Source of the DNA: Oehlia diaphana
Taxonomy: Eukaryota; Glomeromycota; Glomeromycetes; Glomerales; Glomeraceae
Direction: 5' to 3'
Length of the DNA stretch: 64,000 nt
Assembly (NCBI GenBank): GCA_003833135.1
Contig: QZLH01000126.1
Location: 69,663-133,662, forward strand
A program made the position numbers and the translations under genes. Under the pieces are notes generated by a model. The model saw only the letters and a program-made list of their open reading frames with translations, made no database searches and had not been told where the DNA came from. Shown piece by piece: positions 1 to 64,000 of this stretch; the stretch's first letter is position 1; each line of letters opens with the position of its first letter.

Positions 1-932
1 TATTAAGTGCTATATCTTTGGTGGCTGTTATTATAATCGATGGATTTACTAAGCATGACAAACCCGGAAGTTTAATTGACCATATGGAAACGGAAATATG
101 GCCATCTTGGGCTTCTTTGCCAATGAGTTTTGGTTTAATTATGGCCGGATTTACAGGTATGCATAAAATAGAAAGTATATGTGTATATATAATTTTTCTC
201 TTAAACTAATTTTAAACTTTTTTATTATAATAGGACATGCCGTATTCCCAACAGTATATCGAGATATGCAAGATCCTAGACAATATCCAAAGATGGTCAA
301 TATAACGTACGCAGTGACAACTTTTGTTTATCTTCTTTTAGCGGTGAGCGGTTATCTTATGTTTGGCAACACTACTATGCAAGAGGTAACTTGGTTAATT
401 ATTTATTCGGATAATTAATATGTAATTTGTATAGACTTATCAATTCTATTAAATTCTATTATTTTTATAGATAACGCAAAATATAATGTTAACAGATGGT
501 TACTGGCGTCCTCTAAATAATTTTGTAGTTTGGCTAGTAGCAATAAATCCAATAGCAAAATATGCGTTAACGCTTAATCCCATAAATTTAACATTAGAAT
601 TATCTTATTATTCAAGTCCATTCATGGAAGAATGTCTTAACTCTGGCCGAGGAAGACGCACAGCTTTAAAAGTATTGTCAAGAATTTTAGTATCAACTAT
701 AGTGGTATTTATTGCAATCAATTTTCCTCAATTTGACAGGATAATGGGAGTTTTGGGAAGTTTCTTTTCATTTACAATTTCAGCTATCTTTCCGTGTATA
801 TGTCATCTAAAATTATATGGAGAGACGTTAAACCGGAAGGAATATCTGTTGAATGTAGGCATTATTATTATTTGCTGTATATTAAGTACTTTTGGAACAA
901 TTTGGGCCTTTCTGCCTACTGATCATGTTTAG
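1..932 (+). CDS. Vacuolar amino-acid transporter, AVT1-like (AAAP family), 3' part only
   Basis: The gene is cut by the window edge; the frame is open to base 1, so the N-terminal half lies outside. Visible exons are 1-156, 234-385 and 471-932, with GT..AG introns at 157-233 and 386-470. The joined product has about seven hydrophobic segments. It carries the AAAP-family stretch GFTGHAVFPTVYRDM, followed by a TYAVTTFVYLLLAVSGYLMF helix and the NPIAKYALTLNPI loop typical of AVT1-type vacuolar proton/amino-acid exchangers. By family knowledge it would move neutral amino acids across the vacuolar membrane. It ends LPTDHV. Subfamily (AVT1 versus AVT3/4) is judged from motifs only; membership of the AAAP superfamily is secure. 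Confidence 0.85.
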
Positions 933-1647
933 ACATGGGAAACGCGAAAATTAGTGAGGAGGGGGAAATAAATAGATAATAGAATATTTATTTTATAGAT
1001 TCGAAAAAAAAAATAAAATAACGCAATCTTGTCAGGACCGGCTCCCGGCACTAAGATGAAGATTATCTAGGTGAATTTTCCAATAAAAGTAATGCTTGGA
1101 ATTGTACGACTGCATCACGAATTTGGTTATACGTCACGTATGTGAAGAAATTACAAATGGCTAATTTAATGATCGACTTTATACCTTATCAGTCTACATA
1201 TTCATACATATTAAAACTCGCACGTCTTTAATTTTATCAGAAATTTTTTTTTATCTCATCAAAATGAATGTAAGATTATGTTAACTAATTAAAGGTAGAA
1301 TAACAATTAATTCCATTAGTATTTTTTTTTATACGTATTATTACCATTATTTATTATTAACCAGATCTCTTCAAATTACGGTTAAAAATTTCAACCATAA
1401 ACAGGAAACTTTTATTACGTATTGTTATTGTCGTACAAACTTATATTGTGAATCATAATATCATATGAAAAACATTTTATGTTCATAAACTACATCGTGT
1501 GATTCAAAATGATTTTTTTATTGGTGTCATGTGAAAAATAAATATAGTATAAATATCTGGTAATCCATAAGCGAATATAAGCTTATAAGGTATAATAATT
1601 CTAATATAATTTATATAAAGTAGTTAATTTATTATGGTTTTTTAATC
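933..1647. other. Intergenic, transporter 3' end to GH35 promoter
   Basis: About 715 bp of A+T-rich DNA with no coding frame I can support. It holds the 3' end of the transporter transcript (AATAAATAG-like polyadenylation context near 966). A TATA-like run (TATATAAAG, about 1612-1620) lies just upstream of the beta-galactosidase start. A slightly less A+T-rich patch lies around 1030-1140. Confidence 0.5.
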
Positions 1648-4600
1648 ATGATTGCAGAATTTGTAACGGTTTTGGGAATTATTCCAACTGGTTTAGTGGC
1701 TTTTTATGTTTGGCTTTTACAAAGTCGTAAAGGTACTTTACCTATAACAACAACAGACTGTGCATATGATCGTAATAAATATGGACAAATTCTTAATTGG
1801 GATAAATATTGTTTATACATTCATGGAAATCCAACATTAATTTTTAGTGGTGAATTTCATTATTGGCGACTTCCCGATCGATCAAGATGGGAATATATAT
1901 TAAAAAAATATCGAGCAGGAGGATTTAATTGTATTAGAATTTATTTTCATTGGGGATTCCATAATCCTGATGAAGGAATTTATAAATTTGATGATAATAG
2001 AGATGTTGATTATTTATTAAACCTTTGTGAAAAATTGGGACTCTACGTCCTAGCGGCTCCGGGACCTTATATTTGTACTGAAACACAAGCTGGAGGATTT
2101 CCATACTGGTTAGCTGCTAAAGATCTTAAGATTCGTCACATGAATTTCACAGGGTTTAAAAAGTATGATAAAAACTTTGCAGAATATGAAAAAGAATGGT
2201 TTGATGTTATATTACCAATTATAGCACGTCATCAAATTACTGAAAAGTCAGATGGATGTGTTGTTGCTCTTCAGATTGAAAATAAATTATTCGAAAAATA
2301 TCGAAAAATTCCATTCGGATTACATGATGAAATGCGTTTTCTTTGTAAAGTAGCAAGGGATTGTGGAATTACAGTTCCTTTATTTACAAATGATAATAAT
2401 GAATCAGGTTCTTTTGTTGCAAAACCCGAATATGATATTAACCCATCAAATAATTTCTTTAATCGAAAATCATTTGGATTAGATCTATATGGATTTGATA
2501 AATATCTTTGTAAGTAAAAAAAAGGTATATAGTTACATATTTTAAAATAAATAATATATTTATTAATTAAAATGGTTCTTCATTTACATACAAGTATTTG
2601 TGCCGTCGGATTCTTCAGTCTTATTTTACTTTAATATAGAACGGGATCCCAAAAAATGGAAGCCTTGGGAAACCAAAGATGTGGTAAAAGCATTGGATAA
2701 TATTGAAAAAGTAGTACGAAGTTTTGGCCATGATGCGGCTAAGGTAAATTCAAGTTACTTATATGAGTGATTTTTATTAAGTAAAAAAGTTGGCATATAA
2801 AATTAATATTTTATTTTAGTCACCTATATTCATTCCAGAACTGCAAGGTGGATGGTATACATCATATAAATCAGATCATACATTCGATGATGTTTATAAT
2901 TATTATGGAGATCGTTTCACTCGAATTGTTTATGATTCGGTATTAGCACAAGGATGTACTATGCTATCAATTTATATGACCTATGGTGGAACTAATTGGG
3001 GAACACTTGGAGACATGTAAATTTAAAATTTGTAATTTTATATAATCTTTTTAAAATCTTATTGAGCGATACTCATACAATTTAAATTTTAGTGATGGAT
3101 ACACTTCATATGATTATTCTGCATGTATAAGAGAATTTGGTTATATGTCGGCTCGATTACGAAATTTGCGTCTTGGATTTTTATTTACGCGAAGTTTTTC
3201 AGATGTTTTTGCAAAGACCGAACGTGTCAAAAAAAATCCAAATATTACTGCATCAATAAGGGGTGTTTTTAATTTACAAAGAAGAGCCATAATAGATTCG
3301 GGTGGCCAGGGAAACGCTGTTGTATTTACTTTTCTTCGAAATTTTTCTAAAACTAAAAATTCACAATTTCAACTTTTTGTTAATTATATGGAAGCTCAAG
3401 GAGATACAAGGTCATTTGTAATGCAATGTTACTTATCATATAAGAGCTCTTTTATCGCTTTAGGTAATTATATAACTTCAACAGGACTAAAACTTATTTT
3501 CTCTTCAGTTCCTATTCATTTGAGGATTTTACATCCACCAAGTGAAAATGATACAGGAAGAGAGATATGGATAGTTCCAGTTAATAATATCGGAGAATTT
3601 GCTTTTGAGGGTGAAATCGACATAGATGGAAACCTTCGTTCATCAATAAAAAAAATTGGTCATTCTATAAATATTGTTTCGTTTAGTGGTGGGATTGGAT
3701 TTGCAAGAATTAAACATGCAGGAGATTCAAAAGATCTTTACATATTAGCTTTAGATAGCGATTCTCTTGGCACACTTCATGCAGCCTTTGATGAACCTCA
3801 TTGGGCTCAAGCATGTAATCGATCATTTACTTATTCACCCTCAATAGTTAGTTGGGGGACACAAAATGTGTATTTTGATTTGGAAAATAATATAGTGGAA
3901 ACAGAATACGGAGAAGACGAAAAAGAAATAACTATACTATCTTTACGAAAGCCGTCTGACCATATTCGTATAAATTCAAATCTGGCCTATCCTCTTCCAT
4001 TTATTTTTAAAAAGAAACTTGTAGTTGGAGATAAATCTTCAGCTGTATATACAACACCAGAATTAATTAATTGGAACACACGAGTTACAGATTTTTCAGA
4101 TTTTGAATGGCAACCAATCGATTTGAAGAATGGAGGGGCTATTGAAAATAATTATACATCAGGTCATGTATTATATCGCACACAGTTTTCAACCCTGAAA
4201 ACCGATAATAAAATAGAATTAATTGTCAATATGCGACACAGATGTACTATATTTGTTAATGGAAAATTTGCTGGAGGTCATACAACTTTTAATAAGAATT
4301 TATTCTTTCCAGGAGCAAAAAATGGGCCCGAATTATTTACATCTTTAGGAGGAAATAAATATGATATTACAGCATTCATTAATAATAATGAAGAAAATAA
4401 TACGGTAGTAATATTAGTTGATAATTTTGGAATTAGCCGACAGTCTGTCATATACAATGATGTAAGAAATCCAAGAGGATTAATTTCAGCAAAAATTTCT
4501 GGATTACAACACGGAACTAAATTTCAATGGGAAATTTGTGGAGTTGATGTAAGAAATTTAGAAATTCCGTTTACAACAAGTGGAATTCCCGATGAACACG

Positions 4601-5064
4601 ATAAAATAGGATGGATTGAAAGTAATATTAGTATTAATGAATATGGAGTAAATCCAAATGAAGGAATTAGGTGGTGGAGGTTCAAATTTAAACATCCTGT
4701 TGATTCAAAATACAAAGAGATTATAAAGGTACCATTAAGATTAGTTTTATTTGGAGCTTTCACTTCATATATATTTTTAAATGGCATTTTAATTGGAAGA
4801 TACTATGGTAATGGAGATTGTTCACAACATGACTTTTATTTAATGGATGGTTTGTTAAATTTTAATGATGAAAATCAAATTATATTAATGATATATAGCT
4901 GGGAACAAGTATTTAGTAAAGATATTATAGTTGAAGTAAGAGGTTGGGAAATTGACGAAGTAAATAAGTCTGGTAATGTTATTAGAATACCAAAAGATGC
5001 CGATGATAGTGATAATGATTTGAAATCTTGGATTATTATGAGAGAAAAGATTAAGTTATATTAA
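1648..5064 (+). CDS. Glycoside hydrolase family 35 beta-galactosidase, membrane-anchored
   Basis: Exons 1648-2509, 2595-2743, 2820-3016 and 3093-5064 join in frame to about 1,059 residues. Residues 1-28 form a hydrophobic signal-anchor followed by QSRK, suggesting a type II membrane or secreted glycosidase facing the cell wall. The GH35 TIM barrel follows, with the FSGEFHYWRLP opening and GPYICTETQAGGFPYWL. The predicted acid/base Glu lies in ALQIENK and the predicted nucleophile Glu in IPELQGGWYTSYK, followed by MTYGGTNWG and TSYDYSACIRE. The long fourth exon encodes the C-terminal beta-sandwich (jelly-roll) domains of large GH35 enzymes. Odd point: the acid/base motif is normally QIENE[YF]G, but here reads QIENKLF. 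Family certain; substrate (beta-galactan versus disaccharide) unknown. Confidence 0.92.
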
Positions 5065-5855
5065 CAATAAAAAATTGTTCAATTTAATTGATAATTTTCA
5101 TTATAATATTGATTTTATAATAAACAAAAAATATTAAAAAATTAATTTCTTTACAATATATCATATACGAATTTTTCGAATTTTAATAACTGTAGAACAC
5201 TACGATAAAGCTATCAATCGAATTTCTTGATACCTTATTATGACGAAGCTGACAGGATGGCTAATTCGTAAAGCAATAAAATAATTTGTAATATTTGACA
5301 AAAACTCATAATGACATTTTTTCTACATTGAAAATTCATCTTTACATCTTGTAAAATCGATCTTTTCTAAATTCGACCTATACACGAGTGTTACAAACAT
5401 TGTATGACATGGATGGATTTTATTATGGATAGTATATCCCAGAGATGGCAACTGAATCTCTCCTTTAAAATTTATCGAGCAAAAAAAAAATTTCAGTAAG
5501 ATTTTAGTTATTTTTACATTTCGATTTATTTAATAAAGATAAAAAAGTTCTCGATTCTATAGATGTTGTTATAATTTTTTTTATTCGATAGACCGGTCGT
5601 AATATGCTCATTCTTTTAAATTCAAAATTTGTTATTACAAAATGGTCCTAAATAAGGCTGGTTACAAAATATAATTCCCATCTTTGAAGATAAATATATA
5701 GTTACCTGGTGTTCAATTTTTACTCATTAATTCAGAATGATAGATTTCTTTGTATGGCAATTTGACTTTGATTTTAATTATTGTTCCTAGTATAAACCAA
5801 AGAAATGTTATTTATGTAAGTTGTGATGAAATAAATTCAGTTCCTTAAATCTTAA
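5065..5855. other. Intergenic between convergent GH35 and POF1-like genes
   Basis: About 790 bp, A+T-rich, where two genes end tail to tail. I see polyadenylation-like AATAAA runs (for example 5065-5100 on the plus strand) and no open frame of substance. Nothing else recognised. Confidence 0.5.
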
Positions 5856-6866
5856 TTATATAATCTTGATACTCACTTTTCTGTACAAACCCTTCTGAAT
5901 CACAAATTCAACAATAGGTTCAGGACATAATTCTAACAGATCACTTTGAAGTTTATTTTGTTCTTTAGTACTTTCTTTGTTCTTTACCCTTAACTCATTT
6001 CTTACAATATCTCTAACTCTAGTTGAAGAGATTTTTGCAATTTCATTATCTAATTTGATTCTTATTATTTTCTCCCCTTCTCTTCCTACAATTTCCCTAA
6101 CAATTTCATTCTGATAGAATTGTTCTTCGGCTTCCTCTCCATCATAACCTTCTCTATTTGCACAAATAATGTAATTTGTTTCAAAAAATGGAGCTAAGTC
6201 CTCCCTCATATTCGTATAATATTGTGGATTAAACAATCGTATTACTGTATCATATCCCATAATAAAGTAGAGTGAAAATTGTCGAGATATGTTATCTGAG
6301 AAGCCAAAAGGAGAATTAGACAATGAAAGTAATAAGGAAAGAATTCCATGAGCTTTATCTATAAAACGTGGATGTGTAACCACGCCTACCGCTAAATTCT
6401 TAAGAGCTGTAAAATGAGTATCGGAAGGCGCAGTTGATTGAATGTGCGAAGCTAAAGTTTCCATCATCAATAATCTATCTACGTGGTTAGCATCAGATGA
6501 TGATAAAATTTTATCCGCGTTCTTGGTTGCATAAAGTAATAAACATGAATCAAAAAATTCGAGCCCTTGTTCTTTTATTTGTTGTCGACTTTCTGGTGTC
6601 TGTATTATTATAGGTTTATCATTCTGGAAAATTATATTCGTAACAGAACGCACGATTAAATGATAATGAGCATTTGTAGGCGGATTAAAAGAAGAATCCA
6701 AAATAGCAATACGAGTTATTTTTTTGTGATCTGATACTGAAGAAGAAATGGGCCAAATTGGGGATGATTTGTACGTTATTTTGAATAAAGGTTGTGAAGG
6801 ATTCAAGTTAAATTCAGTTTGAAATGATAAAAGACTTTCTTCTATACTTGCACGGCGAGCGCACAT
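5856..6866 (-). CDS. POF1/NMNAT-like cytidylyltransferase-fold nucleotidyltransferase
   Basis: A single-exon frame of 336 residues. The first in-frame ATG is at 6866; the longer frame to 6896 begins with a non-ATG codon. Near the N-terminus it has IAILDSSFNPPTNAHYHL, the (H/T)xxH nucleotide-binding signature of the cytidylyltransferase superfamily. Near the C-terminus it has ISSTRVRDIVR, the matching ISSTxxR motif. Overall plan and length fit the fungal POF1 / nicotinamide-mononucleotide adenylyltransferase-like family. Yeast Pof1 has been linked to ER quality control through the ubiquitin system; catalytic activity on NMN is not certain. A donor-like GTGAGTATC overlaps the last codons near 5871-5878, so the extreme C-terminus could be spliced differently. 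It lies head to head with the RNF213-like gene. Confidence 0.8.
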   Translation of the reverse strand: MCARRASIEESLLSFQTEFNLNPSQPLFKITYKSSPIWPISSSVSDHKKITRIAILDSSFNPPTNAHYHLIVRSVTNIIFQNDKPIIIQTPESRQQIKEQGLEFFDSCLLLYATKNADKILSSSDANHVDRLLMMETLASHIQSTAPSDTHFTALKNLAVGVVTHPRFIDKAHGILSLLLSLSNSPFGFSDNISRQFSLYFIMGYDTVIRLFNPQYYTNMREDLAPFFETNYIICANREGYDGEEAEEQFYQNEIVREIVGREGEKIIRIKLDNEIAKISSTRVRDIVRNELRVKNKESTKEQNKLQSDLLELCPEPIVEFVIQKGLYRKVSIKII

Positions 6867-7480
6867 TTCATTTTTTTTTTCCGCAAGATTTAACACAAAC
6901 TTTTATTGTGCAAAGTTCAGCGCCGAAAGTTACGTTACACAACATAGTGTTGATCTAAATAATTAAATTGGGAAATTAAATTTTTAAAATCATTAGTAAT
7001 GCTGGTCAAACTGGTCAAATTGGGTATGAAACGTAAATCCTTTATCCGCAGCGAAACCGCTGTGAGAATTTCCGGATGTAATGTCCGATACAATGATAGT
7101 AGATAATAGTTTTGTTTGAATACGTAATCTAATTATGGAAGTTAATTTGTACAAATAAACCAAATAAAATCACAAAACTTTCAATTCTATCTATTTCAAG
7201 ATAGATAAAGGGGAAAATATAAAAAAATCTTATTGGGAGTTTAATTTTCCGCAGTAATTTGAATGATTTTTTGATAAATACTTAATTTGGATAAGCATAT
7301 TTTTTTTTTTTCATCGGACTATTTAAATAGCAAATAATTCCATTTTCGAATTTTTTATTTCTTATGTTTGTAAATATTACATTACACTCAAAGAATAATA
7401 ATATCAGATCTTTTTAAGTTTCAATCTGAATTGAAACAAAAATTAATATAAATTATTAATATTTATAATATTAATGAATT
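6867..7480. promoter_or_regulatory. Divergent promoter region, POF1-like / RNF213-like
   Basis: 614 bp between two divergent start codons, so both promoters must lie here. It is A+T-rich, with a T-run (7303-7313) and a TATTTATAATATT context about 20 bp before the RNF213-like ATG. No specific factor site is claimed. Confidence 0.5.
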
Positions 7481-10400
7481 ATGTCGTCCGAAATTCGAAG
7501 AAGTTCCTTGGATAATCCAGGTCACGAAGTCACAAGTGATGATGAAAATGTGATTCATTCCGAACAATCTATCATTGAATCTTCGCCTGGACCTTCTTCC
7601 ATTAAAGGGATCGGAAACGACGAGGATGATTCAACAGAAACAAGCCAAAATCAGGATTCCCAACAACTACAGTCTGAATCATCTAATATAGAAAATATAT
7701 TTTTTAAAGGATTGAAAACGATTTTTGGCAAAGAAACTGAGGATGGTTCAAATACGCAAGTCACTTTTCATGTTCATTTACCTTCATTCGATTATATTGA
7801 TGGCTATCCAATTATTGTTGGTAATATCGAGGAGTTAGGCAACTGGGAAGAACCAATTGTTAAATTAAAACAACCGAGTAGTAGTGAATACATGTTTAGT
7901 TATTGGTATTCGGATCCGATTTCTATACCGGCTAATAAATTTGATAAAGTCAAGTATAGGTATGCATTCTTTCAAAGGAAGAAGAATAAAGATGCAAAGA
8001 GTACAGAAGAAGGAGATCTTTATTTTGAAGATGGGCAGCAACAACGACTTTTAACTACTAGAACTGGATCTCAATTTGACATTGCAGCAAGGTTTAGAAT
8101 TAAAAACCGACAATGTGAACTTCGATCAATTAGAGAATTCATGTTTCTTGATATCATATATGATAATATAACGTCAAATAATCTTGGGGAAAAAATTACA
8201 GAATACCAAGAACTTCTAAATCGTTTTGGTGAAGTGACTTTAAGAGCAACAAATTTTGAATTTATCGGATATAATCTTCAAAGATCAAGAGCAAGAGATT
8301 TTGAGAAACGTATTTTCTTGTGCATTGTTTTAGGATATTATATTGATTGGAGACAGCAAAAATCTCTTGGTCGGCTTGTCTTACCAAACGGATTCCCTAT
8401 ATCTCAAATTATCGATACTTTAGAAAAGGTTCAACCCGATATCTTGCCCGAAGAATGCCAAGCCGCACTAAACATTACGATGACAGCTGTAATTTATTTA
8501 AATATGGCCAATAGAGCCTTTGATTGGTTGAGACTATTCGAGGTTGCAAGTGTTATCGATTCAAATTTCACTTTCATCGAAGCGATTCAAGATCTTCAAT
8601 ATAATAATGAGCGCATGAATAAATTCTTAAATGAATTTATGAAATTCGCCAAATCTATTGTAGATCAAATTAAAGATGTAGAAATTTATTCTAATATCGG
8701 AATGGTAAATTATTATTTAATGCTGTAAATATATTGTTACTCTTATAATTTATTAAACTATTTATGTTCTTTTTTTAGTGGTTATTTTATAATTGCAGAT
8801 CTCTCGATGCACTTCTTTTTGTTTGGATCAGAGTGATCGATCACACAAAAAGCCGTGATAACCAACTTATTAAACACTTCCTTCATCGTGTTGAACAACT
8901 TATTTCTTCATCTCATGCAACAGGTTTGACAAGGCAATTTTCACAAATTCCTACTGAACTTCATGCAGAAGTTGCTGGAATATTTAGAATGCAAGCTCTA
9001 ACATTACTTAAACACCGTGGTATTGAGTGGAACAGAAGTAATTCAGAAGAAATTCTTAACATACTTAATAATTCTCAACTTAAATGGTCTGAAGATAATT
9101 TCCTAGAAGCAATGTATCATGTTTCTGAATCGTCAAAGCCCAACTTACTTTTAATTTTTCCAAACCTATTGGAATATTGGTTTAAAAATTTCAAACCATA
9201 TTTCAATCCTGAAATTTGTAAAAATTGGTATCATCATTTAATTGATATCAATGGGTCTGAATCATCTATTGCTAATGATCCAGATTTCATCCTTGAAATT
9301 TATGAGAATTTATCATACATCTTTCCAATAGTAGGAAATCACGGTGAAATTCTTGAAGAATTGTTAGATGTTGCAGCTAATCGTGTCAAAAATTGTGCTA
9401 TGTCAAATATTTTGACTGTTACGCCAAAAATTGCAAAGTTACGGAAAGAAATCTATAATTCATATGGAGAAATGGTAAAGGCAATGTTGAAGAAATCTAT
9501 AAGTAAAGTTGATAATAGCGTGATAAAAATTTTATTACAAGTTTGTGATTGTAAAAGTGAAGTTTTGCATGTACAAAATGAGTAAGTATAGAATCTTTTT
9601 TTTTTAAAAAAAAACGCTGAATCATCTTTATGATCATTTTTATTAATTCAATCCCTTTTTAGATTAAGCGAAAATATCGTATATCATGTGATGACGTATT
9701 TAGAAGCTAAAGATACAAGTATCAAGAGTAGTACAAATTTATCAACCGCGATTTTAAATTTGCTCAAAACTTATCGATTTTGGAATTTAATATTCAACGC
9801 AACTGGTCGTGTTGAAAATTTGCATTCACATCCTTACATTAAGCAAGTTCAGAGATTAGTCTCTAAATTTGCCGATGACGTTATTGAAAAGACCATAACA
9901 ATTCGTTCACTGCAAGAAATTTTTGAATATGAGGATATTTTACTTAACCTTTTTAATTTTTCGGATAAGAAAGAGAAAATCACTATGGATGTGACGAAAA
10001 AACTTCGAACAAATTGCCGATCATATATGATGAGAATGGATCAATTAAGAACATTTTATGATAATTTTTGTCCAATTGAAAAAGTAAAGGATGTTCAAAA
10101 ATTTCTTGATGATATCAATAACCGGAATAGTAATACAGAAAATCTCACGCTTAAAGATGCTATGGCTTCAAATCATTGGGATTTTCATAAGAAAAATGTA
10201 CATTGTGCTATACGCGTACATAGAATAGCAAAGTCACACACATTCCGTAATATTTTCGAAGATATTATGAAAGTAGAAGAAGTTGATTTAACTGTTGAAA
10301 ATATAGCTCAAACTATAATGCCATCTGTATTTGAAAAATACGATCAACTATGTCAACAGTATAAAGAATGGGAAAAACTCAAATGTTCAAAGGGAAGTGT

Positions 10401-13400
10401 TCTTTGGAAAAATGTGACAGATATTGAAAAGGAATTAGAGATGATGAAAGACAATATGCAATTGGGAAATAGTGAAAAATTAATTCAGACACTTGCGCAT
10501 CTTTCATTAGTTCCAACTCAGGTTGAGAGACTTCAACAATTATCTACAGTTGCAGTTATGTTTAAAGTAGCTCATACTAAAGACGATTGGCTTGAAAGAT
10601 TACTTGTGATTCTTCGTGACGATTATCTTTGGTTAGGGAAATTAATAGATTTCTTTGACATATTTAATCATTACCTCGGATTAATTGATGAGGATTGCTG
10701 GGATTTGATTAAAGAACTATCACAAGCTGGTGACTTTATTGTTTTCCTTCATAAAATTGCTGAGCATGATATTAAAAATTTAATTAACGGAGTAGATGAA
10801 TCTTCTGATGAACGTCTCATACAGGAAGATACAGTTTCTTCTCTCATTCAAGTCAAACAATTCTTGCTTCCCTTATTGAAAACTGCAGAAAAATCATCAC
10901 TTGAAGAGTTTTTGGATGAAATTAGAGCTATAACTCAACAGAATGCAAAGTTAGGAAACAAAGTAGCACTTTGCAATAACAATAATATGGCATTACAAAA
11001 TCTATATAATAGCATTTCAAATAAAGGAGAAGTTACAAGAGAAAAGATCAGTAGTGCAGTTAAGAGAGGAACTTACACTTTTGAACGTGATAATAAGGGA
11101 GATGCATGTAAAGTTACCTTATCTTATCCTACAGTTAAGGGAACGAAACAACCGTCTTATACCCTAACTGACTTACATGACTTACGTGGACGTGCACTCT
11201 TGATATCAAAACCTTCAGCATCTGTTGATATTGTAACTAATCAAACCCCTGGCGTGGAAACAGAGGAAGTTTCCAAGCCTATTATGGACGAATTTGTTAA
11301 GCAAGTAGACATGGCACAAGAAATTATAAATCTTTCAACAAAGCTCATTCAAACAGGTCATTTTAGTTATCGTACATTTAAGCGAGAAATTAAGGGTACA
11401 GAGAATATGATACAAGCAGTTACTGAATTAAAGGCGCACTTAAAAGAATGGTAATTATATATCTTCTTTAATATTGTTAACGACCCCCATGGGGTTAGAG
11501 AGTCATTGTAGACTATTTTTATAAACTTTTTAAACATTGATTTTTTTTTTTTTTTTAAAAAAAAAATATATTATATAGGGAAAAAATTGTGAATAAAGCG
11601 CAAGAGGAATATTATTATCTAACCTTCTTCCCAGCCCGACATATTTTGACATTCCTCGACTATTTCAGTGTTAGTGACAAAGCAAATGAAAATTCTGAAA
11701 AACATGATAATAAAGAACATGAAATTACGGAAAAATGCGAGGATATGAAAGATACCGAAGAACATGAAGAATGTGAAGATATCGAAAAACGCGAAGATAC
11801 AGAACAACGTGAAGATACAGAACGTGAAGATATCGAAAAATGCGAAGATACAGAACAACGTGAAGATACAGAAAAACGCGAAGGTACAGAAGAACAAGAA
11901 AATGAAAATATTGAAGGTACAGAAATTACCAAAGAGCGTGAAACTTCTGAAGAAAATGAAACTACCAAAAGGCGTGAAATTGTCAAGGAACTTGAAATTG
12001 TCGAAGAACATGAAATTATCGAGGAATGGGACAACATTGAGGAACATAAAGATACCGAAGAATGTGAAAAACTCATCCGATTTGTAAACGGCAAAGCTAA
12101 ATTGCCTCCAAAAGACCAAATAACCATTAACTTAGGAAATAATTATTATCAAATTCTCGGAGAAATTGGGACAATATTACAGGGAATATTTGGGACAATT
12201 CCAAAAGAAGAACGTAAAGTTGAGAGTGTTAAAGAGCGTGTAATTACAGACGTTGTTTATCCTGGGAAATTATTTGTTGCCGCATGTGATGATAAATTCC
12301 TTGTTCCAAATATTATAATGTCATTATATGTTAATCATGGATATTACCCTTTACCATGGCAGTTATTAATATGTACAACTTCTACAACTATGGAAGAACT
12401 TGCAATTTTTGTTAAAAGATGTTTCTTTGCAAATAACAATGGATATGGAGGAACTCTTTTTTGTCTCGCTAATTTGGAATTATTAGATTTTGAGTTACAA
12501 TATAATTTAGTGAACCTCATTAGATCAATGCGCGAAAAACATAATAATTTTCAACTAGCATTAATTTGTTATCGCGAACAAGGATTACATCATCATATTT
12601 TGGACCAATTTTCACAAGATGTTCATGCGACAAATGGTTTAAACGGAGATGCAATGAAAGTTCTTTATCATGAATTGTATCCAAATACTATGACTGTTTC
12701 TTCTGAATTATCTGGTCAGGGTAAAAGTGAATGGATTAGACAGTCTAGTTATTCAAAAAAACTAATACCAAAAAGTTTTCTTATTAGTGATGAAGCTGAT
12801 TTCAAAACACTTGTACATAGATTTAAAGAATTTAAGATACGACCATTTGAAAGCGTTCATTTAAATATTGTATCAGCTGATAATCCTATAGATGTTAACA
12901 TGTTCTTATTCGAACTTTTAACTTTAGGAATCGTATTTTGTAACATGGATGTTGCATTTCTTCCAGGCACGCTCGTATATATTGAAATAGCTTCTACTAT
13001 GGAACAACATCTGTTTAAATCTTTACCAATTGCAGGATATCTTCAACGAACACATTTAACTTGGGATGTAGAAAATTTAGTAGTTTCTCAAGACATTGAT
13101 AGTCCAATTCAAGTAATTTGTCATTATTTAAAAGAACTTGGTAATGAAGAGGCAATAAATGAAAAAGATATTGATTTCACAGATTTAGAGCCATTACCTG
13201 CTGCTGAATGTAGAGGGTTGATTAAAGATTATCTATTTAAACGAAATACAAATGATTCAATAGATGCAAGAGATATCTCATCATATAGGTTCATTGAAAT
13301 TTTTGTTAATGTATTTGCTGATCAATTAGTTAGATTATCATTAAGTTCATTTTTCCAAGTTGAAAATTTAAAACTTATGGTAGAAGAGAATAATATACGC

Positions 13401-16400
13401 AGTACACTTGTTGAAACTTTGCTAAATGTATCGAAAGATTTTGCCACAAAGTCTATTGCGACCAAAGCAGCACAAAAAGAAAATATTTCAACCACCGAAG
13501 ATGAAACTGCAATACTCGGAACCATAGTACAATGGGATGACTCAAATCATTTGTTAGTGTTTTTCTTATCTCAAACACCGGATTCAATCTGCGCTTTATA
13601 TAGAGACAAAGAGAAAGTACCACAAAACGTAAAAATTTTATTGAAAAGTCAGCATATCGGAGATAAGAGCCTCTGGGATTTGGATGATTATCATACGATG
13701 GACACTAGTATTTTATTGTCCACTTTGGAAAATTTAGCAAGAAAGACCATGTACAAACTTGAATATCCTCAATATGCTCTTTCTGCCGACAACTTAATTA
13801 AAATGGCTCTTATCCTTTTAAGAGCTCGTGCTAATATTCCCGTAATCGTATGTGGAGAAGCCGGATGCGGAAAGACTAGTTTAATAGGATTTTTAGCTAA
13901 AGTTGTTGAAGTAGAATTTCACGCATTGAATCTTCATGCTGGTGTTACAGAAGATGCTATTTTATATTTTATGAGAGAATCTCAAGAAAAAGCGAAAAAA
14001 GGAGAAGTTTGGTTATTCTTTGATGAAATTAACACCTGTAATCACATTGGATTACTTGCTGATTTGATCGCTCATAGAATTTTAAATGGAAAACCAATCC
14101 ATAATAATATACGACTTTTTGCGGCATGTAACCCATATCGTATACGTACAAAAGCAGCGACATCAGCAGGTTTATTAAAACCAAAAGACTCACGTTTTGA
14201 AGAAAAAAGTAAACTTGTTTATCAAGTTAAGCCGTTACCTGATCAAATATTGGATTATGTTTGGGATTATGGTGTTCTTAAACCAAAAGAGGAAGAGAAA
14301 TATATCGAAATTATGGTATCGGAACAACTTAAAGAACTTGGACATAAAGTATTATCAGAATGCTTATTTGCGTCCCAAGAATTTATAAGAACAATTGAAT
14401 CATCTTACAGCGTTAGTTTACGTGACGTTAAACGTGCTATTACACTTGTTAAATTCTTCATTAAAAGTTTTGAAGATCGACCTCCAATTAAAAGATTCGG
14501 AAAAGTTAAAAAATACCCTGAACCCAGTGATATTACGATTAATGTACGTTGTTATGTTATTGCATTAGGATTATCTTATCAATCAAGAATATATGAACAA
14601 AATTTAAGGAAAGAATATAGAAAAAGGATGGGAGAAATTTTTAGAAAGCACAAATTTATTATCGATGAGGAAAGATTTAGTAATATCGTAAGAGAAGAAC
14701 AAGAAGATTATATTAACAGGATGCAATGTCCACCTAATACGGCAAAAAACGAAGCTTTATTGGAGAATGTTCTAGTTATGATTGTATGTATTTTAACCAA
14801 AATACCTTGTTTCATAATCGGGGCTCCAGGATCCTCAAAATCTTTAGCGGTGAGACTTATAAGCCAAAATCTTCGAGGATCAGATTCAAATGATGAATAC
14901 TTTAGAAGATTACCTCAAGTATATTTAATTCCACATCAAGGTTCATCATCTTCAACTTCTGAAGGTATAAACAAAGTATTTCAAAAAGCAGTTGCGTATC
15001 AAGAAACAAGTTCAGAAGAATTTCCTGTTCTCAGCGTTGTATTACTTGATGAAGGTAATGATCATAAACTTTTTTAAAAAAATTTTCCTTGTCCGCATTG
15101 TTGATAAACAAATATTTTAATTTTTAGTGGGATTGGCTGAAACGAGTCCATTTAATCCGTTAAAAGTTTTACATTCGTTACTTGAACCAAGCTATCCTGC
15201 AGTTGGACCAACTGTCTCTTGCATAGCTATTTCAAATTGGCGATTGGATAATAGTAAAAGTAGCAGAGCATTATTAGTTCAAAGACCAAAGTTTGAATTA
15301 GAGGATTTAACGGATACAGCATCAAGATTGCTCATAAAAAGTGAGAATTCTCAAATATCAATTGCATCATTAAATTTACTAGCACAATCATATTTAAATT
15401 ACGAACAAAATGGACAAGATAAATTGCCAAATTTCCATGGACTAAGAGATTATTATTCTTTAGTAAAAAGTTTATCACAATATAGTAGTTTGACACCAGA
15501 AAATATACAAATGGCATTAATAAGAAACTTTGGTGGTGTAGACAATATTAGACAATTAATAGAGAAATATTTTGGACAAGTAATAAGATATTTTAATTCA
15601 TCAAAAGAATTTAATTATAAACATATACCAATAGGAGATTTAATTAATGCAAATTTAGAAGATAAAGATGCGAGACATTTAATGGTCATAGGTAAAAGTG
15701 ATAGTATTGTAAATTTATTAAATTATCAATTGAGGAAGAAAGGTTTAGATCCCGTTATAATACTTGGATCACAATTTCCTGAAGATCAAGATGATTATTC
15801 TTACAGTGTTTTAAGTAGAATCATGATGTGTGTTGAAACTGGCAGACCATTAATTTTGACAGATTTAGAAATTATTTACGGTGAGTACCATCCGGTCTAT
15901 ATCTAATATATTTATATGTTATTAATATTTTTGTTATTTCTCATATAAAAATAGGAAGTTTATATGATTTATGGAATCAAAATTACATTGTCGTTGGTAG
16001 TGAAGATGATCCAAAATTTTATGCCAGAGTAGCACTTGGAGCATATGCAAATCCAATGTTATACGTAGCCCCGACATTTAGATGTATTTTAGTAATGGAT
16101 GAAAGTAAATTAGAAAAAGCTGATCCGCCATTGCTTAATAGATTTGAAAAACAAAAAATGACCATGAACGATACATTAACTCAACAAGAGCATGAATTAG
16201 TAGATACTCTTAAAGAATGGACGAAATTAATTTCTACTATAACGGATAAAAAGAATATGTTAAATATAGAACTAAAAGGTTTCACAGAAAAGGATCTGTT
16301 TATTGGATTTGATGAAAGCGAGACTTTACAAAGTTTAGTTATTGACGTTAAAAAGAGTTTCCCTGAAGCAGAAGAAGATGAAATATTATTTAAATGCAAA

Positions 16401-19400
16401 GAGAAATTAGTCAAAATCGCGTCATCCGATGGTATGATTAGAGCCGAAAGATCGAATTTAAATTTAGAAGAAGTTAAGCAATGGAAAAATATTTATTTTA
16501 ATGAACAACATCATGATAATTTAACTGATCATATTCAGTATTGTCTTTCCGATAATGAAAATTACAATGAAGGGTTTGAAGGATTACAGATCATTATCAA
16601 TACATTCTCGAACATTAATACAGATATTAAATCACGTTTACAATATATTACTAGCTGCCAAATAGATAAATTATCAACATTCAAGACTGAATCTCAATTT
16701 CAAAACAGAATTAAATATTTTTGGAACGAGTCTCAAGATAAAATGCTAATATTACAATGTGATGTTACAACAATTAATGCGGGATGTATTAAATTGGCGA
16801 AATTTTTGATTGAACAATATCGTAACGAATATTTACAGAAAAGGAGATTACAATCACAATTACAGCAGGATACAGAACAATCAATATCTTGGAGTCTAAA
16901 AAATTCACAGTCAAAACAGCCGCAAAAAGATTTGCCTATTAAACACGTATGCATTATTTTACATATTCATAGAGAACAAGAAAATTCCTTAGCATCATTT
17001 AATTTCATGTGTGGATGGGATCAGGTTACGATAGAAACTTTACTACCTCAAGAAAAAGATTTGTCACTACTTTTGAATGATAACTTATCAGATTTAATAT
17101 CAACGGTATACCCATTCGAAGAAATCTTAAAACAAGAGTTATTATGGTGTTTATTATGTCTAAAATTTCCTTCCAATTTCAAATCAGTAGAGCATATTAA
17201 GATGCTTAACGAGAAAATTTACAAAACTCCTATCTTGGTCAATTTATTGAAGACTAGAACAGTAAATTGGCTAAAGGAACATTCCAATAACACCAATTGG
17301 CAATATGAAGTGTCGTCCAATAAGAAATTATTATATCCTTATTCTTCTTTTGCGAACGCACTTCTGGCTCACATCAGAAGAGTCATTCGTAAACCCATTG
17401 CGAAACTATTATACGCTCTTGAAAAATATGCGGCAATTTATACTATTATTTTCTTGTGCGAAAACGAAAAAAGTATTACCAACAAAGTTCCTGTCAAATT
17501 TGCGATGGAAAGTGTGGGGAGTAGTGACACAATTAAAGAAATTTCGGATGATAATATAATGAGTGATGATGCTTGTTTATTGGAATTTTGGAACAAGATG
17601 GTCGATGATGACAATGTAATTTCAATAGAAGGATTAAACGTTGATCCATCACCAGATAGTTATGTAATGCCACATGGAGTATATGAATTAGAATTTCCGT
17701 TTTCATATTATATAATGAAAAAAATTGATGATTCTAGAAGAGTATACGAAGAAGAATTGCTATCGTTATATAATAATCAAGAAAATATTGATAAAACGAC
17801 GGGAGAATTACATACTCATGTAGTAGAAGGGTATAATAAGAAATTTATTAATAATATTGAAAAAAGTCCTATAATTAAAAACTCGCCTATTGCTAATTAT
17901 CCCGAAAAATATTTTAAGGATTTTATTAATGTTATATTATCTGACAAAGTTAGTAGTGGAGAAAAAGATGGAAATTTGGATGAGAAATTATTGAAATTCA
18001 TTTTTGAAAGAAGATTAGGAGCTGATAATGTTTTGAATCCTATTAGATTGCATTCATATTGGTGGAAAAATTCTTCATCTATTCTTGCTGAATTATCTTT
18101 AGCTCAAATGAGCCCTAATGTTATCACACAAATTGAAACTGAAAAAGAAAATGAAGAAAATAAGATATTGTTGGATGTTGAATTTGAAATATATCTTGTT
18201 GAGCAAGTAATCCGAAATCTCTTAAGGAGAATTATTGATGCAAAAGAAGGTGAACATGAAGGACTAAGAAATTTAAGAATAATTGAAAGATGGCAATATG
18301 AGGTGACAAAAGTATTATCATTATGTGAAAAGATCAATGTATCCTTTAAATTATATTCATTACAATTGCTTAGAATTTGTAATGATTTATTAGTTACAAA
18401 ATCAATTCCATTGGGTGAGATGAAACGAATAATTGAATATGCTCAACAGCAAAATGCGAACTCTTCTTCCGATGGAGCACAAAATGAAATCATTACAGAA
18501 GGGTTTATTAATATTGTTATGAAGATTTTAACTAACCTTGAACTCAGCGAAAATAATTTAATTCCAAGACGTTTATTTATCTTGAGATGTCTTGATATGC
18601 TTACATTAGAATCGCCCGTTAGGCTCTATCTTTATAGAGAGACATTTTCTTCATCACCATTTCCAATTATGGGAGCAATTATATCACGTATCTTTGAGAC
18701 TGAAGAAAAAGAATGTCCTAATTCTATATTGCATCTTATTCAGCAACCAAAACAGATTTTACAACATTCAGAAAGACTTGCTACTATCAACGAATGTTTT
18801 AATATTAATAACTTGAATGTTATGATGGCTGCATTAATATGTGATACTTTTCAACAAGAATTTTTTTCAAAATTGGATTTGGTCGCCTTAGTTGATGGAT
18901 TTAATTCAGCAATTAATGCATTATATGGAAATGATATTCAACCATTACAACGTATTGCTTCGATCGCATTCCTTAAAGAATTTACCAATCAATTCTGGAA
19001 ATACATAATCAAGTGCAATGAAGATTATCTTCAACCTATTACACATAATTTATTGGAAGCGAAAACTTTTGATGGTTCATTATTAATGGAACAATTTAAT
19101 AATACGATGTCAATACCTCATCCACTAATTACTTCATTTGGTCTATATCTCTTGAGAGAATTGCGTATTAATAGAGAATTTTCAGGTGATGAAATCAAGA
19201 AATTCTGTGAAGCTCAATCAAAGAATCTGAATTGGTTTGATAATTTTAATATAGATGATAAAAATGAGAGCAGATTACCTTTTAATCCTTATTGGGCTGT
19301 TCCAAGTTATGGAAAATTAGAAATTGCGTTCACGTTATTATACAATGATGATAATCGACCACAATTCAACTCCATCTTTCAACAATATAATGATAAAGCG

Positions 19401-22286
19401 CCGGATTTATCAGATAAATTAGGACTATTTGGTATTGTAGTAGCTAAATTACATTCTATTAGAGCTTCAAGAGAATGGAAACATAATGAAAATCAAATTT
19501 CTCAATACTTTGGACAAAAAATTACTGATTTAACTACGATTCCCGAAGATTTTAAAGAGATACTATTTAATGTATTGGCAAACACTCATCCATTATTAAA
19601 AATTAATGAAGTAATAACAAACAGTGAATTGTTAATTAAATCAGTTATTGCTCATATAATTGGCTTGCATGTATTACTTGATCCAAATACCACTCCATTA
19701 TCACTTTATATGCATAAAATAATAGATGCTCAAAAAACTTTTATTTTAGCGTGTCAATCAGATATGGAGAATTTATTATTTAATGCTATTGCAGAAAGAG
19801 AAGGAGTATCGAGATACTCTTGTCAATGTGGGTATAAATATTTAATTGGGGAATGTGGTGGAGCAATGGAAGAAAGTAGATGTCCTGAATGTAAAAAAAC
19901 AATTGGAGGGTTAAGTCATGTTACAGCTGAAGGTAATACAAGGTTAGATGTTGAAAATAAATATTCATTTGAATCAAATGATCAAAAAGGCTATATTTCC
20001 GAAAAAATCAACGATGATATTAATTATACTATGAGGTACCTGACTCCTGTTGCTTACAGGATACTTCATTTAATTGTTCACGCTATTATTGGATCTCAAG
20101 CTGCTTCACCAGATTCCATCGCTTTAATCCAACAACATAGTAAGGATTACACTAACGTTGAAGATTACTGTATGGAACATATTAAAAATGATTGGAATGC
20201 TTTAAAACAAATTCTTAATTGTTCTGATGAGAATTTAGCTTTAACATTTCACTCATTGATATTAACTCTTGATAATAATTTACCGTCTTGTAATTCAACG
20301 CTTTATTCTTCTTACTCTAGAAATCAATGGGAAACAGCCTTCTCGCAAACAACAGTACTGGAACTTACTCGTAATGTAAATGAATCTGCTGCTAAATTCC
20401 GTGCTCAAATAGAACAAAATATGAAAAAAGTTGATGTTAAAAATTCTTTATTAGAAGAATTAATTAATCAAACTAATTTAATGGATGAGAGATATACTCG
20501 TGAAAATTTACCTTCATTATGGAGAGTAATTGGTAAAATTGACTACAACAGTTTCAGGGCTTATTATTTTTCCGATCCAAAACACACCGAGAATCATCCT
20601 TTCCTTAACGTCTTCTTTAAACATTCAAAAAATTTACATTTAATTAAATATCTTTATCCAATGGTTAAATTCATTCAAATACTGAGTACTAAATTAGGTT
20701 ATAAAATATCAAGAGATGATGCTAAAAAATTAACTTTTAGAAAATTTATCGAGAACGAATCAAATGATGGCAAAGATAAAGATACTTATGACACGCTCGA
20801 TAAATATTTTAATGAATTTCAAATATCTTATAATACTATAATCAATATGGTTGAAAGATACCAATGTCATACTTTTAAAATTAAACCACATATTACAGAT
20901 AATGAAAGCATTGTATATGGATTTATGGAAGGAAAAGATGAAGGAATTTATTTATGTGCAATAATAGAATATTTAATTAATATTCAAAATAATTTCTTAA
21001 GAGAAATAATGTTAATTAAACCTGGATCGTGCAATTCTCTTAGATTCCTACAATCTCCATCTTGGGATGTTATTACTTCTTCAGCTGATAATTCTCCTTA
21101 TATTATTAAATCCATGAGAGTTGATCGTGCAATTGAAAGTAATTTTATTGTTTATGAATGGGACGATGAAATTCTTAAATATTCCCAAAGAAATTTGGAA
21201 GTAGGAAAAGGACAATATATTATTTATGATTTGCATCGTATTGAAAGTAAATTGGCTAATACTTTAGTCTACAGTAAAGTTCATTTTGAAGGTGGTAATG
21301 AACAATTAGTATTAGATCCCTTCCCTTATCATTTAGAATTATTTTCTTCTTCCATACGTATACTTGGTGAAATTAAATCATTAATTCCTCAAGAAGAAAT
21401 TCCTTCTGAAAAATTATCTCTTATAATTGGTCAACAATCTGTCCCCTCTTATTTAACACTTTCAGCTTCCTTGTCAACTTTAACTTCAAAAGATAATTCT
21501 TCTGAATTACTTTCTTTATTAGAAATTTTACTTTGTTTCATAAAGAGAACATCAATTGGGGATGGTAATTTACTTTTGAATGAATTTATTAATCAATGGG
21601 TTCAATTATCTTCATTAACGGAAAATTCAAGATTCAAAACGATCCTATCTTATGAACTTCAATTAAAACACGTTGTATCTCTTTATGAAGTTATTGAAGA
21701 ACAAGTAGCTAATATTATGATTCAATTCATCGATAAGAAATTCAAAGAACCTTTAACGGATGATATGAAAAAAGATCTCGATGATGCTATTGATTTTGAA
21801 GGAGGAAACAAAGGAAAAATTCCTGCTGATTCATTTATTATAGCTATGAAAAGATTTATTCAAAGAGTATTACAAGCCGAAAGTGATAAAGAAACTCATC
21901 CACTAAATACTTATGTGACAGATATGTCTCTTAGTCTTTGGCCTAGTAATAATGTAATAGAAGAAGTTTTGGATGATAAATTCCCCGATACTCTTCTTGT
22001 AGCCAATTCTTTTGCTGCTTATGAATATGTTTTACAGAAAAAAGAGGTATGTATCATTTTATATATACAAATACATGCATTTTTTAAAATTATTATAACC
22101 TTTTTAACCCTTTTTTTATAGATATCCAAACCTAAACAATCATACTCAGGAGGAATGAGTAATAAACCACCTAGTTTTAATACAACATCTATTTCAGAAA
22201 CTACTGCCTCAAGTCCATCACAATCTACTCAGCCTTCTGCTTTTACCTTAAAAAATAAAGGAAAGAAAGTTATTAGAGATGAATGA
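7481..22286 (+). CDS. RNF213-type giant AAA+ E3 ubiquitin ligase (CBM20, AAA modules, RZ finger)
   Basis: Exons 7481-8724, 8799-9581, 9663-11450, 11579-15054, 15128-15880, 15955-22046 and 22122-22286 join in frame to 14,301 nt (4,766 aa); human RNF213 is about 5,200 aa. Order: acidic, Ser-rich N-terminus; CBM20 starch/glycogen-binding domain (about residues 94-205, GNIEELGNWEE); long helical arm; a Glu-rich repeat (about 1310-1435). An AAA module follows with Walker A GEAGCGKTS (about 2030), Walker B WLFFDEINT and sensor FAACNPYR. A second AAA module has Walker A GAPGSSKS (about 2352) and Walker B LLDEVGLAE, which straddles an intron. The large C-terminal E3 shell carries an RZ finger (about 3970-4005) with IGECGGAME and CPEC. 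By family knowledge these proteins ubiquitylate proteins and bacterial lipopolysaccharide and act at lipid droplets and in antimicrobial defence. No RING cysteine cluster is visible. Confidence 0.95.
7760..8095 (+). other. CBM20 domain in exon 1 of the RNF213-like gene
   Basis: Residues about 94-205 read VTFHVHLPSFDYIDGYPIIV, then GNIEELGNWEE, and later FDKVKYRYAFF. This is the CBM20 pattern of beta-strands with the GN.xELGxW turn that carries a sugar-binding Trp. Animal RNF213 also has an N-terminal CBM20, so the architecture is ancestral rather than a local fusion. A glycogen- or glucan-binding role is inference. Confidence 0.85.
11694..12069 (+). repeat. In-frame coding minisatellite, 18-nt unit, in RNF213-like exon 4
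   Basis: An array based on an 18-nt unit (about GAAGATACAGAACAACGT) encodes E-D-T-E-Q/K-R. The core 11775-11890 has about seven units, one shortened to 15 nt, with a visible higher-order duplication of three units. Flanking copies are more diverged (EE/TE/IVKE-type). It gives a highly charged, probably helical or disordered linker of about 125 residues upstream of the AAA core. All unit lengths are multiples of three, so copy-number changes would keep frame. The array also keeps several other frames open on both strands. Confidence 0.85.
19812..19919 (+). other. RZ-type zinc finger of the RNF213-like protein (variant)
   Basis: The segment reads [20 protein letters not shown], then SRCPECKKTIGGLSH. 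It aligns without gaps to the neighbouring ZNFX1-like RZ finger ([20 protein letters not shown], then CPDC..FIGG). The first half-site differs: the usual Cys-x3-His ligand pair becomes Cys-x-Cys-Gly-Tyr, so the canonical His is missing and an additional Cys (codon 19827-19829) sits two residues after the first. The remaining Cys residues (GECGG and CPEC) are intact. Confidence 0.88.
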
Positions 22287-23077
22287 GTTCTTTTTTGTTT
22301 ATATTGTAGCTTTTTTTTTCATCTATTTTCAATTTTATATGTAGTTAAATCTGTTTATTATATTAATTCCAGTTATAAGAAATAAAGTAAATTCAAAATT
22401 TAAAATTTAAATCAGACAGGTTTAATAATTTTATCGCAAAAATATGATAATTATTAAAGTCAACTAGTCAAGTACATAGCGAATTTTATTCTAAAGTGTG
22501 CAGCTACGGAATTTGGTAAGTACTTTATGTCAGTACAACTTAAGTTGTACTTCTCGCACAAATGATTTGTAGCTGAAACATGTACAAGCGTTTTGTTTTA
22601 TATTGAACGAAGGGAATTTCTTGGGTAATCAAATTCACCCTTGTCTCTCGTCTTGGTAACTGGTGACACATTCTCCTTTCTTTAAGGAGTATATAATCAA
22701 TCTTTAGTCTATTAATCGTTAAATAACAATCAGCATTTTATATTTTGTATAGAATTTTTTAAAGGAAAAACTTCTTTATTTAATACTAAGATTTAGAATA
22801 GTGATAGGAAATATTTTATATCCACTAACAATATAAATAGAAGTATCACTTTGAAAATTTATTAGTGACTTAAGACAAAAAAGAAGCTTTGACGTTTATA
22901 ATTTTTCTATAGTAGACATAGCAGACAAATTCTTATTAAAATTATTAAAATCCGGATATTTTTGAACTTTCACGAATTAAGTTTGTATAGTAAATTAAAA
23001 AAAAAGCTCTCTTTGATTTGTCACTATGGCTAGTTATACTTCAATATTACATTTTTCATGAGCCACTGAAACAAGAT
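22287..23077. other. Intergenic between convergent RNF213-like and ZNFX1-like genes
   Basis: 791 bp separate the two stop codons. It contains polyadenylation-like AATAAAG (about 22381-22387) for the plus-strand gene and a perfect 20-bp palindrome (listed separately). No RNA gene or transposon ends are seen. Confidence 0.55.
22532..22551. repeat. Perfect 20-bp palindrome
   Basis: The sequence AGTACAACTT followed directly by its exact reverse complement, without a spacer. It is centred in the spacer between the convergent RNF213-like and ZNFX1-like genes. It could be a dimeric factor site or chance; no transposon structure surrounds it. Confidence 0.8.
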
Positions 23078-26000
23078 TCACTCGATTATATTTCCACCGG
23101 TCATTGTTTCAAATTCAGCATTTCTTCTATTACCGGAGGTTAACAGGTGACTATTACCTCCGATAAATACTCCACAGTCAGGACACCTATTTTATAATAA
23201 GCAAGAATTATTTTCTTATTAAAAAATAAAGAATTAATTATTAATTTCCGTTACCTGCTCATTTGCATTGCCCCACCACATTCACCAATAGTATATGGAT
23301 GACCATTTGGACATTCATACCAGTGTCCTACAAAAATATATTGAAAACAATTAAGTTGGAATGAGTCGTAAATATCAAATCTAAATTAATTTTACCTGAT
23401 CCAATGAATTCGCTGCTCATTGCTCTGGAAATTTCTAATTTTTCTTGTTGAGATAATTGTCCAGATCTTTCTACTGTATCATAAAATTCATCTACATTCC
23501 TCAATAACTTAGAAATTCTCTCTGTACATTGACTTTGGAAATATTCCAATTCGACTTTTGGCAAAACATCATTTAATATTTTTTCGCAATCTTTGCGAAT
23601 TTTATTACATCTATTTTTGAGTTCTTCTTTATTTGTAGGAGTCACAATATTTCTAGGTAGATTGTTAAAAATAAATCTTCCAAATTGATACTCAAATTCT
23701 ACGTATTCCATTGAAGCAACTACTAGATGTCTTTTATATAAACTTTCTTTGCATGTCTGAATAATTACATCCAGATGATTGTTGATTGAATCATTTATAC
23801 TGCGACAAAATTTGATCCAATTTCTCTGTGTTTCTAATACTAAATTTCCAGTATGGGCTAATTCCACTTTAGGTAACTCTGAAACTATTCGAGTTGCTTC
23901 ATCAAACAAAATTTTTTGAACATTAACGATTTCGAAAAATGCGTCAAGATACAAACGACGGTCGAATTGTGGTGCAATTAAACCAACATCTCGAAGACTC
24001 TGTTCAAATCGTTTTTTTTGATTTTCTGGTGACTCTGTTTTTTCTATGACGTTGAGATTTTCCAAGTTATTGAAGAGTGAATCAAATTGAGCTTTGGATT
24101 TTTCATTGTAACTTTTATTGGTAAAATGTTTAAAAATAAAGAGCTAAGTATTAATAGTCCTAAGATTTTAGTGAAATACTATTTAAATTTTACTTACAGA
24201 CGCGTCACAGCAGCTTCAAAAGCTTTTTTATAAGGTGGATTTTTCGAATCTGACATAATAATCATCAATTTTTGGTATGAATTAAGGAGGTCGCGGACGT
24301 GAGTCCTCCACAAGTTTGCGTGTTGTTCCGGAATAAAGTGATACTTTTCAATTTGATAGAATTTCTCGCTCTCACTAACTTCAGATAATGTTTTATTTGT
24401 ATCCATAGTATTTTTATCGTCGATTTTCTTATTATTACTTTTTGGATAGGTTCTGTTTCTGAATTTTTCCAATAATTTTGGCCTATTATTCTCTATCTTG
24501 TTTATAATCTTTTCCAATGCCTCTCTCTGATATTTTAAAAGTAGATCATATTTTGTCAAAAACTTTTTGTTTTGCGTGTCAAGAATTCGTTTTTTAATAG
24601 ATCGTCCATATCTCTTGCTTTTAATGGGAGCTTTTTTTTTTAAAAAAAAAAAAATGAATAAATAAATTGTATCAAAAGGGCAAACACAAAGCTTAGTTAC
24701 CTCGACAGGTTGGACATGTCATAATTTTGTTTTCTCCCGATTTAGATGAAAGCATAACAAGTTTAGTCCAATTTCCGTAATCTCCTTGATAATATTTCTC
24801 CATCTCCATATGGTGATCCATTGTCTCCATTGTAAATACATGTCCACAGTCTAAGATAATCACTCTTTCTTTTTCCAAATCAGTTTCAGCAAATGTTTTA
24901 AATTCTAGAATATCGATCACTATAAAATTTGAAATGAATCAAACATTAAAAACGACAAAATCAAAAAATAAAATAAAAAAATAACATGAAATGAAATAAA
25001 ATAACATAAAAAAATAAAATAAAACAAAATAAAATAAAATATTGTATAAAGATTAAGTCTTACTAACTTTGCTCTTTAACATTGTCAGGTGCACAAATTA
25101 CGCAAAATTTCGGGGTTGGACAAATTTCACCACATACTCCTGGACACTGATGTCCACATTCCAATCTTTTTTCGCATCTTAAATCACATGGTAATCGTGA
25201 ACATGGAGCACCTGGAAGAAGTCAAGATATTTATCAGTATATGATACAAACAAAGCAAACACTAAAAGGTTAAAAAATTCATACCACAAGATAAAAGGCA
25301 TCTTCCTTTTCCGTGTGGACAATACCAATCACATTGTTCCGCGCAAGAAGAACAAGGTTTAAAACACTCCAATTTACACGTTGAATGTGAACAAGAAACA
25401 GTACACTTCGCTATGCAGGGCTTACAATTTTTTCCTTCGTGACAGACTTCTTCACATTTATGACCACAAAATAAGTTTCTTTCACAGATTTTTCTACAAT
25501 ATCCGTGTTTATTCCTCTTTATGTAGCCATTTTCATCAAAAATTGGTTCATCCTCGTTGGCTTTAATCGATCGTTTTTGACATTCATTACATGGTGATGA
25601 ACAACTAATTTGATTATGAAAGGCTTAATATAATTATTAAAAGTATCCTAAAATTTTTAAAACCAACTTACGGGTGGTTACATGTGTTTAATTCTCCACA
25701 TGGTTGTTTACAGATTATGTCATCCACTGATTTATTGCACTTTTACCATAAAGATATTATTAATTTTGTTATTTTAAACAATAAATAATCACTAGAAAAT
25801 TTTATATTACCATCACTTCAAGCTTATGCCCACATTTCGGTAATGTTTTAAAGACTTTTACACGACATAGTACTGAGTTGACATTACGACTTTCATAGCA
25901 CTTTGCATTTGGATACTTATGACCGCAAGAAGGCAAAGTGATATCACCAATAATTAAAGTGCAATCGCCTAGAGGAACAAAATTAAAAATTATACAGATA

Positions 26001-29000
26001 GTTAAAATTTCTTCATTTATATTTGTTAAACATAATTAATTTACAAACCACATTTATCTCCGCATGATTTATTACAAGGATGTTTACATTCTGGATGTAA
26101 TCTAGTACAACTTTTTCTACAAATGATATCTATATGATCTGGGTTATCAAAATGACATTTATATGGGCCTATAATGAATATGTTAACAGATGCGATTATT
26201 ATTAGCATGAATCCATGAATTGAAATTTCAAACAATTTCAAAATACATACACAAATGTCCACACTTCTCGAGTTTTTTCCCACAACTTCAGATTTTAGAT
26301 AAAAAAAAAAAATTCAGCAGTTATATATAAACTAATACTTGATAGAAAAGGGAAAAGGAACTTATTACGTACCTCTCCTAAATGTATCAACACGTAACGA
26401 ATAATAATTTATTTATTAAAAGGCAAATAGTTAGTTGCTAAAAAAGGCAAAAATACATTTAGTAATATTCAAATGATAATCACCAAACATCCTCCATCTG
26501 GTGCAAATTCAGCGAACTGTTGGGGGACCTTCACATTATTTCGATTATTGGGATGTTGAGGACATAATATAGGAAAAGAATCCCCAACTTGATTACGGGA
26601 TCTTAACATTCCAATTACGTCTGCCCACATTTGGGATTTATTAGCCATTAACTCAGCATTACCAAGCAAATACATCCCGTGCTTAGCCCGTGAAAGTAAA
26701 ACATTGCTACGATTAGTTGACTTTAGAAAACCAATACCACCCCTGTCATCTTCCTTAGAAGAATTTCTCACAAGTGAAATGATAACTATATTGGCTTCTT
26801 CTCCTTGAAAATTATCAACTGTCCTTAGTGTAACCTAAACAAAATATAAAAAACCTTCTTAAAACGCTGAATTATTTTAATAAATCATATCCCAATTTTT
26901 CATGCATACTTGTTGATTTAATGACTTTTTAGTTGCAATGCTGATATTTTCCACTGGATTATTTTCTGTCTTTTCCTCTTTCCTGTCTTCATTTTCATCT
27001 TCCATTTCTGCAAGATCTTGACTATCTCTTTCATCAATGACAACAGTAAATGTTGTTTTTAATGCATCCCGAAGTTTTACCATTTGTCCGAGATATGGTG
27101 TAAGAATAGCAATATCATCCTGTTTTGTGTATCCATTTCTAACAAAAAATTTTACTATTTCGATAATCATATCTACTTCGTATTTATTAGAATGCGATTT
27201 AGTCGTTAATTCATTTTCGCATTTATCTTCATGGTTACGATGATTGATAAAATACACATTATGTTGAGCACCACGAATCTTAGGATATTTAGTGGTATTT
27301 TCACCGTCTTTCAATTCTTTATAGAGTGTATGTCTTATCAAATCGGAAATTTCAATTGCTCTCATACGTCTCTGAGTTAATAACTGAGATTTCTCAATAC
27401 GGGTGGCTTTATCGCCCTTAACCAAGCGCTCAAAGAGACTTTCATCTAATCCATATTTTTTGCCAATTGATGAATCACAGCTTAAATAGTGAGTGGCGAT
27501 ATGCGGTCGTAATTGATTATGATCTTAATAAATAAATAATTATACATATATAAATATAAAATTTTGAAATATTTTGAAATTTCATTATAAAAAAGTAACA
27601 AACAGCACATACCACCAATAAGAATAAGATGTTGCGTAGAGGGTGTAAGCGCTGAAAGAATATGAGCTTCGAGGACTTCTCCAGCTTCTTCGCATAAAAT
27701 AATCTTAGGTCTAACAGAACGAACGAGAGATTGAAATTTCGCAGCCCCGTTAGTAGTCATCCCAATTACGTCACATTCTTTTAAAATTTTTTTTCTCCTT
27801 TCACTATGAATATCTTCTATTTCTTTTCTTTTTTCATCATGAATTCTTTGTAGATTTGCTAATGATTCCACATTTTCAAGATTTAACTCGTGTCTCCAAA
27901 AGTCATGCAATGCTACGCGTTCAGTTGTAGACATTCTCCAAATATTTGTATTATTCTTTAGTTCTTCCAATGGACGATTGGTTTTGGGCTCTTGCCAATT
28001 TGCTAGATAGACTTGAGGGTCATTTTGTTCATAATCATCATAATATTCTTCATCCTCAAAAAAACTATCACTGTCTTCAGGTTTGTAATATTCATTAAGT
28101 TCATCATCATAATTAGCAAGAGCGTCATAGACATTAGTGTTCGTATTATTATTCTTTTTTTCTTTACGAAGCTGTTTTGAATTTTCTGTGGCTTTAAGCA
28201 TAGCTCTAGCATTTTTTATATCCACTCCATGCAACCATTTGTCAAATAATGTTTGATTTTTTGAATCTTTACCAGTTAAATCCCATTCTTCATCAAAATA
28301 GTCATTTAATAAGAAACTTGGAATTTCAGGATCTTGGTAACCGAAGAATTTATTATAATGTTCATGAAAATCCACATATAAATAGGAAGATACTTCTTTC
28401 CATTGTAACCATCTTAAATTTAATCTTTCTTGAATCTGATCTGCATCTTTTTGAATAGTTTCAAGTTCTTGGTAAGTCTTAGATAAAAGATATGATTCAA
28501 CCCCAACAGGTTTTTCCCGATTCTTAACAACTTCCTCAAGATTAAAAGGAGCAATTTTATCAGATTTAGAGCGTCCTCCTAATCTTACGATGTTATCAAT
28601 TCCAGCTTTATCAATCAAATGCTACGATTTATATTTAATTAATTAAAAAGATATATATAAATAATATAAAATATTATTAAACATAAACATTAATATACAA
28701 GATGTAAAATAAAAATACTTTACCTCCAAAAATTGGTCTAAAGCGTGGTTTGTAAAACAAATGACGAGTATCGGGGTAAGATTTATACTACGATTTTCTT
28801 CTGCGAGCAAAACTTTCATAATTTCTATTCCTACAACAGTTTTACCCGTGCCCGGTGGACCTAATTAAGTTCAGACAATGGTTAATTCTTACATTTGGCG
28901 CAATACTCAAATCTGGCATAAAATTTTAAAATTACCTTCAATTAACGCAATTTCTTTACACAAAGAAGAAACGAGAGCTTTAGCTAAAAAAGGGTAAATA

Positions 29001-31358
29001 ATAATTTTAAATTTTGATTTATCTGATTTATTAAAATTAATAATATTAAAATTTAAATACCTTGTGTATCATCCAAAGAACTTCCATTTACTAGTTCTTT
29101 AACAACATTTTCATGTTCATTCGCATTAGCAACATTCAAAAGTAGTTCCTTTTGCTTATCACGCAACAATACTTTTAGATTGAACCGAAATTCTGGAGCT
29201 CTTGCATAATCTGGTATATCTACGGTAAAAGCACTTTTGGCAGAAGTATCCTTGACGGACTCAATTTGATTTTCATCATCGACACTCGCCAAGGTCAAAT
29301 ATTTTTCAAAAGGTAACATTGAATCATTTGTGGATTGCAGAGTTTTCAACACATGGTAGCATGATTCAAGATAAATCCCGGTGCATTCTACCATAAAACG
29401 TAATGACAAATTTTGTACTGCATTTTTATTTTTTTGATTTGAAATGTCTTTTAAAGCTAAAGGATAAATAGCGGCATCCATAAAACTAATGTCAATTTCG
29501 ACTCTATCTTCAAATTTGGCTAGTTGCTCATCATCTCTTTGCACAACTACACCAAAAAATAGAGAATATTTTGGCGAAATTGTTTCTTCTGTAGGCAAAA
29601 GAAGGCATACTAAATTTCCATTCATTAATTTTTTTGAATGCTTTTTCCAATAAAGTGTACGATCTTTCACATTTTTCCCAGAATTTGTTGGTGCGGGAAA
29701 TGCTATTCGACATGAAAATCCACGTCTTTTGTCGACTGAAATTCTAACAAAACGAGCTCTTGGATAAATATATAAGTCTCCGTTGTCTTGACGGTATTTA
29801 CCACCTTTTTCTTGATATTTTCTTAAAATGTTATTATTACGATTTGGATCTGCCAAAAATTGCAAGAAACTGTTTATTCCCATTCTAAGAGGATGTAACA
29901 TATCTTCACGTAACAAACGAAATTGTGAGTCGAGAAGACGTGCTATTCCCTCGGGAAGAAAATGTGGAGCTCCAGGAATATTTGTTGGTAAAAAAGGTGA
30001 CCTATCGCTTAAAATTTCTTCCTGTGTAGGAATTATAGAGATTTTTGAAATATCGCTGAAATCGTTATTATGCCGAGGTCCTTTATGTGATAATTCTCCC
30101 GGAGGATCATAAGAACGTTTTAAATCAGCAAGTCGTGATTTTTCTCTATAAGTACCCAAAGATGATTCGTCGATTGAATTTTGTTCATTTAAGAAAGTTC
30201 TCTTAGAATGCTTTTTTATAACTTGTTTCACCTTCTTAAATTCTTTATCTAAAATAAAGAAAAAATAATCTCTTCGATCGATATTAGAATAAAGTGGATC
30301 ATTGGAATTTCCTTGTTGAGTTGAAAATGAATTTTGCCAACTTAATTTGGCGTCTTCTAATCGTTGAATAATGTCATTCATCGCATCATTGACTGCGGCA
30401 TCTCGCATTCGGTCAAGAAGAATACTACATAATCTCACAATCACCAAGAAAAATTGACCGAGACTATTAAAAAAAAAGTCATTAATATGTATACTTTAGG
30501 ATTAATAAAATAAAAAAAAAACTTTTATAATTAGAATAACATACGATGTTGGAAAGAAAGAGTGTGGATCATCTCTAAGTAATTCATTTTGAGGAGTTCG
30601 TTGATCATCCACAGAATTTCTCTGAACCAAAATTTCCAACATATTAATTACTTTGTTGTTTATAAAATCCTCCTTTGTAAAAGTAAATATTTATCAAGCA
30701 TATTAATATTAATTAGACAATAAAAAATACAAAAATTCAAATAATTAAATATCCATAAATATACCAAATTAGTATATACGAGAGTGTAGATAGCATTAAC
30801 ATTACTTTCCAAAATACTATCAGTGATTCCAGAACGAGTTAACAACGCAAGAAATGGTAAAGTTACGCGCTGGAAAGAAGCAACTTGAGGCATCAATCCT
30901 GCGTCAACTGATACAGGGAACATCATAATCTCTCTTAAACGTTGTCTACCATCAGGTTCGGACAGTTTTGCGATAAGATCACTCAATTCATAATCAGAAT
31001 TTCCAGAAGCAACAACTAAACATGAGTTGAGAAATCGACGAATATGATGTTGATTGCTAAGTTCTTTTTTCAACAGACGTTTCCACATTGACTGGATTTC
31101 ATCCTCATGAGGGATGAATACAACTTTATCGCTTCCCTTATATGTCAATTCGGATGATTCAAAATTACCAGAGAGAATTTGAACGTTTTCTCTCTCAACA
31201 TCTTGCGGATTACGAAATATTCGAGCACGTTCACTATTTGAAGAGTTATCACTACGTGGACGAATATTGTTATTCGAAGAACTATCACTATCTCTTCTAT
31301 TATTATTATTCCAACCACCTCGACCTCTTCCACGGCCTCTACCACCTCTGTAGCTCAT
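23078..31358 (-). CDS. ZNFX1-type SF1 RNA helicase with NFX1 zinc fingers and C-terminal RZ finger
   Basis: Twenty exons (high to low): 31358-30765, 30672-30545, 30463-29061, 28983-28936, 28860-28724, 28621-27613, 27523-26910, 26834-26484, 26377-26373, 26285-26251, 26168-26049, 25968-25811, 25739-25672, 25604-25285, 25211-25068, 24919-24701, 24630-24198, 24111-23396, 23327-23255, 23186-23078. Total 6,684 nt, 2,227 aa (human ZNFX1 about 1,918). Order: N-terminal RGG/RGR repeats; helical region; UPF1-like SF1 helicase with Walker [10 protein letters not shown] (about 725), Walker B ILCEEAGE (about 1079), [13 protein letters not shown] and [10 protein letters not shown] (about 1316-1370). NFX1-type Cys/His repeats follow (about 1428-1710: [35 protein letters not shown]), then a RING-like LDCGHVF...CPTCR, and a canonical RZ finger at 2167-2205. 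Animal ZNFX1 is an RNA sensor and small-RNA inheritance factor; the role in this fungus is inferred. Confidence 0.95.
23120..23327 (-). other. Canonical RZ-type zinc finger at the ZNFX1-like C-terminus (last two exons)
   Basis: Exons 23327-23255 and 23186-23078 encode [25 protein letters not shown] and [13 protein letters not shown]. This holds the full ligand set: the Cys and His of CPNGH, the Cys of GECGG and the CPDC pair. The splice junction falls between the SR and the CPDC pair (codon AG|G). The match to the RNF213-like RZ finger next door shows two members of the same finger family. Confidence 0.93.
24955..25043. repeat. (AAAAT)n-like simple repeat in a ZNFX1-like intron
   Basis: Plus-strand sequence built from AAAAT/AAATA units with interruptions (ACATG, ACAAA). 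It lies within the intron between exons 15 and 16 of the minus-strand gene. Confidence 0.75.
26373..26377 (-). other. 5-nt microexon in the ZNFX1-like gene
   Basis: On the minus strand, ...ACATTTAG is followed by GAGAG and then GTACGT. Exon 8 ends in phase 0 (...GGATGTTTG) and exon 10 needs two preceding nucleotides (T|TGT|GGG...). Inserting GAGAG restores frame and gives [18 protein letters not shown], which matches the expected GGC...C...L.CGH.C start of the NFX1-repeat region. Skipping it shifts the whole C-terminal half out of frame. The call rests on frame logic and splice borders, not on RNA data. Confidence 0.7.
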
Positions 31359-34300
31359 AGTTATCGTTTAATCAAAAAAAAAAAAAATAATAAGCTCACA
31401 CAATTTTAAAAAAAAAATTGTTAAATGTGTTATAAGATGGCTGAATGACTTATTTATATTAAATAATACTCCGGAAAAACTCTATAACATATACAAATTT
31501 GTGTCATTTATTTAACTAATTTTAGAAGACAATAACAACTTTGGCGCAGTCAAAAGAATGAACAATATGATTATGGCCATATTGTTACCAAAAATGTGAA
31601 TATTTGGTTGTTGATTTTGAGATAACTTACCAATTTTTTTGAAATTTAAATTAAAGGGAAAAAAAATTTGAACTATATTCAGGACTAAAACTTTAAAAGT
31701 CGCATAGCATGAATATTTCCAAAAAATAAGCATATAAACACATGTTTATCAGTTATATGCGGTTCGAACACCCGAAAATTTCCGAACATTTAGGTTAATT
31801 TACCTAAAAATATGTGTTTTTCAACTTAATCTGACCGAATTTATTAATCCAAAATATACCGAAGCCGCGGTTTAGGGTCAAAACTTTCGGTACAGAAAAG
31901 ATGCTTTCGTGATTGGAAACAATACATGTTCACGTGCTACACTTCCATGATGATTAAACTTTAGGTATTTGATATTGAGAACTTATGTTTATCATTTTTG
32001 GTTATGTGCTTTTAGTTAATATTATAATCAGCGAAATAGCATTAGTGTTGGTCGCCGCAGTATACTTAATGACCGAAACTCAGTATGCTGTATGCATAAT
32101 AATATTAGAAACCTTGGTCAATACAAATTATCAGATCATCGGGTCAGTTAAAACCTATCTAGTATCACCCAGTAGATTGTCACGATAGTGTAAATCATGT
32201 GACGTTTGGTTCGATACTTTGCGGAATTTTATAAAGAATGCCTAAATTACCGTTACGAGAGTGTTTCTTATTGTATTATTATAATTATATAATTAATATA
32301 ATTTTATATATTTGGATTTTATCAAAAAATTTTAAATCTCATTGTACATATTTTTTATTCCCAATAAAATGTATTTCTAGTCTTATCTTTCCATGATCTT
32401 GGCGGCAATCCTTAAAATATAAATACAATATTTTTAAAAATTATAACTTTAAACTCATTTTTGAAGTAATATGTTTGAAAAATAGAATATTAACTTATTT
32501 TATTGTACTAGTTAACCAGACTATTTTTAGATGTATGTGCAAGGTCGAATTCTCGTTAGGATGGTGACATTATATAACTATAAGTGCCTACTCTCATCTC
32601 CAGGTAAGCAGATATATATCCATATAAAATATGTAACCTAAGTTTTGTATACTCCCCACTCTCTAAAATATTAGCACACTGCCATTACAGAAATTATTGA
32701 ATTAAATTGTACAAATTCAATATATCGTCTTTAAATTTCAAAGAACTTTATAAATTATTACATGTTTTAAAGAATTAGGCTATAGGTAAATAATTCACAA
32801 ACTACTTTTAAGAATTTCGCAATGATAAAGTTCTGCTACTGATACTTCATACTAAGCTCATTTTTTTAGTTCTACCCTTTCACGCTCAAGTTTAACTTTC
32901 TCGTTCCTTTAATAATAATTTCCGATATTCCATATTAAAATCATGTATCAAATTAGTTACAACTTTAGCTTTTTAGATTTAGTTTGTAAATCTAGTTCTT
33001 TGACATTTCCTTGACCTTTAATACCAGAATCTTGTATACCAACGGTGATTCCTGTAATACAATAACATTTAGATTCCTGTAAATTCATAAAAAATTAATG
33101 TTAGATAAATTTTAAGTACTGTTAATGATTAAAAATCACATCAAGAATATATAATGCTACATAATCATCTTTTTTTCAGGAATATTAGAAACATTTAGTA
33201 AGATTGGCATTTGTTCAGGAATATTAAAATTCTGGACTAATTAAATTGCTCCCTTTCCAATAACTTACAGGTTTCTAGTACTACAAAGTATATTTATCAA
33301 GGTTGGCATATTAAAACATTTAGTAGGGTTGACAATTTCATTAGTTATTAGTTTATATATTTATTTAACCATGCCAGAATATACAGCTAAATACAGTACC
33401 GTATTATTGTTACTATTTGTATTGAACAAGCTCATTAGAAGCCTGAACAGCCTGCAATATCCGTGCCAATTCTAGTACATCTAATGATATAGACAATACT
33501 TGGTTAACAACCCTTTTTATACTGAAGTTTAGCTTCAGATAACTTGCGATCTTATATCCATTTTTAATTTCTTAAGGCAAAAAAAAAAGTCCATCGCAAA
33601 AAAGTCTATTGGTAATTATACAGTATTCTTAGCCGAAATATTTCTAGAATTTTATAAAAAATGAATTTCCGGAAATTTTCCGTTTAACCTTTTTGTGCAA
33701 TGCTTGTAAGGAGGTGTCAGAAACACACATTTATTTGACAAAATACCAAATATATTAAAATAATTGTGTCAAAAAAAATTAACCAAATTCGTGCCATTTA
33801 AAAGATCGAAAATCGAAATGATCGGTTTAACTTTTTTTTTTATTAAAAGAGAAAATAGCAAATTAATAACGTAATTTATTCATTTCAATTACTTTTAATA
33901 TATTCATAAACCAATATTTCTAATGTTAATAAATAGTTAGTCTGAGAGTAGATATTTATTCATCTTCATTATTACTAATCCATCGCTCTTTAACTTAAAT
34001 ATATCCTGCCATACTTTCCTCCTCAACTATGAAATCAAGTCAGTCGCAAATTTTGGTTAAGGCCACAAAACTTACAGGATATAAATAAATGTATTAATGT
34101 AAACATTAACTCACGGAAGCTATATTCTTGTCAAACAAAGCCAAGGGATCAATAGTCACTCCCGAAATCGAATTTATTTAATTTAATTTAGAACATTTCA
34201 TGTCATATCTACAAAATTGTCTTAAACCAAACAATGATAATGGATAGATCTCAGATATACAACATTGTAGCACTTGTCTCCTTAAAGAAAAAGAAAATTT

Positions 34301-34853
34301 TACATTTACACGTCAACAACATCTGTCTTTTCTTTTTCGTTATTCACAAACTAGCTTTTCTTCCTTTTTGTTTAAATTAAAAAAAAAAAAGTTTTGCCGA
34401 TAATCAAATTAGCTTAATATAAATTAATAAAAAGCCGAACATCTTGATTGATCGTCATTTCATTTAATTTGAAAATTTAAATTGATTTTAATTGACTTAC
34501 AGATTTTCCAACTAATTTAGTATCAAGTCAAAAAATTTATCGGAAATTACATTAAGTCCTATTGGATAGAGGATTGCGATATTTTCAATTTAGGTTCAAG
34601 TTTTCGGTGCCATTTGAATCCATTTAGTATTAGTTGAAAACACAAGTAATAGAATTATGTCAAATATTCTTTTTTAAGATTTTCATGCCAATTATATCTA
34701 TCGATGGAAGAAGTAATAATTTTATTCTTTTTTAGAAAGTTCTTTTACCGCAGATGCTGCTTTAATATAAAAGAATTTAAAAAAGAATAATTTTCAAAAA
34801 AAAAGGAAATATATTATAATATATAACCTTTCGAACTCGTTAATCTAGTGAAA
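31359..34853. other. Gene-poor 3.5-kb stretch with possible relics
   Basis: No gene can be supported. It must hold the ZNFX1-like promoter (near 31359-31500) and the promoter of the MFS gene (near 34700-34853). Short decayed coding-like pieces occur on the minus strand: one near 32395-32340 (acceptor-like AG, then LPPRSWKDKTRN and stop) and one near 33060-32990 (GITVGIQDSGIKGQGNVKEL and stop). Near 33177-33335 there are imperfect direct repeats (CAGGAATATTA twice; AAACATTTAGTA(A/G)G(A/G)TTG twice). These may be gene or transposon relics. No tRNA or rRNA is seen. Confidence 0.4.
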
Positions 34854-36658
34854 ATGGCTGAAAGTTCTTCGTTACAATATAAACGAGGTTCTCTACTTAA
34901 TCAATCCGAAACATCTATTGAATCTACTGGATCAACTAAACCGTTGATAGATTCAAGTAATGATAGGACGAAACGGAAGAATAGTTTGATTCTTTTTGTT
35001 GTTTCTTTTACTTTGGTGCTTTCTCCAATTTCCACCACGTAAGCAATAAAAAAATTTAAATTTTTGCTAATAATTTTCTCAATAATAAATCATTAACTTC
35101 ATTTAAAAGTATATTTTACCCGGCAATCGTTAACATACGCGAATATTTTCAAACTACCGAATTAATGGTTGATGCATTAGGTGAGATATATTAAATTTTT
35201 TTTATTTATATGTCTTTTATAAGTTTTACTAATTCCTTCAATTATAGCCGCAGTATTCACGCTTTGCATGGGATCCGCAGTAAGTTTCCATTTACTTCAT
35301 TTCGGATTCCTTTTTTCACGCATTTATATTTTCTTTGGTTATATGTCTTAGCCTCTTTTCTGGGGATCATATTCTGACACATTCGGTCAAAGACGAAAAC
35401 CGTATCTTATAGCTATCGCATTATCAATATTTTCCTCAATAGTCTGTTTTATCTCACCAAACTTTTGGTTACTAATGTTAGCACGCGTATTACAAGCATG
35501 TGGCGCAGCAGCAATGCAGTGCCTTGGTGCCGGTGTTATAAGTGATATTTATTCAACTGCTGGTAAGTGTATCTATAATTATTAAAATTTTAAAATAAGT
35601 TTACCTTATTGATAAATTCCGGTTTCTTTACGTATTATAGAAAGAGGTCGTGCATATGGAATATATTTTTTAGCTTATAATTTTGGAGAAATAGGTGGTC
35701 CTATAATAGGAGGATACTTGACAGAATATTTTGGATGGAGATTCATATTTTTATTTCTTTCAATATTTGGCGCAATTCTTTTAATAATAATTTTTTTTTG
35801 TCTTCCGGAAACTTTACATTATCAGTCAACAAATCTTTCAACAACAACACTTCCTCAATCTTCTCAAGAAAGGATGATAACGAAATTCAATCCATTATCA
35901 TCATTTAAACTTCTTCGTCATCCAAACGTTTCACTAATCATTCTCTATATTTCCAGCATATGGTTAACGACCGTGACAGATTATATTATAATACCAAGAA
36001 TATATTCTTCTCAATATCATGTTTCTTCTTCTGTTATTGGATTAATATTCTTGGTTCCTGGTGTTGGATTTATGATTGGAAGTATAATTGGCGGAAAATA
36101 TTCTGATTATATTATATTAAAATTCACATTAAATGAAGAAAAAGAAATTTATCCTGAAATTAGATTGAAAAGTGTTTGGTTCATCTGTATATTAGTCCCT
36201 ATTGCTTTTTTGGCTTACGGCTGGTTTCTTGAAATGAATAGTAAAATATATTGGCCATTAATCTCGATATTTATTGGTAGGTAATTTGAAAATAAAAACA
36301 AATCCTTTTATAAAAAAAAATGATTGAAGATAAATTATTTTATCATTATTTAGGATCATTTGGAACACTGTTTATCGTTAGTATATTATCGGTATACTTA
36401 GTGGATTCAAATCAAAATAATTGTGCATCTGTAATTGCTTTAAGTGAGTTTGTTCCTGCCTTTATAGGAGGTTTATGTCAGTTAATATCATTTCCATTAC
36501 AAAATGCTCTTGGTATTGGTTGGATGTTCACCCTTTTGGTTGCGATCAATTCATTATGTAGCTTATTAATAATAATAGTATATTTAAAAGGAAATTATTG
36601 GAGAATAAAATATAATACAATCAATAGTATTAGTAATATTAGTTTAAATTTAATTTAA
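34854..36658 (+). CDS. MFS transporter, DHA1-like drug:proton antiporter family
   Basis: Exons 34854-35038, 35110-35180, 35248-35279, 35352-35562, 35641-36276 and 36354-36658 join to 479 residues. The cytosolic N-terminus is Ser-rich and polar; about twelve hydrophobic segments follow. Between helices 2 and 3 it has GSYSDTFGQRRKP, the MFS motif A. Helix 5 has FGEIGGPIIGGYLTEYFGWR, the motif-C-type Gly/Pro-rich stretch of antiporters, followed by LPETLHYQ. This plan is typical of fungal DHA1 efflux carriers at the plasma membrane. Substrate unknown. The ATG at 34854 is the first in frame. Confidence 0.87.
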
Positions 36659-37589
36659 TACATAATTTCAACAGGTGAATAGTTCTAATTTATGAAATAA
36701 TTTTACAAATTAATCATTAGTTTCAGATTAGTTTAAATATTACCCATTTTCAACTTTACAAACCCAAATAAAATATTTCAAATGAATTTGAAGTGAAAAT
36801 CTTCTAAAGAAATAAAATCTTAATTAAAGCTTTATTGAGATACATTTTTTCATTAAGAGAAATAATATATTTTAATACTGCTCAAAAATTACATGTCGTA
36901 ACCTGTTGAAATCTGTGATTTGATTAGTGAATCAATAGTTAGATTTATCCATTGATATATTGACCAAAGTACAAGTTAATTCAAATTTTTATTGTCTCAC
37001 GTAGTATTTAGGGAATTTTTCAATAAATATATTTTGACGAAAAAATAATTAAAATTTGAATTAAATATTTTCATATTATTCGCGAGATTAAAGTCCAATT
37101 AACACATATGCGAAAGAATTGTTAATTTACTGTAGATGCATAGAGTGAACAGAAACGATTAGATTTATTAAAATAGAATACTGTTATTGTTATTATCATC
37201 TTTAATGATTACGAACTTTTTGTCTTATTTTTGAAATACAATATTATTAGGGATAAATGATTACATGTTATAAGGTACAATAATAATTCTGTAAAATATA
37301 TATAGAGCGAAATTTATTACGTATTATTTGTTTTTTCAGTATTAGAAATAAGATTTTATCGCAAGTTTTTTAAATATATAATGACATTATCAGGTTATCA
37401 GGTGGCAAAGACCAGAAAGGTTCCGGGAATGCTTTAGTGAATGTTCGACCAATTTTGGTTACGGACATGTGATTACTTGATTCAATTTATAAGTTGGTCT
37501 TTTTTACTTATAGAAGGCAAAGGGCAATATGCAATATATTTATGTTTGTTTTAAGATATTTTAGACGCGAATGTTGATCGCGTCGATAC

Positions 37590-37638
37590 GATCTCCGAGG
37601 TCAAGGAGCGGAGAAGAAAAGAGATCGACCTCGGGATC
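37590..37638. repeat. GC-rich imperfect inverted repeat
   Basis: GATCTCCGAGGTC (37590-37602) pairs with GACCTCGGGATC (37627-37638): eight perfect pairs, then a one-base bulge, then GATC/GATC, with a purine-rich loop. The local GC content is far above the surroundings, hinting at a transposon fragment. Confidence 0.6.
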
Positions 37639-37724
37639 GAATACATTGAATATAATACATTGAATATTTTTAATATTTCATTTATATATTACGCTGTTAT
37701 TTTGCTATGCATACATCATTTTGC

Positions 37725-37807
37725 CGAAACTCCTTAGTTTCGCCAAGCAACTTATCACATATATATTTCGTATTCAATAGTTACTCGGCACAAAGTGCCG
37801 AGTTACT
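37725..37807. repeat. Two adjacent hairpins
   Basis: The first hairpin is CGAAACT-CCTT-AGTTTCG (37725-37742). The second has a perfect 9-bp stem ACTCGGCAC-AAA-GTGCCGAGT (37783-37803), extending to 37779-37807 with one mismatch. They could be a bidirectional terminator-like element, a small inverted-repeat element or chance. Confidence 0.65.
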
Positions 37808-38065
37808 GTTTTATCAGGTTACGTAATAGGTTTTTTTTATACAACTTAGTAACTGGTTGTACTAACATAAATCACCAATTAGTAAATGTCTGATAAAATA
37901 TAACACTTATATAACACTTTAAATAAAACTTTTATTGTATCAATGGTCCTAAAAAATATAATTAACTAATTACATAAATACCCTATATATATACAATTTT
38001 AATAAGTAAAATAAATAAATAAATATCACAGTTTAATAATCCAACTAATATTATAACTATATCTA

Positions 38066-41000
38066 TTAAAAATTCCTTCCTGCTAATTTACCAAACTTAT
38101 CGGTAATGCTTCGCTTAGGTGTAGCGCGTTCTTGTAAATTTTCTGAACCTGGAATATCGATGGTAGTTGAATCTGCTGTTGATGTAGATGGCACTTCTCT
38201 TGAAGTGGTAGGAATCTCTCTTGAAACGACGGGAATTTCCCTAGAAACATTTCCACTTCTTTCAGGGCTAGAAGTTCTAACTGATCTAGTACCTAATATG
38301 TTATTAAGATCTCCAGAAGCAATAGGACTAATTGGCGAAACAAGAGTGGAACGACGTCTTTCAGGATGATGATAATAAATCTTATTTGGATTGTTAGGGT
38401 CCTTAGCCGCTCTTTTGGTTGCTAATTTGATTTTAGCATCTGCAATTCTCTGATGGTAAAGATCTCGTTGGTTTCTTTCTTCTTCTGTTTCACCACGAGG
38501 TATATCAGCAGATCTAGCTGGAATTGGTTTAGATCCGGTTTTGTTCATTCCCAGTATACGATGAAAAACTCCAAGCGATGATGCTTCATCTGATGGCACT
38601 CTCTTAACGGGAAGCCATAACCATGGAAGTATTCCAACTAGTGCTGGGGGTCCATAATTTCTCATTCCAGTATTAAGTATACCATCATATAATGTCATCG
38701 GAGGTTGTGCATAATCAGTGTATAAATCCGGATCCGCATGATATAAATCATCTTCCAGTACATCACGTTGAGAATGACCTTCCTCGGTATCTTCTTCATT
38801 AATGGAAGGAGGGGGGTTATCAGTATTGGCATTAGTGTTTTCATTAGGATTATTGGAATTTTCGGATGACTTTGGCGTAATCGTAACATCTGCCGTGTTA
38901 GTTTGTACTTTATTAAATTCTTCACGTAAATTCTTCAAAGGTATAAAAGCAGCAGCCCTTTCATATGCACCATTGACATAATAAAAGAAAACAAATGTAC
39001 AAATGAGAGTTGGGAAAACAGCGGCTGCTAAATAATAGTTGTTTCTTAATGAAAAATATCCAATCATCATTATTTGATAAATGTAAAGTCCAATAATTAT
39101 CCTTCGGAAAATCTTTGGCCATGCAAGTCCAGCAGTTTCGTATGGATGAAAATAGACTAGCAATTGAAACGAAATTATAATAAGTTCGGATGTTAAACTA
39201 TAGAAAATTGAATGTTACACATACCATATAAAAGTAAATATTTATAACACATATATCCGAGGAAAAAATATATTGCTCCAAATAGAGTAATTACTGGCCT
39301 CAGAGAAGAATAAACGATAACGATAACAAAAATCAAAACCATAGGTGGCAATTCTTCTCCGTAATTCATAAATGGGGGAGCAGATGCTTTGGCATAATCT
39401 CTAGGGGTTTTCGAAAAGAATATACGCATAACCCAAATGTAAGCTACTTCTTTCACTTGTAACAAATGAATCGGAAATAAACCAATTCCTTGAAAAACAA
39501 CAAAATTTACAAAAAATGATGAAACCTAATTTTCATATTTAATAAATGTTAATAAAGTTAATGCGAGATTAATATCAAATGATTCTTCTCAAACTTACTC
39601 TAGGTAAAGTTTCAGCTAATCTACGAGGAACCCCTGTCGGATCTGTGACTGTTTCATAAGCTGTGGCTACTGCTCCCGCGATGGAAAAGACTAGCAAAAC
39701 ATTCACCAACAAGAAAAAGTAATATCTAAAAAAGATATATTGGTAAACCCGTAATGTAAATAAATAATAAATAAATAAATTAAGCTTACTTCGCAAATGT
39801 TGAAAGCTCTATTACGCTGCGAGCATTAAATCCTTGAATTATAGACAAGCCTGAATAAAATGTATAAGCATAAATTGATTTAGTGAAAATATAACGAAAA
39901 TGTTACGTAATCAAACAAACTTACCAATCATGATTTTTGGTAAAACTACATTGAATAATGATACAGCTAAAGTCGGCAAAGTTCCTTGAATAAAACCTTT
40001 AATTATTTCATTCATCTCCGCCAAATGCTCCAACCATGGAAACCATTTTTTTAAGACATTAAGACTCAATAGTGTAGCAAAAACTGAAATGGGACCAGAC
40101 CAGAAAAACACAAGTAGGACAACAAAAATATTAATTGCCACATTTCTAATTAAAAATTCTCGTCTTTTAATATTCATGTTATACCAATAACTACACAAAA
40201 AGGGAAAGTTAATATAAGATATAAATAAATTTAATGTAAAACTTTCTAACATACATATCACGTGGTTCAGGTGCAAGTTCTGTATTGCATTCAAATGGTT
40301 CTGGTCGGATGAGAACTTGTGCGGCTAATTGCTGTTTAAACAGAATAAATGGTTAGGTTCTAACAAGGAATTCAAAAACCAGTTAAAATATTTACCGCAC
40401 TAGTTATGTTATCGAAAGTTACGAATCCAATAGGTTCAGATTTATAAGCCCCACGTCTACCTTCTTCAACTAATTCATCATACTTGAAGAAATTTTCAGT
40501 ATAATATTCAATTTTATCACCTCTTTTAAACAATGATACAAACATTTTTGGACGTTCTGCTGAAACTCTTTCAAGAACTTTAGCTATGTTAGTATTCGCA
40601 GTTTTTGCATCGTCAGCCTTTTCGAATTCCTTTAATGCTTCATCGGGATCATAATTTGGATCTTTACAAGGATTATTCAAATAATCCGCATAAGCCTCTT
40701 CTAATTTTTGTAAATACTTTGTTCTTTTTTCAATAATATGCCTAAGTTTACGAACATTACGATAAATTACAGCGCTTTCGACTGCTCCTAATTCTAATGA
40801 TTCATAAAATTCAGCTAAAGCGGCATCGGTTTGTAATCTTTTAGGTATACTTGTCACCATAACAGTCCTTGCTGCTATAGTATCTTTCCACTTTAAATAG
40901 TATTTATGTCGAATTTCAGAAAATTCCCGATAATTATAAAAAGTAAAGTAAAATGTTGCAAAAGAGAAAACCCAAGTTAATATGGCATATGATGCTAACA

Positions 41001-41720
41001 CTCCAGGTGACTCTGGACTATCTTCTATTGGTAATGGAACCGGACCGTCACCTAAAGAGTTTCTCCCACCACCATTACCATTTTTGTCAGGCAAGAAATG
41101 AAAATATTCAGCTAACAAAATAGGACCAACAACAGCAAAACCAGCAATTGAACAAAACGTAAATAATTTATAAGACATTTTAAAAAATGCAAGAAGCTAT
41201 ATTAAATAAGCCAAATTGATCTTATAAGTGATTAATATTCTTTTTTTAAAAACCAATCTATTCATTGTCAACATACCACTGCGGCATCCAATCCAACCCT
41301 ATCTAATATATGAGATTCAGGCATATTATACAAAGGTATTATCCATCCAAAAAATGTTGTCGGAAGGGGGTCTGGAGCAAGTTTTTGTAATCTACTTCTT
41401 GGGGCAAACATTATATTCCATCTGGTTCGAAGATAACAAAATACTAATAGAGAAAAAGTTCCCAGTGGTATTGCAACCATAAGTTGAGTTGTTAAAAGAA
41501 CAGATTTATCTGCATAATAAATTGAGAATAATTTTATTATTCTTATTTTTCTTATTCTAATAACCATTTCAAAGTATGACAACATTCACTCACCTGCATC
41601 ATGAGTTATATCACCAGGTGGTCGGTCTGGTCGACCACCTATACCAAATGTTATTTGATTAAAATCCCCCGAAGAAAATTCTGGCTCATTTAAAAATTCA
41701 TGAAAATCGTTATCCGCCAT
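38066..41720 (-). CDS. CSC1/OSCA-type (DUF221/TMEM63) cation channel
   Basis: Nine exons (41720-41594, 41509-41277, 41196-40396, 40331-40255, 40190-39925, 39850-39790, 39725-39599, 39525-39225, 39156-38066) join to 1,027 residues. The N-terminal RSN1_TM part has three membrane segments, with MFAPRSRLQ between them and the GLDAAVVLLAFFKMS motif. A long cytosolic PHM7_cyt loop (about 205-415) holds SIPKRLQTD and EPIGFVTFDN. The RSN1_7TM core begins DIYWYNMNIKRREFLIRNV and includes FWSGPISVF, then GFNARSVIEL, SSFFVNFVVFQGIGLFPI and FHPYETAGLAWP. The C-terminal tail (about 745-1027) is Ser/Thr/Pro-rich and likely disordered. Family members are osmo- or mechanosensitive calcium-permeable channels. 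Subcellular site is not decided by sequence. Confidence 0.93.
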
Positions 41721-42232
41721 TTTACAAGAGAAGGCGTTGATTAGATTAAATTGCAATTTACGCTGATTATATCGGGTTCAATGTAATTTGTCGATCCAAA
41801 ACATTATCAATAGGGTTAGATAATCTTACAGGCGTTAATTTTCTTTGGTTGTACATTTCCTTAAAATAATAAAAAATATTGAAATTCATCTTTAAAATTG
41901 TATATCTGTAGTCTGTAAAACGTCATGTAGATGAAAATCATGAAATGCCATGTAGCCATGTGACTTCTTTATTTATAAAATAAACTATTATATTAATAGT
42001 GATATGCACAATTGTGTAACTTATCAGATCAGATTTCAGAAATTCAAGAAAATTTTATGAGAATAGTTTCGATATATATGCTTTACTATTAATCAATTTT
42101 TTGTATATGAAGCACAATTATATATATATAAATTATAAACTTTTTAAAACCATGAATTCTATCTACCATTTAAAGAGTCAGCTAACTATGGTAAAAACAG
42201 TACTCAAATATATAATTAACTTGGAAATAAAT
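41721..42232. other. Intergenic, CSC1-like promoter and SUGCT-like 3' end
   Basis: 512 bp between two minus-strand genes; A+T-rich with a short (TA)n run at about 42119-42131. A small cluster of CATG-containing words occurs at 41920-41960. No coding frame supported. Confidence 0.45.
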
Positions 42233-44225
42233 TTATAGAGTTTTTCCTATAATTCCATCATCCTGTAGTTTCTTAATATCATGTTCTTTTAACTCTAGGA
42301 GATTAATAAATACTTCACGATTATGTTCACCCAAATCGGGCCCAGCCCACAAAGTTTCACCTGGTGTAGATTCAAGTTTTGGCGCAAAAGCAGGAACCTA
42401 ACAAATAGTAAACAATTAATAAATATTTATCAATTATTTAATCAATTTAAAAAATATTTTTGCATACCTTTAATTCATAGCCATTACTTCTATTTTTTCC
42501 AACACGGATAGTTTCAATTAATTTACGTTCTTTAACATGATTATCATTAGCAAAATCTTCAATATTATAAATACTACCGCATGGTACATCAGCTTTTTCT
42601 AATTTTTCTATAACTTGTTTTGAAGTAAGAGTTTTGATCCATTCACTAATCGCTCCATCAATTAATTCCTGATATTTTACTCTATCTTTATTCGTCGCAA
42701 ATTTTTTTGTTGTAAGATCATCTCTTCCCGCTGCTTGCATAAGTCTTTTATATATTGAATCTCCATTACCTCCAATTATAACATATTTTCCATCTAAACA
42801 TAGATATGCATTAGTTGGTACAATACCCGTAACTGTTGTACCTGATGGTTGTCTTATCTAAGGAAGAAAGTAAGTTACTTATAATGAAAAGATTTTTTTT
42901 AAAAAAAAATAAAAAAAGTTTACCTCACCAAATCGATCATATTCTGGCAAAATTCCCTCCATCATATTGAACATACTTTCATAAATAGCTACATCGACAA
43001 CTTGCCCCGTTATTAAATTATCACTTGAAGATAATTTATTTCTAGCCAAAAGGCTCATAACTACACCAAGTGCCGCTGTTAATCCAGCAACCGAATCACC
43101 TAAAGATATATTTGGACGGACTGGTGCCTGATTAGGAAAACCATTTATATAACGAAATCCTGCCATAGCCTATATAATAAACTAATAAATAAATAATGAC
43201 TTCAGCTTAAAAAATAAATTGTTTTAAAATGTTTTACCTCGCATACTGACGCGTAACCAGGCTTTGCAGCGTATGGACCCGTTTGTCCATACCCAGAAAC
43301 GCGTGTATATATCAATGAAGGATTCGTTTTGTAAAGTTCGTCTGTAAAATAATTGTCTTAGATAATGATCCAAAAAGTTTTCCAATTGCAAGTAAAAACG
43401 GCTAAAAATATACCGGGCCCGAGTCCCCATTTTTCCATAGTTCCAGGTCGAAAATTTTCAATCAACACATCTGACTTGTTAGCTAGTTGACCAACAAGTC
43501 TTCAATTAACCAAAATATAAGCATTAATTGTCCCTGGCCAATGATCGGCCGCTCAATTGTGATCTATAAATAAATCAGTCATAAAAAATTCATACTTTTT
43601 GCCTTCGGCTGTTCTTAAATTAATTTCACAGGATTTTTTATTTCTCGACATTGAGCGAAACCATGGACTAACTCCATCGGCATCTAAATGTCTCCATATA
43701 CGTAATGGATCTCCCGACTTTAGCGATTCAACTTTAATCTAAAAATTTTTTTCTGTTAAAAAATCATAACATAATAAAACAATATACAGTATAATCATAT
43801 AACATACTACTTCTGCGCCATAATACCTTTAAAAATAAATTGCATTAATGGTAAATATTAATAAAAGAAAACAAAAACAAATAATCTACTATATAATAAT
43901 ACCCGAGAATTGTACCACAGAACGGTCCAGCTATCAGCTATAATTAAAATTCAGAATTAATATAGCAACAATTGATAAGTAGTATATGTGATTATACCTG
44001 TCCTAATTCGAGAACACGTATTCCTTTTAAGGGTTTTGGACTTTTTTCATTTTCTTGTGTAATTTGCAATTTCCGCGAGGCTAATCATAATTACAAAAAT
44101 TAATTGTATTTTATGACAAAATAAGACATTTCTTTATTACCTGCGAAACCCCTTTTGAAGAAACCTAATTTATTTATGGAATTCTTTAAACTTAAAAATA
44201 CAGTTAAGTCCAGTTTGTTGAGCAT
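42233..44225 (-). CDS. CoA-transferase family III (CaiB/BaiF), SUGCT-like
   Basis: Ten exons (44225-44141, 44080-43998, 43937-43903, 43826-43808, 43738-43596, 43499-43414, 43341-43238, 43169-42924, 42857-42468, 42397-42233) join to 451 residues, close to human SUGCT (445). One exon is only 19 nt. The first about 30 residues are basic and hydroxylated with few acids ([16 protein letters not shown], then FFKRGFA), consistent with a mitochondrial presequence. Family landmarks are [48 protein letters not shown] and [16 protein letters not shown], where the conserved Asp forms the CoA-linked intermediate. Human SUGCT transfers CoA from succinyl-CoA to glutarate; exact substrates here are inferred. 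Confidence 0.9.
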
Positions 44226-45099
44226 TATGGTAAAAAAAAATTAATTTTATCAGTAACACACAATAATTTTTTTGATTTTTGCAGATCAATCTTGAGATTA
44301 TTTTTTCGATGGACAGAATTCTGATGATGCTAATATTGAACATGGTTCAAATATATTATGCAAATATTGAATTAAATAAAATTTCACCATTGTAATGCCG
44401 TAGTATACATAGTAAATTTATTAATTATGTGGCGCAGTTTTATACTTAAAATCACTGTATAAATTTTATTTTGTTTAATTTAGTTAGTTTAGTTTATTTT
44501 ATCACGTGAGTCCGAAATGACTCTAAACTATTGGTATAAATATGGGCCAATTAGGGTCCGCAATGACGTTAAACTATGGGTTAATCAAAGATCAACAATA
44601 TTAAGTAGTACGGTAGCGGATCATTAAGAGTATGACTTTAAGACTGACGTAATGTGTAATGGAAAGGACCAATGAGACATAGGAAGTATGAGGTGAGGGA
44701 ACAATTATAAAAGGACGTCAAATATGACTTCCCCAAAAGAATAACTCGAAAAATGGGAATTAAAATTATTAAAGAACGGATAAATATATTAATTAAATCT
44801 TTATACTAATATTTATTTTATACGTATTATTAAACCAAGCATATTATTGTATTTATTTATATTATTAATAAAGAATGACGTTTGTTAATATCTAAGGTGG
44901 CAACGTGACTTATCACGGGCTTAGGTATTACACCATATAATTAATATCTACGATTTCGTTTATTATCTGGTACATTAAAAAGGAAAATTACAATCATTTT
45001 TATTATTTAACTATAAATACATCTATTATATAAACATCAAAACGGATTTTAAAGCAAATATATCATAAATAAGTTATAATAAATAATTTGTTATTGAAA
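44226..45099. other. Intergenic containing a candidate solo LTR
   Basis: 874 bp between SUGCT-like and Lon genes. It holds a candidate LTR (44655-44932) and two imperfect direct repeats (44512-44535 and 44556-44579). No protein-coding trace (gag/pol) was found beside it. Confidence 0.5.
44655..44932 (+). mobile_element. Candidate solo LTR of a retrotransposon
   Basis: The interval begins TGTAAT and ends ATTACA, the TG...CA-type short inverted ends of LTRs. Inside are a TATA box-like TATAAAAG (about 44708), a polyadenylation-like AATAAAG (about 44869) and a GC-richer 3' end (CACGGGCTTAGGTATTACA). No matching 5-bp target duplication is apparent (TAATG before, CCATA after), no primer-binding site follows and no internal region is present. 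It could be a solo LTR or a degraded end; the exact left border is uncertain. Confidence 0.4.
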
Positions 45100-48000
45100 T
45101 TAAAGTCGACTCTCAAATTCCACAATTGGAGTAGAATCTGACCAGATTTTCTCTCCTTCGAAAGCACCCAGAAGAACATCGAAAATATTATTTGCATAAA
45201 CAAAATTGATTTCGTTCTTCACATTAACTGGTACATCTCCTTCAACATCTTTTCGATTTCTTGCAGGTAGGATAACTTTTTTAATACCTGCACGATGTGC
45301 ACCGATTATTTTTTCTTTTATACCTCCTACAGGCAAAACTTGACCTCGTAAAGTAATTTCACCTGTCATTGCCGTTGTTGTTGGTACTTGCCTATGCGTA
45401 AATAAAGATACAAGTGCAATTGTCAAAGCTACACCGGCTGATGGTCCATCTTTACCAATTGCACCTGCAGGAAAATGTATATGGACATCTCTTTGAAAGA
45501 AAAACGTAGGCTCTGTTTTTGATGTTGTAATCCCCAATTGAAAAGCATGCGCTCGCACCCATGAAAGTGCAATCCTAGCTGATTCTCTGATAACCTCTCC
45601 TAACTTACCTATTAAAGTAGACGTAGGTTATACATAAAATCATTTAATAATATAATTAAATAAAAAGAGAAATACCGGTTAATTGAAGATCTCCTTTTCC
45701 GGCCATTTGAGTAGCTTCAATAAATAAAATACCGCCGGATCCAGAGGATGTCCATGCTAAACCAGTAACTACACCTGGTCTAGCTACGCGTTCAGCAACT
45801 TCACTATCAAATTTCGTAACCTAAACGTATGAGCGAAAATGAATGGCAATATAACAATTTAGTAAAACTGCGTTAGAAGCATAGTTTTAATAAATAAACG
45901 TATATTAAAAATTCGATAAATTTTCATACCCCTAAGATGTTTTCAATTTCCTTCGCAGTAACTTCATTATTGTAGTTTTCTAATTCATTTTTATCTTTTG
46001 CATTAGCATATTCAACAGCTTTTGCCCTGCATACACTCGCGATCTCCCTTTCAAAATTTCTAACGCCAGCTTCTCGAGTATAACCAGAAGCAATTTTTAA
46101 CAATACTTCATCCAACATCTTTACATCATCCAGTGAAAGACCATGATTTGTAATTTGCTTTGGTAATAAATGTCTTTGAGCAATATTTATTTTCTCTTCA
46201 AATGTATATCCTGGTATATTTATAAGTTCCATACGATCTAAGAGAGGAGCAGGTATTGTGTCAACTTGATTAGCTGTAGCAATAAATAAAACTTTAGATA
46301 AATCAAGAGGAACATTAAGGTAATGATCGTTAAAAGTGTTGTTTTGTTCTGGGTCAAGAACTTCAAGTAAAGCAGCGGATGGGTCTCCGTGATTGCTCAA
46401 ATGTCCAACTTTATCAATTTCATCTACAAAAGAAGTATAATTAAGTATTTATAAAATTTTAACGGTAAACCTTAAATAAAATAATATCCTACCAAGTAAA
46501 AATATGGGATTATTAACACCAACACGTTTAAGACCTTGGGCAATGAGTCCAGGCATGGCACCAATGTAAGTTCGACGATGTCCACGTATCTCAGCTTCAT
46601 CTCTTACACCACCCAAAGAAATTCTATGAAACTTTCGTCCAAGAGCGCTGGCAATACTTTTACCCAATGAAGTTTTCCCAACACCTGGAGGGCCAAGTAA
46701 ACACAGAATTGGCCCTTTCAAATCTCCTTTTAATTTCAATACTGCTAAGTATTCCAAAATACGTTTCTTAACCGACTCAAGGCCATAATGATCATCCTCA
46801 AGTTGTTGACGTGCTTTGTCAATATCTATAATTTCACTAGTAGATTTGCTCCAAGGGATCTCTGAAAGCCATTCTAAATAAGTACGAACGACTTGATATT
46901 CTGCTTGGGTCGAATGCATACGCTTAAGACGTTTGAGCTCTCTTTGTGCAGCGTTATTCGCTATTTAATGAATCAAAAAGCAATTTTAGCACTCATTTAA
47001 TTAAGTTATTTCTAAAATTATTTCTTTACCCTCTGGTGAAAGTCCAGCTTCTTTTATTCTTTTTGTTAAATCTGTGATATCGTCGTCTTCGTGTGATGAG
47101 TCATCACGTTCTCCTAACTCTTCTTTAATAGCATTAAGCTATACAATTTATAAGTATTAATAAATCAAAAAAAAAATATTTGTTATATAAAATACTTATT
47201 TATCTTACTTGCTGTCGTAAATAAAATTCTTTGTGCTTCTTGCTCATAGTTGAATGAACTTTTTGAGTCACTTTTAAAATCTAAAACAACCAAAAACAAT
47301 ATTATGTCAAGTACAAATACGAAGGATAAAAGTAATAACGAAAAAAAAATACGTTTATTTGTCTTGCTAGGAGTTCAATCGCAATTGACATTCGAGTTTT
47401 CAAATCATGGGCATCTAATATTTGCTGTGCAGAAAATATAATGTAATGTTATGTCACATAAATAAGTTCTGGAAAAAAATATATATATAAATTTACCAGC
47501 CTTTCTTCATATGTGCATTCGATTGTGTTAATCAAAAAATCAGTCAACAATCCGACAGGACCATTTTCAATATACTTTTGAAGCTGAATGAGATAAGCTG
47601 TCGGAAATTTCAAGTTTTGAAATATTACAAGTAATTCACGTCCGGTTGTTTTTAAAGAATTAGCAAGCTCCTGTAATTCTTGATCATCCTTAGAAACAGA
47701 TGGATCGGGAAAAACAGTCACTTCAGCTTCAAGATATGGTCTTTCAAGAACATATTTGTCAATACGAATACGAATAACACCTAAAATAATTCAATATTAA
47801 TTATTAAATCCATTTTAAGAATCCAATGGAAATCAAAAATTTTATTACCTTCGATTCTCACTATAAAACCATTAACTGTTCGTTCCAATTTAACAATTCT
47901 AGCGGCACACCCAAATTTATGTAAATCTGACGGTTGAATTGATTGATTGAATGTTTCTTCAATAGTTTTTTTTGGTGTAGAATTTCTATTGCCATTTCGT

Positions 48001-48248
48001 GTCAAAGTAAAAGGGGCAGTCGTTGTGTCTTTGGATTCAAGCTTATTATAAGAGGGTGGATGGACTGGAACACAGCCAATAATATATTTCGACTCTTTAT
48101 TTTCGGCAGATCTATAAATTCTTTGAAGAAGTTGAACCGAATCTTTGCTAACAACTTGAAGTACAAGCGATGCGCTAGGAAGGAGAACTTTATTCCTAAT
48201 TGGGATAATTGGCAAAATTTTGGGAACGTCATTGAAAGGATCATTCAT
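45100..48248 (-). CDS. Peroxisomal Lon protease (LONP2-like) with C-terminal PTS1
   Basis: Nine exons (48248-47849, 47780-47497, 47424-47353, 47280-47209, 47138-47030, 46960-46493, 46423-45930, 45820-45676, 45608-45100) join to 850 residues; human LONP2 is 852. Order: N-terminal LON substrate-binding domain ([18 protein letters not shown]); helical linker; AAA+ module with Walker [12 protein letters not shown] (about 406) and the DEIDKVG Walker B; protease domain with catalytic Ser in KDGPSAG (about 740) and Lys in GGIKEK (about 782). The protein ends ESRL-stop, and SRL is a peroxisomal targeting signal type 1. There is no mitochondrial presequence. It would remove damaged matrix proteins and process beta-oxidation enzymes. 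Divergent from the carnitine acetyltransferase gene. Confidence 0.95.
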
Positions 48249-48523
48249 TTTGCTATGGTCTAAATGTCAAGTAAGTAAAATTGTCTTTAAAAAAGTTGTT
48301 GAATCGGTAAACTAAAAAAAACAGAACCGAGTTTTGTTATGCCCGCTCGATGTTGGCTCAATGCAAATTGTCAAATAGTTGCCAAATTAGGTACATCTAT
48401 GATCATAGATTGTAAAATCTTATTTGGAATTTTTTATGTGTGACTAGATAGAGGTAGTAAAATCAGATCGTAAAAAAGATACTTTAGCTCGACATATTCT
48501 TGCTTTCTCAATCTTAAATTTTG
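48249..48523. promoter_or_regulatory. Divergent promoter between Lon and carnitine acetyltransferase
   Basis: Only 275 bp separate the two start codons, so regulation is probably shared. An inverted pair TCGGT (48304-48308) and ACCGA (48326-48330) lies inside it, i.e. CGG-N19-CCG. It resembles, but does not satisfy, the yeast oleate response element (15-18 nt spacer). A binuclear zinc-cluster factor site is a speculation. Confidence 0.4.
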
Positions 48524-51235
48524 ATGTCATTTAAATTCGTTCTTTCTCGTTCGTTCGTCAGAAGTACTAATAAGCCAACTCAACAGGTCATTATTTTTTT
48601 TAAAAATTTCGAGAAATTTACTTAAATATCGTATCAATTTTACAGTTATTGAACAATATGGCACGCAGAAACGCTTCAGCCGCCATAAAGAAACCAACAA
48701 TTCAGTACCCTGAAGATAACAGTGTTGGACCAATGCTTCGTTATCAAAAGTCTCTCCCAAAGCTTCCTGTTCCCGCTCTCAAAGATACTCTTGAGAAGTA
48801 TCTTAAGTCCGTTCGACCTCTTGTAAGTTCAGAGGAATACGCAAAGACAGAAGCAGCTGTAGCAGAATTTCAAAAACCTGGTGGAATTGGTGAAGAACTA
48901 CAAAAGCGTTTGCTAGCAAAAGCGAACAATCCTAATGTGATCAATTGGCTGGAAGATTGGTGGAATGAAGTCGCGTATTTTGGCTATAGAGACCCAATCG
49001 TCGTTTATGTAAGCTATTTTTTTGCTTATAAAGACGATAAAATTAGGAGGAATCCTGCTACGCGTGCTGCTGCAATTACTACAGCCGCCTTGGAATTTCG
49101 AAGACAAGTTGTTAAGTAAGTATTTTTTATCTTTGTTATAGAGGAAAGATAATTGAATTTACGAAATCCTTTTTGATTTAGCCAACAATTAGAACCAGAA
49201 TATTCAAAAGGGCTCCCACTTTGTATGGATTCGTATAAGTTCATGTTTAATGCGTGTCGTTATCCAGCCAAACCATCAGATTATGAAGTGACTTTTGATC
49301 CCGCGACCAATAATCATATTACAATTATTCGTAAAAACAAATTTTTCATACTTGATCTTGTCAAGGATGGAATACAGTTGTCTACTGCAGAAATTGAAAG
49401 GTATAACACACTTATTTATCTCAATTCTTTATATAAATATTGTAATTTCAAATTGTTTTTAAATAATTTAGTCAGCTCCAAAAAATATATGAATTGGCTG
49501 GTAATACGAAAGATCCACCAATAGGAGTTCTTACTACTGAAAATCGCGATAATTGGACGGAAGTAGGTTTAATATACATATCTTTATATAAATTAGTTAT
49601 TGACCATACTTGTTCATTTAGTATCGCAAAATGTTCCTGGCTGCGGATCCAAAACATGAGCAATTGCTAAAGAAAATTGAAAGTTCGATGTTTGCTCTTT
49701 GTTTAGATGATTCATCACCTATTACAGTTGATGAGATAAGCCTTGCGTGTTTGGCTGGAGATGGGCGAAATCGGTATTTTATTTAAAAAAACCCAATTAT
49801 ATTGTTATAAACATATATTACATTTTAATCATATTATATCTTTAGTTATTTTGACAAGTCTCTTCAATTTATTGTATTTGAAAATGGAAAAGCTGGGTTT
49901 AATGGAGAGGTTGGATTAAATTTATTTATTTTTTATTTTATTTTTTTTAGTGAATTGATAAATTTATACTTATATTTCATTTAGCATTCTTCTATGGACG
50001 GTACTCCAACAAGTAGATTGAATGACTTTGTTTGTAACGTGATTGCTAATAATAAAGTTGATCATGGATCTCCAAATGTTCGATCTGGTCTTCCAGTTCC
50101 TCAACAATTGCATTTCAATTTGACTAGTGAAGTTCTTTCAGCTATATCAAAAGCCGAGAAAAACTATGACGACCTTATCGCCAAACACGACCTTCGTGTA
50201 TTAGCATATGAAGGTTATGGAAAAAATGTCATTAAAAAGCTTGGTGCTTCACCAGATGCTTACGTACAAATGATCATTCAATTAGCTTATTATAAAATGT
50301 ATGGTACTAATAAAGCAACTTATGAAAGCGCACAAACCAGAAAATTTCAACGTGGTAGAACTGAAGTGTGTAGAACGGTATCTGTTGATTCCGTGAACTG
50401 GGTGAAAGCTATGGAGGATCAGGAAGTTCCGGTAACTTTTTTATTCGGTTTATTCTATTTAAGTGAAGATCCATGATCAAGAAAAAAATATTTATTATAG
50501 ATTGAAGTCAAGGCTGAATTGGGTTACAAAGCAATAAATGCTCATGTCAAATATATGGCAGAGGCCGTAGAGGGGAGAGGTTGTGATAGGCATTTATTTG
50601 GTAAATAAAATCTATGAAATTTTTGTTAACATTACAAGTACTTAATGATTACATTAATCTTGAATCGTTTCATTAAAGGACTTCGTATGTCTTTGAAGTC
50701 TAATGAAAAGAAACCAGCAATTTTTACAGATCCAGCTTATGCTAAGTCAACTCATTGGAATCTATCAACTTCTCAATTGTCGTCAGAATATTTCCAAGGC
50801 TATGGATGGGGAGAAGTATATTGATTTAAATAATTATAGTACCGTTTTTGCTAAAATTTAAATATATTTATTAACCACAATCATTGTAATATTCATTTAG
50901 GTCGTTCCTGATGGTTTGTAATTGTATCATTTGTGTTTATTTAAACCTAATTTCAACCGATCACTTATAATGAATTTTATTCTTTAATAGGATATGGCAT
51001 AGCTTACATGATTAATAATGGTTCGTCAAATAATCTATAATTTTTAGTTATCTTCTTGTTATTTATTTTTTTTTTGTTCAATACTTTTTTTTTAGATTCT
51101 TTAAATTTCAACATCGTATCTTTGCGACTGAATAATGATGTTTTATGGCATTATCTCAAAGAATCGGCAACTGAAATGCGGCAGGTATTTGAATATGCAC
51201 AAGCAAAAGCAGGTCAGATTAAGGCTAAACTATAA
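48524..51235 (+). CDS. Carnitine O-acetyltransferase, likely dual mitochondrial/peroxisomal
   Basis: Twelve exons (48524-48586, 48646-49115, 49182-49400, 49472-49562, 49622-49773, 49846-49909, 49985-50431, 50501-50600, 50679-50815, 50901-50913, 50991-51020, 51096-51235) join to 641 residues. Landmarks: LPKLPVPALKDTLEKYL at the start of the choline/carnitine acyltransferase fold; LPLCMDSYKFMFNACRYP; catalytic His in NGE-HSSMDGTP (about residue 354). It transfers acetyl groups between CoA and carnitine. Exon 1 is a 21-residue Arg/Ser-rich presequence-like segment (MSFKFVLSRSFVRSTNKP). Exon 2 has an in-frame ATG (48658). The protein ends IKAKL-stop; AKL is a PTS1. Exon 10 is only 13 nt. Confidence 0.94.
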
Positions 51236-51493
51236 TATGTGAAATTCTTTTTTTGCCGATTATTATTGTATTTAAACCGTTGATGTTATGTAAAGTATGT
51301 ATTTGTATTTTTATTTAGACAGATTTAAATTTATTACATCTATTATTAATTTGACTGCTATTTAAAAATTCCTTTTTATTCTACTTAAGAAATGTTATAT
51401 TTTAAATAGAATTCCATATTTTATGCCTCATGATCAATGGAAAAAAAATTATTTATTTTTATGCATGAATTGGCAATATCTAAAAAAACCATT
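51236..51493. other. Short spacer between convergent genes
   Basis: 258 bp of A+T-rich DNA holding the 3' ends of the carnitine acetyltransferase (+) and CMC2 (-) transcripts. Nothing else seen. Confidence 0.5.
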
Positions 51494-51860
51494 TTAAAGA
51501 TTGAATTCTTTCCATAATTCTTCAACTTTTTTCCTGTTTTCTTTGGCTTTATCTGCATTTTTCTTTCTTATTTCCTTATACTAAATTTTTTTTAGAAGAT
51601 TAACCAATATTATCTTTCTTTATTTTTAAAGTAAATTATAAATTAGTTACCTCCAATGTTAAACATTCATTTAACTCTTTCTTAATTCCATTACAACCCC
51701 CAAAATATTTATTAAAAAATCCTGATTTATGACATTCTTCCAATCGAAGAATAACATCAAGACATTCTATAATATATATAATATAAATAATAAATAAATT
51801 TATGTTAGAAAAAATCATGAACTTACTTGGGTGTTTATGATACGCTAAATTTGGATGCAT
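51494..51860 (-). CDS. CMC2-like mitochondrial twin-CX9C assembly protein
   Basis: Three small exons (51860-51827, 51766-51651, 51580-51494) encode 78 residues, essentially the length of human CMC2 (79). It begins MHPNLAYHKH. Cysteines lie in CLDVILRLEEC (CX9C) and CNGIKKELNEC (CX9C), the twin-CX9C helical hairpin imported by the Mia40 pathway. A basic, Lys-rich C-terminal helix follows. CMC2 supports cytochrome c oxidase assembly in the intermembrane space. Confidence 0.9.
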
Positions 51861-52374
51861 TTGTAACAAATTAACCAAGAATTAATGATTTTCTAACTTA
51901 TTTATAATATTCAATCACGTGAAATAATTACGCCAACCAAGAAAATTTCCTGTAATTAAAAGTTGAGAATGAAGATCAGGATTACACAGATAACACGTGA
52001 ACAATACACGTCGTGTACTGTACGTGATCGTCAGTTAACCAATGATCAATCTAATATAATGTATTCATCTCGACATTATTTCATGAGTATCCCAGCAGAC
52101 CCAGCTCATTTTCTGCATACAGTATGCGATGAAAAGAATATGTGATAAAGAAAATTTATATCATGACAGAATGAATGAGTGTCATCCTTATTAAACTTTA
52201 ATCAAGTGATCCATTTGTATTAAACAGTAATGGCACTCGGTCATGAGTATATACTGTATTATGAATTATATATATATAATCATTTTAAAAGTTATGAAAA
52301 TTCTTCCGTACAATTGTTGCATTTCTGAATTTTTTTTTTTTTCTGTTGTATTATATTGATATAATGTAAAAAAA
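51861..52374. promoter_or_regulatory. Divergent promoter region with ACGT-core cluster
   Basis: 514 bp between CMC2 (-) and an unrecognised gene (+). It contains CACGTG at 51916-51921 and 51994-51999, the near-palindrome ACACGTCGTGT (52006-52016) and TACGTGA just after. These look like bHLH/bZIP-type (E-box/CRE-like) sites. An AT repeat (TATATATATA) occurs near 52269. Confidence 0.5.
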
Positions 52375-53104
52375 ATGAAACGACCAAACAAGAAATTTTT
52401 TAACCGGTCACATCCTTACCAATATCATCAAAGAAATTTTGCTACTATACCTGAAGCTAAAAAAGCGGGAGCAATCGATCGTATAGAAAATGGAGAAACT
52501 AAATTAAAATTGTTAACTTTATTTCAAGAGAACATGAATTATATCAAATTAACAGAAATACCACAAACATATTTCTTGAGATTTGATCGTGCACTAGAAT
52601 ATACTGGCAAATTTGTAAGCATGTTGATTTCAAATTTCGTTTCTTTCTTTTTTAATTCATAACGTAAATATATAAATATATATATATAATATATATGTTA
52701 ATTTATAGATGTATAGAATAAATGATGAGATGCCAAATATCTTAACTTCATATGAAAGTGAAAACAGTAAAGAAATAATTGTTCGATTATCTGAACCATA
52801 TCAAATAAAAAAATGTGATATTCTTCCGACAATCAATAATGAATCATATGATTCTGAGATGAAAGAAGGAAAAGAAGTTAAATATCAAGCTTATCAGATT
52901 AGAGAGCAATCTGTTGAGACTGTTGGAGAATGGCTTAATAAACAATATACTGATGAAGAGGAAATAGATATGCAAAATTATGATAAAAAGAAGATTGAAG
53001 TCAAAGGAGCGATTAATTTGCGTGTTGTTTTTGATGAAGACGACTTAAATTATATTTCTCCTTTGCAAAGAGATGTCTTGGAATTTTTGTTCAAGGAATT
53101 TTAA
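52375..53104 (+). CDS. Unrecognised 211-residue protein
   Basis: Two exons, 52375-52614 and 52709-53104 (GT..AG, phase 0), give 211 residues. I do not recognise a family. The N-terminus is basic and aromatic (MKRPNKKFFNRSHPYQYHQR). The middle is helical (KLKLLTLFQENMNYIKLTEI). The C-terminal half is acidic and Lys/Glu-rich and ends in YISPLQRDVLEFLFKEF. No signal peptide, membrane segment or zinc motif. Coding status rests on the intron consensus, the ATG start and sustained frame; it may be lineage-specific. Confidence 0.6.
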
Positions 53105-53781
53105 ATGAAGGATTTTAACTAATCTTTGGTACTATTAGTGAAATTATATTGCTATCAACAAAGAATTAATATTATTAGAAAATTATTTTGCTAATATATA
53201 GAATAAATGTTGCAAATTAGTATTAAAACTTTTGGCAATTCTAGCTTATAATATTCAAGGTTTAGACATTTTCTTTCATTAACTGTAAAGTATCATTTAA
53301 GCCATAAATGTTATCATTATCAGCATTAGCAATAAAATTCATTGTAAAATTTGGTTCACCAGGAAAAACTATTTTAATATTAAGCTAATTAACTAGTATA
53401 ATAATTAGGTTTATTTATGAAAACAGCTAAAACAAGGCGGAATTCCTCCGTATGGTCCAGTTAGAAGAATTGGACTATTATGAAAAAGTTTATAGTATGA
53501 TATCATCTGAAAAATCACCCCATGATTATCGGATCTTAGTATAGTTAGGATAATTTTTACCAATAACAAGAATGATTGAATATTTTAGGCATGTTTAATT
53601 ATTAAATAATGATATAATAATGTATCAAATATTAAAATAGTTTATTTTAGAGTTGCCAATTATAAATAATCTTGTCCTACAAATCTATTGATTCCTAATT
53701 AGGATTAAGGTGTGAAATAAGTTTAAATTGATGTGAAGATGTGATAATATATTTTCAAAGGAACTTTTATTATTTACGAAA
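53105..53781. other. Intergenic upstream of phosphoglycerate kinase
   Basis: 677 bp with no supportable frame. The PGK promoter must lie in its right part. A+T-rich; no clear repeats. Confidence 0.45.
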
Positions 53782-55617
53782 ATGTCTATTAGCAATAAAA
53801 TTTCAATTCAAGACGTTGATGTCAAAGATAAAAATGTTTTGATTCGGTAAATGTGAATTTTATTAATTTATTTAACAAATATCGTAATTCTTCATTTATT
53901 AATTTCTTATTTCTAATAGCGTTGACTTTAACGTTCCTTTACAAGACGGAAAAATATCTAATAATCAACGTATAGTTGCAGCCTTACCAACTATTAGATA
54001 TGCATTAGATAATGGTAATTGAATGTTTCTACTTATTTTATAGTAACATCTTTTCCATAGTAATTAATATTTTTAAAATAGGAGCTAAGGCTGTTATTTT
54101 AATGTCCCATTTGGGCCGTCCGGACGGGAAATCAAACCCTAAATATACATTGAGACCTATTGCTGAGGAAGTCAGTCGTTTACTTGAAAAAAAAGTTATG
54201 TTCTTAAATAATTGTGTAGGCCCTGAAGTCGAATCTGCCGCGAAAAATGCGACTGGAGGTAGATTTTTCTCATATTTATGTTATTCACATAATACAATTT
54301 ATGATACATTATGATGATAAAACCTTGTTACGTTAGGCCGAATCATCCTACTTGAGAATCTTCGGTTTCATATTGAAGAAGAAGGTTCTGGAAAAGATGA
54401 TGAAGGAAACAAGGTACTTTACAATAATCATAATCGTTATATTACGTTTTTACTTAAATTCTTTATATAATTAGATCAAAGCCAGTCCTGAAGATATAAA
54501 TAAGTTTAGAGCATCTCTTTCAAAACTTGGAGATATCTATGTTAATGATGCATTTGGAACGGCACATAGACCACATAGTTCTATGGTTGGGGTAAACCTT
54601 CCAGATCGTGCTGCTGGTTTCTTATTAAAAAAGGAACTAGATTTCTTTGGCAAAGCCTTGGAAAACCCGGATAGACCTTTCTTGGCCATTCTCGGAGGGT
54701 AAGAATAAATTTTTGTTGTATTTTATCCCCTTAGAATTAATGTATATTTTGTGTATAATTAATTCATAGAGCCAAAGTTTCCGATAAAATTAAATTGATT
54801 AACAACCTTCTCGATAAAGTTGATTCTATGATCATCACGGGTAATTTATCCTGAACTTAAAGATTTCAAGTTTGACATAAATTCTCATATACATATATAA
54901 AAAATTATTTTTTTTTCATTAATAGGTGGAATGGCTTTTACATTTAAGAAAACTCTTAATGGCGTTAAGGTTAGAATCGAAAAAGGATATGTTTACGTAT
55001 GAAGGAAGAAGAATGATAATGAATCTTCTAATCCTTTTTTCTTAGATCGGAAATTCTTTATTTGACGAAGAAGGTTCCAAAACGGTTGCTGATTTAGTTG
55101 AAAAGGCTAAGAAAAAAGGAGTTAAATTAGTTTTCCCAGTAGATTATGTAACGGGAGACAAATTTGATAAAGATGCCAATGTATATATTATTTTTATCGT
55201 AAATTATATATTTTAAATTAATAATTTAATAAAAAATTTATATTCTATTAGACTGGATACGCTACAGATGAAACAGGAATTCCAGATGGATGGCTTGGGC
55301 TTGATTCGGGGAAAAAGACAAATGAACTTTTTAAAAAAACAATTCTTGAAGCTAAAACTATACTATGGAATGGACCAACAGGAGTATTTGAATTTGATAA
55401 ATTTGCAGCAGGTACAAAATCAGCTTTAGATGCTGTTATTGAAGCTACACAAAATGGAGTTATAACTATCATAGGAGGTGGTGATACTGCAACTGCTGTT
55501 GCTAAATGGGGTGCTGAGGACAAGATTTCGCATGTATCAACTGGTGGCGGAGCGTCTCTCGAATTACTTGAAGGCAAAGAATTACCGGGAGTAGCAGCTC
55601 TCTCTGCCAAATTGTAG
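53782..55617 (+). CDS. PGK1: Phosphoglycerate kinase
   Basis: Nine exons (53782-53846, 53920-54014, 54082-54258, 54337-54413, 54475-54698, 54770-54840, 54926-54969, 55046-55180, 55252-55617) join to 417 residues, the usual PGK length. Landmarks: [42 protein letters not shown]; the [13 protein letters not shown] loop; [33 protein letters not shown]; and the C-terminal [13 protein letters not shown] nucleotide-binding loop. It makes ATP from 1,3-bisphosphoglycerate in glycolysis. All catalytic motifs are intact. Confidence 0.97.
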
Positions 55618-55771
55618 TTATTAATTATAAGTAAATATTTATTTAATTATATTAATATGTTCTTTTTATTATCATAGCTTTTTGGAAATAAAATTTGGTT
55701 TAACATTTATTATGCGATTCGATTTTTTTTTTTTGATTTTTGCTTTGTAAAAGTAATTTTTTTTAAATTAT

Positions 55772-57475
55772 CTACAAAATTAAAGACCCTAAAGCAAGAG
55801 ATGCTATAAAAATACCGGCATTAGCCCAAAATACAATTTCTTCTATTCCGTAATTAACTCCCTGATTGTACAATTTATTCATCCATAAAGGGCTTAAAAT
55901 ACTGCCTACACTTTCTATTACACTAATAGCACCTAAAATTTGACCAGCTTGTGTTGGCAAAACATAAGTAGTAAATAAACTTCTCATAGCGGGGGAAGTT
56001 ATAGTTGCCAAACTATTAATTACACAAGCAAAATAAAACCAAAACGGTTTTGCAGCTATAGCAAATAAAATGAACCCTATTATTTCCATAACGAGACCAC
56101 CTCGCATTGTCCATATATCTAAAGAACGAGCATATGATGATTGATAACGTGAACGAATTAAACGTAATAATGGTAATAAAACAATTAATGCTATAAAACG
56201 CGTAAATGCTTGTAATGATAAAAAATAACCATTTTCTAATGATGTCCAACCAAATTTATATTTTGTATATAAATTTATGATTTCATTTTGAGCTGAATGA
56301 TAATTAATAAAATAAAATATGTTAGTGAAAAAATTGGTGGCTTTTTGATAAATAAAATAATTTTGTTTTTTTTTATAACTTACCAGCTTGTGAAATTCTA
56401 TAAATAAAATAAATTACAGCTAAAATATATATGGTATTTCTTCCTCTCCATGATCTATTTCTATTGCTATCACTATCTCCTATTTCAACTGGTAATCTAG
56501 TAAGAATAGTTAATGGCGAAAAAATGTGACTAAAAGAAGTGGGTGAAGATGTTGAATAATTTAGTTCGCGTATATTAGAAGGGACTGATTCTGGTACAAT
56601 AAATGAAACTACAAACAAAAATATAATAAGAGCACAAATTGCTATATAAAATACCGAAAGAATCGATCCTGTAACCTTTATAAATAAAATAAAATAAGTA
56701 TGTATTTAAATAAATTAGCTTAATGAAGTGAAACGTTCTTACCTTTACAGTTAAACCACCCAAAGTAGGACCGATAGCCATACCACAAAATGCAGAAGCA
56801 TGCATCAAACCAAAAGCAACACTTCTATTTTCACTACTGGTACAATCACTTAAATAAGCATGACATGCCGTGTTTATAGCAATTACACCCCCAAGTAATC
56901 CTTGAATAATTGATCCAACATATAACATCTTAATTCCTACTATCCTCCAATAATGAGCAACTATTATTATATTTATTATACCCAATATTATACCGAATGT
57001 TGATAATCGAAATATAAATTTACGTCCAAAGTAATCTGATAACGTAGAAAGATATCCAATTGATAAAGTCACTATACAAGTTTATATAAAATAATTTAGT
57101 TTTTGTTTAGAATAAATTAAAAAGAATAATTATTAATTAACCTGCGATATGTGATAAAGTCGCATACCACATCACATAATTTGATGCTAATATCCGAATT
57201 TCACGTAAATTACAACCATCATCATTTGATAGATTTTTATGTTGTTCTTTGAACTCTTTACATGCCAAATCCGAAATAAAGTGTATTATGGGAGCTTCGA
57301 TTGAAGTCATGATTATAGATAAAGTTATACTAAACGGTATCATCCATAATAAATGGGGCCTACGAAGTCTATTTAACCATGATCTTTGAACATTGTCATT
57401 ATCATCAAGTAAATAGCTGGTTTCTGAAACGTCTTGTGAATTAAGGTCTGTATCATTATAACTTGTAGAAGCCAT
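55772..57475 (-). CDS. MFS transporter, fungal general-substrate type
   Basis: Four exons (57475-57142, 57071-56743, 56675-56384, 56292-55772) join to 491 residues. The N-terminus is polar (MASTSYNDTDLNSQDVSET); a first helix contains WMIPFSITLSIIMTSIEAP. Motif A is in the loop after helix 2 (GYLSTLSDYFGRKFIFRL). Helices 4-5 contain GLLGGVIAINTACHAYLSDC and SAFCGMAIGPTLGGL, as in the HIAT1/tetracycline-resistance-like MFS branch. The central loop is Ser-rich. Substrate unknown. It is a different MFS branch from the carrier at 34854-36658. Confidence 0.85.
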
Positions 57476-58043
57476 TGCACAATATAATATAATTTAACAA
57501 ATTGTTACAATACTAAAATTATTAAAAGACATTTGCCGCAAATGACGTTTTTTTTTTGCCTTTTCGCTCAAAATTCAAATTCAAAGTTAGGTGCAAAAAA
57601 ATTTTGAAACAAAAAAAAAAATTATTCTGTTGCAAGATTACGCTAAATTTACTTTGTACATAAAACCTTGTGCATTATGACCTTGTTTTTTGATACTACC
57701 AATAAAAATTCTGTGTAATCTTGGTACGATGTTGAATATTTCGTTTCTAATAAACTTTTTAAATAATACACTGTATTTTTTCATAAAATAAAGTATTACT
57801 AAATGTTAAAAAAAAAAAAACTTTAAACCTCACTTTTCTTTCTGGTGCTCTATTATATTTGTGGTTTTCTAATACACCACTACCACCAGTTACTAATTGA
57901 CGATAAAAAAAATTTCCGCGTTATATTCACCCTATATACCATCTTTTACATTCTTTCTCTCCTCTCGACTTATCTTTTTCGCGGAAATCATAGAGTACAA
58001 CCGTTTCGACTAATCCAACCAAATTCCTCACGATATATACATA
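57476..58043. promoter_or_regulatory. Divergent promoter region, MFS / Arf
   Basis: 568 bp. The last about 100 bp before the Arf ATG are pyrimidine-rich on the plus strand (TTTCTCTCCTCTCGACTT, near 57954), as seen before highly expressed fungal genes, with CCTATATACC near 57930. The rest is A+T-rich with homopolymer runs. Confidence 0.5.
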
Positions 58044-58928
<885 letters not shown>

Positions 58929-59871
58929 AAGATTCTTTCAATTGTAAGGTTGTAAGGTTTATTCTTTTTGTTCGAATATATAGATAAAGATATTGGCTGG
59001 ACCTCACATACGAGTTTGAATATTTATTATTTTTATTATTATTTTCCTTCAATAAATAATAAAATAAATTGTAACAGTTTAAACGATTGATGTTATTTCG
59101 CTAATTTATAATATAATGAAATAGTTATTTCTCTTTAAATCCTTGATTTAAATGAATTAATTGAAAAATTTATTTATTCACATCAATTGAATATTTACAT
59201 CAATGTAACAAACATTTATGCGTCTTTTTTGTTGGAATATAAACCAATAAAATGGAATAACGTAACTTTTTCGATTGGTAATTAACAAAATTGAATGAAA
59301 GTAAATCTAGTCTATCTATTGCATTAATACAAATAAAATAAACCAAAAGAAGATAATTTAAGGAAATTAGATACCTATCTAGCAGTTATCTAGTATAGTG
59401 ACTTCAAGGCATGCACGATTATTTAAAAACGAAAACTATTCCTCAATTAACCTTAGTTTATAAAAGCCTCGTGAATATTTATTATGCTACTAAATATTTC
59501 CGTGAATAAAGTCAAATATAAAAACTACGTTTTCAAAACTAATAAAGAGAGCGAATATTCTCAAATCTAATTTATCTGAATTTTTCTTTTTTTGTCCTAA
59601 GTGGTAATTTATATTAAGTGAGGATGCTTGCATAATTTGAATCCATATTTCTATTTTTGACATCAAATTTTTTTTTAACTAAATATTAAAAAAGGATCGA
59701 TGTCGTGTAAAGTATGCAAGGTAAGACAGGTAAGACAATTGTTTGTTATCAACAAAGAGAAAAATTTTGACATAAATTTCGGAAGATTAAGTTTGATTAA
59801 ACTTCTTTCCATCAAAATTTTTGTTCCTGAACAAAAAATTTTCAAATATTATTTTATTTTAATCATTAATA
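58929..59871. other. Intergenic between Arf and GDP-mannose dehydratase
   Basis: 943 bp of A+T-rich DNA. A short frame at 59700-59903 overlaps the dehydratase start and has no support. Polyadenylation-like AATAAAATAAA occurs near 59056. Nothing else recognised. Confidence 0.45.
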
Positions 59872-61461
<1,590 letters not shown>

Positions 61462-62568
61462 AATTATAATATATACATATAATATTATATATAATTCTTT
61501 TTTTATTTTTATTAAACTTTTTGTGAATAAATTAAAATCATTTTTTAACAAAAAAAAATGAATACCTGAAAGTCAGATTTCACGTGATTTGTGTGATTTA
61601 TGTTTAGCTTCCTTGCAATTCTTCGAGTTACCTGATCAAACTTCTTTGTTCCAGATGCTTGAATAAGATCGATATCATCTTTGCGGGTCAAAAGGATAAT
61701 CAAATGCATGTCGCATTTATTTTAATACCAAATTAAATTTTACTGCCCCACAAAACCTACGTTTAAATAGTATGTTTTACACCGAACGACTGCTGATCTG
61801 ATGTGAAAAATTACCCTGGTAATTTATCCAAACTAACGAATTAATCTACTAACTTCAGTTTAGTCTTCAATTTTGTTTTAGTTCATCGAAAGTGTTACCT
61901 TCTTGTTTGTATCTCAATAAATGATGTTTTCTCGATAAAAAATTAAAAAGATGCGAAAACATTTGGTTTAAATTTTACAAAAATGAATATTCTCTTATAA
62001 TTTTTTTTTAACTTGAAATATTTCATAATTATTAATTTCAAAATGAAAACCTTAAAATCATGGGACATGGACAGGGTCACAGGGACATACTGTACGTATG
62101 TCTCGTACAAAGAGGATAATATATACTTAAGTGGTACCAGCTTACTAGATGGAATTCCGTTTTATATCTTACGATGTGTCAGTCCTCCGATCTTCCTTGC
62201 AGCATGGCAGAAATAATGCGTCATTAAAACATTCGAACTTTATTTTAATAAAATTTTTTTTTTTGGGTCTTACTCTTTTACATTTACAAATTTATCAATA
62301 AAATATGTAAACAATTTAAAACTACATTGAAGTTGGCGAAGATCCAAATGTAAAAATATTTCATGCACAATAGCACTTTCACACGTTAACAATCCCCGAA
62401 TATTAGTAATTATATATTTTAATAGACTGTAAGGAATTTAACCCACTTTATGGGATATCTGAATCAAGAAATTTCTTTCTTGGAAAAATTAGGTAATAGG
62501 CACTATGAAGAACATTACTCAAAGCAAAACTACTGAAGAATAATAATATTGAAGATAAATATCCCTCA
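61462..62568. other. Intergenic, no gene recognised
   Basis: 1.1 kb. It has a CACGTG at about 61581 and homopolymer T runs. A short plus-strand frame (62013-62216) has no family resemblance or splice support. Nothing else seen. Confidence 0.45.
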
Positions 62569-62904
62569 TTACAATATAAAAAGAAACAAACATATCCCAC
62601 ATGTAAATAAATTTGAAAAATAAAAGGGTATATAAATACGTATAATAATCTTTATGAAATTTTCCTTCATAATAAATATAAAGATACAAATAATAAACAA
62701 CGGGATTGCAAGCAATATAGAAAGAATACTAATCCATTGAAATACAATCATATATCCTGAGGGTGAGAAATTGATTTTAAAATAGATTTGAAAAATCATT
62801 TGAATAACGTAAAGCGGAACAAAGAAAAAGCCTCGGACAATATTACGCCAACGTCTATTAGTTATAACCTGCGTTAAAGTAATTACACCACATAAAGAAT
62901 ACAT
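62569..62904 (-). CDS. Membrane ORF B (possible 3' half of the same gene)
   Basis: 111 residues beginning MYSLCGVITLTQVITNRRW, with about four membrane segments (FFFVPLYVIQMIFQIYF, IVFQWISILSILLAIPLFII, and a final hydrophobic block ending CLFLFIL). Together with ORF A it would give about seven helices. No splice junction that would join them was found. Either a frameshifted pseudogene, a sequence error, or a coupled two-ORF arrangement. Confidence 0.45.
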   Translation of the reverse strand: MYSLCGVITLTQVITNRRWRNIVRGFFFVPLYVIQMIFQIYFKINFSPSGYMIVFQWISILSILLAIPLFIICIFIFIMKENFIKIIIRIYIPFYFSNLFTCGICLFLFIL

Positions 62905-63224
62905 TATGAGGGAACATATATTGATAAAGCTACGATTTTATCATTTAATGAGAAGAATCTGTAAGTCATAAGGGCCAATATTACCATAAATTGTATTACT
63001 GCCGTTCGGATTACGAATCTTTTTAATTTAGCGATAAACCCTTCCTCGTCATCAGGAGGACTTGAGAAGAAAGTTAGCAGTAAACCAATGGAATAATTTC
63101 CGAATGCAACGTGTGCAACGTCACGAACTATGACATAGCACATAGTTGAGGCGGAAGATACATTAATTAAAAACATAAAAAAAACGAACCATGAAAAAGA
63201 TTTAATTAGATGTGATTTCTTCAT
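62904..63224 (-). CDS. Membrane ORF A (possible 5' half of a broken gene)
   Basis: 106 residues: MKKSHLIKSFSWFVFFMFLI, then STMCYVIVRDVAHVAFGNYS, and TAVIQFMVILALMTYRFF, giving about three membrane segments. It stops with TAA at the point where ORF B starts (TAATG), so the stop and the next ATG share one base. No family recognised. It may be the front part of one seven-helix protein interrupted by a frameshift. Confidence 0.45.
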   Translation of the reverse strand: MKKSHLIKSFSWFVFFMFLINVSSASTMCYVIVRDVAHVAFGNYSIGLLLTFFSSPPDDEEGFIAKLKRFVIRTAVIQFMVILALMTYRFFSLNDKIVALSIYVPS

Positions 63225-64000
63225 AAAGTTACAATTAGTAATTATTGAGTAATTCCTTAATTGACTTCAATAAAGACATAATAATAAAAAGAGATCGTAA
63301 TTAATTAATTAAAGAAATGATAATAATATATAAAACTCAATAAACAAAAATTAAGAAATAGAGGTCATAAAATTCGAAGAAATGAGAAGGAAAAGAAAGG
63401 CTCATTAAAAAATAAAAACTTTCGCGGTAGCACTGCTTTCAAATTCATTCTCCAAATGACCGTAGAATTGGACTGTTTATCATTACTTTATGAAGAAGAA
63501 ATGAGATGAAATCTGATTATATAACAAGATTTTATATTAGGAACAAATGAAGGTAATTATTTTTTAACATTTATACATCTAAATGGGGAAACAAATCCGT
63601 TTAAATAGTGAAAAGGGCCTTTCATTTGTAATTGTATTTATAATTTTGGTACAAATTTTATTAATATTCTTAGAAAATGTATAATTTGCAAAATATAAAA
63701 ATATTTGGAAGAACAATACAATGACAGATAAACAATAACTATTTATAGAAGATATAAACTACAATATTATTAAGACACAACCAAAATTAATAATATTGTG
63801 ATAAAGTTGCAGTGATGGTGACTAATAAATGTGCGGTCCCAAAGAAATTGTAATTGTAAACCAAATCTGATCTAATAAACGATTGACAGTTGAAATAATT
63901 TATTCGATTTGAGAATTTTTGAATCTCAAATATCCGACTGTCCACAGCCATACATTTATATAAGTATATACATTATGCATTGAAAATTATAAGCCAGTTT
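63225..64000. other. Intergenic to window end
   Basis: 776 bp of A+T-rich DNA upstream of the minus-strand membrane ORFs. No frame, RNA or repeat that I can support. Confidence 0.45.

Follow-up and report, generated by a model that had tools for sequence, protein, structure and literature searches.

Tail-to-tail RNF213-like and ZNFX1-like genes in Oehlia diaphana, most likely neighbors by coincidence

An RNF213-like gene and a ZNFX1-like gene, each carrying an RZ-type zinc finger, lie tail to tail in a 64,000-nucleotide stretch (hereafter, the window) of contig QZLH01000126.1 from the arbuscular mycorrhizal fungus Oehlia diaphana (assembly GCA_003833135.1). Does this arrangement mark a functional partnership, or are the two genes neighbors by accident? 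We consider it probable that each gene encodes a ubiquitin ligase with an RZ finger of its own, that each protein acts by the mechanism proposed below, and that the two genes are separate and adjacent by coincidence. The pairing looks like chance because both genes belong to large, otherwise unlinked families.

Gene models and domains

Both genes were found where the original prediction had placed them, in gene-dense surroundings. The RNF213-like gene (7481..22286, forward strand; ATG at 7481, stop ending at 22286) has seven exons (7481-8704, 8779-9581, 9663-11450, 11675-15054, 15128-15880, 15955-22046, and 22122-22286) and encodes 4734 aa. The convergent ZNFX1-like gene (23078..31358, reverse strand; ATG at 31358, stop ending at 23078) encodes 2227 aa in 20 exons, including a 5-nt microexon, and all 19 introns are GT-AG. 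The spacer between the two stop codons (22287..23077) contains no N and only short two-copy repeat pairs; the stops are close together, as predicted, although the spacer is 791 bp and not 792 bp. The gene models come from our own splice scoring, not from transcripts, and are backed by close database copies from Rhizophagus irregularis, namely, P0003 (4760 aa; 98.4% identical to the RNF213-like protein) and P0121 (2230 aa; 98.0% identical to the ZNFX1-like protein). Translations and Pfam confirmed that both genes are intact, with AAA3 and AAA4 Walker A motifs in one, an SF1 helicase Walker A in the other, and RZ fingers in both; the genes are real and look active.

The genes themselves are not new, being 98% identical to annotated R. 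irregularis members of the public Glomeromycotina set of RZ-type domain-containing proteins (P0003, P0121, and others). Public records carry names such as hypothetical, RZ-type, E3 ubiquitin-protein ligase, AAA+, or P-loop, and the names listed mention neither the missing RING nor the zinc ligand switch described below. A search by title and the start of the abstract, covering few subscription journals, returned no published work on the RNF213 or ZNFX1 families in mycorrhizal fungi.

The first gene had been called RNF213-like, and it proved to be a true RNF213 relative. A profile of 10 fungal members matched nine distinct PDB sequences at an E value of ≤0.001, all of them RNF213, and the best stretch (1955-2912; whole-sequence E value, 9e-210) indicates homology of the AAA core. 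One exon (11675..15054, forward strand; Pfam AAA_5 and AAA) carries, as read from the translation, Walker A (GEAGCGKT) and Walker B of AAA3 together with Walker A of AAA4 (GAPGSSKS). The modeled portion of the E3 module (17391..20600, forward strand), which encloses the RZ finger and in which no RING was found, is predicted to fold like the E3 module of RNF213.

No RING family was detected by Pfam in the window RNF213-like exons (E value, ≤0.01). Among 10 relatives, only zf-RING_4 appeared, in two, with a best E value of 0.16 and falling on the RZ finger in P0003. Positions 3170-3939 of P0003 held no invariant or nearly invariant cysteine across 17 sequences; when 10 sequences were compared, there was one that was nearly invariant (C3638). 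Because no RING was found in the window exons or in the relatives, we file the gene as RNF213-like and apparently RING-less, not as RNF213 proper. The RING gives RNF213 its name yet is dispensable for activity in mouse RNF213, and a natural fungal form that seems to be RING-less fits the RING-independent chemistry shown for the mouse protein.

The fungal protein thus classified resembles animal RNF213 (mysterin) in its giant size, AAA core, modeled E3 fold, and RZ finger with catalytic Cys and His. It differs in lacking a recognizable RING, in the number of loci (21 in the window genome), and in an N-terminal exon with a CBM20-like starch-binding domain (residues 92-194; 7754..8062, forward strand), a stretch with no RNF213 matches at an E value of ≤1. 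When the first exon was scanned, this domain (Pfam PF00686) scored 26.3 bits against a cut-off of 23.3, and weak PDB matches to the stretch (E values, 0.35 to 0.97) included cyclodextrin glucanotransferases.

This domain bears on a different view of function, that the task of the RNF213-like proteins is housekeeping of lipids, glycogen, or proteins and not immunity, with the CBM20-like domain directing them to glycogen or another glucan. We regard it as possible but doubtful. The domain exceeds the Pfam cut-off in the window protein and was matched in 5 of the 10 members scanned (E value, ≤1), and animal RNF213 is also located on lipid droplets; against this, the near-identical full-length P0003 scores slightly below the cut-off (22.1), and the copy number and divergence within one genome would better resemble a fast-changing family. 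A housekeeping role concerns function and is compatible with coincidental adjacency.

The second gene also proved to be the relative that it was taken for, with near-identical P0121 matching ZNFX1 best in the PDB (9q9z; E value, 9e-106). Pfam returned the ZNFX1 domain (PF25396), AAA_11 (PF13086), AAA_12 (PF13087), and RZ. A Cys-rich stretch is visible by eye in the translation; no NF-X1 family was listed by Pfam, either here or for sea urchin ZNFX1 (P0197). The protein shares its ZNFX1 domain and SF1 helicase with animal ZNFX1 and Schizosaccharomyces pombe Hrr1 and shares with animal ZNFX1 a C-x3-H RZ finger in which the catalytic Cys and His are present. Nothing was found that sets this copy, one of 18 loci, apart from animal ZNFX1 and Hrr1.

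Frequency and conservation of the pairing

The RZ finger had been described as rare, but a search of the whole genome gave 19 matches over the cut-off, 11 assigned to RNF213-like and 8 to ZNFX1-like copies. Overall, the genome holds at least 21 RNF213-like and at least 18 ZNFX1-like loci (both lower bounds, with adjacency assessable only away from contig ends). Among these, the window pair is the only adjacent one; one further contig holds both families, about 180 kb apart. The chance of at least one adjacent pair is roughly 0.6 to 3.5%, and the chance on a physical scale of a gap of ≤792 bp is 0.13% or 0.52%. Odds no higher than a few per cent count against coincidence and leave linkage some probability. 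Two other ideas about the arrangement were considered and dropped. Nine pieces of genes flanking the pair had no matches in the retrieved stretches of other loci, which speaks against segmental duplication, and the tail-to-tail orientation rules out a shared promoter.

The original prediction took linkage as a sign of partnership. A stronger reading is a defense locus kept paired by selection, with the RNF213-like protein putting a ubiquitin coat on bacteria inside the cell or on viral particles and the ZNFX1-like protein sensing foreign RNA. Passages of PMC12075652 and PMC13270118 give the animal proteins roles in innate immunity and a common RZ chemistry, and both are treated in part of PMC13061254. 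That background, the intactness of both genes, and the improbability of chance adjacency favor such a locus; the single adjacent pair among 21 × 18 loci and the absence of a common promoter tell against it.

Protein records from other species weigh in the same direction. Among those listed, no species other than R. irregularis had close orthologs of both genes. Rhizophagus clarus has a close ZNFX1-like ortholog (P0122; 85.3%), but P0007, the nearest of the RNF213-like proteins listed for it, falls with the C390 and C178 copies, its E3 part being 85.5% and 87.0% identical to these, respectively, and 71.8% identical to the window gene. This grouping rests on the E3 part; the P0007-P0005 pair was set aside, since its summed alignments gave 59.4% or 65.0% depending on direction, at odds with the 84 to 85% identity of P0007 to P0006 and P0008. 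Rhizophagus cerebriforme has an RNF213-like ortholog (P0004; 85.1%), but the ZNFX1-like proteins listed for this species do not exceed 50 to 55%. Fragments of the missing orthologs were sought in both species among the shorter models (best 120 of 501), and none was found at high identity; annotation gaps could explain the apparent absences. In favor of a conserved pair, R. clarus P0122 and the RNF213-like P0050 have the same entry for the longest contig (2,067,704 bases) and may share it, although identity between P0050 and the window RNF213-like protein is only 46.5%. Weighing these points, we judge a selected two-gene defense locus improbable. A broader proposal, that arbuscular mycorrhizal fungi draw cell-autonomous immunity against endobacteria and viruses from two expanded RZ-ligase families whose founding, still paired copies make up this locus, seems to us slightly less probable again. 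One of these families would be the RNF213s that lack a RING and have a C-x-C finger, the other the RNA helicases related to ZNFX1. The most likely reading remains that the tail-to-tail arrangement is coincidental and without shared function.

RZ fingers and proposed mechanism

The RNF213-like RZ finger (19806..19943, forward strand; PF20173, 65.4 bits) is of C-x-C form, while that of mouse RNF213 is C-x3-H. The ZNFX1-like finger (residues 2161-2213; PF20173, 83.2 bits) lies in the last two exons (23078..23327, reverse strand), is of C-x3-H form, and is split by an intron (23187-23254); the RNF213-like finger is unsplit. In RNF213, the catalytic pair is Cys4462/His4483, and the animal zinc ligands are Cys4451, His4455, Cys4471, and Cys4474. 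Both window fingers retain the catalytic Cys/His pair. Among listed RNF213-type relatives, the catalytic Cys was present in 62 of 75 rows and the His in 43 of 75 (gaps counted in n), leaving about two fifths without the histidine; 4 of the 11 RNF213-type fingers in the window genome lack it and retain the cysteine. The animal zinc ligand set was not found in RNF213-type rows, where His4455 occurred in 0 of 75 (5 with gaps there) and Cys4453 in 68 of 75; Cys4453 would be a likely replacement ligand. In ZNFX1-type rows, His4455 occurred in 64 of 65.

Shared ancestry of the finger had also been suggested. All RZ fingers may have an ancient origin in common, but a tree of RZ fingers placed the two types in separate clades, with one edge (support, 0.986) dividing all 69 RNF213-type from all 58 ZNFX1-type sequences. 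Because of this complete division, the neighbors have not exchanged fingers. A local exchange or gene conversion, which the presence of an RZ finger in both side-by-side genes might suggest, is thus very improbable, given also the different zinc ligands and the intron in only one finger. A cassette shared upstream of the finger was hinted at by tblastn (ZNFX1-like residues 2053-2213 against an RNF213-like copy) and was rejected, since comparing profiles of the 420 residues that precede the finger (75 versus 65 sequences) gave a probability of 0.3%. Neither the fingers nor the regions just upstream therefore speak for partnership.

For two independent ligases, we propose the following. The RNF213-like protein would be a giant ubiquitin ligase, probably gated by ATP. 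Its AAA ring (AAA3/AAA4) would control the E3 module, where an E2 hands ubiquitin to the RZ cysteine, which delivers it to the target without involvement of a RING. The ZNFX1-like protein is predicted to combine an SF1 RNA helicase with an RZ ligase and most likely works on or around RNA, as do ZNFX1 and Hrr1. Enzyme activity, control by ATP, and the targets of the ligases are what we infer here. The absence of the catalytic histidine from about two fifths of the listed RNF213-type fingers and the one zinc ligand that differs from the animal's count against this mechanism.

The apparently RING-less RNF213 form

The pairing itself is probably of little meaning, and the fungal form of RNF213 is of greater interest. 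A fungal lineage has retained and multiplied an apparently RING-less RNF213. This gives natural support to the idea that the RZ finger transfers ubiquitin independently of a RING, and the family lends itself to testing the zinc ligands and catalytic residues that the finger requires. As a lineage outside animals and without interferon, these fungi may also be a place to ask what RNF213 and ZNFX1 originally did.

Gene pair and surroundings

The window (contig C126 of its genome, 69663 to 133662; genome, 108.8 Mb in 1,672 contigs; G+C content, ~30%) carried an RNF213-like gene (7481 to 22286, plus strand) and a ZNFX1-like gene (31358 to 23078, minus strand). The original prediction had placed two intact genes here, and this was borne out by our gene models, with 791 bp from stop to stop. 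Both models were built by our own splice scoring (no transcripts used) and are supported by agreement with the Rhizophagus irregularis RNF213-like (P0003) and ZNFX1-like (P0121) proteins; identity to R. irregularis proteins was 98.4% and 98.0%, respectively, which points to R. irregularis itself or a closely related fungus as the origin of the DNA. The ZNFX1-like model required a 5-nt microexon (26373 to 26377) in its Cys-rich region.

The flanks were dense in genes, encoding an amino-acid transporter, a GH35 beta-galactosidase, MFS transporters, an RSN1/PHM7-type membrane protein, a Lon protease, and a carnitine acyltransferase. A 348-aa open reading frame (5856 to 6902, minus strand) had no Pfam match; by eye, its product resembles an NMN adenylyltransferase-type nucleotidyl transferase.

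Among the matches listed, the nearest relative of the RNF213-like gene outside R. irregularis was R. cerebriforme P0004 (85.1%), and no R. clarus protein was nearer than P0007. The E3 part of P0007 was 87.0% and 85.5% identical to the copies on contigs C178 and C390, respectively; P0007 grouped with these copies and, at 71.8%, apart from the window gene. R. clarus P0122 was a close relative of the ZNFX1-like gene (85.3%), and R. cerebriforme ZNFX1-like proteins among the matches listed reached 50 to 55% over the helicase region. Annotation gaps could be the cause of missing close relatives in both species. R. clarus P0122 and the RNF213-like P0050 may share one contig, since the longest contig recorded for each has an identical length.

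Copy number and adjacency

The genome contained 19 RZ matches, 21 RNF213-like loci (18 via the AAA region, plus C178, C410, and C38), and 18 ZNFX1-like loci (via the helicase region, weak C63 and C317 matches included), all locus counts being lower bounds with some loci near contig ends. Assuming 20,000 to 30,000 genes, one or more adjacent pairs would arise by chance with a probability of 0.6 to 0.9% (11 × 8) or 2.4 to 3.5% (21 × 17, omitting the C63 fragment). The chance of a gap of ≤792 bp was 0.13% or 0.52%. The test was prompted by seeing the pair, which weakens all of these figures. For R. irregularis, 22,338 gene models are reported (PMC8647823). The pair had been read as a candidate linked defense locus; the assignment to the two families held, and the linkage as a meaningful arrangement was not supported. 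The 21 and 18 loci were neighbors on C126 only (C50 carries both, ~180 kb apart). The adjacency is most likely chance.

Other arrangements were also seen. The C410 RNF213-like copy (L015, about 6000 to 6900) lacked the AAA core: residues near 867 ran on directly to those near 3027, and the reading frame shifted at that point. The RZ finger of this copy was intact. On C38 (L017, L018), an RNF213-like E3 half and an N-terminal RNF213-like half occupied opposite strands in a tail-to-tail orientation (~0.6 kb between matches), and C564 carried three ZNFX1-like copies, two of which had the same orientation and were separated by ~10 kb.

RZ finger residues and phylogeny

Every finger that our own model found in 242 proteins (240 database matches plus the two window proteins; 102 without a finger) was aligned, giving 75 RNF213-type and 65 ZNFX1-type fingers, typed by the search that retrieved the protein and counted with gaps included in n. 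RNF213-type fingers (RNF213 numbering) had Cys at 4453 in 68/75 and His at 4455 in 0/75, with the catalytic Cys in 62/75 and the catalytic His in 43/75 (Tyr in 25). ZNFX1-type fingers had His at 4455 in 64/65, the catalytic Cys in 60/65, and the catalytic His in 45/65. The mouse RNF213 finger is C-x3-H, so that the C-x-C arrangement is, as far as seen, peculiar to the fungal RNF213 side; an Endogone protein also has it. Within the window's genome, C-x-C and the catalytic Cys were present in 11/11 RNF213-type fingers and the catalytic His in 7/11, with His replaced and Cys kept in the other four (L032, L033, L034, and L035; Tyr in C122, C50, and C732 and Asn in C133). Its ZNFX1-type fingers, window copy included, had the catalytic Cys in 8/8 and His in 7/8, seven of the eight being read in the second half only.

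In a tree of 127 of the 140 fingers (69 RNF213-type and 58 ZNFX1-type; duplicates and short rows dropped; just 57 columns), a single edge (support, 0.986) divided the two types with none misplaced. The six fingers closest to each window finger all came from its own family.

RING, CBM20, and predicted activity

No RING family was found in the window exons at an E value of ≤0.01 (Pfam). RZ was present in 10/10 scanned RNF213-like relatives (E ≤ 1), and the sole RING-like family at that threshold was zf-RING_4 (2/10; best E, 0.16), whose match in one of the two, P0003, overlaps the RZ. Nor was a RING family recognized by eye in the Pfam accessions of RNF213-like matches (best 120 of 1,407). In mouse RNF213, RING is described as an insertion between E3-back helices, and activity survives its removal (PMC7311170). 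The CBM20-like domain of the window protein scored 26.3 bits against a Pfam cutoff of 23.3, and that of the near-identical P0003 scored 22.1. Protein kinase domains were listed for some Diversispora/Gigaspora RNF213-like proteins (P0011, P0247, and P0258); fusion and annotation merge are both conceivable.

Animal RNF213 is described as activated by ATP binding at the AAA core, with ubiquitin passing via RZ Cys4462 and His4483 acting as base (PMC12075652), and ZNFX1 as a ligase that RNA activates, although it is debated if the RNA, too, becomes ubiquitinated (PMC13270118). The window proteins retain the parts required for this chemistry; the enzyme activity and targets that both may have in the fungus are inferred. 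In worm and fission yeast, ZNFX1/Hrr1 functions in silencing by small RNAs (PMC9276528), and an HRR1 homologue, which could correspond to any of the copies, is reported from the R. irregularis proteome (PMC8647823).

What deserves pursuit, rather than the pairing, is the RNF213-like family, RING-less and with a C-x-C finger, which is a new form of a known kind.
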